Shown piece by piece: positions 1-64,000 of a stretch of 64,000 bases of DNA. This DNA is from Ensifer adhaerens (GTDB lineage: Bacteria; Pseudomonadota; Alphaproteobacteria; Rhizobiales; Rhizobiaceae). Location: NCBI RefSeq assembly GCF_000697965.2, contig NZ_CP015882.1:806001-870000 (forward strand), in the 5' to 3' direction. Under the pieces are notes generated by a model that was given only the letters and a program-made list of their open reading frames with translations, did not search any database and was not told where the DNA came from. The translations under genes and the position numbers were made by a program. Positions within the stretch are counted from its first letter, which is position 1. Every line of letters begins with the position of its first letter.

Positions 1-333
1 CAGGATCGCCCAAGGAGCGGCTTTCGGTGCGTTTCGCCAGAGCATCACTGCGGCGAGGAAAACACCGAGGAATCCGCCCGTCGGGGAAAAGCCGCCCTGC
101 CAGATGGCGAGAACTCGCAACGGCTCCTGCAGGAAGCTCTCGGCATGGATGAGCACATGCCCGGCGCGCGCGCCGACAACGCCGAAAAGTGTGGCAGCCG
201 TCGTAAAGGTGCCAAGCCGGTTGTGGATGCGGGCGGCAAGGAGCGAGCCGACAAGCATGAAGACGATCAACCCGGCGATGACCGAAAAGCGATCGGCGGA
301 AAAAGCGAAGGGACCTATTGCGACGGCGTTCAT
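1..333 (-). CDS. Lgt-like membrane protein (prolipoprotein diacylglyceryl transferase family), partial
   Basis: The first 111 codons of a gene running off the left window edge. The ATG at 333 overlaps the dsbD stop as ATGA, so the two genes are translationally coupled. The visible part has a hydrophobic N-terminal helix (about residues 12-32, rich in V, L and I), then GARAGHVLIH and WQGGFSPTGGFLG. This order matches the start of prolipoprotein diacylglyceryl transferase (Lgt), the membrane enzyme that adds diacylglycerol to the lipobox cysteine. In E. coli Lgt the corresponding loop carries an essential His in a SFHGG context; here it reads SPTGG. With the dsbD partner, this suggests an Lgt-like paralogue with a thiol- or envelope-related role rather than the housekeeping enzyme. 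The family call is fairly secure; the function is inferred. Confidence 0.72.
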   Translation of the reverse strand, partial: MNAVAIGPFAFSADRFSVIAGLIVFMLVGSLLAARIHNRLGTFTTAATLFGVVGARAGHVLIHAESFLQEPLRVLAIWQGGFSPTGGFLGVFLAAVMLWRNAPKAAPWAIL

Positions 334-2138
334 TGCGCGCTGCCCTTGGCCATCCGTGCCGCCTCCGCAAGCGAGCCGGCCGTGATTTCTCCGACGAGGC
401 GCGTACCGGGGGCCTCCTCTTTGCTGCGGTTGAAGAAGATCATAGTCGGCGGGCCAACGACGGCAAGTGATCGCATCAGTGCGCCATTCTCCGCATCGAG
501 GGTGCTGACGTCGAGGCTGACCAAGCGGATCCCGTCAAGGCTCGCCGCGACATCAGGCTTTGTCAGAACGGACCGCTCGATCGTGCGGCAGGTGACGCAC
601 CAGCCAGCGGTGACATAGACGAGGGTGGGTTGCCTCCCGGAGGCTGCGGTGTCGAGAAGGCGGGAGAGTGCGCCGGCCGAGCCGACCTTGGCAAAATCCG
701 ACTTCTGGATGGCGGCTGTTTGGTCAACACTCGCCGCCCTCTTGAGCGGGCCGAGCGGAGTGAGCGGATCGCTGGCTCCAAGGCCGAAGCCCACCAGCAG
801 CAGACTACCCCAAATGAGCGAGACGACGGCGGTCAAGCGCGTCAGTACGCCGTAGCCGCCTGTGGACCGCAGCCCGTCGGGAGCGACCGCGTAGATGCCG
901 AAGGCAAGGGAAAACACGGCCCAGGGCAGGAGGACGAAGCGCTCCGGCACAAGCGGCGTCGCAAGCCAAATCGCCGTTCCCAGGAATGCGAAGCCGAAGA
1001 CGTGCCGGACACGTTCCATCCACGCGCCGGCGCGTGGAAGCGCCTTGCCGCCGATTGTCGCCATGATGATGAGCGGGATGCCCTTGCCAAGGCCAAGGGC
1101 GAAAAGGGCGAGTGCGCCGACCGCAATGTCACCGGTCCGGGCGATGTAGAGGAGGGCGCCGGCAAGCGGCGCGGTTACGCAGGGGCCGATGAGGAAGGCG
1201 GAGGAAAGACCGAGCAGGGCGGCGGCGGCGACCGAGCCGCCCTTCTGCCGGCCGCCGCTCAGGCGGTTGCCGATCACTGCCGGCAGCTTGATGTGGAAGA
1301 GCCCGAAGCTGGAGAGCGCCAGCAGGACGAACAGTGCCGCGACCACGCCGACAGCGACGGGCGATTGCATCACGATCTGCAGGTTTTGCCCCGACCAAGC
1401 GGCCACGATGCCAAGGAGACCGAAGGCGGACGCAAGGGCCAGCACATAAGCGGAGGCGAGCATGAAACCGCGTCGTGCCGTCAGCCCCTCTCCCTCGCGC
1501 GTGAGCATGGCCGCGACGATCGGATACATCGGGAAAACGCAGGGCGTGAAGGCGAGCAGCAGTCCGAAGCCGAGGAAGCCTGCAAGAAGCAGCGCAAACC
1601 CGCCACCGGTCATGAGCCGGTCGACCGCCGTTTCTCCGCCGTCAGCTGCGATGGAAAAACCTGTGTCCGGCGCTTCCACGGGCCGTGCGTCCTTGGCAGG
1701 CGCAAAGGCAAAACCACCGACCGGTTTGCTGATGGTCATCGCGGCGGTATCGATCGTCCGCGTTGTCGGCGGATAACAAAGCCCGCCATCCTGGCAGCCC
1801 TGATAGGTGAGGCGAATGAGCGGAGGCGCATTCGCGATCCGGGCCGAAGCCTTTTGGTAATAGACCTCGGTTGTGCCGAAGCCCGGATCGTCCTTGACTG
1901 TCCCCGGTTCGGTTTGCAGGGTGATCGGCCGGTTACCCTCATCTTCTGCTGCCAGGAAGTCCCTGTAGAGATAGTAGCCGTCAGCAATCGTCCATGTGAT
2001 CGCCAGCCGGCCGTCGTCTTGCCTGGCGATCCCAGGTACGAAGGCCTCGTCCATCGGCAGGGGCGCCTCGAGCGCCCGGGCTGGCAGGATGGCCGCAATC
2101 AAAACCCAAACCAGCGCCAGCAGACTTGCTTTCCGCAT
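330..2138 (-). CDS. dsbD: Thiol:disulfide interchange protein DsbD
   Basis: A 602-residue inner-membrane reductase that carries electrons from cytoplasmic thioredoxin to periplasmic Dsb and cytochrome c maturation partners. All three DsbD modules are present. A signal peptide (about 1-22) precedes an N-terminal immunoglobulin-like domain with the cysteine pair C115/C121 (TYQGC...GLCYPP). A central CcdA-like membrane domain of about eight helices (about 180-455) carries redox cysteines in FTPCVFP (C200) and IGPCVTAP (C320). A C-terminal thioredoxin-like domain has the active site WCVTC (C514, C517). The length is normal for the family. Its stop overlaps the start of the Lgt-like gene. No frameshift or missing cysteine was seen. 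Confidence 0.96.
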   Translation of the reverse strand: MRKASLLALVWVLIAAILPARALEAPLPMDEAFVPGIARQDDGRLAITWTIADGYYLYRDFLAAEDEGNRPITLQTEPGTVKDDPGFGTTEVYYQKASARIANAPPLIRLTYQGCQDGGLCYPPTTRTIDTAAMTISKPVGGFAFAPAKDARPVEAPDTGFSIAADGGETAVDRLMTGGGFALLLAGFLGFGLLLAFTPCVFPMYPIVAAMLTREGEGLTARRGFMLASAYVLALASAFGLLGIVAAWSGQNLQIVMQSPVAVGVVAALFVLLALSSFGLFHIKLPAVIGNRLSGGRQKGGSVAAAALLGLSSAFLIGPCVTAPLAGALLYIARTGDIAVGALALFALGLGKGIPLIIMATIGGKALPRAGAWMERVRHVFGFAFLGTAIWLATPLVPERFVLLPWAVFSLAFGIYAVAPDGLRSTGGYGVLTRLTAVVSLIWGSLLLVGFGLGASDPLTPLGPLKRAASVDQTAAIQKSDFAKVGSAGALSRLLDTAASGRQPTLVYVTAGWCVTCRTIERSVLTKPDVAASLDGIRLVSLDVSTLDAENGALMRSLAVVGPPTMIFFNRSKEEAPGTRLVGEITAGSLAEAARMAKGSAQ

Positions 2139-2343
2139 CGTTCTTGCGTCCTCGTCTTCAATCGAGGGCGGAGCGATCAGGCCGCTACCTTAAGGCAGCC
2201 TTAAAATGATTGTCCAAGGCGAAGGATAGAAACGGGCCGCGCAAGTTAATCCGCTAGGACCTTGGCGCTGGCTCTCGGTGTAATTCCGGAAGTAAAGGCC
2301 GAACGATGGTGGGGCAACCGGCGCTGCCGGTTCACCTGCTTAT

Positions 2344-2369
2344 GGACACCGGCCCTTTGGCCGGCGTCC
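2344..2369 (-). terminator. GC-rich hairpin after aztD
   Basis: An 11-bp arm with one mismatch (GGACACCGGCC, loop CTTT, GGCCGGCGTCC) lies 22 bp past the aztD stop and before dsbD. There is no clear T-tract, so it may be a weak or Rho-assisted terminator or an mRNA-stabilising stem. Confidence 0.4.
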
Positions 2370-2390
2370 AGACTTCATTGCCTATGTTCC

Positions 2391-3623
2391 CTAGTGGGTT
2401 GCGCCCGACCCACCGGCTGCGACGATTGCGAAGGGTTGTCCCTCGACCGCGATCGTGCGGGTCTCCTTCAGTGTTTCCGTGTCGATCACGCGTACCAGGC
2501 TTTGGCGCGGATCAGTGATGGCGAGGTGATTGCCGGCGACGGCGAGGCGGGGCCTTGCGTCGCGCCAGTGGCCATCTTTGCTGTAGGGCTCCGTGACGAT
2601 TTCCGATTTGGTGATCACGCCATCCACGACGTCAAGGAGGTGAAGCTTGCCGTCCTCCGTCAGGATATAGGCGTTGCGTGACTTTGCTGGATCGAGGATG
2701 AAGTCCACCCGCCGCAGCGGCAGTTCGACGAGGCGGTAGGGTTCCTTCGCGTCGGCGTCGATCAGTACGACCTTGTCTTCTCCGTAGTTCCCAAGGAAGA
2801 ACTGCATAGAAGTGCCGCCGAGCAGTGTGGATACCTTGCCTTCCGGCAGCTTGTCGCCATAGGCGAGCATCTCGAGCTTGGGGCCATCGAGCCCACCTGG
2901 GCGTGCGACCAGGACGCCCTCGGCGCAACCGAAGGCGGCCAGGCGGGCGGACGTCGCTTCACCGTGGAGCCCCGTGCAGGTTGCGACATCGCCGACCTGC
3001 TTGCCCTCCTTGTCGAGAACACGCAGGCCCAGGCGGGGAGGAAGCTCACCTTCCTTTACCGTCGCTTCGAGGTTCGGGACCGAAACGAGAAGATGGTTGC
3101 CGGTCGAAACCGCGACGCCATGGTGTGCGGCGGTAGTATCGTAAGCCTTGAGCTCCGCCTTGCCGTCCAGAAGCGCGCTTTCGCCAAGCAGATCGAACTT
3201 GCCACCGCGATCGTAGAAGATGGCGAGATCGTCACCATGGGCAACCACGTGGCCGGGCTTTTGTCCGCGAATGGTTTTCTCAAGCAGCCTCGGCTCCTTG
3301 ACCTCGATGTCCCGGTGCTCGCCGTGATCGGAAAGCGCTATGCCGGTGTCGATGGCATGGATCAGGTTCTGTTCGCCCTGGACGGCAAAGACGGTTCGTC
3401 CGGTGTCGCTCAGGGAAAGGGCGGCGTAGCCTTCAAGGTCAAAACGGCCGATTTCCTTGTCCGTTTCCAAATCGATGGCGCGGACCACGGGCTGGGTGTG
3501 GTCGGCAATGAACAAACGCCAGGTCTCGCGCTGCTGTTCTTCCTCGGCATGAGAGGTCAACGGAAAGGCGAGGGTCGCGAGAATGGTGGTGGCGAAAAGC
3601 GCGGGCAAACCGGAGCGGGACAT
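2391..3623 (-). CDS. aztD: AztD-like periplasmic zinc metallochaperone
   Basis: A 410-residue secreted beta-propeller protein resembling AztD, the chaperone that hands zinc to the AztC solute-binding protein of the AztABC importer. The chosen ATG at 3623 gives a clean signal peptide (MSRSGLPALFATTILATLAF...SHA, cleaved near residue 25). An upstream in-frame start exists but would add about 30 residues through the operator region. The mature protein has propeller-like blades (RLFIADHTQPVVRAIDLE, VFAVQGEQNLIHAIDTG, FFLGNYGEDKVVLIDAD). His-rich stretches such as DHGEHRD and AAHHGVAV could bind metal. No aztABC genes adjoin it, so any importer is elsewhere. Two Zur-type palindromes directly upstream support a zinc-starvation role. 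The family call is from memory of the fold and sequence pattern. Confidence 0.78.
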   Translation of the reverse strand: MSRSGLPALFATTILATLAFPLTSHAEEEQQRETWRLFIADHTQPVVRAIDLETDKEIGRFDLEGYAALSLSDTGRTVFAVQGEQNLIHAIDTGIALSDHGEHRDIEVKEPRLLEKTIRGQKPGHVVAHGDDLAIFYDRGGKFDLLGESALLDGKAELKAYDTTAAHHGVAVSTGNHLLVSVPNLEATVKEGELPPRLGLRVLDKEGKQVGDVATCTGLHGEATSARLAAFGCAEGVLVARPGGLDGPKLEMLAYGDKLPEGKVSTLLGGTSMQFFLGNYGEDKVVLIDADAKEPYRLVELPLRRVDFILDPAKSRNAYILTEDGKLHLLDVVDGVITKSEIVTEPYSKDGHWRDARPRLAVAGNHLAITDPRQSLVRVIDTETLKETRTIAVEGQPFAIVAAGGSGATH

Positions 3624-3636
3624 GAAATCTCCTATA

Positions 3637-3653
3637 ATGTAATAACGTAACAT
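3637..3653. promoter_or_regulatory. Zur-type operator 1 of aztD
   Basis: ATGTAATAACGTAACAT is an imperfect 8-1-8 palindrome. It matches 14 of 16 fixed positions of the widely reported proteobacterial Zur core ATGTTATA-N-TATAACAT. It sits 14 bp upstream of the aztD ATG, where bound repressor would block transcription or elongation. Confidence 0.6.
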
Positions 3654-3658
3654 GTGTT

Positions 3659-3675
3659 GTGTTATAGCGTTACAT
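3659..3675. promoter_or_regulatory. Zur-type operator 2 of aztD
   Basis: GTGTTATAGCGTTACAT is a second match (about 12 of 16 fixed positions) to the same Zur core, centred 22 bp (two helical turns) from the first. The remaining roughly 325 bp up to benE (3676-4001) holds no gene I can support. Confidence 0.5.
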
Positions 3676-4001
3676 TCGCCTTGTCCAGCGGCAACAAGCT
3701 GACGTTTGCACATGCGTCAACGAAGCCGTCACAGGCGGCCCGCGACGGCGGCCTACGTGGCTCGCTGGCGTTAAGGAGTGTGAAGCTCGGTCCTGACGGA
3801 CCGATTGGCATTCCGCGACTTCGCCTGGAGCGGCGGATGGCGGCATGTGTTGCCGCCACCCTTTGAAATGCTCGGTTTCTCCGTTGGTGGGCTTCGCCGA
3901 TTTTCAGGGCTGGGGGGCTTTGGGCGAGATGGACCAAAACCCGCCATAGGGCCTTCATCAGCGACGAAGGCCGCCAAACGCGGCGGGACCCGGTCATCCT
4001 G

Positions 4002-5234
4002 CTACTTCGCTGTGCCTTCGTTCAGGGGCAGCTTGCTCCCGCGACGCTGCGGTAGGCGGCCGTTCAGAACGATGTAGGCGAGAAGGCCGATCACCAGGCC
4101 CCAGAAGGCCCCGCCGATCCCGAGCAGCTTGATGTTGGCGGCGGAGGCCAGGAACGTGATGAGCGCCGCTTCGCGGCAGGCCGGGTCGGCTGTTGCTGCA
4201 GCAAGGCTGCCACCAATGGTACCGAGAAGGGCGAGGCCCGCTAGCGTGGCGATGAAGGTCGCAGGAAACGCCATGAACACGGCCGCAAGCGTAACGCCGA
4301 ACACGCCGACGAGCACGTAGAAAAAGCCCGCGGCGATACCCGCGATCCAGCGCCTGGAGGGGTCTTCGTGGGCCTCCTTGCCGGTTGCGATCGCCGCCGT
4401 GATTGCCGCGATATTGAAGGCGTGCGAGCCGAAAGGCGCCATGATCAGCGAACCGAAGCCAGTCGTCGTCACGATCGGGTTGGCGCTGGTCTTGAAGCCG
4501 TCATTCCGCAGCACCAGCATTCCCGGCATGTATTGGCCGGTCAGCGTGATGAGAAACAGCGGCAGTGCGACCGAAAGCAGCGCGTTCAGCGAGAACAACG
4601 GCATGGTGAAAATGGGCGCCGCGAACTCCAACTTCAGACCCGACAGGTCGACCCGGCCCTCCGCGAGCAGGAACAGGAGCCCGAGAACGAGGATGCCGAC
4701 CACGGCATAGCGGGCGGAGAAGCGCTTCAGGACGACGTAGGCGACAATCAGCAGGCCGACGAGCAACGGATCGACGCTTGCGCCGCCGAACGCGCCGATG
4801 CCGAACTGCAGCAGGATACCGGCGAGCAGGCCCGCGGCGATGCCTGGCGGGATCAGCCGGATGACCTTCTCGAAATAGCCCGAAAGCCCGAGTGCGACGA
4901 AGGCTAGAGCCGAGATCATGTAGGCGCCGATGGCCTCGGCATAGGGCGTGGTCGCAAGCGCAGTGACGAGAAAGGCTGCGGCCGGCGTCGACCAGGCGGT
5001 GATGATAGGCTCGCGATAGCGCCAGCTCAGCCAAAGCCCCGTCATTCCCACGCCGATCGAGACCGACCAGACCCAGGAAGCCGTCAACTCGGGGCTGAGC
5101 CCAGCCACTTTCGCGGCTTGAAAGACCAGGATGAAGGTGCCGCCATAGTTGACGATGACGGAGATCAGACCCGCGACAATGGGATGGGCAAGGTCGTTGA
5201 AGCGAAGGGATGACGGGAAAACATGTGATGACAT
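4002..5234 (-). CDS. benE: BenE-family benzoate/H+ symporter-like transporter
   Basis: A 410-residue polytopic inner-membrane protein of the BenE family (benzoate and related aromatic acid uptake by proton symport, NAT/NCS2-like fold). It has about 12 hydrophobic segments. Family-type stretches include ISVIVNYGGTFILVFQAAK near the N-terminus, WSTPAAAFLVT around residue 80 and APFGSHAFNIAAITAAIATG around residue 270. No aromatic degradation genes are nearby, so the substrate is uncertain. It is divergent from the MocR-type regulator, with a shared 109-bp intergenic region, which points to local control by that regulator. Confidence 0.9.
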   Translation of the reverse strand: MSSHVFPSSLRFNDLAHPIVAGLISVIVNYGGTFILVFQAAKVAGLSPELTASWVWSVSIGVGMTGLWLSWRYREPIITAWSTPAAAFLVTALATTPYAEAIGAYMISALAFVALGLSGYFEKVIRLIPPGIAAGLLAGILLQFGIGAFGGASVDPLLVGLLIVAYVVLKRFSARYAVVGILVLGLLFLLAEGRVDLSGLKLEFAAPIFTMPLFSLNALLSVALPLFLITLTGQYMPGMLVLRNDGFKTSANPIVTTTGFGSLIMAPFGSHAFNIAAITAAIATGKEAHEDPSRRWIAGIAAGFFYVLVGVFGVTLAAVFMAFPATFIATLAGLALLGTIGGSLAAATADPACREAALITFLASAANIKLLGIGGAFWGLVIGLLAYIVLNGRLPQRRGSKLPLNEGTAK

Positions 5235-5265
5235 GATCTATCGGGGCTCCTGAAATTTCGGGGAG

Positions 5266-5297
5266 GACTGGCAAGCCGCGTTGACAAATAGCCAGTC
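5266..5297. promoter_or_regulatory. Inverted repeat around a -35 element between benE and the MocR gene
   Basis: Perfect 7-bp inverted arms GACTGGC (5266-5272) and GCCAGTC (5291-5297) flank a consensus TTGACA (5281-5286) pointing toward the regulator gene. A possible -10 lies near 5305-5310. The layout fits autoregulation by the MocR protein plus control of benE. Confidence 0.45.
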
Positions 5298-5343
5298 ATT
5301 GGCCCGATATGCCCATCCATTTCGCTGAAGAGGATCAGACCAT

Positions 5344-6834
5344 TTGTTCAAGCATTCCCAACTCGAGTCCGTGAAGGCATGGATTGCCCAGCCCGCCCAG
5401 GCTGGGATGCCGCTTCATGCGCGCATCCAGCGGGCGATCCGGCAGTTGATCCTCGACGGTGCGCTTGGGCCGGGAAAGCCGCTTCCAGCTTCGCGCGTGC
5501 TCGCCAAATCCCTCGGCGTATCGCGCGATACGATCGAAGCGGCCTATGGCCAGCTTCATGCCGAAGGCTTCATCGACCGTCGCGTCGGGAGCGGCAGTTT
5601 CGTGGCCGAGGTGAAGGAGTTTGCACCCGGCAGGCGCCTGTCTCCAAGGCGCGCGCAGTCGCCCAACCAGGCAGCGGCTTTGAGCAGGCGGGGCAATGCC
5701 ATGTTCGGCAGCGGCGGCGTCAGTGAACAGCTGTTGCCCCGCCCCTTCGCCCATGGCGTGCCGGAGACGCGCACTTTTCCGCTCGCGCTGTGGGAGCGCC
5801 TCGGACGGCAGGTCTTGCGCGAAACCGGCAGAAGGGCGCTGCTTCACGGCGACCCGCAAGGGATCGAGGAGCTGCGCCGTGCCATTGCCGACTATGTGAA
5901 CCTAGAACGCGGCGCCCGTACCACGGCCGAACGGGTGCTGATCCTCACCAGCTCGCAGCAGGCGCTGACATTGTGCGCAAACATGCTGCTCGATCCCGGT
6001 GACCGCATCTTCATCGAGGATCCGGCCTATTACGGCGCGCGCAAGGCGTTCGATGCGGCGGGGCTCGAATGCGTCCCCATCCGCGTCGACCGCCATGGCA
6101 TCGCCGTCAACCAGATCAAGGCGGAGACGCGCAAGGTCAAGGCCGTATTCCTGACGCCCTCGCATCAGTTCCCGGCCGGCGCCACGCTGACGCTCGATCG
6201 CCGCCTTGCGCTGATCGAATGGGCGAGCCGCCATCAGTCCTGGATCCTCGAGGACGACTACGACAGCGAATTCCACTATGCCGGCAAACCAACGGCCTGC
6301 CTTCAGGGCCTCGATCCGCACGACCGGACGATCTACATCGGCACCTTCACCAAATCGCTCTTTCCAGGGCTTCGGATCGGCTATGCAGTTCTGCCGCCTG
6401 AGCTGGTCAAGCCGATGACCGTCGCGCGTACTCTGCTTGACGGGCACTCCGCTCCGATGGCGCAAATGACACTCGCGCGCTTCATGGAAGGCGGGCATTT
6501 CGGCGCCCATGTGCGCACAATGCGCAGCATCTACGCCGACCGGCTCGACCTTTTGGCGATGCTTGTCATAAAACATCTGCCGCATTTCCTTGAAGCGCGG
6601 GTGCCCGATGGCGGCCTGCAGATGCCGTGCGCGCTGACAGGTGCGATCTCGGAGGCCGCGGCCGTCGATGCGGCACGACGTGTCGGGATCGAGATCATGG
6701 GATTGTCCGCGCTTCACGCCGGCGGCAAGCCCGAGCCCGGGTTCCTCATGGGGTTTGCCGCTTATACGCCAAGCGAGATCGAGGGGGCGGTGCGGAAGCT
6801 GGCTGGTGCCTTCCGGGCCGCGGCGACGTCATAG
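5344..6834 (+). CDS. MocR/PdxR-type regulator (GntR HTH fused to aminotransferase-like domain)
   Basis: A 496-residue chimera. Residues about 20-85 are a GntR winged helix (LHARIQRAIRQLILDGALGPGKPLPASRVLAKSLGVSRDTIEAAY; quoted in part as seen). Residues about 120-490 are a PLP-dependent fold-type I aminotransferase-like domain with the PLP-lysine region IGTFTKSLFPGLRIGY and the DDYDSEFHY motif. Such proteins use PLP or an amino-acid adduct as effector and usually regulate the divergent gene, here benE. The start is TTG at 5344 with GAGG nine bases upstream. No ATG near the N-terminus preserves the domain. The 281 bp after it (6835-7115) contain no supported gene. Confidence 0.9.
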   Translation: MFKHSQLESVKAWIAQPAQAGMPLHARIQRAIRQLILDGALGPGKPLPASRVLAKSLGVSRDTIEAAYGQLHAEGFIDRRVGSGSFVAEVKEFAPGRRLSPRRAQSPNQAAALSRRGNAMFGSGGVSEQLLPRPFAHGVPETRTFPLALWERLGRQVLRETGRRALLHGDPQGIEELRRAIADYVNLERGARTTAERVLILTSSQQALTLCANMLLDPGDRIFIEDPAYYGARKAFDAAGLECVPIRVDRHGIAVNQIKAETRKVKAVFLTPSHQFPAGATLTLDRRLALIEWASRHQSWILEDDYDSEFHYAGKPTACLQGLDPHDRTIYIGTFTKSLFPGLRIGYAVLPPELVKPMTVARTLLDGHSAPMAQMTLARFMEGGHFGAHVRTMRSIYADRLDLLAMLVIKHLPHFLEARVPDGGLQMPCALTGAISEAAAVDAARRVGIEIMGLSALHAGGKPEPGFLMGFAAYTPSEIEGAVRKLAGAFRAAATS

Positions 6835-7115
6835 GTCGTCCAAGCGTCGCCCGCAACGGCTCGCCATTCAGTCCTGGATGACGAGCTGGAACCAGGTGTC
6901 GAGAGATCTGCTGCGCTTGACGGCGTCGAGATAGGCGAGCAGCGATAAGCAACCGAACGTCGCACCTCGCCGGGCAGACGCCGGAAAAACGATTCCCGTT
7001 TTGGTGCATTTTTTGCGGAGAACCGGCGCACTGCATAAAGTTGTAGGTACCATCGAAATGGAAAATCCATAAACTCGCGCTAGACCGATCGTCATTCGTG
7101 AATCGGGAGCGAGGC

Positions 7116-7877
7116 ATGCAAAGAGACGTGCAGTTCAACGGGCAGAAAGATTGGCGGATCGCGCGATATGCCATCGGCGGCATTGTTGGATTCGCCGTGC
7201 TCGCCCAGCTCCTGGTCTATCTCAGCCTGGTCGCCCTGGTCGACCAGCCTTATGCGGCTGCCATGGTCGGTGCCGCGCTAATCTCCCTGCTGATGGGCGT
7301 GCCACTGATCGTCGTGGCAGCGACGCAGTTTCGCCGGGCGCAGCGCCTGCGCAACCAGATCAATCATGTTGTCGCCCATGATGCCACGACGGGCTGCGTG
7401 ACCGGTCGCGGGCTCGTACAGCAGGTCAATGGCCTCGAACGCCGCCGCCAAAGCGCCGGCGAGGAGCTGCATGGCGCGCTCATTCATCTGCGTATCAACA
7501 ATCTCGATGACGTCGGCGCTGCTTTCGGCCCGGCCTGGAGCGAGGAGCTGCTGCAATTCGTCGCTTCGACGATCAGCACGTCCGTGCGTCGCGACGATAT
7601 CGTCGCCCGGACGGGCCCAGCCAGTTTCGACGTCCTGCTCGTCGGCGCAACGGAGACGGATGCGGAACATGTCTCAAACCGCCTGACGACGGCGCTGTCG
7701 TCCGCCCATTTCTCTGCCGATGGCAGCAAGGTCGACCTCGAACTCAGCGTCGGCGGAGCTTTGTTCGATGGCAGTGTCGATCTGGAACGCTTGCGCCGGG
7801 CAGCTGCCTCCGAGACGGTCATAGTTGCCAGCGAGGGCACCCGGCCTGTCGATTTTGTCCGCCTGCCTTCGGCGTGA
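7116..7877 (+). CDS. Membrane protein with degenerate GGDEF domain and intact RxxD I-site
   Basis: A 253-residue protein with two adjacent N-terminal transmembrane helices (about 18-42 and 46-69), almost no periplasmic loop, and a cytoplasmic GGDEF-like domain (about 85-245). The catalytic signature is lost: RTGPASF (G167-F171) replaces RxGGDEF, so no diguanylate cyclase activity is expected. The inhibitory-site pattern RxxD is kept (R158-D161) exactly five residues before that motif, so it could still bind c-di-GMP as a receptor. ATG 7116 has the RBS GGGAG six bases upstream; a GTG at 7098 is less likely. It precedes the type I secretion and adhesin genes, where LapD, a degenerate c-di-GMP receptor, is used in Pseudomonas. 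It has no EAL, HAMP or LapD periplasmic domain. Confidence 0.75.
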   Translation: MQRDVQFNGQKDWRIARYAIGGIVGFAVLAQLLVYLSLVALVDQPYAAAMVGAALISLLMGVPLIVVAATQFRRAQRLRNQINHVVAHDATTGCVTGRGLVQQVNGLERRRQSAGEELHGALIHLRINNLDDVGAAFGPAWSEELLQFVASTISTSVRRDDIVARTGPASFDVLLVGATETDAEHVSNRLTTALSSAHFSADGSKVDLELSVGGALFDGSVDLERLRRAAASETVIVASEGTRPVDFVRLPSA

Positions 7878-8241
7878 ATGACTGGCGATAACGTTGCTTG
7901 TGCCGGAGTCGTATGCAACGATCGCTCGCGGCGGCTGAGGGCCAGTTCGTTTGTCGCTTTAGGGTTGTGTTGCGCTGGGCCCCACTGTTGCAAAGGGTTG
8001 CCTGTCATCTGCAGTACTGTCGTGGAGCTTATTTCAATTCAATAGGTTACTGGAATCTTTTGGCGCAACACCGTTGTTCCATTTTTGCAACATAGCCGTG
8101 CGAAAGCTTGGGCCTATCAGGGACCACCCCAAAATTGGTCCCTGCTTTATATTACCTCTGTATTATCTGTCGATAAATAAGGCAGTTGCGACGTACGTTT
8201 GGATTAACCAGCATGTCGTACTGATTGCGAGGGGGATAGAG
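7878..8241. other. Intergenic region before the type I secretion operon
   Basis: About 364 bp without a supportable gene, becoming AT-rich toward the 3' end. It contains the inverted repeat at 8119-8143 and presumably the promoter of the tolC-like gene. I cannot place -35/-10 boxes with confidence. Confidence 0.5.
8119..8143. promoter_or_regulatory. Perfect 8-bp inverted repeat upstream of the tolC-like gene
   Basis: AGGGACCA (8119-8126), a 9-nt spacer, then TGGTCCCT (8136-8143), about 100 bp before the start of the secretion operon. A following T-tract is absent, so an operator is more likely than a terminator. Confidence 0.4.
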
Positions 8242-9687
8242 TTGAAAGTGGGGAAATTTATTGGAGGCGGGCTGCTTTCTATTCTGCTCGCGTCGACGGT
8301 GTTTGCGGGTGGTGCTGCGGAAGCGATGACGCTGAGGGAAGCGCTTCAGATTGCGATGGAATCGAATCCGGAAATCGGTCAGTCGATCGAAAACCGTGAG
8401 GCAATCGAATTCGAACTGCGGCAGGCGCGCGGTCTCTATCTGCCGAGCGTCGACGTCGAAGCATCGACTGGTGTGCGCCACCTCGAAGACAGCAGCCGTC
8501 GCCTTGCCTCGATCGAGAACGATCCGCTCTATCCTTCCGACGTCGGGCTGACCATCACGCAGAAGCTCTTTGATGGTGGTGGCCGTCGCGCCGAACTCGA
8601 GCGTCAAGCAGCGCGCGTCGATAGCGCCTCCTTCCGGGTGCTGGAGCGTTCCGAGACGATCGGCTTGCAGATCGTTCGCGAGTATTTCGAATATATTCTC
8701 CAGCAGCAGATCGTTGCGGAAGCGCGCAAGAACGTCGGCGTGCACCAGTCGATCTTGTCGGATATCAGTTCGTTGATTTCGGGCGGCGCTCTCACCGAGG
8801 CAGACCGTCAGCAGGCAAGCGAACGGCTGCTGGCGGCCAAGGCCCGCCTGCAGGAAGCGGAAGAGGCCTTCGATACGGTCAAGATCAGCTTCAACCGCCT
8901 GGTCGGACAGCCCCTCACCAATCCATCCATGCCGAAGTCGGTCGCCGGCGCGCTGCCGAAGACACTGGAGACGGCGATCGGCATTGCGCGCACCAACAAT
9001 CCGCGGATCAAGGCTGCCGACTCCGACATCAATGTCGCGGACTCGCAGGTCAAGGCGGCACGCTCGAACATGCTGCCCGAAGTCTTCGCCGAGGGCCGCG
9101 TGCGCTCAGGCAACGATATCGACGGCTCGACCGGCAACACCTGGGACGCACAGGGCCGGATCGTCGCGAAGTGGAATCTCTATCGTGGCGGCATCGATGT
9201 CGCCAACGAGCAGGAGCAGATGCGCCGCGCAAGCGAACAGCGCCTGGTCTTCCATCAGGCGCACCGCGAGGTCGAGGAAGCCGTGCGCATCTCCTGGGAG
9301 CGCCGCGGCAGCCAGTACGACATCGCCCGCACGCTGAACCAGCAGGCGCAGATGAACGTGCAACTCGTCGAATCCTATCGCGAGCAGCTCAAGGTCGGCC
9401 AGCGTTCGCTGCTCGACGTGCTCGGCGCGCAGAATTCGCGTTTCAACGTCAGCGTTCTCGCAAAGACCGCGCAGTATGCCGCGCTTTTTGCCGAGTACCG
9501 GCTGCTGGCAGCAACAGGCCAGCTGCTGCCGACCATGAAGATCAAGGCGCCGGCGCAGGCGGAAGCCTATGCGCGCAATGAGTTCAATGTCCCGGATGCG
9601 CCGGCCACGGAAACCTATCGTCGTGTGCCGTCGCGCCAGACGAACGACTTGCCGCTCGACCTGTTGGCGCCGATCCGGCAGAAATGA
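8242..9687 (+). CDS. TolC-family outer-membrane channel of a type I secretion system
   Basis: A 481-residue outer-membrane efflux protein that forms the exit duct for the adjacent type I exporter. The proposed start is TTG 8242 with GGGGG six bases upstream. It yields a signal peptide (LKVGKFIGGGLLSILLAS...AEA, cleaved near residue 28) followed by MTLREALQIAMESNPEIG, the usual start of mature TolC/LapE-like proteins. Upstream in-frame codons would give 56 extra residues lacking signal features. Two TolC repeat halves are visible (about 30-220 and 240-440), and the GGRRAELE and YRGGIDVANE segments are typical. It is the first gene of a tolC-ABC-hlyD cluster. Confidence 0.9.
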   Translation: MKVGKFIGGGLLSILLASTVFAGGAAEAMTLREALQIAMESNPEIGQSIENREAIEFELRQARGLYLPSVDVEASTGVRHLEDSSRRLASIENDPLYPSDVGLTITQKLFDGGGRRAELERQAARVDSASFRVLERSETIGLQIVREYFEYILQQQIVAEARKNVGVHQSILSDISSLISGGALTEADRQQASERLLAAKARLQEAEEAFDTVKISFNRLVGQPLTNPSMPKSVAGALPKTLETAIGIARTNNPRIKAADSDINVADSQVKAARSNMLPEVFAEGRVRSGNDIDGSTGNTWDAQGRIVAKWNLYRGGIDVANEQEQMRRASEQRLVFHQAHREVEEAVRISWERRGSQYDIARTLNQQAQMNVQLVESYREQLKVGQRSLLDVLGAQNSRFNVSVLAKTAQYAALFAEYRLLAATGQLLPTMKIKAPAQAEAYARNEFNVPDAPATETYRRVPSRQTNDLPLDLLAPIRQK

Positions 9688-9715
9688 ATAGTCCTCGTCA
9701 GGGTGGACACAACCG

Positions 9716-11899
9716 GTGGTAATGCAAGGCATTGACAGGCATGTGCAGATTGGCCCGTCTCTGACCGGCTTTTCCGAGGCGTTCAAGGAGATTTGCATCT
9801 TCTTGAACCGCCCCTCGTCAGATAGTGTGCTCTATTCGGACGTGCCCTTCGACCCTCGGTTGCCGAGCGCCGAGGACGTCTCCCGTATTGCCGAGCGGGT
9901 CGGCCTGGAAACGGAGCTCGTTTCCGCGCGCGCGATCGGCAATCGTGATTTCGTCTACCCTCTGCTGCTGGTCTTTCGCGATGGCAGTGCCATGGCGCTT
10001 CTGGAAGAGGCGCCCGACGGCACGCTAAGCCTCTCCAACAGACTGGCGGCGCCCCGCGAGATGCCGATCACCCTGTCCGACCTTGAGGTCGGCGGGCTCG
10101 CCTACGCCTTGTCTTTCTCGGCCACCTACCTCAACACCGCGACTGGCCGCGGCGTCGGCGAGGCGCGCAACATCGACCGCCGCCATTGGCTGACCGCCAC
10201 GGTCAAGCCGTTCTGGCAGGCCTATGTGCAGGTCGCGGTCGCCGCGTTCTTCATCAACGTGCTGGCGCTTGCAGCCCCGCTCTTCACGATGAACGTTTAT
10301 GATCGCATCCTGCCGAACAAGGCTATCGCGACCCTCTGGGTGCTGGCGCTCGGGATCAGCACCGCCATTCTCTTCGACTTCCTTTTGAAGACTGTGCGTG
10401 CGGCGCTGATCGACTATGCCGGCCGCAAGGCGGACCTGAAACTCTCCTACATGCTGTTCGAGAAGATCCTGCATGCGACCATGGCGTCGCGACCGCCTTC
10501 GACCGGCGAATACGCCAACCGGGCGATGCAGTACGAATTCGTTCGGGAATTCTTCACGTCGAACACGCTCAGCACGATCATCGACAGTCTTTTCGTCTTC
10601 GTCTTCATCGCAGCCGTCTATGCGGTGGCGGGCTGGATCGCCATTATCCCGGCGGTCGCCTTCATCTTCAGTCTCCTGATCGGTTATGTCGCGCAATACA
10701 AGATCGGCAACCGCGTCGCCGCCGCGTCGAATGAATCAGCCCAGCGTCAGGCGCTGCTGGTCGAAACGATCAGTGCGATCGAGACGGTGAAGACGCTGCA
10801 CTCGGAAAAGCAGTTGCTTCGCCGCTGGAACGAGCTCGCCAAGCATTCCTCGAACACGTCCGAGCAGATCAAGGAGATTTCCTCCTGGGCCTCGCATGCG
10901 ACGCAGTTCGTGCAGCAGCTGGTCACGGTCTGCATCGTCGTTGCCGGCGCCTATGAATTTACCGAGGGCAAGATTTCATCCGGCGCGATCATTGCTGCCA
11001 GCATGCTTTCCGGCCGCGCCGTCGCGCCGCTCGGGCAGATCGCCATGACGCTGGCGCGACTGCGCCAGGCCATTCTGTCGCTGCGGATCCTCAATGCCGT
11101 GATGGAGCAGCCGGAGGACCGACCGGACACGATCGGCTTCGTCAACCGCGAGATCCGCAACGGCAGCATCACCTTTACGAATCTCGACTTTGCTTACCCG
11201 CAAACGGACCACAAGGTGGTCAGCGGTATGAACGTCACGATCAAAGCGGGCGAGCGCGTCGGCATCATCGGCCGCATCGGTTCGGGCAAGACGACAATCG
11301 GCCGCCTTCTGGCGGGTCTCTACGCGCCGAGCGCCGGACGCATCCTGCTCGATGGTGTCGATATTCGGCAGCTACACCCCTCCGTCGTCCGTTCGGCCGT
11401 CTCGTTCGTGTCGCAGAATTCCGACCTCTTTTCCGGGACCATCAAGGAAAACCTGCTGATGGCGAACCCGACCGCCAGCGACGAAGAGGTGGTTGCGGCA
11501 GCGAGACTGGCCGGCGTCGATGAGTTCGTCTCGCATCATCCGCGTGGTTATGACATGCCGGTCGGCGAACGCGGTTCCCAGCTTTCGGGTGGACAGCGCC
11601 AGGCGGTCGCCATTGCCCGGCTGCTACTGCGCAAGCCGAAGGTGGTGTTTCTGGACGAGCCATCCGGTGCGATGGACCTCGCCAGCGAGCGCGAGTTGAT
11701 CAACAAGCTTTCCAATGTCTTCAGCGGCGACGTCACGCTTTTGATCTCAACGCACCGCCATAGCATGCTGAGCCTTGTCGACCGGCTGCTGGTTCTCGAC
11801 CGAGGGCGCATCGTCGCCGACGGACCGAAGGCTGCCGTTATCGAGCAGTTGCAGCGACGTTCCGGTCCCGCCGGGCCGGCAGAAGGGGCGGGGCTATGA
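9716..11899 (+). CDS. Type I secretion ABC transporter (permease-ATPase fusion, LapB/LssB-like)
   Basis: A 727-residue inner-membrane exporter. Residues about 1-140 form a C39-like domain without the catalytic Cys, as in exporters of RTX adhesins, which do not trim a leader. Six transmembrane helices lie at about 160-430. The ATPase domain (about 490-720) has Walker A GRIGSGKTT, signature LSGGQRQ, Walker B VVFLDEPSGAMD and the H-loop STHRH. Start GTG 9716 has AGGGTGG upstream; ATG 9722 is an alternative. It follows the TolC gene by 28 bp, and its stop overlaps a 22-codon ORF leading to the HlyD gene. Its substrate is presumably the giant RTX protein encoded from 15330. Confidence 0.93.
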   Translation: MVMQGIDRHVQIGPSLTGFSEAFKEICIFLNRPSSDSVLYSDVPFDPRLPSAEDVSRIAERVGLETELVSARAIGNRDFVYPLLLVFRDGSAMALLEEAPDGTLSLSNRLAAPREMPITLSDLEVGGLAYALSFSATYLNTATGRGVGEARNIDRRHWLTATVKPFWQAYVQVAVAAFFINVLALAAPLFTMNVYDRILPNKAIATLWVLALGISTAILFDFLLKTVRAALIDYAGRKADLKLSYMLFEKILHATMASRPPSTGEYANRAMQYEFVREFFTSNTLSTIIDSLFVFVFIAAVYAVAGWIAIIPAVAFIFSLLIGYVAQYKIGNRVAAASNESAQRQALLVETISAIETVKTLHSEKQLLRRWNELAKHSSNTSEQIKEISSWASHATQFVQQLVTVCIVVAGAYEFTEGKISSGAIIAASMLSGRAVAPLGQIAMTLARLRQAILSLRILNAVMEQPEDRPDTIGFVNREIRNGSITFTNLDFAYPQTDHKVVSGMNVTIKAGERVGIIGRIGSGKTTIGRLLAGLYAPSAGRILLDGVDIRQLHPSVVRSAVSFVSQNSDLFSGTIKENLLMANPTASDEEVVAAARLAGVDEFVSHHPRGYDMPVGERGSQLSGGQRQAVAIARLLLRKPKVVFLDEPSGAMDLASERELINKLSNVFSGDVTLLISTHRHSMLSLVDRLLVLDRGRIVADGPKAAVIEQLQRRSGPAGPAEGAGL

Positions 11900-11964
11900 T
11901 CCACCCTTATCTAAATGACGATGAAGCAATGCCGGTCCCCGCGTTTCGGAGGGCGCCGAGATGA
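11896..11964 (+). CDS. 22-codon mini-ORF bridging the ABC and HlyD genes
   Basis: The ORF starts MIHPYLNDDEAMPVPA and ends in RRAPR. Its ATG overlaps the ABC stop (ATGA at 11896-11899), and its TGA overlaps the HlyD ATG (ATGA at 11961-11964). This double overlap would let ribosomes pass from one subunit gene to the next. It may instead be a relic of a longer HlyD N-terminus after a frameshift, since Pro/Arg-rich cytoplasmic leaders are common there. Whether the peptide itself functions is unknown. Confidence 0.4.
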   Translation: MIHPYLNDDEAMPVPAFRRAPR

Positions 11965-13241
11965 CTGAGAAACCGCCGCTGGCCGCGCGCGCTGGACTGT
12001 TGGTGATCGGCCTTTTGATCAGTTCCTTCGTCGCCTGGGCGGCGATCGCCGAGGTCGACGAGATCGCCCGCGGCGAAGGCAAGGTCATTCCCGTCTCGAA
12101 AACGCAGATCATTCAATCGAGCGAGCCCGGTATCGTGCGCGAGATCGCCGTGCAGCCCGGCCAGGTCGTGCGCCGCGGCGACCTGATCCTGCGCCTCGAT
12201 GATACGGCAAGCGGCTCGTCGCTCGGCGAGCTCGAAGCCAAGGCCCGCTCGCTGCGGGCGCAGATCGCACGGCTGGAACTCGAGGAGACCGGGGCCTACG
12301 ACAGCAAGTACATCTGCCCCGAGGATATCGCCAAGGTTGCCCCGGCAATCTGCGCCAACGAGGAACAGTTGCTTCAGGCCAAGGCCGGAAACTTCAACAA
12401 CAAGCTGTCGGTGATGCAGGCCCGTGAGGGACAGCGCCAGCAGGAATTGGCGGAAGCGGAGGCCAACATCACCCGGCTGAGCGAGAGCATGCAGGTGACC
12501 GAGCGCGAGCAGGAGCTGCTCGCGCCGATGGGCAAGCGCAAGCTCGTCGCGCAAACCGAACTGCTTCGGGTCGAGAAGGAACTGACCGACACCAGAGGAC
12601 AGCTCGCACTCTGGAAAGAATCGGTCGGCAAACTCGAGGCGGCGCTCAGGGAGGCGTCGCTGCAGGTGACGGAGCTCTCGCTGCAACTGAAGCAGGAGGC
12701 GCTGGCCGAAAAAACCGAGGCGCTTTCGCAGCTTTCGGTGATCGATGAGACCATTCGCGGCGCCACAAGCCGGGTTGCCAATACCGACATTCGCTCGCCG
12801 GTCGATGGCATCATCAATACGCTCGATGTCAACACCGTCGGCGCCTATGTGACGCCCGGAGCGGTGATCGGCGGCGTCGTTCCGACGTCGGAGACGCTGC
12901 TTGTCGAGGCGCGGCTTTCTCCGCGGGATGTCGCCTTCGTTCGCACCGGACAGGCGGCGCTGATCAAGATTTCTGCCTATGATTTCTCGATCTATGGGGG
13001 GCTCGGCGGAATTGTCGAGACCGTCAGCGCTGACAGCCTCGTCGACCAGAACAACGGTGAGACCTACTATCTCGTGCGCGTCAAAACCGACATGGCCGCC
13101 CTCGTGAAGGACGGGCGCGAATACGCGATCATGCCGGGCATGATTGCCTCGGTCGACATCATGACCGGCAAGAAGACGATTCTTGCCTACCTGATGAAGC
13201 CGATCAACAAGGCCCGCGAGGAAGCGCTGCGGGAGCGCTGA
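11961..13241 (+). CDS. HlyD-family membrane-fusion (periplasmic adaptor) protein
   Basis: A 426-residue adaptor linking the ABC exporter to TolC. It has a short cytoplasmic N-terminus, one transmembrane helix (about 10-32), and a split lipoyl-like domain whose first half is KTQIIQSSEPGIVREIAVQPGQVVRRGDLI (quoted in part as seen). A long alpha-helical hairpin (about 90-265) contains many heptad-like Leu/Glu/Gln residues. A beta-barrel with IRSPVDGIINTLDVNTVGAYV and the C-terminal PGMIASVDIMTGKKTILAYL segment follows, as is typical of type I systems. The N-terminus is shorter than usual (see the mini-ORF). The next gene begins 3 bp after its stop. Confidence 0.92.
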   Translation: MTEKPPLAARAGLLVIGLLISSFVAWAAIAEVDEIARGEGKVIPVSKTQIIQSSEPGIVREIAVQPGQVVRRGDLILRLDDTASGSSLGELEAKARSLRAQIARLELEETGAYDSKYICPEDIAKVAPAICANEEQLLQAKAGNFNNKLSVMQAREGQRQQELAEAEANITRLSESMQVTEREQELLAPMGKRKLVAQTELLRVEKELTDTRGQLALWKESVGKLEAALREASLQVTELSLQLKQEALAEKTEALSQLSVIDETIRGATSRVANTDIRSPVDGIINTLDVNTVGAYVTPGAVIGGVVPTSETLLVEARLSPRDVAFVRTGQAALIKISAYDFSIYGGLGGIVETVSADSLVDQNNGETYYLVRVKTDMAALVKDGREYAIMPGMIASVDIMTGKKTILAYLMKPINKAREEALRER

Positions 13242-13244
13242 CCG

Positions 13245-13853
13245 ATGAACGAGACGCCGCCTCTGGCAGATGAAGAGGACATGAGTGCGCTTCGGTTCCG
13301 CGTCGTTACCGTCGGCGGTCAACGCCGCGGCATCAAGCTCGAGGAAATCTACTGGCACTGTCTGGGCGAGCTTGCCGCACGGAATGGCTGTCGGCTTGCC
13401 GATATCGTTGCGTCCTGCGAAAGGGAACTCGAAGGCGACGGCAATCTGACCGCACGTCTGCGCTATGTCGCGACCCGCCACCTTCGTGATCAGCTTGAGA
13501 CGGCCAGAAAGCGCGGCAGCCTGGCGGCCGTCGCCAGCCAGGTACGCGCCAGCCCGTCGCCAGCTTTTGCGCTCACGGGCAGCAAGCACATCGTCGCCTA
13601 CAACGCGGCCTTCCTCTCCTTCGTTCAGACGCGCGTATTGCGCTCCCAGCAGCCGCAGGCGGCGCGTGGCTTGAGGCTTTCGTTCGACGTTCAGTTCGTC
13701 GATCTGGTCCAGCGCTTGAAAGCGGCTCCGGGCGAGCCGCAGCCGGCGGGCTTCACCATCGGGGTGCAGGGGCAGGTTACGCGCGGCAAGCTCAATGCTG
13801 CACTCGCCCCGCTCGTGGATCAGGACGTGATCATCGGCTTCATTCTCGGTTGA
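13245..13853 (+). CDS. Ribbon-helix-helix (RHH_4-type) domain protein with C-terminal PAS-like region
   Basis: A 202-residue protein starting 3 bp after the HlyD stop. Residues about 16-60 (FRVVTVGGQRRGIKLEEIYW, then LAARNGCRLADIVASC) match the alphaproteobacterial RHH_4 (Ry-hh) fold, a possible DNA-binding dimerisation unit. The C-terminal part (about 105-200: FALTGSKHIVAYNAAFLSFV ... VIIGFILG) resembles a PAS-like sensor, but that call is weak. Placement inside a secretion operon suggests a dedicated regulator of adhesin expression or export. It converges with the LapG-type gene, with a 60-bp gap that contains no clear terminator. Confidence 0.75.
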   Translation: MNETPPLADEEDMSALRFRVVTVGGQRRGIKLEEIYWHCLGELAARNGCRLADIVASCERELEGDGNLTARLRYVATRHLRDQLETARKRGSLAAVASQVRASPSPAFALTGSKHIVAYNAAFLSFVQTRVLRSQQPQAARGLRLSFDVQFVDLVQRLKAAPGEPQPAGFTIGVQGQVTRGKLNAALAPLVDQDVIIGFILG

Positions 13854-13913
13854 CTGAGTAGTGGTCGCTGCTAACCACAAGGCCGTCAGCCAAGTCGAGC
13901 CTGGCGGGCACAG

Positions 13914-14840
13914 TCAGCGAACGGCGATGCCTTCTCCGGGCATGACGTCGGCAAGCGGTGCGGCGGAGGCGACCTTGTCGCCGGTGCTCTTGATGCCGTG
14001 GATCCAGGAACGCTCGGCGCTGACCGAAAACAGCGGCTGATAGCTCGGCAAGGCGGTATCGAGCTTCACCTCGTCGCTGAGGTTATCGAGGATGAAGTGG
14101 CCCTGGCTCGTCGTGATCGCGAGGACCGCGTGATATAGGTTGCGCCTGACGTCACGCAGAACCACGATCGACATCGCCTCCGACGGCAGTCCCGCCGCCT
14201 TCAACGCGGCCATCTTCAAAATGGCATAGTCTTCGCAGTCGCCCTTGCCTCGGGCAAGAATTTCGTCCGGCGTCGCCCAATAATCCTTGGCCCCGTAGTT
14301 TTCCGCGTCCGGCTGGTAGCGAACGATCCGGTTCACAGTCCGGTTGATGCCGCTGATCTTCTGGCGAAAGGCAAGACCATCAGCGTTTTCGATCGCCTGG
14401 CCGAGAATGTCGCGGGCTGCGCAACCGCTCTTTTGTGCGCAATCGTTGAAGTCCGCAGCCACTACTGCCGGGTAGACGGTCTTCCACTTGCGGGCGACCG
14501 GGATCGCTGACACCCGGAACGCAACCGAGTGGAAAACGGCGGATGGTTCCGACTGTGCGGACGACTGGGGCCGGAGATCAGGGCGGGTCGCCAGCGCCAC
14601 TTGCTGCACGTTCTGGCGCCGGAGGGCTTCGGAAGCCTGCTTTGACCAGGTGTCGATGGTCTGCGTTGCGATGGCGGCGAGCGGGCTTGCCAGGCTCACC
14701 ATCTGATGCAACAGGCCGGGGCCGAGCACGGCCGGTTGGCCAGCCTGCGTAGGTGTCGTTGCGAAAAGCGACGCAAGGCCGATCGCGAAGACCGAAGTCT
14801 TCAGGTATTTCCTGCCGTGCTTCCAATGCGTCTTATTCAT
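13914..14840 (-). CDS. lapG: LapG-type periplasmic cysteine protease (BTLCP, transglutaminase-like)
   Basis: A 308-residue secreted protein. A signal peptide (to about residue 33) precedes a conserved N-terminal segment and the transglutaminase-like core. The triad is visible as Cys202 (GKGDCEDYA), His237 (LYHAVL) and Asp252 (ILDNL). Asp201 and Glu203, which flank the Cys, correspond to the calcium-binding pair of LapG. Spacing (35 and 15 residues) is close to known LapG proteins. LapG clips the N-terminal retention module of LapA-like adhesins after a di-alanine to release them from the cell surface. The gene lies next to, and divergent from, a giant RTX adhesin that has a candidate VAAG site. 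No LapD homologue is in the window. Confidence 0.88.
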   Translation of the reverse strand: MNKTHWKHGRKYLKTSVFAIGLASLFATTPTQAGQPAVLGPGLLHQMVSLASPLAAIATQTIDTWSKQASEALRRQNVQQVALATRPDLRPQSSAQSEPSAVFHSVAFRVSAIPVARKWKTVYPAVVAADFNDCAQKSGCAARDILGQAIENADGLAFRQKISGINRTVNRIVRYQPDAENYGAKDYWATPDEILARGKGDCEDYAILKMAALKAAGLPSEAMSIVVLRDVRRNLYHAVLAITTSQGHFILDNLSDEVKLDTALPSYQPLFSVSAERSWIHGIKSTGDKVASAAPLADVMPGEGIAVR

Positions 14841-15329
14841 CGCCGTGTCTCTCGGTTTCTTGAGGACACTGTACGAACGAAAAGAAAAATGCCGGTAAAG
14901 CGGTATGTATTATTTAGAGTTTTTCGAAGAGATACGTTTTATCTAAAATTTTATTCAAATTTTATACTTGTGTATTCTTTCGGCTCAAGCCACTTCTATA
15001 TCGGGGACGCCGTGGACTTGCTGACCTTGCTGATGAGGATGGTGGCCGATCACATTCGCCTGTCTCGGAAAAGGCTTGCGCTGGCACCTGGCGATATAGA
15101 CGTCCACGTCATTGAATGACGCACGTTTTGCCGTGGCAGCATCGCGGCGCTGATCCAAAAGCAGGGTTGGTTTCCGAACGATGACCAGAAATACTAAATT
15201 TGTACTAACGTCACCAATTTTGGGTATTAGCATAATATAGTATGCTGTTTTAGGTGAGGCTCTTCAGTGCCGATTGCGCTCTCGCAGGGTTGATGTTTTC
15301 GTCGCCCGCAAAGGTCGAGGGGTATTTCC
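14841..15329. promoter_or_regulatory. AT-rich divergent regulatory region between lapG and the adhesin
   Basis: 489 bp without a convincing gene, strikingly AT-rich (especially 14880-14990 and 15180-15250) against GC-rich surroundings. It includes a repeated AAATTTTAT (near 14945-14970) and an imperfect palindrome GCATA-ATATAG-TATGC (15230-15245) about 85 bp before the adhesin ATG. It likely carries both promoters. AT-rich islands of this type attract nucleoid or MucR/Ros-like silencers in rhizobia. I cannot assign exact boxes. Confidence 0.5.
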
Positions 15330-18300
15330 ATGGCAACCGAAGGCACCGCAATTTCCAACGACGCCGCAGCTCTGTCGGCAGAGGCAATCGAATTCCGCAA
15401 CGCGCCCGACGGCAAGGCTGACCGCCTGGTTGCGCAGGCCGCTCCCGCAGGCGAGTCGGAACTCATCGACCCCGCGACGGGCGCTCCCGTGAAAGGCGCC
15501 GAAACCGTGCCCCAGACAGCGCCCATGCCGACGGAAATCAGCGCCGATGCTTCGAATATCGTGCATTTGCCTGTGGGCGCGTCGATCGAAAAGATCAAGG
15601 TCGTTGGCAGCGATATCGTTTTGGAACAGCCTGACGGCTCCACGATCACCATTCACAACGCGGCATTGAAGGTCCCGACCTTCCTGATCGGTGACGCCGA
15701 AATCCCGCGCGAAACCCTCGTGGCGGTGCTCGGAGAAAACGGCATCAACGTCGCGGCCGGCCCGGACGGCAGCATCAGCGTCGTTTCGAACCAGAGCAGC
15801 GGCGGCGACTTCGCAGGGGCTAATGGCGATATCGGCGAGGCCGGACCGGTCATCAACTTGCTGGCGCCGACCGCGCTGCAGTTTCCGACGCTTGAGACGA
15901 CCGAGCTTCTGCCGCCGACCCTCGATCCCAACGACGCACCGTCGATCATTCCCGACGGCAGCAGCGGCCCCGGCGGCATCTTTGTCAGCGACCGGCAGGT
16001 CGATGAAGCGGGCCTCGCCAGCGGTTCGCGCGCCGGTGACGGCAGCGCGTCGGTCAAGGGCATCTTCACCATTTCCGATCCGGATGGTGCCGGCGATATC
16101 GCCAGCCTGACGATCAACGGCCGGACCTTTCCCATCGGCGGCCTGGTCGGCCAGCCGGTTGCGGGCCAGTTCGGCGTGCTCACCATCACGGCCTACGATC
16201 CCGCGACCGGTGTCGCGCAGTATACCTATGAACTGACGAGCGCCATCACCAGTTCGGGCGTCAACCCTGGTGCCAATGTCGAGCAGGACCGGGATATCTT
16301 CACCCTTACGGTCACCGACGGTGACGGCGCGACCGGCACGGCCACGCTGCGCGTGGATGTCGTTGACGACATTCCTGTAATCGGCATCACGAATCCCGAG
16401 ACGGCTCAAGTTGCCGAAGGGCAGACACTTTCCGGCAACTGGACGCTGACGGGAGGTGCCGACGGCGTCGGCACGGTGGACGTGACGGTTGGCGACACCA
16501 CGCAGACGCTGACGTTGACCGCAGGCCAGAAGGTGGACTTCACGCTCGCCGAGGGTACGCTGACGGTCAATGCGGACAAGACCTGGTCGTTCACGGCAGC
16601 AAGCAATCTTAACAATGCCGGCGGTCTCGACGTGACGTTCTCGCTGTCGGCCAGGGACGGCGACAACGATGCAACGAGCGACAGCCAGACGATCAAGGTG
16701 GTGGACGGCGCAGGTCCGTCGGTTGATCCGCTTGCCGCGTCCGCAGCGCTGACGCTCGATGACCAGAACCTTGCCAATGGCTCGACGCCGGTCGGTGGCG
16801 CCGAGACGAGCAGCGGCACGATTGGCTTTGTCGCGGGTTCGGATGCGATCGCGACGATTGCGTTCGGTGACACCAGCGGGCTGACTGGCGTGCTGGTCTG
16901 GGACCGTGTTTCCGATACGCAGATCGTTGGCCGGGCCGGCGGTGCGACGCTTGTCACGCTCGACCTGGTTCGCGCAGGCGACAGCGCCACGGTAACGGCG
17001 ACTTTGAACGGCAACTACGCCAGCCATCCCGGCATCAATTCCGACGACCTTGCGAATCTTGGCCAGGTCAAGGTGGTTGCGACCGATATCGACGGCGACA
17101 GGGCCGAAGGCACGGTGACGGTCGCGGTCTCTGACGACATGCCGGTCGCTCCCGCCGACACGGACAGCGTGTCCGAAGATGGCGCCGTCTTTGCAGATGG
17201 CAACGTGCTGACCGGTTCGGGAGGTGCGGATGAGAACGGCACGGACGGTGTCAAGGATATCGCAGGGGCAGACGGCGTATCGGTGACGTCCGTTTCATTC
17301 GGGAGCACAACAGGTCTGGTCGGCGGTTCGACGGCAGGTCAGTTCGGCACGTTGGTGCTGAATTCCGATGGCAGCTATACCTACACGCTCAACAACGCGA
17401 CGGCCGGTGTGCAAAGTCTCGCCGCGGGCCAGATGGTGACGGATACGTTCACCTACGAGATCACTGACGGAGATGGTGATAGGTCGTCGACGACCGTCAC
17501 AATCACAATCACCGGCACGAACGATGCCCCGGTCATCACGACGGGCCCGCAGAGCGGCAAGGTCGCGGAGATTGGCGACAATGCCGCTGGCGAGAACACG
17601 GTTACGCACACGCAGGGCGGCGCGGTCGGCTTTTCCGACGTCGATACGCTGGATCAGCACAGCGCCAGCTTCACGGCAGGTGGCGACGGCTATCTCGGCA
17701 CCTTCTCGCTCGGGACGGTCGATCAGGCCGGTGACAAGGTTGGCTGGAATTTCGAGATTGCCGACAGCGTTCTCGACTCGCTTCAGGCCGGCCAGATCCT
17801 GACCCAGACCTATGACGTGACCGTCGATGATGGCAACGGGGGGACGGCGACCCAGACCGTGACGATCGTGATCACCGGCACCAACGACGCACCGGTCATC
17901 ACTTCGGGCGTGCAGAGCGGTTCTGTGACGGAGATCGCCGACAAGGCGACGGGTGAGAACACGGTCACACACACGCAGGGCGGTGCGGTTGGCTTTAGCG
18001 ATGTCGATACGCTCGACACCCACAGCGCCAGCTTCAAGGCGAACGGCGAAGGCTATCTCGGCAAGTTCGCGCTCGACCCGGTCAACCAGTCGGGCAACTC
18101 GGTCGGCTGGACCTTCAAGGTTGCTGACGGTGTCATCGACTCGCTGCAGGCCGGCCAGTCGCTGACGCAGACCTATGATGTGACCATCAGTGACGGTCAT
18201 GGCGGCACGGCGACCCAGACCGTGACGATCGTGATCACCGGCACCAACGACGCACCGGTCATCACCTCGGGCGTGCAGAGCGGTGCGGTCACGGAGATCA

Positions 18301-21300
18301 CCGACAAGGCGACGGGTGAGAACACGGTCACACACACGCAGGGCGGTGCGGTTGGCTTTAGCGATGTCGATACGCTCGACACCCACACCGCCAGCTTCAA
18401 GGCGAACGGCAACGGCTATCTCGGCACCTTCGCGCTCGACCCGCTGAACCAGGCAACCGATCAGGTCGGCTGGAGCTTCAAGGTTGCCGACAGCGTGCTC
18501 GACTCGCTGCAGGCTGGCCAAAAGCTGACGCAGACCTATGACGTCACCGTCGACGACGGCCACGGCGGCACGGCGACCCAGACGGTGACGATCACGATCA
18601 CCGGTACCAACGATGCCCCGGTGATCACGTCCGGTTGGCAGCTCGGCGGCGTGGTGGAGCGCTTTGACGGCTTTCCGGGCGAGAACACGGTCACGCACAC
18701 GCAGGACGGCACGATCGGCTTTCGCGACGTCGATACGCTCGACACGCACACGGCGAGCTTCACGGCGGGCGGTAACGGCTATCTCGGTACCTTCTCGCTC
18801 GATCCTTTGAACCAGGCAACCGACAAGCTTGGCTGGAACTTCCAGGTTGCCGACAGCGTGCTCGACTCGCTGCAGGCCGGCCAGATCCTGGTGCAGACCT
18901 ACGACGTCACCGTCGATGACGGCCACGGCGGCACGGCGACGCAGACGGTCACGATCGTGATCGCCGGCACCAACGACGCCCCGGTGATCACCTCGGGTGT
19001 GCAGAGCGGTGCGGTGACGGAGATCGCCGACAAGGCGACGGGCGAGAATACGGTGACGCACACGCAGGACGGCGCGGTGACGTTTACCGACGTCGATACG
19101 CTCGACACCCACAGCGCCAGCTTCTTGCCGCAGGGCCGTGGTTATCTCGGTACCTTCTCGCTGGATGCGGTCGATCAGGCAGCTGAAAGGATCGGCTGGA
19201 ACTTCAAGGTCGCCGACGGCGTGCTGGACTCGCTGCAGGCCGGCCAGACGCTGACGCAGAAGTACACCGTGTTCGTCAATGACGGCCATGGCGGGATCGT
19301 GGCGCAGACCGTTACGATCGCGATCACCGGGACGAACGATGCACCGGTGATCACCTCGGGTGCGCAGAGCGCCACGGTCACGGAGCGCGGCGACGGTGCG
19401 GCCGGCGAGAACTCAGTGGTGCACGTCAACGCCGGCAAAGTGGCTTTCGCCGATGTCGACACACTGGACACCCACAGCGCCAGCTTCAAGGCGAACGGCG
19501 AAGGCTATCTCGGCAAGTTCGCGCTCGACCCGGTCAACCAGTCGGGCAACTCGGTCGGCTGGACCTTCAAGGTTGCTGACGGTGTCATCGACTCGCTGCA
19601 GGCCGGCCAGTCGCTGACGCAGACCTATGATGTGACCATCAGTGACGGTCATGGCGGCACGGCGATCCAGACCGTGACGATCGTGATCACCGGCACCAAC
19701 GACGCACCGGTCATCACCTCGGGCGTGCAGAGCGGTGCGGTCACGGAGATCACCGACAAGGCGACGGGTGAGAACACGGTCACACACACGCAGGGCGGTG
19801 CGGTTGGCTTTAGCGATGTCGATACGCTCGACACGCACACCGCCAGCTTCAAGGCGAACGGCAACGGCTATCTCGGCACCTTCGCGCTCGACCCGCTGAA
19901 CCAGGCAACCGATCAGGTCGGCTGGAGCTTCAAGGTTGCCGACAGCGTGCTCGACTCGCTGCAGGCTGGCCAAAAGCTGACGCAGACCTATGACGTCACC
20001 GTCGACGACGGCCACGGCGGCACGGCGACCCAGACGGTGACGATCACGATCACCGGTACCAACGATGCCCCGGTGATCACGTCCGGTTGGCAGCTCGGCG
20101 GCGTGGTGGAGCGCTTTGACGGCTTTCCGGGCGAGAACACGGTCACGCACACGCAGGACGGCACGATCGGCTTTCGCGACGTCGATACGCTCGACACGCA
20201 CACGGCGAGCTTCACGGCGGGCGGTAACGGCTATCTCGGTACCTTCTCGCTCGATCCTTTGAACCAGGCAACCGACAAGCTTGGCTGGAACTTCCAGGTT
20301 GCCGACAGCGTGCTCGACTCGCTGCAGGCCGGCCAGATCCTGGTGCAGACCTACGACGTCACCGTCGATGACGGCCACGGCGGCACGGCGACGCAGACGG
20401 TCACGATCGTGATCGCCGGCACCAACGACGCCCCGGTGATCACCTCGGGTGTGCAGAGCGGTGCGGTGACGGAGATCGCCGACAAGGCGACGGGCGAGAA
20501 TACGGTGACGCACACGCAGGACGGCGCGGTGACGTTTACCGACGTCGATACGCTCGACACCCACAGCGCCAGCTTCTTGCCGCAGGGCCGTGGTTATCTC
20601 GGTACCTTCTCGCTGGATGCGGTCGATCAGGCAGCTGAAAGGATCGGCTGGAACTTCAAGGTCGCCGACGGCGTGCTGGACTCGCTGCAGGCCGGCCAGA
20701 CGCTGACGCAGAAGTACACCGTGTTCGTCAATGACGGCCATGGCGGGATCGTGGCGCAGACCGTTACGATCGCGATCACCGGGACGAACGATGCACCGGT
20801 GATCACCTCGGGTGCGCAGAGCGCCACGGTCACGGAGCGCGGCGACGGTGCGGCCGGCGAGAACTCAGTGGTGCACGTCAACGCCGGCAAAGTGGCTTTC
20901 GCCGATGTCGACACACTGGACACCCACAGCGCCAGCTTCAAGGCGAACGGCGAAGGCTATCTCGGCAAGTTCGCGCTCGACCCGGTCAACCAGTCGGGCA
21001 ACTCGGTCGGCTGGACCTTCAAGGTTGCTGACGGTGTCATCGACTCGCTGCAGGCCGGCCAGTCGCTGACGCAGACCTATGATGTGACCATCAGTGACGG
21101 TCATGGCGGCACGGCGATCCAGACCGTGACGATCGTGATCACCGGCACCAACGACGCACCGGTCATCACCTCGGGCGTGCAGAGCGGTGCGGTCACGGAG
21201 ATCACCGACAAGGCGACGGGTGAGAACACGGTCACACACACGCAGGGCGGTGCGGTTGGCTTTAGCGATGTCGATACGCTCGACACGCACACCGCCAGCT

Positions 21301-24300
21301 TCAAGGCGAACGGCAACGGCTATCTCGGCACCTTCGCGCTCGATCCGCTGAACCAGGCAACCGATCAGGTCGGCTGGAGCTTCAAGGTTGCCGACAGCGT
21401 GCTCGACTCGCTGCAGGCTGGCCAAAAGCTGACGCAGACCTATGACGTCACCGTCGACGACGGCAAGGGCGGTACGGCGACGCAGACCGTGACGATCACG
21501 ATCACCGGCACCAACGATGCTCCGGTGATCACGTCCGGTTGGCAGCTCGGCGGCGTGGTGGAGCGCTTTGACGGCTTTCCGGGCGAGAACACGGTCACGC
21601 ACACGCAGGACGGCACGATCGGCTTTCGCGACGTCGATACGCTCGACACGCACACGGCGAGCTTCACGGCGGGCGGTAACGGCTATCTCGGTACCTTCTC
21701 GCTCGATCCTTTGAACCAGGCAACCGACAAGCTTGGCTGGAACTTCCAGGTTGCCGACAGCGTGCTCGACTCGCTGCAGGCCGGCCAGATCCTGGTGCAG
21801 ACCTACGACGTCACCGTCGATGACGGCCACGGCGGCACGGCGACGCAGACGGTCACGATCGTGATCGCCGGCACCAACGACGCCCCGGTGATCACCTCGG
21901 GTGTGCAGAGCGGTGCGGTGACGGAGATCGCCGACAAGGCGACGGGCGAGAATACGGTGACGCACACGCAGGACGGCGCGGTGACGTTTACCGACGTCGA
22001 TACGCTCGACACCCACAGCGCCAGCTTCTTGCCGCAGGGCCGTGGTTATCTCGGTACCTTCTCGCTGGATGCGGTCGATCAGGCAGCTGACAGGATCGGC
22101 TGGAACTTCAAGGTCGCCGACGGCGTGCTGGACTCGCTGCAGGCCGGCCAGACGCTGACGCAGAAGTACACCGTGTTCGTCAATGACGGCCATGGCGGGA
22201 TCGTGGCGCAGACCGTTACGATCGCGATCACCGGGACGAACGATGCACCGGTGATCACCTCGGGTGCGCAGAGCGCCACGGTCACGGAGCGCGGCGACGG
22301 TGCGGCCGGCGAGAACTCAGTGGTGCACGTCAACGCCGGCAAAGTGGCTTTCGCCGATGTCGACACGCTGGACACCCACAGCGCCAGCTTCAAGGCGAAC
22401 GGCGAAGGCTATCTCGGCAAGTTCGCGCTCGACCCGGTCAGCCAGTCGGGCAACTCGGTCGGCTGGACCTTCAAGGTTGCTGACGGTGTCATCGACTCGC
22501 TGCAGGCCGGCCAGTCGCTGACGCAGACCTATGATGTGACCATCAGTGACGGTCATGGCGGCACGGCGACCCAGACCGTGACGATCGTGATCACCGGCAC
22601 CAACGACGCACCGGTCATCACCTCGGGCGTGCAGAGCGGTGCGGTCACGGAGATCACCGACAAGGCGACGGGTGAGAACACGGTCACACACACGCAGGGC
22701 GGTGCGGTTGGCTTTAGCGATGTCGATACGCTCGACACCCACACCGCCAGCTTCAAGGCGAACGGCAACGGCTATCTCGGCACCTTCGCGCTCGACCCGC
22801 TGAACCAGGCAACCGATCAGGTCGGCTGGAGCTTCAAGGTTGCCGACAGCGTGCTCGACTCGCTGCAGGCTGGCCAAAAGCTGACGCAGACCTATGACGT
22901 CACCGTCGACGACGGCCACGGCGGCACGGCGACCCAGACGGTGACGATCACGATCACCGGTACCAACGATGCCCCGGTCATCACCTCGGACGCCCAAGGC
23001 GGTGTGGTAACGGAGATCGCCGACAAGGCGACGGGCGAGAACACGGCCACGCACACGCAGGGCGGCACGATCGGCTTTTCCGACGTCGATACGCTGGATG
23101 AGCACAGCGCTAGCTTCACGGCGAACGGCAACGGCTATCTCGGTACCTTTGCGCTCGATCCGCTGAACCAGGCAACCGACAAGGTCGGCTGGAGCTTCAA
23201 CGTCGCCGACAGCGTGCTCGACTCGCTGCAGGCTGGTCAGACCCTGACGCAGGCCTATGACGTCACCGTCGATGACGGCAAGGGCGGCACGGCAACCCAG
23301 ACGGTCACGATCACGATCACCGGTACCAACGATGCGCCCATCATTACCTCGGGTACTCAGAGCGGCTCTGTGACGGAGATCGCCGACAAGGCGACGGGCG
23401 AGACCACGGCCACGCACACCCAGGGCGGCACGATCGGCTTTTCCGACGTCGATACGCTGGATGAGCACAACGTTAGCTTAACGGCGAACGGCAACGGCTA
23501 TCTCGGTACCTTCGCGCTCGATCCCGTCGATCAGGCGGGCGACAAGGTCGGCTGGACCTTCAAGGTTGCTGACGGTGTCATCGACTCGTTGCAGGCCGGC
23601 CAGTCGCTGACGCAGACCTATGATGTGACCATCGACGACGGTCATGGCGGCACGGCGACGCAAACTGTGACGATTACGATCACCGGTACCAACGATGCGC
23701 CCATCATTACCTCGGGTACCCAGAGCGGTTCTGTGACGGAGATCGCCGACAAGGCGACGGGCGAGAACACGGCCATGCACACACAGGGCGGCACGATCGG
23801 CTTTTCCGACGTCGACACGCTGGATACCCACAGCGCCAGTTTCACGGCGAACGGCAACGGCTACCTCGGGACCTTTGCGCTCGATCCGCTGAACCAGACA
23901 ACCGACAAGGTCGGCTGGAGCTTCAACGTCGCCGACAGCGTGCTCGACTCGCTGCAGGCTGGTCAGACCCTGACGCAGGCCTATGACGTCACCGTCGATG
24001 ACGGCAAGGGCGGCACGGCAACCCAGACCGTGACGATCACAATCACCGGTACCAACGACGTCCCGATCATCACCTCGGGCACCCAGAGCGGTTCTGTGAC
24101 GGAGATCGCCGACAAGGCGACGGGCGAGAACACGGCCACGCACACGCACGGCGGCACGATCGGCTTTTCCGACGTCGACACGCTGGATGAGCACGGCGCC
24201 AGCTTCACGGCGAACGGCAACGGCTACCTCGGTACCTTTGCACTCGGGACGCTCGATCAGGCCGGCAACGCGGTTGGCTGGAGCTTCAACGTCGTCGACA

Positions 24301-26813
24301 GCGTGCTCGACTCGCTGCAGTCCGGCCAGAAGCTGACCCAGACCTATGACGTCACCGTCGATGACGGCAAGGGCGGCAAGGCGACCCAGACGGTGACCAT
24401 CACGATCACCGGCACGAACGATGCTCCGGTAATCACCTCGGTCTCACAAGGCGGTGCGGTGACGGAGATCGCCGACGGAGCGACCGGTGAGAATACGGCC
24501 ACGCACACGCACGGCGGCACGATCGGCTTTTCCGACGTCGACACGCTGGATACCCACAGCGCCAGTTTCACGGCGCAGGGCGGTGGCTATCTCGGCACTT
24601 TCTCGCTCGGCTCGCTGAACCAGTCGACCGACTCGGTTGGCTGGAGCTTCCAGGTGGCCGACAACGTGCTGGATTCGCTGAATGCTGGTGAGACGCTGAC
24701 GCAGAAGTACGATGTGACGATCGATGACGGCCATGGCGGCACGGCGGTACAGACGGTAACGATCACGATCACTGGCACTGATGATGGCGTGAGCGTCAAC
24801 GGGCTGTCGTCCAGCGCCGAAGAGACGGTTTACGAGAAAAATCTCTCGGATGGTTCTTCGCCGAATGTGGCTGCACTTACGCAGACCGGCAGCTTCTCCG
24901 TGACGACGCCGGACGGACTCGCCGGCCTGAAGATTAATGGTACTTCGGTCGTGACGGGGGGCGCCTACGCCGTAGGAACCACGGTGGACACGGCACTTGG
25001 ACTTCTGACGATCACCGGCTACACGCCAACGACGGTCAACGGTACGGTGACGGGCGCAACCTTCACCTACAGCTATCTGCTGCAGGACAACAGCTTGGCG
25101 CATACTGCGGCTGGAGCCGATAGCGGGGTCTTCGATAACTTCGTCGTCGCCGTGACAGATGAAGATGGTTCGACGAGCAATGCCACGCTCAACATCCGGA
25201 TCGTCGACGATGTCCCGACCGTCCAATCCATCAGCAGCGCCTACATGGGCAACGGTACCGGTGCGCTGGAAGGTGTCATCAATGCGACGCCAGGCGCCGA
25301 CGGCATCAAAGTTTACAAGATCGACAGCGTGGGCGGGCTGCCTACTGGCTGGACCACAACGGGAACGGGCACCGGGCAGGTGCTCGTGAAGGACAACTTC
25401 GGTACCGACATCTATCGCCTGACAACGAACGCGGACGGGACCTATCAACTGGAACAGTTGAAGGAACGTCCTGGAACGCAGGTAACCATTGATGCGGCGA
25501 ACGATTTCCCCAATAGCCCAACGAAGACCTACGATTTCGGCTTCGCCAAGTTTACAGCACTTGCATCCTCCTCGGGGCAAGTGACCTTCAATGCCAACAC
25601 GGCGTCAGGCGGTGGAAACGAGTTCGGGATCGGCAATCCGGCCTTCTCTACTGGGGAGAAGTTCAAGATTGAATTCGATAAGGATGTATCGTCGGTTACC
25701 TTGCGTTTCGGGACGGTTAAAGATCCAGGATCGATTGAGTTCACGGTAAGGGATGGCAATTCCACGCCATACACCTTTTCCAAGACTGTCGTCGCGGGGC
25801 AGACGAGTGTTACAATTCTTCCGAGCGATGTCGGATTCAAGTTCGATTACATCGAAGTTCTTGGCAAGAACGGCATCAATGTCTCCTTCACGACGGTAGG
25901 TTACACCGAAACCGTCGCCGCTTCGGATTTGACGCTGACTTTTGGCGTTACCGGAGAAGACAGGGATGGCGATTTGTCGAATTCCTCGACGCTCACCTTC
26001 GTGTCCGACGGATCCACAACCACGGCAAATGAGATCAGCGGCAGTGCGGGGCATGATGTCATCCATGGCGGAGCTGGCGACGACACGCTCAACGGAGGTG
26101 ACGGCAACGACATCATCTATGCGAGCGCGGGCGACGACGACATTAATGGCGGAGCAGGCGTGGACCTGCTCAACTTTTCAGATGCGACCGGTCCCGTCAC
26201 GTTTACGCTGGTACAGAGCAGTTGGGAGGATGATGTAGATCTTTCCAGCGTCGGCCTGGGAGAGGAAGACTACAGGAATATAGAAGGTGTCATTGGCTCC
26301 GACTTCAATGACAAGCTTTACGGTAGCAGTTATGGCGACATTCTGGCCGGGGGCGAGGGCAACGATACGCTTTCGGGCAATGGCGGAGCCGACAAGCTCT
26401 ACGGCGATGCCGGCAATGATACGCTGGTTGGCGGTTCCGGCAACGACACGCTGTATGGCGGGACGGGCGTCGACAAGCTGACTGGTGGCTCAGGCGACGA
26501 CACCTTCGTTCTCGATGCGAAAGACCTGCAACTCGACATCGCCGACGTCATCACCGACTACGACGGCGACGACGACTCTGTCGACTTGTCGGCTTTGCTC
26601 GGTAACCTGCCTTCGGGAACGACGCTTGATGGCGACTATCTCCAGGTGGTTCAGGATGGGCAGAACGCCAACCTGCAAGTGGACACCGAAGGTAACGCCG
26701 GTAGTGGTGGCTGGCATACGGTTGCCGTGTTGGAGAACTTCAATGTCTCGACGGAAGTTGTGAAGGTGCTGTTCAACGAAAACGGGACGAAAACATCGCA
26801 GGATGTGCACTAA
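15330..26813 (+). CDS. Giant LapA-like RTX adhesin, type I secreted (3,827 residues)
   Basis: A secreted, surface-retained adhesin exported by the upstream TolC-ABC-HlyD system. The ATG at 15330 is preceded by GAGGGG. The N-terminal region (about 1-200) lacks a signal peptide and holds a LapG-like cleavage candidate VAAG at 141-144. Residues about 200-727 contain T1SS-143/cadherin-like domains. Residues 728-3147 are exactly 20 tandem VCBS-like domains of 121 residues, each ending in a TGTNDAPVITS-type motif. A further T1SS domain region (about 3148-3560) follows. RTX nonapeptides (GGxGxDxLxGG, about 3571-3727) bind calcium after secretion, and the C-terminal 100 residues, uncleaved, act as the secretion signal (DxxDVITDYDGDDDSVDLS type). 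A role in cell adhesion or biofilm formation is inferred from the family. Confidence 0.93.
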   Translation: MATEGTAISNDAAALSAEAIEFRNAPDGKADRLVAQAAPAGESELIDPATGAPVKGAETVPQTAPMPTEISADASNIVHLPVGASIEKIKVVGSDIVLEQPDGSTITIHNAALKVPTFLIGDAEIPRETLVAVLGENGINVAAGPDGSISVVSNQSSGGDFAGANGDIGEAGPVINLLAPTALQFPTLETTELLPPTLDPNDAPSIIPDGSSGPGGIFVSDRQVDEAGLASGSRAGDGSASVKGIFTISDPDGAGDIASLTINGRTFPIGGLVGQPVAGQFGVLTITAYDPATGVAQYTYELTSAITSSGVNPGANVEQDRDIFTLTVTDGDGATGTATLRVDVVDDIPVIGITNPETAQVAEGQTLSGNWTLTGGADGVGTVDVTVGDTTQTLTLTAGQKVDFTLAEGTLTVNADKTWSFTAASNLNNAGGLDVTFSLSARDGDNDATSDSQTIKVVDGAGPSVDPLAASAALTLDDQNLANGSTPVGGAETSSGTIGFVAGSDAIATIAFGDTSGLTGVLVWDRVSDTQIVGRAGGATLVTLDLVRAGDSATVTATLNGNYASHPGINSDDLANLGQVKVVATDIDGDRAEGTVTVAVSDDMPVAPADTDSVSEDGAVFADGNVLTGSGGADENGTDGVKDIAGADGVSVTSVSFGSTTGLVGGSTAGQFGTLVLNSDGSYTYTLNNATAGVQSLAAGQMVTDTFTYEITDGDGDRSSTTVTITITGTNDAPVITTGPQSGKVAEIGDNAAGENTVTHTQGGAVGFSDVDTLDQHSASFTAGGDGYLGTFSLGTVDQAGDKVGWNFEIADSVLDSLQAGQILTQTYDVTVDDGNGGTATQTVTIVITGTNDAPVITSGVQSGSVTEIADKATGENTVTHTQGGAVGFSDVDTLDTHSASFKANGEGYLGKFALDPVNQSGNSVGWTFKVADGVIDSLQAGQSLTQTYDVTISDGHGGTATQTVTIVITGTNDAPVITSGVQSGAVTEITDKATGENTVTHTQGGAVGFSDVDTLDTHTASFKANGNGYLGTFALDPLNQATDQVGWSFKVADSVLDSLQAGQKLTQTYDVTVDDGHGGTATQTVTITITGTNDAPVITSGWQLGGVVERFDGFPGENTVTHTQDGTIGFRDVDTLDTHTASFTAGGNGYLGTFSLDPLNQATDKLGWNFQVADSVLDSLQAGQILVQTYDVTVDDGHGGTATQTVTIVIAGTNDAPVITSGVQSGAVTEIADKATGENTVTHTQDGAVTFTDVDTLDTHSASFLPQGRGYLGTFSLDAVDQAAERIGWNFKVADGVLDSLQAGQTLTQKYTVFVNDGHGGIVAQTVTIAITGTNDAPVITSGAQSATVTERGDGAAGENSVVHVNAGKVAFADVDTLDTHSASFKANGEGYLGKFALDPVNQSGNSVGWTFKVADGVIDSLQAGQSLTQTYDVTISDGHGGTAIQTVTIVITGTNDAPVITSGVQSGAVTEITDKATGENTVTHTQGGAVGFSDVDTLDTHTASFKANGNGYLGTFALDPLNQATDQVGWSFKVADSVLDSLQAGQKLTQTYDVTVDDGHGGTATQTVTITITGTNDAPVITSGWQLGGVVERFDGFPGENTVTHTQDGTIGFRDVDTLDTHTASFTAGGNGYLGTFSLDPLNQATDKLGWNFQVADSVLDSLQAGQILVQTYDVTVDDGHGGTATQTVTIVIAGTNDAPVITSGVQSGAVTEIADKATGENTVTHTQDGAVTFTDVDTLDTHSASFLPQGRGYLGTFSLDAVDQAAERIGWNFKVADGVLDSLQAGQTLTQKYTVFVNDGHGGIVAQTVTIAITGTNDAPVITSGAQSATVTERGDGAAGENSVVHVNAGKVAFADVDTLDTHSASFKANGEGYLGKFALDPVNQSGNSVGWTFKVADGVIDSLQAGQSLTQTYDVTISDGHGGTAIQTVTIVITGTNDAPVITSGVQSGAVTEITDKATGENTVTHTQGGAVGFSDVDTLDTHTASFKANGNGYLGTFALDPLNQATDQVGWSFKVADSVLDSLQAGQKLTQTYDVTVDDGKGGTATQTVTITITGTNDAPVITSGWQLGGVVERFDGFPGENTVTHTQDGTIGFRDVDTLDTHTASFTAGGNGYLGTFSLDPLNQATDKLGWNFQVADSVLDSLQAGQILVQTYDVTVDDGHGGTATQTVTIVIAGTNDAPVITSGVQSGAVTEIADKATGENTVTHTQDGAVTFTDVDTLDTHSASFLPQGRGYLGTFSLDAVDQAADRIGWNFKVADGVLDSLQAGQTLTQKYTVFVNDGHGGIVAQTVTIAITGTNDAPVITSGAQSATVTERGDGAAGENSVVHVNAGKVAFADVDTLDTHSASFKANGEGYLGKFALDPVSQSGNSVGWTFKVADGVIDSLQAGQSLTQTYDVTISDGHGGTATQTVTIVITGTNDAPVITSGVQSGAVTEITDKATGENTVTHTQGGAVGFSDVDTLDTHTASFKANGNGYLGTFALDPLNQATDQVGWSFKVADSVLDSLQAGQKLTQTYDVTVDDGHGGTATQTVTITITGTNDAPVITSDAQGGVVTEIADKATGENTATHTQGGTIGFSDVDTLDEHSASFTANGNGYLGTFALDPLNQATDKVGWSFNVADSVLDSLQAGQTLTQAYDVTVDDGKGGTATQTVTITITGTNDAPIITSGTQSGSVTEIADKATGETTATHTQGGTIGFSDVDTLDEHNVSLTANGNGYLGTFALDPVDQAGDKVGWTFKVADGVIDSLQAGQSLTQTYDVTIDDGHGGTATQTVTITITGTNDAPIITSGTQSGSVTEIADKATGENTAMHTQGGTIGFSDVDTLDTHSASFTANGNGYLGTFALDPLNQTTDKVGWSFNVADSVLDSLQAGQTLTQAYDVTVDDGKGGTATQTVTITITGTNDVPIITSGTQSGSVTEIADKATGENTATHTHGGTIGFSDVDTLDEHGASFTANGNGYLGTFALGTLDQAGNAVGWSFNVVDSVLDSLQSGQKLTQTYDVTVDDGKGGKATQTVTITITGTNDAPVITSVSQGGAVTEIADGATGENTATHTHGGTIGFSDVDTLDTHSASFTAQGGGYLGTFSLGSLNQSTDSVGWSFQVADNVLDSLNAGETLTQKYDVTIDDGHGGTAVQTVTITITGTDDGVSVNGLSSSAEETVYEKNLSDGSSPNVAALTQTGSFSVTTPDGLAGLKINGTSVVTGGAYAVGTTVDTALGLLTITGYTPTTVNGTVTGATFTYSYLLQDNSLAHTAAGADSGVFDNFVVAVTDEDGSTSNATLNIRIVDDVPTVQSISSAYMGNGTGALEGVINATPGADGIKVYKIDSVGGLPTGWTTTGTGTGQVLVKDNFGTDIYRLTTNADGTYQLEQLKERPGTQVTIDAANDFPNSPTKTYDFGFAKFTALASSSGQVTFNANTASGGGNEFGIGNPAFSTGEKFKIEFDKDVSSVTLRFGTVKDPGSIEFTVRDGNSTPYTFSKTVVAGQTSVTILPSDVGFKFDYIEVLGKNGINVSFTTVGYTETVAASDLTLTFGVTGEDRDGDLSNSSTLTFVSDGSTTTANEISGSAGHDVIHGGAGDDTLNGGDGNDIIYASAGDDDINGGAGVDLLNFSDATGPVTFTLVQSSWEDDVDLSSVGLGEEDYRNIEGVIGSDFNDKLYGSSYGDILAGGEGNDTLSGNGGADKLYGDAGNDTLVGGSGNDTLYGGTGVDKLTGGSGDDTFVLDAKDLQLDIADVITDYDGDDDSVDLSALLGNLPSGTTLDGDYLQVVQDGQNANLQVDTEGNAGSGGWHTVAVLENFNVSTEVVKVLFNENGTKTSQDVH
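17511..24770 (+). repeat. Tandem array of 20 x 363-bp VCBS-like units
   Basis: The segment from ACCGGCACGAACGATGC recurs at 17511, 17874, 18237 and so on to 24771, an exact 363-bp (121-codon) period. The total of 7,260 bp equals 20 units with no length change. Units 1-2 and 16-20 are diverged; units 3-15 are near-identical in a four-unit pattern. Confidence 0.95.
18237..22592 (+). repeat. Higher-order repeat: three 1,452-bp copies of a four-unit block
   Basis: Units 3-6, 7-10 and 11-14 are nearly identical at the nucleotide level (copies at 18237, 19689 and 21141), with only scattered substitutions (for example GCGACCCAG versus GCGATCCAG, GCTGAAAGG versus GCTGACAGG). Unit 15 (22593-22955) is a partial fourth copy matching unit 3. 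This indicates recent duplication or gene conversion by blocks of four. Confidence 0.92.
26041..26510 (+). repeat. RTX nonapeptide calcium-binding repeats
   Basis: Two runs of GGxGxDxLxGG-type repeats (GGAGDDTLNGG, GGEGNDTLSGN, GDAGNDTLVGG, GGSGDDTFVL and others) near the adhesin C-terminus, separated by a stretch of about 60 residues. They are the hallmark of type I-secreted RTX proteins. Confidence 0.93.
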
Positions 26814-26885
26814 CGCAAGGTCGATCTCGACAGTTCTGCGGTTCTCAGCAATCATCCGGGAACCGCATATTCAGGGGGAGCTTTC

Positions 26886-27251
26886 ATGAGCAGAAGCATG
26901 CTGGCGGGGGTGATGCTCGCACTGATGCCCATATCCAGTTTCGCGGCCGACCTTATCGGCGACTATGCGCCGGCGGCCCGGCAATGCACCGAGATCAGCC
27001 AGTCCGCGCTGACGGTCGATCAGGACGTGGCGACGCTGACCAAGGAAGTCGTGGCGCGCATGGACGAGGCGATTGCCGTTGCCGACGATCCGCGCTGGAT
27101 CGCTTCGACGCGGCCGGCCTTCGTCTGGGCGTCCGAGACCAAGGTCGCCTGCGGCAAGGCCTATGGTTACCTGCAATCGAGCTGGCGTGACGAGGACTAC
27201 ATTGCCAAGTGCGATTGCTTCTACGCCAAAATGCGGCACTTCATGAATTGA
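26886..27251 (+). CDS. Small secreted four-cysteine protein downstream of the adhesin
   Basis: A 121-residue protein of unknown function. The ATG has GGGGGAG upstream. A signal peptide (about 1-21, ...SSFAADL) is followed by a mostly helical mature part with four cysteines (C34, C89, C109, C111), enough for two disulfides. It lies 72 bp after the adhesin and 10 bp before the LpoA-like lipoprotein gene, so it is probably cotranscribed. I recognise no domain. A periplasmic helper in adhesin display is one possibility from context only. Confidence 0.7.
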   Translation: MSRSMLAGVMLALMPISSFAADLIGDYAPAARQCTEISQSALTVDQDVATLTKEVVARMDEAIAVADDPRWIASTRPAFVWASETKVACGKAYGYLQSSWRDEDYIAKCDCFYAKMRHFMN

Positions 27252-27261
27252 GACAGCCGGT

Positions 27262-28479
27262 ATGATCGACATGCCCCACGTTGTGGTTTCCCCGGCACGG
27301 CGCGTGTCGTCGTGCCGACAATGGCTGGCACTCGGCGTGCTCGCGCTTGGCGTTCTCGCCGGTTGTCAGGGCGCTCCCACCGCCCCTGAGGTGCTCGACG
27401 TCGAATCGCCGCAGGCAAGGCATGCCCGGCGCGCATCCGAGCATGCGGTGAAGTCGCAGGAGGCCTTCGGAACCGGCGCAACGCGTGTCGGGCTTATCAC
27501 TGCACTGATGGCGCCGTCGGGCGAAACGGTGCGCGAACGCGACATCCGCGACGGGGCGTCGCTCGCCGTGGACGAGGTGGGTGGTGGCCAGCTTTCGCTT
27601 TTGGTCGAAAATACCGACGGTTCGCCGCAGCAAGTCCAGGACGCCGCCAAGCGTCTCGCGGGCCAGAACGCGGCGTTGATTGCGCTGTCGGTTGCGGACG
27701 TGCCTGTCAGCACCGTCCGCCAGGGACTTGGCTCTGCCCGCGCGCCACTTCTCGCGTTGCGCGGCAACGGCGCCGAGCGGCCGGCCGGCACCTTCGCCTT
27801 CGTTTCTGACCGCATCGATAGCGCTGTCGAGGGCGCTTCCTATGCTTTTGCCTCCGGCCGCAAGCGGCTGATCGTGCTTTTGCCCAGCGATGTCTCTGCC
27901 GCCGAACGGCAAAGGCTGGATCGCGGTCTTGCGGGCTATGGCATCAAGCCGGCGCTTGTCGCCGTGACCGGCATCACGACATTTTCCGGTGACGCGGCCG
28001 CCAAGGCAAAGCTAAAGGATATTGATGCGGTTCTCCTCATCGGATCGGAAGGGGGGGAGGTCGGTTCTCTGTCGCAACTCAAGGCCAACGGCTATCTGAA
28101 ACCGAATGCAATGGTCGTCGGAACTTCCGGTTGGACGAATGCCGCCTACAAGCGACCCGAATTTTCCGGAAGCCACCTCTGTCTCTTCGGCCCGGAAAAC
28201 GGCTCGCGGATGACGTCGCGCTTCCTCGATCGCTACGAGCGTGCGGCAAGTGCGGACGCGGCTTATGGGTTCGACGTCATCGCCCTTGCGGCTGGTCTCG
28301 TGCGGTCCCAGGGGGAAGGCGCCATCAATCAGGAAAGCATCCGCGCGCCAAACGGTTTCGTCGGTGCGGCGGCCACCTTCCGGTTCACAAAGGACGGCTC
28401 GGTAGAGCGAACCTGCGCCATCTATCAGGTGACCGCCGGCAGCGTGAAGCTTCTGGATCCCGCGCCCCGCTCGTTCTGA
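27262..28479 (+). CDS. LpoA-like penicillin-binding protein activator / periplasmic-binding-fold lipoprotein
   Basis: A 405-residue lipoprotein. The lipobox LAGC places the acylated Cys at residue 35. The rest is a type I periplasmic-binding fold (RVGLITALMAPSGETVRERD, GASLAVDE, QLKANGYLKPNAMVVGTSGW), as in Leu/Ile/Val-binding proteins and in LpoA, the outer-membrane activator of class A penicillin-binding proteins. Rhizobial proteins of this type are usually annotated as PBP activators. It starts 10 bp after the small Cys protein and probably belongs to the adhesin transcript. A role linking the envelope to adhesin anchoring is speculation. No permease genes adjoin it, which argues against an ABC importer component. 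Confidence 0.72.
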   Translation: MIDMPHVVVSPARRVSSCRQWLALGVLALGVLAGCQGAPTAPEVLDVESPQARHARRASEHAVKSQEAFGTGATRVGLITALMAPSGETVRERDIRDGASLAVDEVGGGQLSLLVENTDGSPQQVQDAAKRLAGQNAALIALSVADVPVSTVRQGLGSARAPLLALRGNGAERPAGTFAFVSDRIDSAVEGASYAFASGRKRLIVLLPSDVSAAERQRLDRGLAGYGIKPALVAVTGITTFSGDAAAKAKLKDIDAVLLIGSEGGEVGSLSQLKANGYLKPNAMVVGTSGWTNAAYKRPEFSGSHLCLFGPENGSRMTSRFLDRYERAASADAAYGFDVIALAAGLVRSQGEGAINQESIRAPNGFVGAAATFRFTKDGSVERTCAIYQVTAGSVKLLDPAPRSF

Positions 28480-28566
28480 CCGAAGCGTTATTGACCAAAA
28501 ACCGATGCGGCGAGCGACCGCGCTGCATTCGGTGTAGAGAAGCGGGCGAGGGCACGGCAGCTAAGC

Positions 28567-29251
28567 TCACGTTATCCGCAAGCTCGCGCCGTGATGCCGG
28601 AGGCCAAGGCGGGAGGCGACACGCTTCGACGAGGCGTTGTCTCGATCGGTACTGTAAAACAAGGTGCGAGAGCGAAGCGTCGGCAGCCGCGACCAACCAG
28701 CCGTCGCAGCAGCGCCGAAACCGCGTCCTCGAAACGCCTTGGCGGTCACAAGCCCGAGTTCGGCGCCGGAATCGGTGAGCCGCGCCGCACATGCCAGGGA
28801 GGCGACTTCACCGTCGACAATGGCAGCGCACCAGGGCGACCAGAAGTCGGCAACGCCGTGGAAGCCAAGATCGAACCAGGACTCCGGAACCCCATCCGTC
28901 GCCTTCTTCGGGGTCGTTGCGAACGAGCCGCGCATCGCCTTGGTGAGGAGTGTCGTGCTGCAACTCAAAGACAAGGCCGCAATCGTATTCGGCAGGCCCA
29001 TCATCACCAAGCAGCGACAGATAGCACTCAAGGTTCACAGGCGTGCTGGGATGAACGAAGGGCGGTTCGGTTGCGGCAAGTCCTTCCAGCTCCGCGACCA
29101 GACCGCCCGGCAGGTCCGCGCGTGCTTCGCACAGGTTTCCCTCCGCGCATCCGGCGAGCCCGAAGCGCGGGCCCGGTGCCTGATCCGGATCGGCGCGTGT
29201 TCGAAACAATGTGTGGAAGTCTATTTTCAGCCAATGGCTTGCTGGTATCAT
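28567..29251 (-). pseudogene. GNAT N-acetyltransferase, frame-broken
   Basis: Two overlapping reading frames together make one GNAT protein. The N-terminal half begins at ATG 29251 (or TTG 29266): MIPASHWLKIDFHTLF ... GPRFGLAGCAEGNL ... PPFVHPSTPVNL. The C-terminal half lies in another frame down to 28567: VADFWSPWCAAIVDGEVAS, then the acetyl-CoA motif LGLVTAKAFRGRGFGAAA and FYSTDRDNASSKRVASRLGL. The frame switches at about 28885-28910, near NDPEEGD/GVPESWF. Some residues expected between the halves seem absent, suggesting a small out-of-frame deletion rather than a single-base error. The product is probably non-functional. Confidence 0.7.
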
Positions 29252-29406
29252 GAGGCGATCGCTCAATAATATCCCCGCATCCGTCGAGTACGTTCCTGGC
29301 GTGAGGGGGCAAGATGCCCACGGCGAGATCGGTCGCGCGCAATCGGCGACAAAGGAGCCTTGCGTTAAGGCGGGATTTTCATGTCTTGCCAATGCGTGAA
29401 CTCTCA

Positions 29407-29420
29407 TGGTAACGTTCCCA
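29407..29420. promoter_or_regulatory. LacI-family operator upstream of lacI
   Basis: TGGTAACGTTCCCA is an imperfect copy (one mismatch) of the perfect palindrome found at 30571. It lies 51 bp before the LacI-type gene, as expected for an autoregulatory operator at the operon promoter. The rest of 29252-29471 shows no gene. Confidence 0.65.
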
Positions 29421-29471
29421 CGAGCTTGAGGCCTGTCACCTTTGATGATGGCTTCCGGCCCGGGAGGAAAC

Positions 29472-30521
29472 ATGAAGAACGGACCCCGGCAACGGGCCAC
29501 CATTATCGACGTCGCGGAGCGGGCAGGGGTCTCGAAGAGCACGGTTGCACGTGTTCTGGCGGGTTCTGCCAGCATTTCCGACGAAGCCCGCGACCGCGTG
29601 CTGAAGGCCGTTGCAGCCACCGGCTACGAGCGCAATCATCTGGCCGTCGGCATGCGTTCGGGGCGCAGCGGCATGCTCGGCCTGGTCATTCCCGATATCA
29701 CCAACCCCTTCTGGGCCGAAGTCGCCCGCGGCGCCCAGGATCGCGCCGCCAAGGACGACATTTCGCTTCTCGTCTTCTCGTCGGACTGGGATGCCGGCAC
29801 GGAGGCGACGCATCTTCGCGCCCTGCGGCGCGCCCGTGTCGATGGCGCGATCATCAATCCGGTCGCCGACAATTTCGATGATCTCGATCGCTTCGGCTTA
29901 CCCTTCGTTTTCATCGGATCGAGCGCCGAGCGTTTTCCGGATACCTTGAGCGTCGGATCGGATATCGCCCAGGCTGTCCGTCTCGGCATGGATATCCTCG
30001 TTGAGCGCGGACACCCGGCGCCGGCCCTGATGCTCGGCCCGCGGTCGCGTCTTGCGCGCGCCCGGTTCCTGCGCGCCGTGCACGAGCATTGCATCGCGCG
30101 CGACATCGACCCCGACATCTTGCTGGTGGAAGAATCCGACTACACGGTCGAGGGTGGCCGAAAGGCCATGGGGCGTTTGCTCGCCGGGCCGTGGAGAGGC
30201 AGTCGCGCCGTCTTCGTCGCCAACGACCTGATGGCACTCGGTGCCATGATCGCCGTGCGCGAGGCGGGGCTCCGGTGCCCGGAGGATATTTCCATTCTTG
30301 GCTTCGACGGCATTCCGGCGGGTGCTTTCTCCTGGCCCGGTCTGACGACGATCGAAAAACCTGGCCGGCAGATCGGCATTCGCGCGGTCGAATGCCTGCT
30401 CGATCAGATTGCCGGCCGCCCGGAGCACGGCCGGATATTTCTGCCGTGCCGACTGGTCGAGCGCGGTTCGCTTGCCGATGTCTCGGCCTCGGTAGCTGTG
30501 CGCACGGCGGCAGGGAGGTAA
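29472..30521 (+). CDS. LacI-family transcriptional regulator of the downstream catabolic operon
   Basis: A 349-residue repressor. The ATG at 29472 follows GGGAGGAAA. The helix-turn-helix and hinge occupy about residues 8-60 (ATIIDVAERAGVSKSTVARV, ...GYERNHLA). A periplasmic-binding-fold effector domain follows (LGLVIPDITNPFWAEVARGA, ILGFDGIPAGAFSWPGLTTI). Its stop lies 2 bp before the first permease gene, so regulator and transporter are cotranscribed. Two GGGAACGTTCCC-type palindromes, one before this gene and one inside the next, are the natural operators. The inducer is presumably the imported sugar conjugate or a metabolite of it. Confidence 0.92.
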   Translation: MKNGPRQRATIIDVAERAGVSKSTVARVLAGSASISDEARDRVLKAVAATGYERNHLAVGMRSGRSGMLGLVIPDITNPFWAEVARGAQDRAAKDDISLLVFSSDWDAGTEATHLRALRRARVDGAIINPVADNFDDLDRFGLPFVFIGSSAERFPDTLSVGSDIAQAVRLGMDILVERGHPAPALMLGPRSRLARARFLRAVHEHCIARDIDPDILLVEESDYTVEGGRKAMGRLLAGPWRGSRAVFVANDLMALGAMIAVREAGLRCPEDISILGFDGIPAGAFSWPGLTTIEKPGRQIGIRAVECLLDQIAGRPEHGRIFLPCRLVERGSLADVSASVAVRTAAGR

Positions 30522-30523
30522 CA

Positions 30524-31489
30524 ATGAGCGTAAGCAACGATCTTGTAGCGGATGCAGCCATGCCTAGAAGTGGGAACGTTCCCAACGTCCATCGGCGAAG
30601 CGTCACGAAAAACGTGCGGCAATGGTGGCCCTACTACCTGATGATGGCGCCCGGGCTGATCTTCTTCGTGATCTTTCACTATTTTCCGATCTGGGAAGCC
30701 AAGATCGCCTTCGAGCAGTTGCGCATCATCCCGCCGAACATCTGGGTCGGGATCAAGCATTTCCAGACGCTCTTCTCCTCGCCGATCTTCTGGCAGGTGC
30801 TGATAAACACGCTGATCATCTCGACAATGAAGATCGTCTTCGTCTTCCCGGTCCCGATTATCGTTGCGCTGCTGCTCAACGAGATCCGGGGCGGCGCTTT
30901 CCGCAAGTTCATCCAGTCGGCGATCTACCTGCCGCATTTCCTTTCCTGGGTGGTCATCGCCGGCGTGTTCATCGCGGTGCTTTCGCCGAGCGACGGCGCG
31001 GTCAACGACATCATCGGTTTCTTCGGATTGCAGCCGGTCTCCTTCATGACCGACACGGGCTCGATCCGCTGGGTGCTGGTCTTCTCCGAGATCTGGCGAT
31101 CGGCCGGCTGGGACAGCCTGCTTTACCTTGCCGCCATCATCGCCATCGACCAGGAACTCTATGATGCGGCCGAGATCGACGGAGCCAATCGCTGGCAGAA
31201 GATCCGCTACGTCACCATTCCCGGCATCGTGCCGACGATCGCGACGCTGTTCATCCTCAACGCCGGCATGTTCCTGAACGCCGACCTCAACCAGGTGATC
31301 AACTTCTCCAACGACGTGGTGCGCAGCAAGATCGATATCATCGACACCTATGTCTACCGCATCGGCCTGCAGACCGGCGAGTATTCGCTGGCAACGGCCG
31401 CCGGCCTCTTCAAGGCGGTTCTCGGCATGCTGATGATCGTCGCCGCCCACCTTCTTTCCAAACGTCTTACCGGCAAGGGGGTATGGTGA
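30524..31489 (+). CDS. CUT1 ABC sugar permease (LplB/YteP-like), subunit 1
   Basis: A 321-residue inner-membrane subunit with about six transmembrane helices (first at about 40-60: YYLMMAPGLIFFVIFHYF). The EAA loop reads EIDGANRWQKIRYVTIPGI. It resembles the LplB/YteP branch of carbohydrate permeases. The ATG at 30524 has GGGAGG upstream and sits 2 bp after lacI. Codons 16-21 contain the perfect LacI-type palindrome, which is unusual for coding sequence. A GTG at residue 31 would be an alternative start beyond the operator. It ends in an overlap with the second permease (TGATG). Confidence 0.9.
   Translation: MSVSNDLVADAAMPRSGNVPNVHRRSVTKNVRQWWPYYLMMAPGLIFFVIFHYFPIWEAKIAFEQLRIIPPNIWVGIKHFQTLFSSPIFWQVLINTLIISTMKIVFVFPVPIIVALLLNEIRGGAFRKFIQSAIYLPHFLSWVVIAGVFIAVLSPSDGAVNDIIGFFGLQPVSFMTDTGSIRWVLVFSEIWRSAGWDSLLYLAAIIAIDQELYDAAEIDGANRWQKIRYVTIPGIVPTIATLFILNAGMFLNADLNQVINFSNDVVRSKIDIIDTYVYRIGLQTGEYSLATAAGLFKAVLGMLMIVAAHLLSKRLTGKGVW
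30571..30584. promoter_or_regulatory. Intragenic LacI-family operator, perfect palindrome
   Basis: TGGGAACGTTCCCA, a perfect 14-bp palindrome of the LacI/GalR type, lies within codons 16-21 of the first permease gene. It is 1.16 kb from the upstream copy at 29407. A loop between the two, or a roadblock to elongation, would repress the transporter genes. Confidence 0.7.
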
Positions 31490-32391
31490 TGGCCGCCCAC
31501 AACGTTCGCAGAACGCCGCTCGAGCGGCTCGAATATGCGATCATCGTCTCGACGCTGATGTTCCTCGTCGTACTGACGGTCCAGCCGCTGCTCAACCTGC
31601 TCGCCATCTCCTTTTCGGATCCGGGCAAGGTTGCCGGCATGAGCGGCCTGACGGTGGTCCCCAACGGGTTTTCGACCGACGTCTGGAGCCTCCTGGTCAA
31701 CAACCCGGCCGTCCAGCGCGGCCTCCTGAACTCGATCTTCATCACGCTGGTCAGCACCGTCCTTGGTGTCGTGCTGACGGCGCTGATGGCCTGGGCACTT
31801 TCCCGCCCGGGTTTGCCGGGGCGGCGCGCGATTTTCGTCTTCGTGCTGGTGACGATCGTCTTTGAGCCCGGCATCATTCCCGATTATTTCATCAACAAGC
31901 GCCTCGGCCTTCTCGACAGCTACTGGTCTCTGATCCTCTTCAAGGTTGTGAACGCCTGGTATCTGATCATTCTCGTCCGCTTCTTCGAGGAAGTGCCGAA
32001 GGAACTGATCGAGGCCTCGGAGCTCGACGGCGCCAACCCTTTCCAGATCTTCTGGTACGTGGCGCTACCACTCGCCAAGTCGGCGCTTGCGACCATCGCT
32101 CTCTTCTACTTCGTCTTCCACTGGAACGAGTTCTTCCGGGCGATGATCTATCTCAACGACCAGTCAAAATGGCCGCTGCAGGTCGTGCTGCGCCAGTTCG
32201 TGGTCGAGGGCGACAAGCTCGCCATGGTCGGGGTCGTCGACAGCAACAACTACACCGGTGCGAGCCAGATCAACATTCGCGCGCTGAAGGCAGGCATGAT
32301 CCTGCTTACGATCGCGCCGATCCTCGCAATCTACCCACTCATTCTGAAGTTCTTCACCAAGGGCACCATGAGCGGTGCGCTGAAGGGCTGA
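31489..32391 (+). CDS. CUT1 ABC sugar permease (YtcP-like), subunit 2
   Basis: A 300-residue inner-membrane subunit with about six transmembrane helices. The EAA loop is EASELDGANPFQIFWYVALPL, with GMIIPDYF-like topology (here EPGIIPDYFINKRLGLLDSY). ATG 31489 overlaps the stop of permease 1 as TGATG, with GGGGG seven bases upstream; ATG 31483 is also in frame. The protein pairs with the first permease and the downstream solute-binding protein. Substrate specificity cannot be read from it. Confidence 0.9.
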   Translation: MAAHNVRRTPLERLEYAIIVSTLMFLVVLTVQPLLNLLAISFSDPGKVAGMSGLTVVPNGFSTDVWSLLVNNPAVQRGLLNSIFITLVSTVLGVVLTALMAWALSRPGLPGRRAIFVFVLVTIVFEPGIIPDYFINKRLGLLDSYWSLILFKVVNAWYLIILVRFFEEVPKELIEASELDGANPFQIFWYVALPLAKSALATIALFYFVFHWNEFFRAMIYLNDQSKWPLQVVLRQFVVEGDKLAMVGVVDSNNYTGASQINIRALKAGMILLTIAPILAIYPLILKFFTKGTMSGALKG

Positions 32392-32440
32392 CGATGCAGA
32401 ACCGAACCATAAAAGCCATAGCATATTGGGAGGAACAACC

Positions 32441-33862
32441 ATGCTTGGAAATCTGATCCTTGGCGCAACCACCGCCATGGCATTGATGGCGAGCGTCGCC
32501 ATGCCCGCCTTCGCCGATCCGGTGACGATCCGCGTCGTCTCGAAGGATCTCACGACGAGCAATCCTGACGACGTGAAGCTGATGAAGGCCTATGAGGAGG
32601 CGCTGAAGGCCAAGGGCACCGACATCCATATCCAGGTCGTCGACCTGCCGTCCTCTGGCTATGCCGACAAGCTCAGCGCCATGCTTCTGTCCGGTGATAT
32701 CCCCGATCTCATCTATTTCCAGGGCGGCGACGCCAAGATGGCCGAACAGGGCGTGCTGGAGGACTGGAACACCTGGCTGCCGAAGACGACCTATCTCAAG
32801 GACGCGCTCTTCCCGCACAATGTCGAGCGGCTGAAGAACTATCCCTACCTGCTCTATGTCTACCCGCCGCGCATACCGCAGCCGGTGATCCGCGCGGATT
32901 GGCTCGAGAAAGCGGGCGTCGAAGCACCGAAGACTACGGACGACTACGTCACCCTCTTCAAGGCGATCAAGGACGGCGATTTCGACGGCAACGGCAAGGC
33001 CGACAGCTACGGCGTTACCACCGCCGACAACACTCAAGAGCTCGACGCCGTCTTCAATCAGGCATTTGGCGTCACCGGAACCTGGCTGAAGAACGATGCT
33101 GGCGAGTGGATCCATGCCCGCGTTTCGGCCGCGGAAAAGGCAAAGATCGCTTTCTACGCATCGCTCCGCGAGCAAGGTCTCTATGATCCGGAATTCATCA
33201 CCACCAAGTGGGACGTGAAGGAAGACAAGTTCTATTCCGGCCGTGCCGGGGTGATCTTCGGTTCCTCCGCAGAGGTCATCGACATCTATGGCGGCAAGAT
33301 GCGCCAGGCCCATCCCGGCGTGACCCTCAGCCTGCTTTCGCCGCCGAAGGGTCCGGGCGGCCAGGGCCTGATGGCGCTGGACGTCTCCAAGGAAGCGCGC
33401 GGTCTCGCGATCGCAACGACCTCGGAGCACAAGGAGGAGGTGGTCAAGTTGCTCGACTTCATCGCCAGCCCCGAGGGCCAGGCGATTGAACGGCTCGGCT
33501 TTGAGGGCGAGCAGTACACCAAGGACGGCGAAACCATCAAGCCGACCGACAAGCTCGCTACCTGGTATGCCCGCTTCCTCGTTGCCGCCAACTGGCAGCC
33601 GCCGGTTCAGTGGCTGAGCGATGCCGCGCAGCAATCGCTGAAGACGATCTCCGCCGACTTCAAGCCGGACAACGCCTTCGTCTGGCCTGCGGAATACGCC
33701 ACCGACATCGACGCCACGGAGAACGTCTACCGGGCCTGGGTTTACAAGTTCGTCTCCGGCGAAGCCAAGATGGACCAGTGGGACCAGTTCGTTTCCGAGT
33801 GGAACGCTGCCGGCGGCGAGAAAATGACCGAATATGCAAGGACGGTTCTCAATGACAAATGA
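32441..33862 (+). CDS. Extracellular solute-binding protein of the LacI-linked ABC system
   Basis: A 473-residue periplasmic protein (LipO-like, family 1 solute-binding fold). The ATG at 32441 follows GGGAGGA. A signal peptide ends near AMPAFAD (residue 26), with no lipobox. Typical segments are GDIPDLIYFQGGDAKMAEQG, YLLYVYPPRIPQPVIRADWL and FASPEGQ-like IASPEGQAIERLGFEGEQY. Several aromatic residues in the lobe interface suit a sugar-type ligand. It is followed by an overlap with the first ADP-ribosylglycohydrolase gene, which ties the ligand to those enzymes. Confidence 0.9.
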   Translation: MLGNLILGATTAMALMASVAMPAFADPVTIRVVSKDLTTSNPDDVKLMKAYEEALKAKGTDIHIQVVDLPSSGYADKLSAMLLSGDIPDLIYFQGGDAKMAEQGVLEDWNTWLPKTTYLKDALFPHNVERLKNYPYLLYVYPPRIPQPVIRADWLEKAGVEAPKTTDDYVTLFKAIKDGDFDGNGKADSYGVTTADNTQELDAVFNQAFGVTGTWLKNDAGEWIHARVSAAEKAKIAFYASLREQGLYDPEFITTKWDVKEDKFYSGRAGVIFGSSAEVIDIYGGKMRQAHPGVTLSLLSPPKGPGGQGLMALDVSKEARGLAIATTSEHKEEVVKLLDFIASPEGQAIERLGFEGEQYTKDGETIKPTDKLATWYARFLVAANWQPPVQWLSDAAQQSLKTISADFKPDNAFVWPAEYATDIDATENVYRAWVYKFVSGEAKMDQWDQFVSEWNAAGGEKMTEYARTVLNDK

Positions 33863-35057
33863 TGCTCAAGGGCTCTCCCTTAAGGGACGGGTTCGGGCGC
33901 TTCTCTTTGGCGTCGCCTACGGCGACGCCATCGGGGCGCCGGTCGAAAAGCTCTCCGCTGCGGAAATCCGCCAGCGCTATGGCCGGGTGACATCGCTCGA
34001 CACAGAGTGGCACCGCATGAAGCAGAGTGAGGCGGCCCGCAACGGCCGTGTCCGCGGCAGCGGCATCGTCACCGACGACACGCTGATGACGCTCTGCGTG
34101 ATGTCGATCTACGACGACGTGAAGCGCCATCTCGATGCCTGGGATATGGCCTCGGGCATGGTGCGGGAAATTGCCTGGACGCCGCGCTGGGTGCCGGAGC
34201 TGCAGCGCGAGACGATGCTGATCGAGCGGCTGTTCTATCCTGAGAAGTGGATCTTCCAGCGCCATCAACTTTCCGGCTGCGACCCGCGCCAGGGCGGCGT
34301 CGGCAACATGGTGAACTGTGGCGCGGCGATGTACATCGCGCCGATCGGCGTCGCCAACGCCTGTGATCCGAAGGCAGCCTATGATGAGGCGATCGCCTTT
34401 GCCTCCGGCCACCAGCAGAGCTTCGGCCTGGAAGCTGCCGGCGTACTCGCCGCCGCGGTCGCCGCCGCTTTCGTGCCGGGCACCACCCTCGACACCGTCA
34501 TCAAAGAAACGCTGGCCGTTGCCAAGGACGGAACGCGTGATGCGATCGCCGATATCGTCGAGGCTGCTGGCTCATTGAAGGGCGCGGATCATGCGACAGT
34601 CGTCGCCGAATTCCACCGCATCATCGCGCGCTATTCTCCAATGGGCGACGACGTGCAGCACACGCCGCAGAAGGCCGGCATTGCGACCGACGCCTACCAG
34701 CCATCGCGTCTGCACGCGATCGAGGAACTGCCGCTGGCGCTCGGCTTTGCGGTCGTCAATGACGGTGATTTCTACAAGTCGATCATCGACGGCATCAACT
34801 CCGGCCGCGATACGGACTCGATCGGCGTCATGGCTGGCGCAATCCTCGGCGCCATGCAGGGCGAGAGCATCATCGACCGGGCGATGCTCTCCCAGCTCGA
34901 CCGTGTCAACAAGCTCGATCTCTACCGATCGGCCGATGCGTTTACCGCAACCGTGACCGCAATCCGGGCGGCCGACCACAAACGCGAAATGGCGCGTGCC
35001 ACGGCGCGCGCAGGCCTCTTTGCCGCTCCCGAGCTCACCCAGGTTTCCAGTCTCTAG
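33852..35057 (+). CDS. ADP-ribosylglycohydrolase-fold enzyme 1
   Basis: A 401-residue cytoplasmic enzyme of the ARH/DraG fold, which hydrolyses N- or O-glycosidic bonds with a two-metal centre. Metal-binding motifs are intact: GDAIGAPVE at about 24-32, TDDT at 74-77, and SGRDTDSIG with D320/D322. The start is placed at ATG 33852 (AAGGACGG upstream), overlapping the solute-binding protein stop by 11 bp; ATG 33834 is in frame but lacks this RBS. Inclusion in a sugar-uptake operon argues for cleavage of an imported glycoside or nucleoside-like compound rather than removal of ADP-ribose from proteins. The true substrate is unknown. Confidence 0.85.
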   Translation: MTNDAQGLSLKGRVRALLFGVAYGDAIGAPVEKLSAAEIRQRYGRVTSLDTEWHRMKQSEAARNGRVRGSGIVTDDTLMTLCVMSIYDDVKRHLDAWDMASGMVREIAWTPRWVPELQRETMLIERLFYPEKWIFQRHQLSGCDPRQGGVGNMVNCGAAMYIAPIGVANACDPKAAYDEAIAFASGHQQSFGLEAAGVLAAAVAAAFVPGTTLDTVIKETLAVAKDGTRDAIADIVEAAGSLKGADHATVVAEFHRIIARYSPMGDDVQHTPQKAGIATDAYQPSRLHAIEELPLALGFAVVNDGDFYKSIIDGINSGRDTDSIGVMAGAILGAMQGESIIDRAMLSQLDRVNKLDLYRSADAFTATVTAIRAADHKREMARATARAGLFAAPELTQVSSL

Positions 35058-35073
35058 AATTCGAAAGTATCCG

Positions 35074-37173
35074 ATGCTCAGCACCACAGAAATCTTCGAG
35101 CGTATCTATTCCGGTTTTATCGGCAAGGCGATCGGCGTGCGCTTGGGCGCACCCGTCGAGCCGACGATCTGGAGCTATGAACGCATCCGGGACACCTATG
35201 GCGAGGTGACGGAATATCTGCGCGATTTCAAGAATTTCGCTGCCGATGACGACACCAACGGTCCGGTCTATTTCATCCGGGCGCTGCGCGACTACGGTCT
35301 CGGCGCCACCGCCGAAGAGGTCGGCAAGACCTGGCTGAACTATGCGGCCGAGGAACACGGCATGTATTGGTGGGGCGGCTTCGGCAATTCGACCGAGCAT
35401 ACCGCCTACCAGAACCTGCGCGCTGGCATTCCGGCGCCGCAATCCGGCTCGATCGCCCAGAACGGCACGACGGTTGCCGAGCAGATCGGCGGGCAGATTT
35501 TCATCGACAGCTGGGGCTGGGTGCATCCGGCCGACCCGAAGAAGGCAGCCGAAGCCTCAGCCCGTGCGGCAAGGGTCGCCCATGACGGCGAGGGCCTGCA
35601 TGGCGCCCGCTTCTGCGCCGCGGCCATCGCCCAGGCTTTTGTTGCCAAGAACATCGAGGACGTGATCGAGACGGGTCTCGCGACAATCCCGGCCGACTCC
35701 CTCTATGCCAAGGTTTCGCGCGCGGTACTCCGCTTCCACGACAGCAACCGGAACGACTGGCGTGCCTGCCGCGACATGTTGACGGCGGATTGGGGCTATG
35801 ACCGCTATCCCGGCGTCTGCCACATCATTCCGAATGCCGGCGTCTTGATCATGAGCCTGATCTACGGTCAGGGCGATCTGCCGCGCACCGTCGAGATCGC
35901 CACCATGGCCGGCTGGGACACGGACTGCAACGCCGGCAATGCCGGTGCGATCGTCGGCACGCTGCAAAAGGTGCAGCCGGGCTGGGACAAGTACCGCAAG
36001 CCGATCAACGATTTCGTCGTCGCTTCCGGCGTAACCGGTACGGTCAACGTCGTCGACATCCCCTCCTTTGCCCGTGAACTGACGGTGCTGGCGCTCCGCC
36101 TGCAGGGACGGGAGGCTCCGGCGCTCTGGGTCGAGGATTTCGAGCGCCGCGGCGTTCGCTTCGATTTCGACGCACCCGGCGCCACCCATGGCTTCCGCAC
36201 CGAGCCGTTCAACCAGATCGCCGTCAAGGCATCGGCGGAGCGTCATACGGATAACGCCAAGGGATCGCTGGAAATCCTGCTCGACCGTCTCGAGCGCGGG
36301 CATGGTGGACGCATTTTCTGGAAGCCCTTCTATCGCCGCTCCGACTTCGACGACGAGCGCTACCGCCCGATGTTCACGCCGCTTGCCGATGACGGCCAAA
36401 GGGTGTCGTTCAAGCTCTGGCTCGACCCTTGGAACGGTGACGGCAACCTGCGTGTGGCGCCCTATGTTCGCCGCGCCATGACAGGCGCCATCCAGGAAAC
36501 AGGCGCCTGGCACGTGCCGTCTGCGAGCGGCTGGCAGGACTACGCGTTCACCATCCCCGACGGCAACGGCGAGGCGGTCGACGAGATCGGCATCCTGGTC
36601 GAATATTTCGGGCGCCTGAAATTCCTCGGCCGGCTGTTCCTCGCGGACTTTTCCGTATCCGGCAAGGGTCGCGCCGTCATCGACCCGTCGAAGGAAGCGC
36701 ATGAATGGGGCGGCATCACCCGCTTCACCTGGAACCGCGGCCATTGGAGCCTGCAGCAAGGCCGCATCCATGCCCATACCGCAACCGACGCGGACGCCTG
36801 GACGGGCAATGCCTATCTCCGCGACGTCAGTGTCAAGGCCGAGCTTCAGCCGCACTCGGGTGCCTCGCACCTGGTGGTGGCCCGGGCTCAGGGTACGAGC
36901 CGCTTTTATGCCGCCGGTTTCGAGAACGGCGAAGCCGTGATCCTTCTTGAAGACCACGGCACGAAGATCCTCGCGCGCGGCCCGTTCCGTACCGAATACG
37001 GCCGGAGCTACGCGGTCGATCTCACTGTCGAAGGTGGCAAGCTGACGCTTTCCGTCGATGGCGAGCGGCTGCTTCAGGCAGACGATGGGACGCTGCGCTA
37101 CGGCATGGCTGGCCTTCGCATGGCGTCTGCCGGGCGCATGTCGATCGGCCGGCTTGAGGTCGCCGAGCGCTAA
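35074..37173 (+). CDS. Multidomain ADP-ribosylglycohydrolase-fold enzyme 2 with C-terminal carbohydrate-binding-like domains
   Basis: A 699-residue protein without a signal peptide, 16 bp after ARH 1. Residues about 1-345 are an ARH domain: GFIGKAIGVRLGAPVE, DDDTNG at 58-63, and GWDTDCNAGN with D282/D284. The middle (about 375-540) resembles a galactose-binding-like jelly roll (VSFKLWLDPWNGDGNLRVAP, SGWQDYAFTIPDGNG). The C-terminus (about 560-699) looks like a concanavalin/DUF1080-type beta-sandwich (SRFYAAGFENGEAVILLEDH, YAVDLTVEGGKLTLSVDGE). Such accessory domains are usual on exported glycosidases, not cytoplasmic ones. The start at ATG 35074 matches the family N-terminus, although the RBS is weak. 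Substrate unknown. Confidence 0.82.
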   Translation: MLSTTEIFERIYSGFIGKAIGVRLGAPVEPTIWSYERIRDTYGEVTEYLRDFKNFAADDDTNGPVYFIRALRDYGLGATAEEVGKTWLNYAAEEHGMYWWGGFGNSTEHTAYQNLRAGIPAPQSGSIAQNGTTVAEQIGGQIFIDSWGWVHPADPKKAAEASARAARVAHDGEGLHGARFCAAAIAQAFVAKNIEDVIETGLATIPADSLYAKVSRAVLRFHDSNRNDWRACRDMLTADWGYDRYPGVCHIIPNAGVLIMSLIYGQGDLPRTVEIATMAGWDTDCNAGNAGAIVGTLQKVQPGWDKYRKPINDFVVASGVTGTVNVVDIPSFARELTVLALRLQGREAPALWVEDFERRGVRFDFDAPGATHGFRTEPFNQIAVKASAERHTDNAKGSLEILLDRLERGHGGRIFWKPFYRRSDFDDERYRPMFTPLADDGQRVSFKLWLDPWNGDGNLRVAPYVRRAMTGAIQETGAWHVPSASGWQDYAFTIPDGNGEAVDEIGILVEYFGRLKFLGRLFLADFSVSGKGRAVIDPSKEAHEWGGITRFTWNRGHWSLQQGRIHAHTATDADAWTGNAYLRDVSVKAELQPHSGASHLVVARAQGTSRFYAAGFENGEAVILLEDHGTKILARGPFRTEYGRSYAVDLTVEGGKLTLSVDGERLLQADDGTLRYGMAGLRMASAGRMSIGRLEVAER

Positions 37174-37203
37174 CTGCGCGAGGCGGAAAGAAAGGGAGGA
37201 AAC

Positions 37204-38253
37204 ATGTCCGAGATAGAGCTTAGAAGCGTCGGCAAGAGCTATGGCAGTGTCGCCGTGCTCAACGACATCTCGCTGGAAATGGGCGACGGCGAATTCGTCG
37301 TGCTCGTCGGCCCGTCGGGCTGCGGCAAGTCTACGCTGTTGCGCATGATCGCCGGGCTGGAGGATATTTCAGCTGGCGAGATCACCATCGGTGGCAAGGT
37401 CGTCAACGACATGCCGGCCAAGGAGCGCGACATCGCCATGGTCTTCCAGTCCTATGCGCTCTATCCGCACATGAAGGTCGCGGAAAACATGAGCTTCGCC
37501 TTGAAGCTCGCCGGTGCGCCGAAGGCGGAGATCGAAAAGCGCGTTACCCAGGCGGCCGAAATCCTCGGCCTCGAAAAGCTGCTCGACCGCCTGCCGCGGG
37601 AACTTTCCGGCGGCCAGCGCCAGCGTGTCGCCATGGGTCGCGCCATCGTGCGCGACCCGCGTGCCTTCCTCTTCGACGAACCTCTGTCGAACCTCGATGC
37701 CAAGCTGCGCGTGAAGATGCGCAGCGAAATCAAGAAGCTGCATCAACGGCTTCGCCGCACGATGGTCTATGTCACCCACGACCAGACCGAGGCCATGACC
37801 ATGGCCGACAAGATTGTGGTGATGAACGGCGGAAAGATCGAGCAGGCGGGCGCACCGCTCGATCTTTACAACGATCCTGCCAATCTCTTCGTCGCCGGCT
37901 TCATTGGCTCGCCGGAGATCAACCTGATCGAGGCGGTCACAGAGGGAGCGACGGCCTTGACCCGGGGCGGCGTATCCCTGCCGCTCGGGCGACAGGTGCA
38001 GGCTGGCAAGCGGGTCGTCTGCGGCATCCGCCCGCAGCACATCACGCTCGGAACAACGGGCGTGCCGGGGCGCATCAGCCTCGTCGAGCCGACCGGCGAG
38101 GACCAGGAAATCGTCGTCGACATGGGCGGCCAGGATATCTCGGTCGTCGTCCACGGCGGCAAGCTACTTTCGGCCGGGCAGGATGTGACGCTGACGATCG
38201 ATGCCGACAAGGTTCTGCTCTTCGACAAGGATACCGGGGAGCGCCTTCGATGA
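37204..38253 (+). CDS. CUT1 ABC transporter ATPase (UgpC/MsmX-like)
   Basis: A 349-residue ATPase that powers the permease pair of this operon. Walker A is GPSGCGKST, the signature is LSGGQRQRVAMGRAIVRDP, Walker B is AFLFDEPLSNLDAKLR, and the H-loop is YVTHDQTEAMT. A C-terminal MOP/TOBE regulatory domain occupies about 240-349. The ATG follows GGGAGGAAAC. It is the only stand-alone CUT1 ATPase in the window, and could also serve the ATPase-less system at 48.8-53 kb, since MsmX-type ATPases can be shared. Its stop overlaps the CoA-transferase start (ATGA). Confidence 0.95.
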   Translation: MSEIELRSVGKSYGSVAVLNDISLEMGDGEFVVLVGPSGCGKSTLLRMIAGLEDISAGEITIGGKVVNDMPAKERDIAMVFQSYALYPHMKVAENMSFALKLAGAPKAEIEKRVTQAAEILGLEKLLDRLPRELSGGQRQRVAMGRAIVRDPRAFLFDEPLSNLDAKLRVKMRSEIKKLHQRLRRTMVYVTHDQTEAMTMADKIVVMNGGKIEQAGAPLDLYNDPANLFVAGFIGSPEINLIEAVTEGATALTRGGVSLPLGRQVQAGKRVVCGIRPQHITLGTTGVPGRISLVEPTGEDQEIVVDMGGQDISVVVHGGKLLSAGQDVTLTIDADKVLLFDKDTGERLR

Positions 38254-39467
38254 GTGGATTTGCGAAGCGACAGTTCGATCCCGACGCCAAGGGACCGCTG
38301 GTCGGCACGAGGGTTCTGGATCTTTCCCGGCTCGTTGCCGGCAACATGTTGTCGCTGCAGCTGGCCGATGCCGGCGCCGATGTCATCAAGATCGAGCCGC
38401 CGGCGGGCGATCCGCTCAGAGACTGGAAGGATGATGGCCACTCGCTCTATTGGAAGACCTATAGCCGCAACAAGCGCTCCGTCGTTCTGAACCTCAGGCA
38501 AGAGGCGGCGATGACGGCGCTCTGGGCACTGATCGCTACGGCCGATGTCTTCATCGAGAATTTCCGGCCGGGAACGCTGGAGCGCATGGGGCTTTCGCCG
38601 GAAACGCTGCACGCCCGCAATCCCAACCTGATCATCGTGCGCATTTCCGGTTTCGGCCAGACGGGGCCTTACGCGCAGTTCCCGGGCTTTGGCACCATCA
38701 TCGAAGGCATGAGCGGTTTTGCCTACAGAACCGGCTTTCCCGATCGCGAGCCCGTGCTGCCGCCGCTGGCGCTTGCCGACATGATCGCCGGTGTCTATGG
38801 CAGCTCGGCCACCGTGACAGCGTTGCTTGCGCGCGATCGCGGCTACGCAAAAGGACAGGTCATCGACCTGTCGCTGCTGGAACCGATGTTCTCGGTGCTC
38901 GGGCCAGAAGCGGCGATCTATCAGACGACCGGCAAGATCAAGGAGCGCGTGGGCAGCGCCTCCAATACGGCCGCCCCGCGCAATGTCTACCGCTGCCGCG
39001 ACGGAAAGTACGTGGCGCTGTCGGGATCGACGCCGCAGGTCGCACGGAGGATCTTCGAGATCATCGGCCGTGCCGACATGAACCAGGACCCGCGCTTTGC
39101 CACCAATTCTGAACGCGTCAAAAATCGCGATCTGGTCGACGAGGCCGTTGGCGGCTGGTTTGCCCGGCACGACCATGACGAGGCGCTGAAGATCATGCGT
39201 GACGCCGGCGCGACGGTCGGGCCGATCTACAACATCGCAGATGCCGCGTCGGACCCGCATTTCGTCGAGCGCGAAATCATCGTCGATGTGGAGGATGACG
39301 AGTTCGGCAGCCTGCCGATGCACAACATCGTGCCGCGGCTTTCCCAGACGCCGGGCGTCTGGCGGCGGCCGGCACCAGCGCTTGGGGAACACACGGCGGA
39401 AGTTCTGGCCGAAGCGGGACTGGATCGCGGCGCGATCGAGACGATACTCCAGGGTAAAGCCGCATGA
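38250..39467 (+). CDS. CaiB/BaiF-family (class III) CoA-transferase
   Basis: A 405-residue enzyme that moves CoA between carboxylic acids through an aspartyl-CoA intermediate. The catalytic Asp is D177 in PPLALADMIAGVYG. Other family features are GTRVLDLSRLVAGNM, ADAGADVIKIEPPAGDP, NKRSVVLNL and FRPGTLERMGL. It is translationally coupled on both sides (ATGA with the ATPase and with the lyase gene). Paired with a CitE-like lyase, the likely job is activation of a hydroxy-dicarboxylate (malate, citramalate or similar), as in itaconate or malate-CoA routes. No hydratase gene is present, so the acid would already carry a hydroxyl group. Substrate inferred only. Confidence 0.9.
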   Translation: MSGFAKRQFDPDAKGPLVGTRVLDLSRLVAGNMLSLQLADAGADVIKIEPPAGDPLRDWKDDGHSLYWKTYSRNKRSVVLNLRQEAAMTALWALIATADVFIENFRPGTLERMGLSPETLHARNPNLIIVRISGFGQTGPYAQFPGFGTIIEGMSGFAYRTGFPDREPVLPPLALADMIAGVYGSSATVTALLARDRGYAKGQVIDLSLLEPMFSVLGPEAAIYQTTGKIKERVGSASNTAAPRNVYRCRDGKYVALSGSTPQVARRIFEIIGRADMNQDPRFATNSERVKNRDLVDEAVGGWFARHDHDEALKIMRDAGATVGPIYNIADAASDPHFVEREIIVDVEDDEFGSLPMHNIVPRLSQTPGVWRRPAPALGEHTAEVLAEAGLDRGAIETILQGKAA

Positions 39468-40315
39468 GGCTTCGCTCCCTACTCTACGTCCCGGCCTCGT
39501 CCGCAAAATTCATCGCCAAGGCGCACGAACGCGGAGCGGATGCGATCATCCTCGACCTGGAAGATTCAGTCGCCCCGGATCAGAAACAGGCCGCAAGGGA
39601 TGGGTTGAAGGACGCCGTGGCGCAGGTGGCACGCGGTGGTGCGACCGTCTTTGTCCGCGTCAATTCGGCGCCGGATCTGCGGATGGCGGATGCAGAGGCC
39701 GCCTGCCGTGCCGGCGCGTTCGGTCTCTATGTCGCGAAAACCCGGTCGCCGCAGGAGCTAGAGGATATTGCAGCGCATCTCGCACCAGTTGAGCGGCAGA
39801 TCGGCAGGCCGCCGGTCGCCTTCGTGCCACTCCTCGAAGATGCCGGGGCAGTTCTCGATGCGCGCGCGATTGCCCGCGTCAGCCGCGTGGTCGGCCTTGC
39901 CGCTGGCGGCGAAGACATCGCGACCAGCATGGGCGCAGAACCGCTGCCAGACGTATTGCGACTTCCGAAACTGATGGTCCACCTTGCCGCCAAGGCGGAA
40001 GGCAAGCTGTCCTTCGGCATGCTTTTGACGGTTGCGGACTATACGCGACTGGATGCCTTGAAGGCAGCCGCTCGTGAGGCGAAGGCCCACGGGTTCGATG
40101 GCGCGAGCTGTGTCCACCCGTCCGTGGTCCCGGTGCTGAATGCGTCTTACTCCCCGAGCCCAGAACGGATCGCCTGGGCAAAGTCCGTGATCGACGCAGC
40201 GAAGACGGCGCAGGCAGACGGCCGTGGCGCCTTCGTGCTGAACGGGACCATGGTGGATGCGCCGATCATCGAGCGCGCGCATGATGTTCTCGAACAGGCA
40301 GGCGACCTCGGCTGA
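39464..40315 (+). CDS. HpcH/HpaI-family CoA lyase (CitE/malyl- or citramalyl-CoA lyase-like)
   Basis: A 283-residue TIM-barrel lyase. Motifs are RSLLYVPASSAKFIAKA, ILDLEDSVAPDQK, the conserved Arg in VFVRVNS, metal ligands in PLLEDAG and GGEDIATSMGAE, and the C-terminal GFDGASCVHPSVVPVLN. The family cleaves malyl-CoA, methylmalyl-CoA, citramalyl-CoA or citryl-CoA into an acyl-CoA and an oxoacid. The overlap with the CoA-transferase gene implies that the two act in sequence. It appears to end the operon. The 235 bp that follow contain an eight-T run near 40480, but no good hairpin. Confidence 0.9.
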   Translation: MRLRSLLYVPASSAKFIAKAHERGADAIILDLEDSVAPDQKQAARDGLKDAVAQVARGGATVFVRVNSAPDLRMADAEAACRAGAFGLYVAKTRSPQELEDIAAHLAPVERQIGRPPVAFVPLLEDAGAVLDARAIARVSRVVGLAAGGEDIATSMGAEPLPDVLRLPKLMVHLAAKAEGKLSFGMLLTVADYTRLDALKAAAREAKAHGFDGASCVHPSVVPVLNASYSPSPERIAWAKSVIDAAKTAQADGRGAFVLNGTMVDAPIIERAHDVLEQAGDLG

Positions 40316-40550
40316 CGCTCAGCGCAGCTTGGCGGAAGAGTCCTCACGATCGCGAGGCGCGCCGGTGCGCGCCAGGATTTCGTGCTGCGCAGTTGCACCT
40401 ATCACCGAATGTGCAATGATCCTGAAATTGAACGACTTTAACCGGCTGCGAACGCGGGCGACTTTGTCGTGGCGGTCCGTTTTTTTTCAGTAGCACTCCA
40501 GCATGCAGGGACTTCGAACAGCTTAGACACCCCAGGAAGGGAATGTGATC

Positions 40551-43121
40551 ATGCGTAGACTTCTTGCGTACCTGACGATCGCTTCGTTCTTCTCAACTTC
40601 AGCCTTTGCAGATCCCGCCATCCTGACTGCAAATGTGAACTTCAGGGTGGGCCCGGGAACCGGATTTGACGCCATGCGCGTGATCCCCCAGGGCGAGGAA
40701 GTCGACATCAAGGAATGCGACGCAGAAGCCTCCTGGTGTGCCGTGAGTTATGCCGGGGCAAATGGCTTTGTTGCCGGCAAGTATCTCAACCAGTCCGATG
40801 CCACCGCGCCGGCCTGGCCAAGGATGTTCAACACCGAAAAAGGCGCGACGATCACGCTCTTCCAGCCGCAGATCACGTCCTGGAAGGATTTCAAGGAGCT
40901 CGAAGCCCTTGTCGCGACCGAGCTCAAACCGTCCGCCGACGCCAAGCCGATCTATGGGATCATCGGGCTTTCGGCCAAGACTGTGGCCGACGAGGCGACG
41001 GAGAATGTTACGCTGACGGATGTTCGCACCACGCAGCTCGATTTCTCCGCACTGGACCGACAGCAGCTCGCTGACCTCGCGCTCGACATCGGCAAGCTTG
41101 TCCCGACCGATCCGATCGTCGTGTCGCAGCAACGCCTGGCGGCAAGCCTTGCGGACTTCCAACGCCTCGCCGATATCCCCGATATCAAGGCCGATCCGCC
41201 GCCGATCTTTGTCAGTGAGACGCCGGCCATCCTGGTGCAGACGGACGGCAAGCCGGTGACGGCTCCGGTCAAGGGCGTTGAGGGCCTCTCCTTCGTGGTC
41301 AATACGAATTGGGACCTCTTCAAAGTGGATCAGGCGGCAGACTACTATCTGCGGAGCGAAAAGAACTGGCTGACAACAAAGACCTTGGAGAGCGGTTGGG
41401 TTGAAGCGGCATCGGTGCCGGACGTCTTTTCCAAGCTACCGGAAATCGACAACTGGAAAGGGGTAAAGGCCTCTCTTCCGCCCACGCCCTTCAGCGATAA
41501 CCAGGTTCCGAAAGTTTTCTATTCGGAGAAGCCGGCGGAGCTTCTGATCTTTGAAGGAAAACCGGCCCTCGAACCGATCGCGGGCACCGGGCTGGATTGG
41601 ATTTCCAATACGAGCAGTTCGGTGTTTTTCCATCGGGCCAGCAAGACGTGGTACACACTTGTTTCCGGACGGTGGTTTTCTTCAACGTCACTCGAAGGTC
41701 CCTGGACCTTTGCCACGCCTGACCTGCCCGATGATTTCGTAAACCTGCCCGACGACGCCTCCTACTCGGCTGTGCGCGCGTCGATCCCCGGCACGTCCGA
41801 AAGCGCAATGGCGCGTCTGCGGGCGAGCATTCCGAAGCTCGCGCGGGTTTCGACGGATGGATCGCTGAAGGTGGACGTCCACTACAATGGCGAGCCGAAG
41901 TTCGAGCCGATCGAAGGCACGTCCATGTTCTATGCCGTCAATGCCAACGAGCAGGTCATCAAGGTCGCGGACAAGTATTTCGTCTTGAAGGACGGCATCT
42001 GGTTCGTCGGCGATACGCCGACCGGGCCCTTCGCCGTTGCGCGCGCCGTTGCCGATGAGATCTACACGATCCCATCGTCGTCTCCGGTCTATAACGCGAC
42101 CTATGTCCGCATCTACGATACGGAACCGGATGCCATCTGGTACGGCTATACGCTCGGCTATCTCTATACCTACCTTGCCTGGGATACAGTCGTCTGGGGC
42201 TCGGGATGGTATTATCCGCCCTATTGGGACTATTACGACGACGATTGGCCCTATTATCCGCCGCCGATCAGCTACGGGTTCGGCGCCTCGTACAACCCGG
42301 CCTATGGCACTTTCGGGCGCTATGGCTACGCCTATGGCCCGGAAAGGGGCCTGGTCTTCGGCGCAGCCTATAACCCCGTCACGGGGACACGGTTCCGCGG
42401 CGGCGCGGTGGCGGGTCCCGGTGGCGAGCGCGGTTTCATTTCTGCCTACAATCCACGCACGGGCAACGCGATGGTCGCGCGGGGCGGGCAGAATGTTTAC
42501 GGCTCCTGGGGCAGTGTAGCCGTCAAGCACGGCGGAGAGTTCGCGCGCATCAGCGGCGGATCAACCGGGAGTGCCGGCGGCCTGCGCTGGCGCAACTCGG
42601 AAGGCGACAAGGGCTTTATCGCCGGCAGCAAGGGCGGTGACGTTTATGCCGGCCGCGATGGCAGCGTCTATCGCCGTCAGGACGGCCAATGGCAGAAGCA
42701 TACGCCGGATGGCTGGCAACCGGTTCAGAGGCCGGACGGGGAGAACCTGCGCAATGCCGCCCAAGGCGCGGCATCCAACCGGCCCCAAGCCACGCAGCGT
42801 ATCCAGAACCGTGCTGAAACGAGACCCGCACCACGCCGCAACCAGCAGGTTCGCCAACGGGCGCCGGATCATCTGTCCTTCGATCGCGCCGGACGGCAAT
42901 TCGGCAACCAGAACGAACTGAGCCGCAATTATGGGCGACTTTACCAAGAGTCCGGCCGGAACTTCCAGAGCTTTGACCGTGGTCGCGGCGGCTACAGCGG
43001 CGGCGGCTTCCAGGGTGGCAACCGCGGCGGCTTCCACGGAGGTGGTGGTCGCGGCGGTGGAGCTGCTTTCCGCGGCGGCGGTGGCGGACGTGGTGGTGGT
43101 GGCGGCGGCCGCGGTCGCTGA
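40551..43121 (+). CDS. Secreted SH3-domain envelope protein with aromatic repeats and Gly/Arg-rich tail
   Basis: An 856-residue protein. Signal peptide about 1-21 (...STSAFAD), then a bacterial SH3 domain (about 24-80: LTANVNFRVGPGTGFDAMRV). Residues about 220-500 hold three related modules of about 100 residues, each with a pattern like WYTLVSGRWFSSTSLEGPW and a preceding IFVSETPA or VFYSEKPA strand. Next is a Tyr/Trp/Pro-rich stretch (PPYWDYYDDDWPYYPPP, about 560). The remainder is low-complexity, ending in repeated RGG/GGG blocks. The ATG at 40551 has GGAAGGGA upstream. It probably acts in the periplasm or cell surface; I know no defined function. Confidence 0.8.
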   Translation: MRRLLAYLTIASFFSTSAFADPAILTANVNFRVGPGTGFDAMRVIPQGEEVDIKECDAEASWCAVSYAGANGFVAGKYLNQSDATAPAWPRMFNTEKGATITLFQPQITSWKDFKELEALVATELKPSADAKPIYGIIGLSAKTVADEATENVTLTDVRTTQLDFSALDRQQLADLALDIGKLVPTDPIVVSQQRLAASLADFQRLADIPDIKADPPPIFVSETPAILVQTDGKPVTAPVKGVEGLSFVVNTNWDLFKVDQAADYYLRSEKNWLTTKTLESGWVEAASVPDVFSKLPEIDNWKGVKASLPPTPFSDNQVPKVFYSEKPAELLIFEGKPALEPIAGTGLDWISNTSSSVFFHRASKTWYTLVSGRWFSSTSLEGPWTFATPDLPDDFVNLPDDASYSAVRASIPGTSESAMARLRASIPKLARVSTDGSLKVDVHYNGEPKFEPIEGTSMFYAVNANEQVIKVADKYFVLKDGIWFVGDTPTGPFAVARAVADEIYTIPSSSPVYNATYVRIYDTEPDAIWYGYTLGYLYTYLAWDTVVWGSGWYYPPYWDYYDDDWPYYPPPISYGFGASYNPAYGTFGRYGYAYGPERGLVFGAAYNPVTGTRFRGGAVAGPGGERGFISAYNPRTGNAMVARGGQNVYGSWGSVAVKHGGEFARISGGSTGSAGGLRWRNSEGDKGFIAGSKGGDVYAGRDGSVYRRQDGQWQKHTPDGWQPVQRPDGENLRNAAQGAASNRPQATQRIQNRAETRPAPRRNQQVRQRAPDHLSFDRAGRQFGNQNELSRNYGRLYQESGRNFQSFDRGRGGYSGGGFQGGNRGGFHGGGGRGGGAAFRGGGGGRGGGGGGRGR

Positions 43122-43129
43122 GAAAACCG

Positions 43130-43159
43130 GGCCGCTCGGGCGAACTTTCTCGAGCGGCC
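43130..43159. terminator. Hairpin between convergent genes
   Basis: GGCCGCTCG (43130-43138) pairs perfectly with CGAGCGGCC (43151-43159), 8 bp past the SH3 gene stop. There is no T-run, so termination strength is uncertain. The next 160 bp before the DUF882 gene show nothing else. Confidence 0.5.
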
Positions 43160-43319
43160 GCGTTACAAGACGTGGCAAAAGGTGTGCGGGGTCGCCGCTC
43201 CTTCGGCCGAAAAGCTTGGCGTGATCATCGGGCCGTCTGCCGCTGTGACGCCGGCCTTGGTGGCACGCCGGACCGGCCGGTCGAACCTTAAGCCGAGATG
43301 GTGACAGGTGCTTGCCGCA

Positions 43320-44633
43320 TCAACCGTCCGACCAGAAGCGCTCCTTGTTGAAGCTCTTGTTTTCCTTACCAGCCTGGGACGCCCGCTTTAGAACGCGCGG
43401 TGTATCGTCGGCGCTTGCCACCGAGAGCTCCAGGTTCGCCGGAAGTGCCAGACGCTCAAGCTCCTTGGCCGGCGCAAGCGCCCACTTGAAGAGCGCCGCG
43501 TCGCGAATTGTCCACTCGGCATTTGTAGGCGACGGGCCGGTGAGGCTGCTTTCGCCTGCAGCTGGATGGCGCATCATGCCCACGCCAAGCGCAACCTTGA
43601 ACGACGAGGAGGGAATGAAAGCCGAGACGTCTGTGGGTAGCGCGCGCTCGGGCGTGGGGACGGGCGTCACGGTCGCGGCGGTAGCCGTGGCGCGCAGCGT
43701 CGGCAGCGGCACGGTGATCGCCGCAAGGTCGAAGAACGGCGACTTTTCGGCTGCTTCCTTCCGCATGGTCTGAAGCTCGAGGGCTTCTTCACCGCGGCTC
43801 TTGCGCGTGGGAAGCATCGCGGTCAACAGCGTGTTGCCGGCCGGTTCTCCGCCCTTCAGTTTGGCTGGGCCGGCGCTGTTTGCAGCGACGATCGAGGTGG
43901 CCTTGACCCGTCGCTTGTAGTCGGCCATCGCCTGGTCATACCCCGGCAAAGCCCCGCCGCTTGCCGGAAGGTGGAGTGTCTGCCCCTTCGGGAAAATGCG
44001 GGCGAGTTCCTGGCGCGACATGCGCGGCCACGCCCGTACGTTTCCGACGTCGAGATGTACGAAGGGAGATCCTGACGTCGGGTAGTATCCCACGCCGCCG
44101 ACCTGCATCTGCATGGCGACTTCCCGCAGCCGGGTGAGCTTCACGCCCGGAATATAGAAGTCCATCGCCTTTCCCAGCATGTGCTGGCTGTTCTTGGCGA
44201 CCCCGGTGCTGCGGGAGCGGCCGCGCAGCATGCTGTTGGTGGCGGGCGAGCGGTAAGCCGAGACGACGTTGATATAGTCCTTCCCACCGGCGCGCTGATA
44301 GACCTCCCAGACAAGATCGAGAAGACGCGGGTCCATGCGGGCGGGCTCGTTCCGGCGCCAGTCGCGCAGGAAACGATTGATCTGCGCGAGCCCCTTCTGG
44401 TCGTACTTGCCGTCACGCTTGAAGGTGATCGTCGCGCGTTCGCCGGTGTGCGTGAAGAACAGCTTCAGCGACCGGACTTCTGCCGACGACGCCGTGCTGG
44501 TGAAAGTCATGGCGGATGCTGCAAGGGCGGTGATGGCGGCCGCTCGAGCGGCCCACCGGGCAATACGCTTCACGCCTCTGACGATGGCAGGCGAGGCAGG
44601 CTCTGGATACGCAGTTACAGGATACTCAGACAC
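43320..44633 (-). CDS. DUF882 / M15-type (YcbK-like) peptidoglycan peptidase
   Basis: About 437 residues. An N-terminal anchor or signal segment (VKRIARWAARAAAITALAAS...SSAEV) precedes a DUF882 domain with the zinc-site pattern of M15 murein peptidases: VVSAYRSPATNSML, SQHMLGKAMDFYIPG (His, Asp) and FVHLDVGNVRAWPR (final His). A long, low-complexity C-terminal region (about 250 onward) has no recognised domain. It probably trims peptidoglycan peptides in the periplasm. Start uncertain: GTG 44633 has GGAAG five bases upstream; TTG 44717 would add 28 residues without an RBS; GTG 44573 would give a tidier signal peptide. Confidence 0.85.
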   Translation of the reverse strand: MSEYPVTAYPEPASPAIVRGVKRIARWAARAAAITALAASAMTFTSTASSAEVRSLKLFFTHTGERATITFKRDGKYDQKGLAQINRFLRDWRRNEPARMDPRLLDLVWEVYQRAGGKDYINVVSAYRSPATNSMLRGRSRSTGVAKNSQHMLGKAMDFYIPGVKLTRLREVAMQMQVGGVGYYPTSGSPFVHLDVGNVRAWPRMSRQELARIFPKGQTLHLPASGGALPGYDQAMADYKRRVKATSIVAANSAGPAKLKGGEPAGNTLLTAMLPTRKSRGEEALELQTMRKEAAEKSPFFDLAAITVPLPTLRATATAATVTPVPTPERALPTDVSAFIPSSSFKVALGVGMMRHPAAGESSLTGPSPTNAEWTIRDAALFKWALAPAKELERLALPANLELSVASADDTPRVLKRASQAGKENKSFNKERFWSDG

Positions 44634-44907
44634 AGCGGCTTCCGATTCAATCGAGGTACAATCCACCGGCGGCAACGGCCGGCGGCTCGGCTCTTCGACG
44701 GAGATTATGGTCAACAAAGGATTAAGAAGCGGTTGATGCCATCCGACGTGCTTCCCCGGTGATGAATTTCCGCGATGTGCATGGATTTCAGGGCCTCGGC
44801 TTGCCCTTACGTGAAGGTGTTGGCTCTTGTTTTCCTCAATCTATACATTAGTTACCATGAATGGATTGGTCGGTTGCACCGCGGTACTTGCATAGCCAAG
44901 GTGTCCC

Positions 44908-45240
44908 ATGAAAAGCACGAAAGACGTCATCGCCGAACTGACCCGCGCCGCGCGCGACGTTCACATGCTGACGGAGGGCGAAAAGCTCCGTCTTGTCTCC
45001 CGGGCCTATGTCGCGATCAAGGAAGGTTGGGAGCTGCTCGGGCAGCCCAATCGCCTCAGCGAGTCTGCCGAAACGATGGACATCATCCGCGCCGGCGGCA
45101 TGCCGGTATATCTCTATGACGATGAGATGCGGGCAATCCTCCAGGAGGCCGTCAAGGTCATCAGGCAGATCGAAGCGGCGATGGAAGCGAAGAACACCCC
45201 GGCACCCACATCCGGCGAAGATGGCAACCAAGGGTCGTGA
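44908..45240 (+). CDS. Conserved-looking hypothetical protein, 110 residues
   Basis: A soluble, mainly helical protein (KDVIAELTRAARDVHMLTEG, ...DEMRAILQEAVKVIRQIEAA) with no signal peptide or recognised domain. The ATG follows AAGGTGT. Codon use resembles that of neighbouring genes, and the charged helical pattern looks coding rather than random. Function unknown. Confidence 0.65.
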   Translation: MKSTKDVIAELTRAARDVHMLTEGEKLRLVSRAYVAIKEGWELLGQPNRLSESAETMDIIRAGGMPVYLYDDEMRAILQEAVKVIRQIEAAMEAKNTPAPTSGEDGNQGS

Positions 45241-45350
45241 ATGGGCCCGAAGCAGTTCGAACATTGTTGTCCGCCGTCAATCCGCGCGGCGACGTTTTGA
45301 CTGGCTGGATCGACCAGATCGCCACGTCGGGGATCTGATCCGTTGGCGCG

Positions 45351-45473
45351 CTACATCGCAATTCGATCGGACGTCAGGATCAGAATGATCGCCGGGCCAG
45401 CCAGGAAGGCTGCGAGGAAAAGTGCCGACAGGATCGAGCGTATGAGGAAGCGCAGCAGGGGCCCGCGGGTCAT
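45351..45473 (-). CDS. Possible 40-residue single-pass membrane protein
   Basis: An ORF starting MTRGPLLRFLIRSILSALFL and ending SDRIAM. It has a basic N-terminus and a continuous hydrophobic helix of about 20-25 residues. AGGG lies seven bases before the ATG. It sits in the otherwise empty 45241-45735 interval. The composition looks like a genuine small membrane protein, but length alone gives little support. Confidence 0.38.
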   Translation of the reverse strand: MTRGPLLRFLIRSILSALFLAAFLAGPAIILILTSDRIAM

Positions 45474-45679
45474 CGAGCGGCCCTATGCTCATGGCGCGAA
45501 CTAACAGTTTTCAATCCCGACCCGGGAGGGCACTCCACTTGTGACGTCGTCATGCTCCCTGCCTTTCCGATTCGTTGAAGGCCGCGCCTATCACTGCTGA
45601 TACGAGCGAGGTCGGCTCGATGCGTGTGCTAGCTCTGAACGATTGCAGCAGTGTTACGTTCGACTGCCCCGTGGTTTCC

Positions 45680-45698
45680 GTAATGCTGCTGTAATTCT
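45680..45698 (+). promoter_or_regulatory. Response-regulator direct repeat upstream of the two-component operon
   Basis: GTAAT at 45680 and again at 45691, exactly 11 bp apart, within GTAATGCTGCTGTAATTCT. The same TAA-N6-TGTAATTCT pattern recurs at 47831-47848. An 11-bp direct repeat is the classic site geometry of OmpR/PhoB-type regulators, so this is probably autoregulation. Confidence 0.55.
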
Positions 45699-45735
45699 TG
45701 CGGCAGATTCGAAAGGTCGAAGCCATGGGGTGCCG

Positions 45736-46407
45736 ATGCGGATACTACTGATCGAAGATGAGAGGGAGCTGGCGGCGGCACTGGCTGTGGCGCTCAGCAA
45801 ATATGGCATCGTCATCGACCATACGACCCATCTCGCCGATGCAGCCGAACTTGCGCGTCAGAATGACTACGGCGCTATTCTTCTCGACCGCCGCCTGCCC
45901 GACGGTGAAGGGCTGAGCTTCATCCCGCAATTGCGCCGCATTGGCCAAGACGCGCCGATCATCGTCCTGACGGCACGCAACGAGCCGATGGAACGGGTTG
46001 AAGGTCTCGACACCGGGGCGGACGACTATCTCGGCAAACCCTTTCTCGTCGAAGAACTGATGGCGCGCCTGCGCGCCGTGTTGCGCCGTCCGGCTGCGCT
46101 TGCTGAGCTTCAGATCAAGGTGGGACGAATGGCGCTCGATCCGCTGAACCTCACCGTGACCGTCGATGACGTGAAGCTTGACGTCCCAAGGCGCGAACTC
46201 TTCGTGCTCCAGGCCCTTGCGAGGCGCCGGGACAAAACCGTTCTCCGCTCGACGCTCGAAGCAGCGGTCTACAACTACGAAGAAGAGATCCAGTCGAACG
46301 CGATCGACGCCCACATTTCAAGGCTGCGCAAGCGGCTGGCGGATGCTGGGGCCGGAGTTTCGATTCACAACATCCGTGGGGTCGGTTACCTCCTGAAGGA
46401 AGAGTGA
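45736..46407 (+). CDS. OmpR-family response regulator (QseB/PmrA-like)
   Basis: A 223-residue regulator. The receiver domain has acidic-pocket D8, phospho-acceptor D51 (ILLDRRLPDGEG) and K101 (YLGKPF). The C-terminal winged helix (about 125-222: RRELFVLQALARR ... IDAHISRLRKRLAD ... IRGVGYLL) is OmpR type. The ATG at 45736 matches the family N-terminus; a longer in-frame ORF reaches back over the operator and is unlikely. It overlaps the kinase gene (TGATG). A direct repeat 38 bp upstream suggests autoregulation. Confidence 0.94.
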   Translation: MRILLIEDERELAAALAVALSKYGIVIDHTTHLADAAELARQNDYGAILLDRRLPDGEGLSFIPQLRRIGQDAPIIVLTARNEPMERVEGLDTGADDYLGKPFLVEELMARLRAVLRRPAALAELQIKVGRMALDPLNLTVTVDDVKLDVPRRELFVLQALARRRDKTVLRSTLEAAVYNYEEEIQSNAIDAHISRLRKRLADAGAGVSIHNIRGVGYLLKEE

Positions 46408-47744
46408 TGGGTCAGACGACGGGACGCAATCCGTCGCTCTGGTGGCGGCTCAGCTGGCAATTGAGCCTCGTCATCATCGCCGTCGTTGCCTCGGTGATCA
46501 TCGGGCTCTGCATCTGGGCAACCACGATCATGTCGCCGAACACGGCCATGGAGGGGACGGTCGTCTCGGTCGTGTCCCGTGCCGTAGGCCGCGGAAGCGA
46601 TGGTCAACTGCAGCTTTCCGAGACCCATGACCTGACGACGCTCAAGGCGCAAAACAGCGCATTGTGGTTCGTAGTCGCCACCACCAGCGGTGCCTTCGCG
46701 TCCTATGGATCCGTTCCGCCCGCCTATGCCGCGCTGCCCTCGGTAATCCACCTGTTCGACGAAGCGGATATCAGGGGGGCCGCAACCACTGGCGAGATTG
46801 CGACGATCGAAAACGCGAAGACGCCGGCTGGCGAAGTCCGGATTCTGTTTGGCGGCGTGGCGGACAAGGGTTGGGGTGCCCTGGCTCTCTTGGCGAAGGC
46901 CTATCCAATCTACCTGTCTTTGATCGCCAGTGCTCTCCCGGCGATTTTTCTTGCCGTTCCTCACATCGTCGGGCGTGCTCTCGCGACGGTGAGCGAGGTT
47001 GCCGACGAAGCATCGCGGATCGATCCGCGCCGCCACGGGACGCGCCTTCCGCTCGCGGGAATCCCGAACGAAGTCGCCCCGGTTCTGATCGCATTCAACG
47101 GCGCACTTGAGCGTCTCGAGGACGAGTCCAGAAAGCGGCGGCGCTTCCTGATCGATGCGGCTCACGAACTGCGAACCCCCATTGCGATCATGCAGACGCG
47201 CATCGATGGCATGCCTGATGGCCGGGAGAGAACGCGCCTGATGGATGATGTCGCCCGGCTCGCAGAAGCGGCAGAGCAGCTTCTGGACTTCGAGCGCAAC
47301 GACCAGGCGCTCGTTCTGGACGAGCCGATGGATCTGGTTGACATCGCGCGATCGGCGGTTGCCGATCTCGCTCCGTTGGCGATAGGGGGTGGCTATCAGG
47401 TGTCTTTCCACAGTGACGTGGAGACGCTTGCGCGAAAGGGCAATCCACCTGCCGTGTTGCGCGCGGTCACGAACCTCGTCCGAAATGCGATCGATCACGG
47501 CGGCAATTCGGGCATGATTGCCGTCTTGGTCTCAAGCGATGGGCGCGTGGAAGTTTCCGACGAAGGACCGGGCATACCTGCCGAGCATCAGGAACTCGTC
47601 TTTGAACCCTTTTACAGGGTTTCTCCCAAGGACACGGGCGCGGGTCTTGGTTTGAGCCTTGTAAAACAGGTGGCTTCAAACCACGGGGGGCGTGTCAGTC
47701 TCACGAGTTCAGCGAGCGGAACCAAGGTGGTCGTCCACCTCTGA
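46407..47744 (+). CDS. Sensor histidine kinase, partner of the adjacent response regulator
   Basis: A 445-residue membrane kinase. Transmembrane helix 1 is at about 18-42, a periplasmic sensor loop at about 43-160, and helix 2 at about 166-188. A HAMP-like linker precedes the dimerisation box with His253 (IDAAHELRTPIAIM). The ATPase domain carries the N box (NLVRNAIDHG), G1 (DEGPGIP), an F-box (FEPFYRV) and G2 (GAGLGLSLVKQ). ATG 46407 overlaps the regulator stop. The periplasmic loop shows no recognised ligand domain, so the signal is unknown. Confidence 0.94.
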   Translation: MGQTTGRNPSLWWRLSWQLSLVIIAVVASVIIGLCIWATTIMSPNTAMEGTVVSVVSRAVGRGSDGQLQLSETHDLTTLKAQNSALWFVVATTSGAFASYGSVPPAYAALPSVIHLFDEADIRGAATTGEIATIENAKTPAGEVRILFGGVADKGWGALALLAKAYPIYLSLIASALPAIFLAVPHIVGRALATVSEVADEASRIDPRRHGTRLPLAGIPNEVAPVLIAFNGALERLEDESRKRRRFLIDAAHELRTPIAIMQTRIDGMPDGRERTRLMDDVARLAEAAEQLLDFERNDQALVLDEPMDLVDIARSAVADLAPLAIGGGYQVSFHSDVETLARKGNPPAVLRAVTNLVRNAIDHGGNSGMIAVLVSSDGRVEVSDEGPGIPAEHQELVFEPFYRVSPKDTGAGLGLSLVKQVASNHGGRVSLTSSASGTKVVVHL

Positions 47745-47829
47745 CCGCGAGAGGCGTGGATTTAGGTCGCGGTCACCGCCGCGCCCATGCTTGAAGGGTT
47801 TTCGAGACACCATCCCTTCGGTGTCAGCT

Positions 47830-47848
47830 CTAACCTGCTTGTAATTCT
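47830..47848 (+). promoter_or_regulatory. Matching direct repeat upstream of the DUF3313 lipoprotein gene
   Basis: CTAAC at 47830 and GTAAT at 47841 (11-bp spacing) within TAACCTGCTTGTAATTCT. It shares TAA-N6-TGTAATTCT with the site at 45681-45698. This makes the lipoprotein gene a likely target of the adjacent two-component system. Confidence 0.5.
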
Positions 47849-47903
47849 GTAGCAATTGTCCATCCCCAAGGTCGCCGTTGCATGTCAACGGAGATCATTA
47901 AAC

Positions 47904-48809
47904 GTGCTAAAAGAATATTTTATTCAATCGCTTGCCTGGGTTTCTTCATCGCTCGTCCCGGCCGGCGCGGTGGCGCTGGCAGGGCTACTCTCGGCAACCC
48001 TGGTCGGATGCCAATCGGTTCCATTGAAGGAGGCGGGGACTTTGACCTCCTATGGCAAGCTCGGTCCGTCGAAAGGCATGGTGGCCAAGAAACGCCTCTA
48101 CGTTGATGGACAACGTCTGGTCGACGTGAAAACCGTCCGCATCGCGCCAACGACGTTTTCCTTTGCAGCCGCCTCCAAGATCAAGTCCGATGCCGATCGC
48201 GATTTGGTTTCGAACGCTCTCGATCGGGCGCTCTGCGTCGCGCTCAGCGACAGGTACCAGATGGTTCCTGCCAATCAGCCTGCTGATCTGACGGTTCGCT
48301 CCGTGATCGCCGATATTGTCCCGACAGACAAGGCGCTCGCAGGGGTTTCCACGGCCATCACCATTGGTACGGGGTTCGTCCTGCCCGTCAGCGTGCCGCG
48401 ATTGCCTGTCGGCCTGGGAGGCTTGGCTGTAGAGGCCGAAGCGGTCGATGCCAGCGGTCTGCAAAGTGCCGCCATGCTTTGGGCGCGTGGTGCAAATTCG
48501 ATCCTCGACAAGCCCCGTGTTTCGGAAGTTGGCGACGCCTATAGCTTTTCGACGAAATTCGCCGACGCGTTTTCGCAGGTGCTGATTTCCGGCAAGGAGC
48601 CGAAGGCATTAAATATCTCGCTGCCGACCCGGCAACGCATGCAGTCCTGGTTGGGTGGCAAACCCAAATATGCCGCATGCGATGCCTTCGGTCGGGCACC
48701 GGGCCTGGTCGGCGCGATAGCAGCCAAATACGGCGCGCCGCCTCAATGGACCGACAAGAAACCAAAAGCTGCGGCGCAACAAGCGTTCAACTCTCCTACT
48801 GCGCGATAG
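47904..48809 (+). CDS. DUF3313-family lipoprotein
   Basis: About 301 residues. The N-terminal hydrophobic segment ends in a lipobox LVGC followed by QSVPLKEAG, so it is probably acylated. The DUF3313-like part includes KRLYVDGQRLVDVKTVRIAP, SNALDRALCVALSDRYQMVP and DLTVRSVIADIVPTDKALAG. Start GTG 47904 with GGAGAT upstream is preferred over TTG 47856. A response-regulator-type direct repeat 55 bp upstream resembles the site before the two-component genes. Function unknown; the site suggests an envelope-stress output. It converges with the sugar permease gene, with only 17 bp between them. Confidence 0.8.
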   Translation: MLKEYFIQSLAWVSSSLVPAGAVALAGLLSATLVGCQSVPLKEAGTLTSYGKLGPSKGMVAKKRLYVDGQRLVDVKTVRIAPTTFSFAAASKIKSDADRDLVSNALDRALCVALSDRYQMVPANQPADLTVRSVIADIVPTDKALAGVSTAITIGTGFVLPVSVPRLPVGLGGLAVEAEAVDASGLQSAAMLWARGANSILDKPRVSEVGDAYSFSTKFADAFSQVLISGKEPKALNISLPTRQRMQSWLGGKPKYAACDAFGRAPGLVGAIAAKYGAPPQWTDKKPKAAAQQAFNSPTAR

Positions 48810-48826
48810 CTTGCGGTTGGCGATCC

Positions 48827-49642
48827 TTATTTCACCCCGCCATGGGCAAGCCCGCTCACGAGGTAGCGTTGCATGAACAGCGCGACCAGATAAACCGGCG
48901 CGATGCCTGCCAGGGAGGCGGCTGCCATCTGGCCGAAATTCACCAGACGGTCGCCCTGGAAGAGCGAGATGCCCACCGGCAAGGTCCGCGTGGCGTCGGA
49001 GAAGGTGAAGGCGGAAGCAAACAGGAACTCGTTGTAGGACAAGACCGTGACGATGATGAAGGTCGCGACGATGCCGGGCGCGATGATCGGCACGACGATC
49101 TGCAGCAGCGTGCGAAATGGACCGGCGCCGTCCATCGCCGCTGCCTGTTCGATCTCGATCGGCATCCGGCGCAGGAACGGCATCAGCAGCCAGAAGGCGA
49201 CCGGCACGTTGGCGAAACCATAAATGAGAATCAGGCCGGCGCGCGTATCGAGCAGTCCGGTTGTCTTCAGCAGAAAAAACAGCGGGATCAGCGCTACGAT
49301 CGGCGGCGCCATGTAGCTCGACAGCGTTACGTCCGACAGCCATTTGCCACCGATCTTCAGCCGCAGGACGGCATAGGCCGACGGCAGCGCCAGCGCGATG
49401 GTGACGAGGCCCGAAACCAGCGACACGATCACGGAATTCAGGATGAAACCGAGGATGTTGGCCGCGTCGAAGGCCGCCGGCCAGTTGGCGAGCGTCGGCA
49501 TCGTCGGCCAGAAGCGTCCGTTGAGCACGTCGTCCTTCGTCTTGAAGGAAACCGCGATGAGAAAGAGGAAAGGCAAGGCAAAGAAGCTGACGACCGGCGC
49601 TGTCGCAAGGCCGAGCCACAGATGTCGCGCGGCGGGTCTCAC
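48827..49642 (-). CDS. CUT1 ABC sugar permease (MalG-like), second system
   Basis: A 271-residue inner-membrane subunit with about six helices. The EAA loop is EQAAAMDGAGPFRTLLQIVVPI, and the C-terminal ALFMQRYLVSGLAHGGVK is typical of MalG/UgpE-like proteins. Start GTG 49642 overlaps the preceding permease stop as GTGA; the long open frame upstream of it is a shadow of that gene. It is the last gene of a four-gene operon running from 53019 down. Confidence 0.92.
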   Translation of the reverse strand: MRPAARHLWLGLATAPVVSFFALPFLFLIAVSFKTKDDVLNGRFWPTMPTLANWPAAFDAANILGFILNSVIVSLVSGLVTIALALPSAYAVLRLKIGGKWLSDVTLSSYMAPPIVALIPLFFLLKTTGLLDTRAGLILIYGFANVPVAFWLLMPFLRRMPIEIEQAAAMDGAGPFRTLLQIVVPIIAPGIVATFIIVTVLSYNEFLFASAFTFSDATRTLPVGISLFQGDRLVNFGQMAAASLAGIAPVYLVALFMQRYLVSGLAHGGVK

Positions 49643-50583
49643 AGCTCTCGCCTTTCGAAGTGCTGGTGCAGCCGTACGACGGGCAAGGTCACAAGCCCGA
49701 TGACAAGCGCATAGATCATCGTTTCGGCCGCGGCGCGGCCGACGTCGAACTGTTCGATCGCCCGCCGATAGATGGCAAAGCCGGCCGATGTCGTCGCAAA
49801 GCCCGGTCCGCCGAAGGTCAGGATGTAGATGAGGTCGAAGAGCTTGAACGACAAAATGAGCTTCAGCAGATAGATCGACGAAAGCGGTGCTGCGACCAGC
49901 GGAAGTGTGATGTGCCAGAAGCGCTGCCAGCCATTGGCCCCGTCCACCAGCGCTGCCTCGTGAACGCTGTCGGGTACCGTGGAAAGAGCCGCAAAGCAGA
50001 GAATGACGATGAATGGCGTCCATTGCCAGAGGTCGGCGGCGCCGATCGCCAGCCAGGCGAGCGTCGGGTGACCAAGAAAGGAAATCGGCTCGGAGATAAA
50101 GCCATAGGTGATCAGGGTACCGTTCAGGAGCCCGCCTGCCGGCGCGAAGATCAGCTTCCAAGCGATGCCGACCATGACCGGCGGGGTCATCAGTGGCAGC
50201 AGAACGAGGCTCATCAAAAAGCGGCCGGCCTTCAACAGGGAAGTGAAAAGCAGCGCGATCAGGAAGCCGAGCGCAAGCTGCACCAGCGAGGTGGCAAGTG
50301 CATAGGCGACGCTTCTGCCGATGGCCGCGAGGAAGATCGGATCCTGAAGCGCCGTTGCGAAGTGCTTGATGCCGACGAAGCCGCGGAACGGCTTTCCAAG
50401 CGTGCTCTTGCTGAAGGCAAGCGCCAGCAGAAAGACAGTCGGGTAGAGCGTCGTGACGATCAGCGCGACGAGGACCGGTGCGATCCAGGCCAACCGTGCG
50501 AGACGCGCCCAAAAGGCGTGGCCGCGCCCGGCAACACCCGCCGCGCCGGCGGGTTCCAGCACCTCGACGGCAAAGGTGGTCAT
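49639..50583 (-). CDS. CUT1 ABC sugar permease (MalF/UgpA-like), second system
   Basis: A 314-residue inner-membrane subunit with six helices and the EAA loop HEAALVDGANGWQRFWHITLPL. ATG 50583 overlaps the aldo-keto reductase stop (ATGA). It pairs with the MalG-like gene at 48827-49642. No ATPase gene is present in this operon. Confidence 0.93.
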   Translation of the reverse strand: MTTFAVEVLEPAGAAGVAGRGHAFWARLARLAWIAPVLVALIVTTLYPTVFLLALAFSKSTLGKPFRGFVGIKHFATALQDPIFLAAIGRSVAYALATSLVQLALGFLIALLFTSLLKAGRFLMSLVLLPLMTPPVMVGIAWKLIFAPAGGLLNGTLITYGFISEPISFLGHPTLAWLAIGAADLWQWTPFIVILCFAALSTVPDSVHEAALVDGANGWQRFWHITLPLVAAPLSSIYLLKLILSFKLFDLIYILTFGGPGFATTSAGFAIYRRAIEQFDVGRAAAETMIYALVIGLVTLPVVRLHQHFERREL

Positions 50584-51611
50584 GCGGCCTCGGCCAGATC
50601 CGGGCGTGTCGGCCCGCTGCCGGCCCGGGTGGCCAGCAACATGTCCTCGATATCGTCGAGGTCGCTGGGCGTGAGCGCAAGGGTTGCGGCATCGATCCAA
50701 CCGTCGATCTGCAGCGGTTCGCGCGCGCCGATGATGGCACCGGTGACGCCGGGCCAGGAAATCGCCCAGGCCGCAGCGATCGCAGCGACGGTCGTTTTGT
50801 GTCGCGCGGCAATCGGCCTCAAGCCTTCGGCAAAGGCCAGGTTGCGGTGAAGCGCTTCGCCCGAAAATTCCTCGTCGCGCGATCGCCAATCGTCGTGCGG
50901 AAGGGCCCGGGCGCGCGCCGGCGTAAAGGCGCCGGTGAGCAGGCCTGATTGCAGTGGGCTGTAGGCGATGACGCCGCTGCCATGCGCCTGCACCCACGGC
51001 AGGTCTGCTCTAGCGAACTGGCGCTTGATTGCCGAAAAGGGCGGTTGCACCACATCGACGGGCGCCACCGTTGCCGCGCGCTCCAGAAGCGCCCGATCGT
51101 GGTTCGAAAGCCCGATGGCCCGTACCTTACCCTCTTTCTTCAACTCCGCAAAAGTCGCCCAGTATTCCTCGACCGGCGTGCCGTCATTGGCAGGCCAGTG
51201 CACCTGGTAGAGGTCGATGACATCAACGCCGAGCCGCTTCAGGGAAGCCTCCAGCTCGCGGCGAATGGATTGGGCATTGCCGATGCGGGCGGGAAGGGCG
51301 TTGCGGTTGTCCGGGTCCCAGATCAGCCCGGCCTTGGTGAAGATCAACGGACGTTGGGAGCGTGGGATGGTCGAAAGCGCCTCGCGCACGATCTGTTCGG
51401 AATGGCCGAGACCATAGACGGGTGCCGTGTCGATCCAGTTGATGCCGCGCTCGACCGCATGACGGATGGCGGCGATCGACCGGGTATCGTCCTGACTTCC
51501 CCATCCCCAGCCCCAATCGGGGCCACCGATGGCCCAGGCGCCGAAGCCAACGGGCGTGATGTCGAAATCGGTTCGGCCGAGCCTGCGTTTCGGCAAGGAT
51601 CTTGCGCTCAT
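50580..51611 (-). CDS. Aldo-keto reductase
   Basis: A 343-residue NAD(P)H-dependent TIM-barrel oxidoreductase. The catalytic tetrad is visible: Asp and Tyr in WIDTAPVYGLGHSE, Lys in IFTKAG, and His in YQVHWPAN. The C-terminal cofactor region (ITGAIIGAREPLQ-like GVTGAIIGAREPLQIDG) is typical of sugar-acting members. ATG 51611 has GAGG upstream. It lies between the solute-binding protein and permease genes, with coupled overlaps, so it probably oxidises or reduces the imported sugar. Confidence 0.93.
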   Translation of the reverse strand: MSARSLPKRRLGRTDFDITPVGFGAWAIGGPDWGWGWGSQDDTRSIAAIRHAVERGINWIDTAPVYGLGHSEQIVREALSTIPRSQRPLIFTKAGLIWDPDNRNALPARIGNAQSIRRELEASLKRLGVDVIDLYQVHWPANDGTPVEEYWATFAELKKEGKVRAIGLSNHDRALLERAATVAPVDVVQPPFSAIKRQFARADLPWVQAHGSGVIAYSPLQSGLLTGAFTPARARALPHDDWRSRDEEFSGEALHRNLAFAEGLRPIAARHKTTVAAIAAAWAISWPGVTGAIIGAREPLQIDGWIDAATLALTPSDLDDIEDMLLATRAGSGPTRPDLAEAA

Positions 51612-51678
51612 GGTCTTTTGCCTCGTTTCAAAAAAAGTGGCGGGGCGGCGCCGGGAGGAAGCGCCACCCCGCAAGCAA

Positions 51679-53019
51679 TCAGCCGTTGGTCTCGATGATT
51701 TCGGTCCAGGCCTGGTGGGCATCGGCGATCGCCTGTTCCGCGCTTTTGGTGCCGGCGAGCGCCAGGGCCAGTTCGTCGGTCAGCGCATTTTCGAGTTTTG
51801 GCGCATAGACGGCGGTCGGCCAGGCCAGGCTGTTTTCCAATGCGCCATCATCGAGCAGCGGTTGCACCAACGGCTGGAAGTCTCTGAAATTCTTAGATTT
51901 CAAGCCAGACTGGCGGTCCGGGTCGATGCCCGAGCCGGTGAGCGCCAGAAGCTCCTGGTGGTAGTCCTTGCCGGTCGCAAGCTTGATCAGGTCCCAGGCG
52001 ACGTCCTTGTTTTTCGATCCGCTGGTGATCGCAAAACCGAAGCCGGCATTGAAGGCGAGGCGGGGTGTTTTGTTGCTGCCGCCGACGGGAATGCGCGTCA
52101 CCCCCCACTTGTCGACGATCTTCGAGCCCTTGGGGTCCTGTGCATAGCCGCCGAGATCGGTCCAGAAGTCGATCTGTGCAGCCTTGCCGTTGAGAAACGC
52201 GGGCAGCCCTTCTTCGAAGCGGGTTTCAAGTGGGGTCGGCAGCGCATGGGGAGCCGACGCAAGCAGCGACTTCAGGGCTTCGACGGCCTCGGTGCTGTCG
52301 AGCGCCGAGGTGCCGTCCGCCTTCAAGAAGTTGCCGCCGAAGCCGGTGAGCCGGTTGGCATAGGTGGAAAGAATGATGACCGGGATCTTCGCGCCCAGAA
52401 CCGCAGCACCATAGATGCCGTTCTTCTTTTCCGCCTCGGTGATCACCCTGGCGTTCTCGTTGTATTCGTCCCAGGTTGCCGGCGCCTTCAGGCCGTAGCG
52501 ATCAAACAGCTCGCGGTTATAGAACAACAGATGGCTGTCGCCGTCATAGGGCAGGCCATAGCGACGGCCGTCATGCAGCGTGTACTGGTCGTAGATCGTC
52601 TGGATGAAGTCTTCCGGCTGGATCTCGGCCTTGTCACGCTCGATGAGATCGGTCACGTCCTCGATCACGCCATCTTCGGCGAGCTGACCCTTGTAGGTAT
52701 AGAAATAGTCGATGACGTCGAACTGGTTGGCGCCCGACTGCACGTCCAGCGTCGCCTTGACGCTGACCTGGTCGTAGGGCACCGCCGTGACGTTGACCTT
52801 GGCTCCGGTCAGCCTTTCGAAATCTTCGGCAATTTTCTTGCCCGTGACGACATGCGGCTGGATGATCAGGAGATTGACCGTGCGGCCGGCATATTTGTTG
52901 CCGGACGCAAGGGCCGTCGAGGAGGCAAGTGGCGCGATGAAGGGCAGGGCGCCGGCAGCCGCGAGCGATTTCAGCACGCTGCGGCGGCGATAGGCCTGGC
53001 CGAAAATGGAACTGGACAT
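51679..53019 (-). CDS. Sugar ABC solute-binding protein with Tat-like signal, second system
   Basis: A 446-residue family-1 solute-binding protein. The N-terminus YRRRSVLKSLAAAGALPF resembles a twin-arginine (Tat) signal, with cleavage after about residue 38 (ALASG). Later motifs are TGKKIAEDFERLTGAKVNVT, YGLPYDGDSHLLFYNRELFD and FAITSGSKNKDVAWDLIKLA. It is the first gene of the operon with the aldo-keto reductase and two permeases. The 293 bp upstream (53020-53312) have no gene but include an AT-rich palindrome at 53133-53145. Confidence 0.92.
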   Translation of the reverse strand: MSSSIFGQAYRRRSVLKSLAAAGALPFIAPLASSTALASGNKYAGRTVNLLIIQPHVVTGKKIAEDFERLTGAKVNVTAVPYDQVSVKATLDVQSGANQFDVIDYFYTYKGQLAEDGVIEDVTDLIERDKAEIQPEDFIQTIYDQYTLHDGRRYGLPYDGDSHLLFYNRELFDRYGLKAPATWDEYNENARVITEAEKKNGIYGAAVLGAKIPVIILSTYANRLTGFGGNFLKADGTSALDSTEAVEALKSLLASAPHALPTPLETRFEEGLPAFLNGKAAQIDFWTDLGGYAQDPKGSKIVDKWGVTRIPVGGSNKTPRLAFNAGFGFAITSGSKNKDVAWDLIKLATGKDYHQELLALTGSGIDPDRQSGLKSKNFRDFQPLVQPLLDDGALENSLAWPTAVYAPKLENALTDELALALAGTKSAEQAIADAHQAWTEIIETNG

Positions 53020-53132
53020 GAGATCCTCCGTCGAAATCTGGGCTGGCCAGCGTTGTCATTCGTTGTGGGCGGAACGGGTCCGGCGCACGTGTTGTTGCCA
53101 GCATCATGCGTGAGAATACTGGGCTTATACAC

Positions 53133-53145
53133 ATATAGTCTATAT
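53133..53145. promoter_or_regulatory. AT-rich palindrome upstream of the second ABC operon
   Basis: ATATAG-T-CTATAT, a perfect 6-1-6 palindrome in an AT-rich patch about 114 bp before the solute-binding protein gene. It is a possible operator or promoter element for a regulator not encoded here. Confidence 0.3.
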
Positions 53146-53312
53146 ATTTTATGTAGTATTGCGGAATGATTTTGCTTCTCTCTCCCCCCGGCCGGAGTAG
53201 GAATTTCCTCAAGCGATTGTTCCTGATCCGCCGGAGCCGGGACGAAAGCCGTCCCGGTCCATCCGGTTGCGCACAGATGGTAAGTGCGATCCGCTCGATA
53301 TATGTCCGATGA

Positions 53313-54518
53313 TCAGTCAACCTTAGCAGTGGCCAGACGTTGCGCTTTCAATCCGAGCAGAATTCCGAGGGAAGGCAGGATGCCCGCTACGAGCAGGTTG
53401 GTGCCGAGATCGAACTGATCGACAATACGACCGCCGGCAAAGGATCCGGCGGCAATGGCGATATTAAAGATTGCGACGAACAGCGCCGTTGCGACTTCGA
53501 TGTCGGAGGGTGCCGACTTCATCATCCAGGTTTGCAATGAGACCGAGACGCCACCATAGGCGATGCCCCACAAGATGAGGACGACCGCACCGCCAAGAGC
53601 GGAGTTTCCGAAGAGAGCAAAGCCGAAGAGGACAGCAGCAAGGGCACCGGCAATGCACAGCAAGGTCGCGCCGGTACGCCTGGCGGCCCCAGGGCCAGCA
53701 ACAAAGTTTCCGCCAATACCAGCGGCTCCATAGGCAAACAGCATGAGCCCGACCCATTGTGTGCCGATGCCCGAAACAACTTCCAGGAGCGGACGTATGA
53801 AGGTGTAGGCCATGAAATGCCCCGCAACGAACAGGAACGTGATCGCCAAACCAAGCTGGATCCGGCGGTTCAAGAGCTGATGGCCAAACTGGCTGAGCCG
53901 GACGGACTGGTGGACGGGCAGCGCAGGCAACGCGCAGAGATTGACCACAAGCACGATCGCACAAAAGACCGCCATCGCGGCAAACGCGAAGCGCCAGCCC
54001 GCCGCGTCACCGATCATGGCTCCGACCGGAACGCCAAGAACCGAAGCTGCTGCAACGCCGCCGAAAATGATCGCCGTTGCGACACCGATCGATCGGCCCG
54101 GAACCAGCCGTAGCGCAAGGCCTCCGGCAACGGCCCAGATGCCGCCCATGCAAAGGCCGACAATGATACGCGCCGCCAGGAGCAAACCGATCGTACTGGC
54201 CAGCGCCGAAATGATGTTTGCAACAACCAGCAGCAAGAGAAGGGTGGTCAGGATGCGCCTTCTGTCGATCCTGCCGGCCAAGAGTACCACGGTGGGCGCA
54301 AAGAGCGCGGCAAGCAACGCCGGCAGCGAGAGCGTCAAACCGGCGGTCCCCATCGACGTTTGAAGGTCGTCTGCGATCGGCGTCATTAACCCAACGGGCA
54401 GCATCTCCGTCGTCACGACGCAAAAGGTCGACAGGCCGGCGGCATAGACCGGTAGCCAATTCTCCCGGTCAGGGCCTCCCTTCCTTTGGAGTCCGTCGGT
54501 TTCTTCCTGGAGTTTCAT
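53313..54518 (-). CDS. MFS efflux transporter (DHA1, AraJ/NepI-like)
   Basis: A 401-residue inner-membrane protein with about 12 helices. Family features are TTEMLPVGLMTPIADDL in helix 1, the loop motif AGRIDRRRIL between helices 2 and 3, and RIIVGLCMGGIWAVAGGLALRL around helix 4. It probably exports sugars, purines or drugs. It is divergent from a LysR-type gene with a 166-bp shared region, the usual regulator/pump arrangement. Confidence 0.92.
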   Translation of the reverse strand: MKLQEETDGLQRKGGPDRENWLPVYAAGLSTFCVVTTEMLPVGLMTPIADDLQTSMGTAGLTLSLPALLAALFAPTVVLLAGRIDRRRILTTLLLLLVVANIISALASTIGLLLAARIIVGLCMGGIWAVAGGLALRLVPGRSIGVATAIIFGGVAAASVLGVPVGAMIGDAAGWRFAFAAMAVFCAIVLVVNLCALPALPVHQSVRLSQFGHQLLNRRIQLGLAITFLFVAGHFMAYTFIRPLLEVVSGIGTQWVGLMLFAYGAAGIGGNFVAGPGAARRTGATLLCIAGALAAVLFGFALFGNSALGGAVVLILWGIAYGGVSVSLQTWMMKSAPSDIEVATALFVAIFNIAIAAGSFAGGRIVDQFDLGTNLLVAGILPSLGILLGLKAQRLATAKVD

Positions 54519-54684
54519 CTAATTGCCTCTTTCATTCTGGGGCGAGGCACGTTGTGGCGCCCAGCCAATCCTTCATGTCCCGTTGCCGGGACGTTGCAAG
54601 GCATTCTTTACTGTTTCCGATATTCAGATAAACTTCGGCCTTATGGAAACAAAAGGGACGAATCGTCCCCAATAGGATCTTGCG

Positions 54685-55587
54685 ATGCTGGACCATCTCG
54701 GCGATGTGCGCGCCTTTGTTCGTGTCGCCGATGACCAGAGCTTCACCCTGGCGGCGGAACGGCTCGGCCTCTCCCGTTCCGCGGTCGGGAAATGTGTCGC
54801 ACGTCTTGAAGACAATATGGCAACGCGGCTGATCCATAGAACAACGCGTAGCGTCAGCCTCACCGAGGAGGGCCAGCTCTTCTACGAGCATGCGATCAGG
54901 ATCCTGTCAGAAGTGGACGACGCGGAGTTCGCCTTGGCACAACGGCACCAGGCCCCAAGAGGGCGCCTTCGCATCGATGTGCCGATCGCCCTCGGTAGGC
55001 TGCACATTCTGCCCGTTCTCCAGCGCTTCCTGAACCGTTGGCCCGAGGTGGAAGCGGAGGTTTCGTTTTCGGATGAGTATCGCGACATCGTCGGCGACGG
55101 CATCGACGTTGCCGTTCGTATCGGCGGGCCCACCGACAGTCGCCTCGTGCGGCGGGTCCTGGCCTCTCATCGGCTCATAACCTGCGCTGCGCCGGAGTAT
55201 TTAAAGCGGCGCGGAACGCCGCGCACCATCGACGAACTGACGCGCCACGACAGGATCGGGTTCAAGCACGCAGGCGGACCGGTACCGTGGCATTACAGGG
55301 TCGGCGGCGGAGACCGGGACGTCGGTGTTCAGGGAAACTTGCGTCTCGGAAACACCGAGGCCATTCGCGACGCTTGCCTCGCCGGAACGGGCCTTGCGCA
55401 ACTCGGCGCCTTCCTGGTGGGCCGCGACATCAGGGAAGGCAGGCTTGTCCCCCTGCTCGAAGAATTCGAACGCGACGAGCCGTCTGTTTGCGTCGTCTAT
55501 CCGACACGAAAGCACGTTTCTCCAAAGGTCCGCCTTTTTATTGAGGCCATCCGAGCGGAATGGGCGGCCGGTGCGCCCTGGGCGTAG
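54685..55587 (+). CDS. LysR-family transcriptional regulator
   Basis: A 300-residue LTTR. The N-terminal winged helix (about 1-60: VRVADDQSFTLAAERLGLSR, SAVGKCVARLEDNMATRLIH) is followed by a co-inducer domain (PRGRLRIDVPIALGRLHILP, DVAVRIGGPTDSRLVRRVLA). It probably controls the divergent MFS gene. The ATG at 54685 gives the standard LTTR N-terminus (MLDHLGDVRAFV). No clear T-N11-A box could be picked in the intergenic region. Confidence 0.93.
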   Translation: MLDHLGDVRAFVRVADDQSFTLAAERLGLSRSAVGKCVARLEDNMATRLIHRTTRSVSLTEEGQLFYEHAIRILSEVDDAEFALAQRHQAPRGRLRIDVPIALGRLHILPVLQRFLNRWPEVEAEVSFSDEYRDIVGDGIDVAVRIGGPTDSRLVRRVLASHRLITCAAPEYLKRRGTPRTIDELTRHDRIGFKHAGGPVPWHYRVGGGDRDVGVQGNLRLGNTEAIRDACLAGTGLAQLGAFLVGRDIREGRLVPLLEEFERDEPSVCVVYPTRKHVSPKVRLFIEAIRAEWAAGAPWA

Positions 55588-55700
55588 CCCGGCGCGCCCT
55601 CATGCCTTCGGCTGTGCTACTCGCAACTTGTGGGGCGCGATCACGCGCACTACCTGTGAGGCGTGAAGAGCGGCGGCCGCAACGGCATGTCCTTGAGGTG

Positions 55701-56138
55701 ATGATGAAACTGCCCCCGCAAGCTGGAGCCCCGCCTGCGAGCAATCCCGACGTGTTCGACGCATCCTGCTCGGCTCGGCATGCGCTCGAACTGATATCGA
55801 CGAAATGGGCGATCCTCATCATGTCGGCGCTCGCGGCGGGCCCGATGCGCAATGGCGCGTTGCTGCGCAAGATCGAGGGCATTTCGCAAAAGATGCTGAC
55901 CCAGACGTTGAAGGACCTCGAGCGCAACGGGTTGGTGCAGCGTCACGATCACCAGACGAACCCGCCCCATGTCGAGTACAGTCTGAGCTCGGTCGGCCTG
56001 TCTCTCAGCGAAACGCTCATCAGCCTCGACCGATGGGCGGAGCGGAACTTTCCGGAGCTTGATTACTTCAGGGAGCAATACGATGCGGCCGCGAGCGAGG
56101 CAAAGGCGGCCAGGCGGCGGAAGGTCCGCCTGGCCTAG
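55701..56138 (+). CDS. HxlR-family winged-helix regulator
   Basis: A 145-residue regulator. The HxlR core is at about 20-110: CSARHALELISTKWAILIMS, LLRKIEGISQKMLTQTLKDL, ERNGLVQR and VEYSLSSVGLSL. A conserved-position Cys (in FDASCSARHAL) is the residue used for redox or electrophile sensing in some relatives. The start is ATG 55701 or 55704, with TTGAGG upstream; the longer open frame is not supported. It converges with the flavodoxin-like gene 30 bp away and probably regulates it. Confidence 0.92.
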   Translation: MMKLPPQAGAPPASNPDVFDASCSARHALELISTKWAILIMSALAAGPMRNGALLRKIEGISQKMLTQTLKDLERNGLVQRHDHQTNPPHVEYSLSSVGLSLSETLISLDRWAERNFPELDYFREQYDAAASEAKAARRRKVRLA

Positions 56139-56168
56139 CCGAAAGATATTGCGCGCACGCAAGACGGC

Positions 56169-56798
56169 TCACGCCCAGACGCGACCTGATCGCGGCGTGT
56201 CGATCTGGTAGTCGGAGGTGTGAGCGCTGAAGAAATTCCGACCGAACACGCGTGCCCGTCCGATCGGGTCACTCGGATCGCGGCAAATATCTGTGCGTGC
56301 GTTGCCATGGCCATGAACGACGCCGACGAAGGTCGAACGCGTATAGCGGCTGAATTCCTGGAACTGATGCTGCGGGCTGGACGAAACGGTGGGGTAGGTC
56401 TCTTCTGAGCTGAGGACGAGGCCGATCCGTTTTCCAGTCATCTGCGCGACAACGGACGCCGATTGTGGATGCGACGCGGCGACGTAGCAGAACATTCGAT
56501 CGAAGAACGCCTTCAACTGCGCAGAGACGCCATACCAGTAGATCGGGCTTGCGGCGACAAAGCCGTCAGCGGGAAGGTAGGAACCAAAGAACGCCCGCCG
56601 GAAACCGTCGTCGATCGCGCATTCGCCATCCGGCATACGACATTGGCGACAGTCTCTAAGCAGCGCCGACAGGACGTCGTCGACGTGAACGGTCTCGACC
56701 TCGTGGCCCGCCTCAAGCAGGCCATCGGCCACGGCATTCGCCATCGTCGTCGAGTTTCCATCGCGCCGCGGGCTGGAGCAGAGAACCATTGCCTTCAT
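56169..56798 (-). CDS. Flavodoxin-fold NAD(P)H-dependent FMN oxidoreductase
   Basis: A 209-residue flavoprotein. The FMN phosphate loop is CSSPRRDGNSTTMANAVADG at the N-terminus, and the second flavin loop reads SPIYWYGVSAQLKAFFDRM. The central cysteines DCRQCRMPDGECAIDD are typical of multimeric flavodoxin/iron-sulfur-like relatives. It probably reduces quinones or electrophiles. ATG 56798 has GAGGAAG upstream. An inverted repeat 87-110 bp upstream may be the HxlR operator. Confidence 0.9.
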   Translation of the reverse strand: MKAMVLCSSPRRDGNSTTMANAVADGLLEAGHEVETVHVDDVLSALLRDCRQCRMPDGECAIDDGFRRAFFGSYLPADGFVAASPIYWYGVSAQLKAFFDRMFCYVAASHPQSASVVAQMTGKRIGLVLSSEETYPTVSSSPQHQFQEFSRYTRSTFVGVVHGHGNARTDICRDPSDPIGRARVFGRNFFSAHTSDYQIDTPRSGRVWA

Positions 56799-56884
56799 CG
56801 ATATCTTCCTCAAGCAGCGGACAACCTGGAAAGGGAAACTCCAGGGCTTGGTTGCAGGCCTATCGGGCGCAAGGGCCACCTACA

Positions 56885-56908
56885 AGTACGCACCTTGGGG
56901 TGCCTATG
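56885..56908. promoter_or_regulatory. Inverted repeat, candidate HxlR operator
   Basis: AGTACGCACC (56885-56894), TTGG, GGTGCCTATG (56899-56908): an imperfect 10-4-10 inverted repeat (8 of 10 pairs) upstream of the flavodoxin-like gene. The GTAC-type half-site resembles motifs seen before HxlR-controlled reductases. Confidence 0.35.
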
Positions 56909-57347
56909 TTGCGGGTGCTTTCGCTCTTTCGCTATTCGGTTCGGGCCGCGACGGCCAGTTCGGCACATGCCGGGTAGAGGCGCATGCTGGTGGCAAGGGA
57001 TCGCGGCCGTGGCCTTGGGCCCACGTGGCAAATCGACCGGAGCAGGCTGCAACAGCGCGCGCAGTCGTGTCGGCAGAGCGTCTTTTCAGTTCAGCAGGTC
57101 TACAGCCGTTTGGGCATGGGTGTTGTCCGGCGGTCAAGGTGTTGGTGGAGAGCACGCTCGAGATCCCGAATGATGGCTCGTCACGAGAGCCGCTGCTGCA
57201 CAGGTCGGGATCGCAAGGGGATCCGGACCGTTTGCATGCCATGACCCTACGGCTGTGGAGGGATGCCGTGCCGATGGCCAATACTTGGCGAAGCGGCTTT
57301 CTGATCGAGTTGCGGCCCGCAATGCAGCTGACACCGGAGGTTTATTC

Positions 57348-57379
57348 TTGACCGATGCATAGCTGGATGGCTATGTATC
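57348..57379 (+). promoter_or_regulatory. Promoter with overlapping inverted repeat before the DUF1801 gene
   Basis: TTGACC (57348-57353) and TATGTA (57372-57377) with 18-bp spacing form a plausible sigma-70 promoter. The inverted repeat GATGCATAGC-N6-GCTATGTATC (57354-57379, 9 of 10 pairs) overlaps the spacer and -10, as a repressor site would. Confidence 0.5.
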
Positions 57380-57463
57380 GTGCTTAGCCATTTGGCATGG
57401 GGCTCCGCGCCCATCACGGTGGATCCGACCCTGAACGAACTGACGGAACAGTCGAGGTCCGGG

Positions 57464-57964
57464 ATGTCTGAGAAGAAAGTCGGAAAGAACGCACCGAAAG
57501 CCGCTTCCCCTGCGCCACGCTCAAAGATCGGACGCAAGACGCCGCCGACAAAATCGGCCGATGGCGTCGTCCTTCTAACCGGCGGCAATCCGCAGATCGC
57601 AAAGGGCTACGGAAATGCGCCGGTGCAGCAGTACATCGCTGCGATGCCGGGGTGGAAAAGCGATCTAGGCAAGCGGCTGGACCGGCTGGTCGTCAAGACC
57701 GTTCCCGGCGTCGAAAAAGCGGTCAAGTGGAACTCTCCCTTTTATGGCGTGGAAAAGGATGTCTGGTTCCTCAGTTTTCATTGCATGACGAAATACGTGA
57801 AGGTCGCTTTCTTCCGCGGGGCGCAATTCAGCCCCTTACCTCCCGGCACGTCAAAACAGCCGGATGTTCGTTATCTCGACATCTATGAGACGGACGAACT
57901 CGACGAGGCGCAGTTCATGGATTGGGTCAAGCAGGCCAGCGAACTGCCGGGCGAGAAGATGTAA
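57464..57964 (+). CDS. DUF1801-family protein
   Basis: A 166-residue soluble protein. After a basic, Lys/Pro-rich N-terminal 40 residues comes a DUF1801 (YdhG/YjbR-like) domain: PVQQYIAAMPGWKSDLGKRL, VPGVEKAVKWNSPFYGVEKD and VKVAFFRGAQFSPLPPGTS. The biochemical function of the family is not established to my knowledge. ATG 57464 follows GAGG. A palindrome overlapping its promoter suggests repression. It converges with the S41 peptidase gene. Confidence 0.88.
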   Translation: MSEKKVGKNAPKAASPAPRSKIGRKTPPTKSADGVVLLTGGNPQIAKGYGNAPVQQYIAAMPGWKSDLGKRLDRLVVKTVPGVEKAVKWNSPFYGVEKDVWFLSFHCMTKYVKVAFFRGAQFSPLPPGTSKQPDVRYLDIYETDELDEAQFMDWVKQASELPGEKM

Positions 57965-58066
57965 AGCGTCGCCGCAGATCCTTCGCCGCCGGGAATGGCC
58001 GGGCCAACGGATGTCAGCGGCCACGGCGGCGTACGGCCGCGGCCCTGCCTCCCCACAAGCTGCTTC

Positions 58067-59545
58067 TCAATCGGCATTGCCCACCATGAGTATCTTCATG
58101 ACGGCGGCCATTGCCGGGTCGGTGCCAGCGGCATAGTCGGCAAAGCTAGTGGAGCGCGCGACGTCTGGCTGAAGGGGACCTGCCGGGACGTCGTAGACGT
58201 AATTCAGCAGGAAACAGGTCCTGATCTCCGACAGGCTGCAACCGTGTTCCCAGTCGTGATAGGCCGTCGAGTAACGGATGGTGATCTTCGAGTTCGGCAG
58301 AACCGTGCGGCCGCCTTCGCCCCAAAACTGCAGCCGGTCTCCTATCGGCTCGCCGACACGTACCGTGCGCGGGCCGCCGAAGTACTTCAGTCGCGCCGCC
58401 GTGCTGATCGCGGCCGAAAACGTGTTCGCGCTGGTCAGCACAAACAGCCGTCCCTCCGGCGGCAGGATGGCCGGGAGCCTTCGCGAGAAATCGGCGGTCA
58501 GTTCGTAATTGCCGCCATTGTTGAACCGCAGGTCGACGACTGCATTGCGTATCGGTTTTTTCTCAGCTTCGTCCAGCACCTTGGCGAGCCCCTGCGACAG
58601 GCCCTCCGGCGTCGCATCCCTGATGCGGTTGATCTGGATGTAGAGAAGATCGGGCAAGGGATAGTGGTGCCAGACATTGGCGTCGGGGCGCGTGAGATAG
58701 GCCGGTAGCGTGACATCGTCGAGCACGTGCCGCCACCCGGCGCCGCGACCGGTCTGTGACAAGGGACTGAAATCGCGTCGTGGCCAGACATGGGCGTTCA
58801 AGGGTTCCGGCGCACCGGACGTGGCGACAAGAGCGATCTGCGCAGCGCTTCCATCCTCGCGACGGATGAAATAGGCGCTTTCCTGCGGGCTTTCGGCAAG
58901 GCCGGCGGCATGGAGCAATTCCGGCGAAATCGCGACATTCGGGACGAATTCCTTGGCGAGATTGGCGGGGCCGCCGAAATAGGGCCGAAGCGCATCGACA
59001 AAGGCCTCCGTCGCTCTTCCATTTACCTCAAGGATCTCTCCGCCCAAAAGGTGCGATTGCTCGCCTGTCGTGGCGATCACAAACAGGCCGTCGGCAAACC
59101 AGCCAAGCCGGATGGGAACCGCATTGAAGCTGTGGCCGCCGACGAGGCCGACCACGCTGGTGTGCCCATTGTCGGCGAGCGCGACCGCTTTTGCAGCCGC
59201 GATCGCCAGACCGGCGCGGTCGAGATCACCGGCCCGTTGTTCGATCACTTCGAGGGCGGCGGCAAACGCGGCCTGGGCGGTCGGCGAGAAGCTGCGGTCG
59301 ACCTCGATCAGGCGCCGCAGATGGGCAAGGTCCTGCCTGTTGCGCTCCAGTTGCAAGGTCGCGGCCGGAAAGTCGCTTCGGGGATAGCTCTTCAGCGTCG
59401 GATAGAGAATAGCCGCAAGCGGCGCGACCAGCAGGAAAAGCAAGGCGGCAAGCGCGATCGATGCAATCCGAACGCCGCGCCGCCGCCAAAACCTCTTGCC
59501 TCTCGGCGCCGGACCTTCCTTGCCGATTTGAGTCTCGTTTCCCAT
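58067..59545 (-). CDS. Membrane-anchored S41-family peptidase
   Basis: About 492 residues. A cytoplasmic N-terminus (basic: RGKRFWRRRGVRIASIAL) precedes one transmembrane helix (about 27-48). The extracytoplasmic part has tail-protease (S41) features: VVDLRFNNGGNYELT, the presumptive catalytic Ser region TSANTFSAAISTAARLKYFG, and VGEPIGDRLQFWGEGG. It lacks an obvious PDZ domain, so it differs from Prc at 61379. The start at ATG 59545 is preferred; ATG 59590 would add 15 residues. Substrate unknown. Confidence 0.8.
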   Translation of the reverse strand: MGNETQIGKEGPAPRGKRFWRRRGVRIASIALAALLFLLVAPLAAILYPTLKSYPRSDFPAATLQLERNRQDLAHLRRLIEVDRSFSPTAQAAFAAALEVIEQRAGDLDRAGLAIAAAKAVALADNGHTSVVGLVGGHSFNAVPIRLGWFADGLFVIATTGEQSHLLGGEILEVNGRATEAFVDALRPYFGGPANLAKEFVPNVAISPELLHAAGLAESPQESAYFIRREDGSAAQIALVATSGAPEPLNAHVWPRRDFSPLSQTGRGAGWRHVLDDVTLPAYLTRPDANVWHHYPLPDLLYIQINRIRDATPEGLSQGLAKVLDEAEKKPIRNAVVDLRFNNGGNYELTADFSRRLPAILPPEGRLFVLTSANTFSAAISTAARLKYFGGPRTVRVGEPIGDRLQFWGEGGRTVLPNSKITIRYSTAYHDWEHGCSLSEIRTCFLLNYVYDVPAGPLQPDVARSTSFADYAAGTDPAMAAVMKILMVGNAD

Positions 59546-59745
59546 CGATTGACGGCCCCCAACAGCGCCCCTCTTCAAGGCGCGATCCATCCACAAATTC
59601 GGCGCTCCAGCCAGGGCCGGCGATATTCCTTCAGCATCGCGCCCGAGCCCTGTTCCGGCCCGCAGCAATGACGGAGGTCGGACGATCGGCAAGACAAGAC
59701 GTAGGAACGGCAGCACGACAATTCCATGCTCGCCGCCGGGGAAAA

Positions 59746-60447
59746 TCAGAAGGCCGGTTCGGTCCCGTATTCGTCGTGGCGCCGGTTCCAAACGTAGGGT
59801 TCGGTCTGTGGCCATCCCGCGGGAGACACTTCCCATGTTTCCTGGCGACCGTAGGGCGTCAGGTCCAGATACGTCCACATGCTGCCGAGATACTCCACGC
59901 CACGCGCACCGTTGAAATAGGTGCGGTAGATATCGTCGCCGTCCCTGAGGAAAACGCTGACGCCATGACGCTCGCTGGTCCTGGTCGGGTCATCCGGGTC
60001 GGCGACCGTGGCCCCCATGTCGTGGTTGAAGTCGCTCGCCATGGACGAGTACCAGACCGGGTGCTGCCACTGCATCCGGGCCTGATATTTCTGCAGCTTC
60101 TCGAGCGGCGCGCGCGAGATCAGCACGATGGACGTATCGCGTGCGTTGAGATGCGCCGGGTGGGTCATCGCGTCCACGACCCAGGAACAGCCGTCGCAGC
60201 CCGCCTTCCATCCGGGCGCGAACATGAAGTGATAGACGATCAGTTGCCGCCGACCATCGAAGAGGTCGGCAAGGCTTAAAGTGCCCGTGGGGCCTTCGAA
60301 CGAATAGTCCTTGTCGATCCTGACCATCGGCAAGCGCCGTCGCTCGGCGCTCAAGTCATCGCGTGCGCGGGTGAGGGCTTTCTCCCTGGCAATCTGTTGT
60401 TCGATTGCGGCTTGCCACTCATCCATTGAAACGATCTTAGGCAACAT
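59746..60447 (-). CDS. DUF899-family thioredoxin-like protein
   Basis: A 233-residue member of the DUF899 (COG4312) family, with a thioredoxin-like fold of unknown activity. Typical segments are PMVRIDKDYSFEGPTGTLSL, LIVYHFMFAPGWKAGCDGCS and HGVSVFLRDGDDIYRTYFNG. A CxxC-like pair (GCDGCS) is visible. ATG 60447 has GGGAG ten bases upstream. It is divergent from the ArsR-AraC regulator, in line with the common ArsR/DUF899 pairing. Confidence 0.92.
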   Translation of the reverse strand: MLPKIVSMDEWQAAIEQQIAREKALTRARDDLSAERRRLPMVRIDKDYSFEGPTGTLSLADLFDGRRQLIVYHFMFAPGWKAGCDGCSWVVDAMTHPAHLNARDTSIVLISRAPLEKLQKYQARMQWQHPVWYSSMASDFNHDMGATVADPDDPTRTSERHGVSVFLRDGDDIYRTYFNGARGVEYLGSMWTYLDLTPYGRQETWEVSPAGWPQTEPYVWNRRHDEYGTEPAF

Positions 60448-60604
60448 TCTCAATGATCTCCCTTTTTGGGCAACTTGCGTGGGGGCATCGTTGCAACGCT
60501 GAACTCCGGTCGGCGACGTCCAGCCAACCGGCTCGGTTCGATTGCTCCCGAAAAGCTCTCAATCCGATCTTACCGGCGCGGTCTCCGTCGCATCTGGCTG
60601 CAAT

Positions 60605-60624
60605 ATGTTGTAAAACCATAACAT
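60605..60624. promoter_or_regulatory. Inverted repeat overlapping the ArsR-AraC start codon
   Basis: ATGTTGT (60605-60611), 6-nt spacer, ATAACAT (60618-60624): 6 of 7 paired positions, just upstream of and touching the regulator ATG. A plausible ArsR-type operator for autoregulation and control of the DUF899 gene. Confidence 0.4.
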
Positions 60625-61249
60625 GTCAAGCAAGCGGGAAGAAGTCTCGGTTTTCTGGGCATTGGCCCAGGCGCAGACCACCGACATGCTCTGCGCCGCC
60701 TTTTCAGACATGGATCACTGTACCGTCATGCAGCATCTGAAGGTGCTGGAAGAGGCCGACCTGATCATCGTCAGCCGGGCAGGACGCGAGCGCTGGAACT
60801 ATCTCAATGCGCTGCCGATCAAGCGCATTCACGGCCGCTGGATCAGTGAACATGCCGCCCACCCGGTGACCATTCTCGACAGACTGAAACCCGGCATGCC
60901 CGAAGTGCGTGCGGCCCTTCGTTCGGGCCTGCGCTATGCCGCCGAAGAGATCATGGCGCGCGACAAATACCAGCAGAAACTGACGCCGGCAAAGGTCGCG
61001 CTCGAGCTCGGTATTTCCGTGCGCCAGCTGCATGTCCTGTTCGAACACGCGGAATTGACCTTCGCTCGCACGCTGGCATCGATGCGGACTTCGCAGGCGC
61101 GGCGGCTTCTCGTCGAGCGGCCCGCCTTGCCCGTCACCGAGGTCGCCTATGCCTGCGGATTCAATAGTCTTGCAAGGTTTTACCGACTTTTCACGGGCGC
61201 TTACGGGATGGCGCCGGGCGAATTCCGGGCGGCAGGCTCGCTCCATTAG
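60623..61249 (+). CDS. ArsR-AraC fusion regulator
   Basis: A 208-residue protein joining two DNA-binding folds. Residues about 5-75 are the C-terminal two-thirds of an ArsR-type winged helix, with recognition helix CTVMQHLKVLEEADLIIVSR and RERWNYLNALPIKRI. The first ArsR helix is missing, and a TAA closes the frame just upstream (60611). Residues about 110-205 are an AraC-type double helix-turn-helix (ISVRQLHVLFEHAELTFART, PVTEVAYACGFNSLARFYRL). A fusion of ArsR and AraC domains is unusual. It probably controls the divergent DUF899 gene. Confidence 0.82.
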   Translation: MSSKREEVSVFWALAQAQTTDMLCAAFSDMDHCTVMQHLKVLEEADLIIVSRAGRERWNYLNALPIKRIHGRWISEHAAHPVTILDRLKPGMPEVRAALRSGLRYAAEEIMARDKYQQKLTPAKVALELGISVRQLHVLFEHAELTFARTLASMRTSQARRLLVERPALPVTEVAYACGFNSLARFYRLFTGAYGMAPGEFRAAGSLH

Positions 61250-61378
61250 TCCCGGGCGGATGCCTGCCTTGACGTAAGGCCGGCCTCGGCGTCGGATCAA
61301 TCCGGTTGCCAAAAAGCCATAATTGCTTCACCTAGATCCCTCTTCGACACTCGGCATTAAGAATTGGGTCAACGCTGA

Positions 61379-63496
61379 ATGCGCATTTCATACGTCTTCC
61401 TTGGTGCATTTCTTGCAATCGCGCCGTCCGCCTATGCCGACGTTGCCTCGCCTCCTGTTCTGGAGCCGCTGAAGCAGCAGGCACAGGCCGCACAGTTGAG
61501 CGCAAAATTTCTGACGCGCTACAGCTACAAGCCCGTTCCGCTAGATGACGCCTTGTCGGCCAAGATCATGGACAGCTTCATCGAGTCCCTCGATCCGGAT
61601 CGTGGGCTCTTCCTGCAGGCCGACATCGACAGTTTCAAACCTGACCGCAACGAGATCGACGACGCCATCAAGAAGAAGGACCTGAAGATCCCGTTTGCGA
61701 TCTTCAACGTCTATGGAAAGCGTGTCGTCGACCGCATGAACTACGCGCGCGAACTGCTGAAGCAGGACTTCGATTTCACGAAGCAGGAGGATTATTCCCT
61801 GTCGCGCGAGAAGGCGCCCTGGCCGCAGTCGGAAGCCGAGAGCAACGAGCTGTGGCGCAAGCGTGTGAAAAGCGACTGGCTACGCTTGAAGCTCAGTGGC
61901 AAGACTGATGCGGCCATTCGCGAAACGCTCGACAAGCGCTATGCAAACGCGCTCGAGCGTGCCTCCAAGTACAAGAGTGACGACGTCTTCCAGTCGTTCA
62001 TGAACGCCTACACGACGTCGGTCGATCCGCACACGGATTACTTTGGCGCCCGGGCTTCGGCCGACTTCGATATCGCCATGAAGCTCTCGCTGGTTGGAAT
62101 CGGCGCGGTGCTGCAGGAACGGGACGACTACACGACGATCCGCGAGCTCGTGCCTGGTGGGCCGGCGCAGCTGTCCGGCAAGCTTGCGGTCGGAGACCGC
62201 ATCACCGGCGTTGGGCAGGGTCACGACGGCCCGATAAAGGAAGTGGTCGGCACGCGCATCGATGAAGTCGTGCAGTTGATCCGCGGGAAGAAGGGGTCGG
62301 TCGTGCGCCTCGACGTTCTGCCGGCCGATGCGGGAGCAGACGCCGCCCATCGCATCGTCACCCTCGTGCGCGACAAGATCAGCCTCGAAAAGCAGGCGGC
62401 GCAGAAGAGCGTTCTGTCTGTGAAGGCGGGCGATACCACCCGCAAGATCGGGGTGATCACTCTTCCGGCCTTCTATGAGGATTTCGAAGCCCGGCGCAAA
62501 AGAGAGCAGGATTATCGCAGCGCGAGCCGCGACGTCGCAAAGCTTCTCGAAGAGCTGAAGCAGGAACAGGTCGACAGCGTTCTGATCGACGTTCGCAACA
62601 ATGGCGGCGGTTCGCTGGACCAGGCGATTGCCCTGACCGGCCTGTTCATCGGCTCTGGACCGGTCGTTCAGCAACGCAGTGGCGACGGCAAGGTCGTGGT
62701 GACAAGCTCGGAGTTTCCTGAGCCTCTCTGGTCAGGACCCGTCGGTGTTTTGATCAATCGCGGCTCGGCTTCGGCCTCTGAGATTTTTGCTGCGGCCATC
62801 CAGGACTACGGCCGCGGTGTCGTCATCGGCGAGCCCAGCTTCGGCAAGGGCACGGTTCAAACCGTCGTCGACCTCGACCAGATGGTCCGCAACAGCAAGC
62901 CTGCGTTTGGCGAACTCAAGGTGACGATCGCCCAGTTCTTCCGGGTCAATGGCGGCACTACGCAGCTGCACGGCGTAACGCCCGATATCAGTCTGCCGGG
63001 GCTTTCCGACCCGACGCGCTTTGGCGAAACGAGCTATGATAATGCCCTGCCGTGGTCAGAGATCAAGCCTGCGGATTATATGCCGGCCGATACCGTCACG
63101 GCGCTGCTGCCGGCACTGCAGGACCGCCATAATGCGCGCATTGCAAGCGACCCCGATTTCCAGCGCCTCCTCGAAGACATCGCCGACATCAAGGCGCAAC
63201 GCGAAAAAGGCGTTGTCTCCCTCAACGAAGCCGAACGCCGCAAGGAAATGAAGGATCGCGAAAATCGTCTTAAGGCTCGAGCTCAGGGAAGCGATGGCGA
63301 GGATACCGGTGAGGACGATGGATTGAATGCGGACGAACGCAGCCTGAGTGCCGATATCGCAATGGAAAACGCCCGCAAGAACGCAAAGGACGTTCTCCTT
63401 GCTGAGGCGACCGCCATTCTGGCCGATGAGGCGGATTTGCAGGAAGGTGGGTTGAAGGCGGCCACGCAGCCACCGGCAAGTGCCACCAGAAAGTAG
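61379..63496 (+). CDS. prc: Tail-specific protease Prc (carboxy-terminal processing peptidase)
   Basis: A 705-residue periplasmic S41 protease. Signal peptide about 1-20 (...APSAYAD), helical N-terminal domain, then a PDZ domain (about 236-330: VGIGAVLQERDDYTTIRELV, GDRITGVGQG). The catalytic Ser is S465 (RGSASASEIF) and the Lys is K490 (SFGKGTVQT), 25 residues apart as in E. coli Prc (S452/K477). The C-terminal domain is charged and extended. It degrades or processes periplasmic proteins, including lytic-transglycosylase-linked factors and tagged proteins in related bacteria. Confidence 0.95.
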   Translation: MRISYVFLGAFLAIAPSAYADVASPPVLEPLKQQAQAAQLSAKFLTRYSYKPVPLDDALSAKIMDSFIESLDPDRGLFLQADIDSFKPDRNEIDDAIKKKDLKIPFAIFNVYGKRVVDRMNYARELLKQDFDFTKQEDYSLSREKAPWPQSEAESNELWRKRVKSDWLRLKLSGKTDAAIRETLDKRYANALERASKYKSDDVFQSFMNAYTTSVDPHTDYFGARASADFDIAMKLSLVGIGAVLQERDDYTTIRELVPGGPAQLSGKLAVGDRITGVGQGHDGPIKEVVGTRIDEVVQLIRGKKGSVVRLDVLPADAGADAAHRIVTLVRDKISLEKQAAQKSVLSVKAGDTTRKIGVITLPAFYEDFEARRKREQDYRSASRDVAKLLEELKQEQVDSVLIDVRNNGGGSLDQAIALTGLFIGSGPVVQQRSGDGKVVVTSSEFPEPLWSGPVGVLINRGSASASEIFAAAIQDYGRGVVIGEPSFGKGTVQTVVDLDQMVRNSKPAFGELKVTIAQFFRVNGGTTQLHGVTPDISLPGLSDPTRFGETSYDNALPWSEIKPADYMPADTVTALLPALQDRHNARIASDPDFQRLLEDIADIKAQREKGVVSLNEAERRKEMKDRENRLKARAQGSDGEDTGEDDGLNADERSLSADIAMENARKNAKDVLLAEATAILADEADLQEGGLKAATQPPASATRK

Positions 63497-63526
63497 TCTG
63501 CTCGGCCGATGCGCGGGTACTTGAGG

Positions 63527-63563
63527 AAAGGTCGACAAAGCACTCTTTTGTCGACCTTTTTTG
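63527..63563 (+). terminator. Rho-independent terminator after prc
   Basis: A perfect 13-bp stem (AAAGGTCGACAAA / TTTGTCGACCTTT) with a seven-nt loop (GCACTCT) and a following T-run, 30 bp past the prc stop. The strongest terminator in the window. The A-tract on the other side makes it bidirectional. Confidence 0.9.
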
Positions 63564-63592
63564 TTTCCCGCGCTCAGCGCAGACGTACAAGC

Positions 63593-63727
63593 CTATAAAA
63601 TATCGTTGGCGTCGCTGAGCTGCGAGTAAATGGAGTATGCGCTCAGGAACAGAATGCTGAATACGATTATCGCGCTAAAAAACATAAAAAGGTACATCAA
63701 TGTGCTCCGAGTAAAATCACCGTACAT
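63593..63727 (-). CDS. Possible 44-residue membrane protein
   Basis: A small ORF, start MYGDFTRSTLMYLFMFFSAI, with one strongly hydrophobic helix (about 9-31) and a polar C-terminus (IYSQLSDANDIL). AGGA lies five bases before ATG 63727. A longer in-frame version reaching 63958 has an unnatural N-terminus. It ends opposite the prc terminator. Existence is plausible; function unknown. The rest of the window (63728-64000) shows nothing further that I can support. Confidence 0.42.
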   Translation of the reverse strand: MYGDFTRSTLMYLFMFFSAIIVFSILFLSAYSIYSQLSDANDIL

Positions 63728-64000
63728 CCTTGTCCTATTGTTCTTTTGCAGGAACATTACGCTGCAAGAGACCTGATTTTTCCCGGATATTGAATTCAAA
63801 TGGTAGTCAGCGCGTTTGAGCTGAATTCGTAATGTTTTCACAAGGTGCAGGACCCCAATCGGCGCTCGTCTTTGACAACGAGGGTTCTGGGCGAATGACA
63901 TGCAATGAGAAGACGAACAGCCATAGAAGGGGCGTGGCAGGGGGTCGGGGAATCGCAAGAATAGTGCCGATCATGCTCACTCTTGGGGGATGTACGACCG

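Follow-up and report, generated by a model that had tools for sequence, protein, structure and literature searches.

Proteins with the ADP-ribosylglycohydrolase (ARH) fold are, to our knowledge, known mainly as erasers of ADP-ribosylation, and many bacterial members have no assigned role. Characterised ARHs cleave ADP-ribosyl bonds. In Escherichia coli, yegTUV encodes a predicted ARH alongside a nucleoside symporter and a sugar kinase, both putative, and in the excerpted text of PMC10819704 the authors say that none of these genes has a clear function. Itaconate operons combine a CoA-transferase with a CitE-like lyase that cleaves citramalyl-CoA (excerpt of PMC12290011), and an excerpt of PMC9007349 lists the (S)-citramalate CoA-transferase as unknown. 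A sequence-only reading of the Ensifer adhaerens locus described here knew of no described route with its gene set. Our literature search agreed, finding no described system with this set and nothing relevant on ARHs with CoA genes, ribokinase, importers or Sinorhizobium. The main text of a LacI regulon survey (PMC4052901) mentions neither ribosyl compounds nor glycohydrolases.

We located the following features in the window (the whole stretch of 64,000 nucleotides that was analysed):

29408-29419, + strand: predicted operator O1, GGTAACGTTCCC, upstream of lacI (from conservation)
29472-30521, + strand: LacI-family repressor (PF00356 and PF13377)
30524-31489, + strand: CUT1 permease 1 (PF00528, BPD_transp_1)
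30572-30583, no strand: predicted operator O2, the perfect palindrome GGGAACGTTCCC, within the 5' end of permease 1 (from conservation)
31483-32391, + strand: CUT1 permease 2 (PF00528, BPD_transp_1)
32441-33862, + strand: periplasmic solute-binding protein (PF01547, SBP_bac_1, E 4e-26)
33852-35057, + strand: ARH1, single-domain ARH fold (PF03747, E 1.4e-41)
35074-37173, + strand: ARH2, ARH domain with a long C-terminal extension (PF03747, E 1.4e-50)
36709-37134, + strand: levanase-domain-like C-terminal stretch of ARH2 (from a profile of 31 ARH2 sequences)
37204-38253, + strand: importer ATPase of UgpC/MalK type (NF008653, 486.6 bits, cut-off 432)
38250-39467, + strand: class III CoA-transferase (PF02515, CoA_transf_3, E 1.9e-118, 396.2 bits)
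39464-40315, + strand: predicted CitE-like acyl-CoA C-C lyase (PF03328, HpcH_HpaI, E 1e-31)

The gene set named by the sequence-only reading (a CUT1 importer, two ARHs, a CoA-transferase and a CitE-like lyase) was thus found in place, entirely on the + strand. The nine genes run in a single direction, and its description of genes that overlap or nearly touch holds at all eight junctions, four of which are overlaps and four are gaps of 2-49 bases. The ATPase and CoA-transferase genes overlap by 4 bases, as do the CoA-transferase and lyase genes. The CUT1 make-up is complete, with two permeases, a binding protein and a MalK/UgpC-type ATPase with a TOBE domain (Pfam; the UgpC cut-off was passed). 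An alternative start of permease 1, at 30560, corresponds to the start annotated by RefSeq in the relative Ensifer sp. PDNC004. The LacI reached no NCBIfam cut-off.

O1 and O2 flank lacI. Among 75 regions upstream of lacI, in which a single locus is counted twice (L047 = L090), 66 carry an exact copy of O1, and the host genome contains its exact copy only once, at lacI. O2, which reads Gly-Asn-Val-Pro in the permease 1 frame as called here, was present in all 71 loci having both lacI and permease 1 (67 exact and 4 with one mismatch; the same duplicate is included), compared with only 37 of 1420 random stretches of equal length from the same loci. A wider LacI regulon was ruled out, as the host genome has 11 sites with up to one mismatch (including O1, and O2 on both strands), fewer than the 29 of a reversed control. 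The two conserved operators and the lack of extra genome sites above chance support a single self-contained operon with one local LacI acting at the predicted O1 and O2, in line with the one LacI of the earlier reading.

ARH1 and ARH2 scored 143.5 and 173.1 bits against PF03747 (gathering score 26.2), and the 7.27-Mb host genome held no other match to this family at E<=0.001. T74-D75-D76-T77 and D320 were invariant in ARH1 (29 rows), and D58-D59-D60 and D282/D284 were conserved in ARH2 (25 rows); we take these Asp motifs to be metal ligands. Both proteins are remote from every solved ARH. Against the DraG model TIGR02662, ARH1 scored 56.8 bits (cut-off 337.05) and ARH2 gave no match. The ARH2 tail (profile positions 545-688) matched levanase chains 4b1l, 4b1m and 4azz (E 5.6e-8 to 6.5e-8), in a domain that is presumably the carbohydrate-binding CBM66. 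Pfam gave laminin-G or 3-keto-disaccharide hydrolase signals on this tail in at most 4 of 25 members (best E 0.0005-0.0007). The closest solved structures to the binding protein by sequence were AlgQ1 (1y3n, E 3.7e-20) and AlgQ2, which we assume to be alginate-oligosaccharide binders.

The nearest solved relatives of the CoA-transferase were 4ed9 and the succinate-hydroxymethylglutarate CoA-transferase 9br6. Its Asp177, which we take to be the catalytic Asp of class III CoA-transferases, was kept in at least 95% of 59 ARH-linked rows and in all 13 ARH-free rows. In the lyase, Arg65, Glu125, Asp151 and Asp265 were kept in at least 95% of 49 ARH-linked rows and in all 15 ARH-free rows. This Arg/Glu/Asp set with a C-terminal Asp presumably forms the active site of citramalyl/malyl-CoA-type lyases, and the alignment of the lyase with CLYBL (5vxc) and CitE (6aq4) extends as far as the C-terminal Asp. 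It scored 148.2 bits on the CitE model TIGR01588 (cut-off 443.4), and no CitD/CitF partner is among the nine genes.

The conserved-cluster search that the sequence-only reading had proposed was run with ARH1 as the query, so ARH1 is in every locus by construction. It gave 80 loci from other genomes, 65 of them assessable. The CoA-transferase was present in 53 of these, the lyase in 47 and ARH2 in 56, counts that are not independent because the loci are related. As the operon recurs in most of the assessable loci, the arrangement is far beyond chance. Gene order was kept in Devosia, Pelagibacterium, Rhodobacterales and Inquilinus, with the ATPase absent in some, and recurred across Rhizobiales, Rhodobacterales and Inquilinus. 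ARH2 accompanied the CoA-transferase in 53 of 53 loci, and none of the 9 loci without ARH2 had a CoA-transferase; the lyase was not seen nearby in 6 of the 53. Across 37 loci, CoA-transferase distances tracked those of LacI and ARH2 (r 0.92) better than those of ARH1 (0.77), with r 0.66-0.73 for the permeases. In four loci of Burkholderiaceae the importer is replaced by a sugar transporter (GluP-subfamily, by one member tested). Two even samplings of genomes gave no match to ARH1 at E<=1e-30 other than the host itself (1 of 398 and 1 of 385). Simple rarity is contradicted by the protein database, which held at least 3888 relatives at E<=0.001 (among up to 8000 candidates), some of those listed being named as enterobacterial with 74-76% identity. 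ARH2-like proteins of 32-45% identity were also seen in other Rhizobium/Agrobacterium plasmids and in Enterobacter hormaechei; the contexts inspected had another importer or few partners and are uninformative on the acid.

The CoA pair was also found without ARHs, beside other importers, some of tricarboxylate type. A 2-hydroxyacid dehydrogenase and an RraA-type aldolase were observed among the neighbours of such pairs. To explain the trees, 3 and 4 switches between ARH-linked and ARH-free contexts are required, and the two CoA genes of Marinibacterium (L244) belong to different tree groups. The pair probably joined ARH clusters more than once, although a single gain followed by losses may explain the pattern. 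In our reading, the ARH core and the CoA pair are separate modules that have been brought together, and their proximity is not accidental.

A ribokinase-like gene was found in 5 of the 12 loci without the CoA-transferase versus 1 of the 53 with it; 7 of the 12 showed no ribokinase either. Pararhizobium mangrovi (L090) is an example of a relative of the ribokinase type. Kinase and CoA pair occur together in L121, and in L084 the lyase is followed by a short match to the kinase (residues 1-81). The best family of all six tested kinases of relatives was D_ribokin_bact (TIGR02152), at 228-291 bits, and all six missed its cut-off of 299.65. N-x-D, GGKGANQ, Q-x-E and (G/A)AGD were kept in 10 of 10 aligned kinases; a host kinase that passes the ribokinase cut-off is encoded elsewhere in the genome, and its first motif lacks the Asn. 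A Deinococcus plasmid and Nonomuraea carry LacI, permeases, several ARHs and a ribokinase. The kinases of relatives, which fall below the curated cut-off, are ribokinase-like and so point to a pentose as the sugar.

From the gene content, the conservation of operon, operators and catalytic residues, and the observed exchange of modules, we infer the substrates and reactions of a possible pathway. Our preferred but tentative reading, to which we give a little under even weight, is that the operon catabolises a 2-hydroxy di- or tricarboxylic acid conjugated to a furanose, probably ribose. In the absence of this substrate and of its sugar, LacI would stay bound to O1 and O2. The conjugate would enter intact through the CUT1 importer, and its furanosidic bonds would be hydrolysed by ARH1, and by ARH2 with its carbohydrate-binding-like tail. 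The released pentose would be phosphorylated by a ribokinase, encoded beside the operon in some relatives and elsewhere in the Ensifer genome, and the sugar half would yield pentose phosphates. The class III CoA-transferase would move CoA from a donor such as succinyl-CoA to the released acid, and the 3-hydroxyacyl-CoA would then be cleaved by the CitE-like lyase to give acetyl-CoA plus a 2-oxoacid, which for citramalate would be pyruvate. Citramalate or some other substituted malate seems a better guess than malate itself, for which activation with CoA should be unnecessary. No natural ribosyl conjugate of a 2-hydroxy acid of this kind is known to us, and a literature search for such conjugates found none. 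Also weighing against the reading are the sub-threshold scores of the kinases from which the sugar was assigned, the Asn missing from the host kinase, the 7 CoA-less loci that show no ribokinase, the 6 loci with a CoA-transferase but no lyase seen nearby, the split placing of the Marinibacterium CoA genes and the distance of both ARHs from solved members.

The idea of a hydroxy-acid glycoside came from the sequence-only reading, and its logic gains from the CoA-less loci with ribokinase-like genes and from the free-standing CoA pairs. That reading had also held that separate conservation of the CoA genes and the transporter would count against it, and such separation was found in part: the ARH core lacks the CoA-transferase in 12 of 65 loci, and elsewhere the CoA pair stands without ARHs, with other importers. 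The same observations would suit an acid that is not joined to the sugar, in which case a pentofuranoside or oligosaccharide would be imported for its sugar and the CoA pair would degrade an acid from the same source or one formed later from the sugar. We consider this unlikely, given the 4-base overlaps that tie the ATPase, CoA-transferase and lyase genes, the probably repeated joining of the CoA pair to ARH clusters (single gain and losses may apply) and the absence of a second importer from the nine genes. Loss of the lyase or of both CoA genes in some loci could even indicate an ordinary sugar import operon with the CoA genes as passengers that have no pathway link. Retention of the CoA-transferase in 53 of 65 loci, with the catalytic Asp in at least 95% of 59 rows, makes this very unlikely.

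The established action of characterised ARHs on ADP-ribosyl bonds, together with the putative nucleoside symporter of yegTUV, would agree with cleavage of N-ribosyl or nucleoside-like compounds, the CoA pair acting on a carboxylic acid left from the base or a side group. We regard this as distinctly unlikely: no enzyme that would degrade a base or ring is among the nine genes, the binding protein is similar to proteins that bind oligosaccharides, and the four Burkholderiaceae loci use a sugar transporter (GluP-subfamily, one member tested). The glucosamine-malate unit of bacillithiol, to which the sequence-only reading had compared the substrate, is indeed a glycoside of malate, and a distant ARH2-like gene (~33% identity) lies between chitoporin and glnS-nagEBA on an Enterobacter hormaechei plasmid. 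This gene order is usual in enterobacteria, so the position may mean nothing. The six tested kinases of relatives are ribokinase-like, pointing to a pentose instead, no hexosamine gene is among the nine or in the annotated clusters of relatives checked, and malate would not require CoA activation. This comparison gained no support, and glucosamine-malate or a similar hexosaminide of malate is extremely improbable.

We return to the conjugate reading. In a wider form, which we consider doubtful, the ARHs here would be catabolic furanosidases and not ADP-ribosylation erasers, members of three phyla would import ribofuranosyl conjugates, and the Ensifer/Devosia branch would use a new class of natural product, ribose conjugated to citramalate or a similar substituted malate, via a new sequence of ARH hydrolysis, CoA transfer and acyl-CoA lysis. 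If true, the CoA-transferase of the operon might be the missing enzyme that acts on (S)-citramalate in PMC9007349. Confirmation would give the ARH family a nutritional function, reveal an unrecognised sugar-acid conjugate competed for by soil and marine bacteria, and provide a testable substrate for a portable two-gene module of CoA-transferase and lyase. ARHs appear to occupy the place of a glycoside hydrolase in a catabolic operon in members of three phyla, and the contrast between ribokinase-type and CoA-type clusters shows which halves of the molecule to seek.

The operon resembles several known systems in part. With the itaconate operons (Ict/Ich/Ccl; RipABC), as excerpted, it has in common the CoA-transferase and CitE-like lyase; however, its nine genes include no itaconyl-CoA hydratase, its lyase scores 97.4 bits on RipC_Ccl (cut-off 375), and its CoA genes stand together with two ARHs and an importer of sugar type. 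The yegTUV-yegW genes of E. coli, in the excerpted description, are alike in having a predicted ARH, a sugar kinase, a transporter and a local regulator, but differ in the GntR type of the regulator, the predicted nucleoside symporter, the single ARH and the lack of CoA genes among the three. The lyase shares full-length sequence likeness and catalytic residues, including the C-terminal Asp, with CLYBL and Mycobacterium tuberculosis CitE, whereas it reaches no NCBIfam cut-off and its substrate is only predicted. The CoA-transferase shares family and Asp177 with SUGCT and other class III enzymes, but scores 273.5 bits on SucGlutTfsCaiB (cut-off 750). AlgQ-type CUT1 oligosaccharide importers have the same subunit make-up and binding-protein family as the Ensifer operon, in which, however, no classical glycoside hydrolase is found among the nine genes and the ARHs stand in that place.

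We found that the candidate catabolic cluster on contig C3 of the 7.27-Mb host genome comprises nine genes, with a predicted operator (O2) inside it. ARH1 and ARH2 are ADP-ribosylglycohydrolase-fold (PF03747) proteins.

29472-40315, + strand: nine same-direction genes encoding LacI, two CUT1 permeases, a solute-binding protein, ARH1, ARH2, a UgpC-type ATPase, a class III CoA-transferase and a CitE-like lyase
30572-30583: perfect LacI operator O2 (predicted), within the coding start of permease 1

The sequence-only reading had placed the cluster at 30524-40315, and the gene calls matched these coordinates exactly. The ATPase passed an NCBIfam cut-off (NF008653, 486.6 vs 432 bits), and the other eight operon proteins passed none. 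The 3322 bases of ARH1-ARH2 were 100% identical to the 1.46-Mb Ensifer adhaerens replicon NZ_CP121310.1.

We then scanned genome contigs with ARH1, which yielded 254 relatives, and took the best 80. Fifteen were dropped, leaving 65 assessable loci with contigs long enough on both sides. Among these 65 loci (from the best 80 of 254), LacI was present in 64, permease 1 in 60, the binding protein in 61, ARH2 in 56, the CoA-transferase in 53, the lyase in 47 and the ATPase in 52, the last count including an unrelated opposite-strand gene in L069 and L089. No assessable locus had the CoA-transferase without ARH2. Pairwise protein distances over the 37 loci having all nine genes showed that the CoA-transferase correlated closely with LacI and ARH2 (r 0.92 for both) and with the lyase (0.90), and fitted ARH1 (0.77) and the permeases (0.66-0.73) less well. 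In 101 genomes searched, ARH1 was found in 16/16 genomes of the genus, host included, with three strong and four weak matches outside it; even samples of the phylum and class gave no further match at E<=1e-30. Relatives in the protein database number in the thousands. As sampled, the system is genus-wide in Ensifer and patchy elsewhere.

Several loci were unusual. Six (L060, L061, L063, L064, L065 and L096) had a CoA-transferase and no CitE-like gene found nearby; the missing lyase may act in trans or may have been lost. L098, titled Mycobacterium sp. KBS0706, has a cluster very close to that of Inquilinus limosus and is probably misnamed or contaminated. The copy in Rhizobium sp. RCAM05350 (L028), with several genes in pieces, was excluded from the counts.

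Two LacI operators were predicted on either side of lacI. O1, GGTAACGTTCCC, lies about 20-80 bases 5' of lacI and was exact in 66/75 loci, with a one-mismatch form in five of the nine misses. O2, GGGAACGTTCCC, was found at the lacI-permease junction in 71/71 loci (67 exact), against 37/1420 random stretches (some possibly overlapping genuine sites). Both locus sets include the window and plasmid loci and count one locus twice (L047 = L090). The offset of O2 in the permease 1 coding start, 48, is the same in most of the 71 loci, so conservation of four permease residues (Gly-Asn-Val-Pro) seems to reflect a constraint on the DNA. The host genome carries this single exact O1 and fewer near-matches than the reversed control (11 vs 29), so the regulator is local.

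The lyase aligned nearly full-length, C-terminal Asp included, with CLYBL (5vxc) and M. tuberculosis CitE (6aq4). Its R65, E125, D151 and D265 were conserved in ≥95% of the 49 ARH-linked sequences (window included) and in 15/15 ARH-free ones. Asp177 of the CoA-transferase, whose nearest solved structures were 4ed9 and succinate-hydroxymethylglutarate CoA-transferase 9br6, was likewise conserved in ≥95% of the 59 ARH-linked and in 13/13 ARH-free sequences; the roles of these individual residues are putative. MJ1187, DraG and ARH3 are remote relatives of ARH1. A single-sequence search with ARH2 found no solved relative, and its profile (31 members) matched levanase chains (E 5.6e-8) over profile positions 545-688, a piece we take to be a carbohydrate-binding domain.

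In the pathway we propose, the importer would take up a furanoside of a 2-hydroxy di- or tricarboxylic acid, ARH1 and ARH2 would hydrolyse it, the freed pentose would pass to a ribokinase, and the freed acid would become an acyl-CoA that is cleaved to acetyl-CoA and a 2-oxoacid. CitE-type lyases act on 3-hydroxyacyl-CoAs whose hydroxyl-bearing carbon also carries a carboxyl group, as is established for malyl- and citramalyl-CoA lyases, so malate or a C2-substituted malate is the expected acid. Since malate can be oxidised directly, citramalate or one of its homologues is more probable. The acid assignment is stronger than the sugar assignment.

On the sugar side, a ribokinase-like gene was found nearby in 6/65 assessable loci, five of them without the CoA-transferase. 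Outside this set, ribokinase lies immediately 3' of the ATPase in Agrobacterium (L026), divergent from lacI in Rhizobium leguminosarum (L031) and as a fragment in Phyllobacterium (L027); Ruegeria L124 has one and was uncounted, its contig being too short. L121 has a kinase and the CoA pair together, and L084 a short kinase match 3' of the lyase. Ribokinase was the best model for 6/6 kinases tested, all below its cut-off, and active-site motifs were retained in 10/10 aligned. A simple swap of CoA-transferase for ribokinase is disfavoured because 7/12 loci without the CoA-transferase have neither. In Ensifer, one kinase above the cut-off lies away from the operon (C2:602793) and is without the Asn of the first motif. 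In four Burkholderiaceae loci a different transporter (GluP-subfamily by the one member tested) replaces the importer. A Deinococcus plasmid and Nonomuraea carry LacI, permease genes, at least two ARHs and ribokinase, with no CoA pair annotated or detected within ~9-10 kb each side. In Nonomuraea gerenzanensis (L242, 2803-12412), LacI and permease-like matches are followed by three consecutive PF03747 genes, an ARH2-like match and ribokinase. A ~341-residue membrane-protein-like product is encoded 3' of ribokinase in L090, L106, L119 and L124.

Adjacent CoA-transferase/lyase pairs also exist free of ARH genes. Neighbours in 16 such stretches, judged by eye from reading frames, included various kinds of ABC importer as well as tripartite-type transporters. 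By annotation, the pair lies beside tricarboxylate transporters in Marinibacterium and Nitratireductor. In Aureimonas, Shinella and Pararhizobium (L238, L239, L240) its neighbours are annotated as an extracellular solute-binding protein, an iron ABC permease and an ATPase. These last three share a conserved set that combines a regulator and importer with the CoA-transferase and lyase, a 2-hydroxyacid dehydrogenase and an RraA-type aldolase; it may represent a further undescribed acid pathway. The closest ARH-free pairs have 68-78% identity, with the dehydrogenase and aldolase next in these three annotated records. Ensifer sp. PDNC004 has an ARH-free copy in addition to its ARH cluster.

We constructed one tree from 59+19 CoA-transferases, where two of the 19 were outliers that lacked a partner, and another from 49+21 lyases. 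They needed three and four changes between ARH-linked and ARH-free context, respectively, and well-supported branches force at least three in each. A single gain with later losses may also account for this pattern. The ARH clusters of Limimaricola, Ahrensia and Flavimaricola fell outside the main group, among the tricarboxylate-linked pairs, suggesting that the pair was recruited a second time. This is our chief reason for thinking that the acid released by the ARH cluster is the one degraded by the pair. The two proteins of the Marinibacterium pair L244 were placed differently in their trees.

Elsewhere in the window, a 3826-residue protein (15330-26807, +) carries cadherin-like/Ig domains and, at its C-terminus, RTX repeats. 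An ABC exporter (9716-11893, +) and a transglutaminase-like cysteine proteinase (Peptidase_C93; 13917-14840, -) are encoded nearby. The set resembles a LapA-type adhesin with its exporter and LapG-type protease.

Our literature search, which did not extend to most subscription papers so that absence is not proof, returned no described system with the same gene set. The operon is real and conserved, apparently undescribed and probably catabolic, with an enzyme set that is unusual yet sensible.
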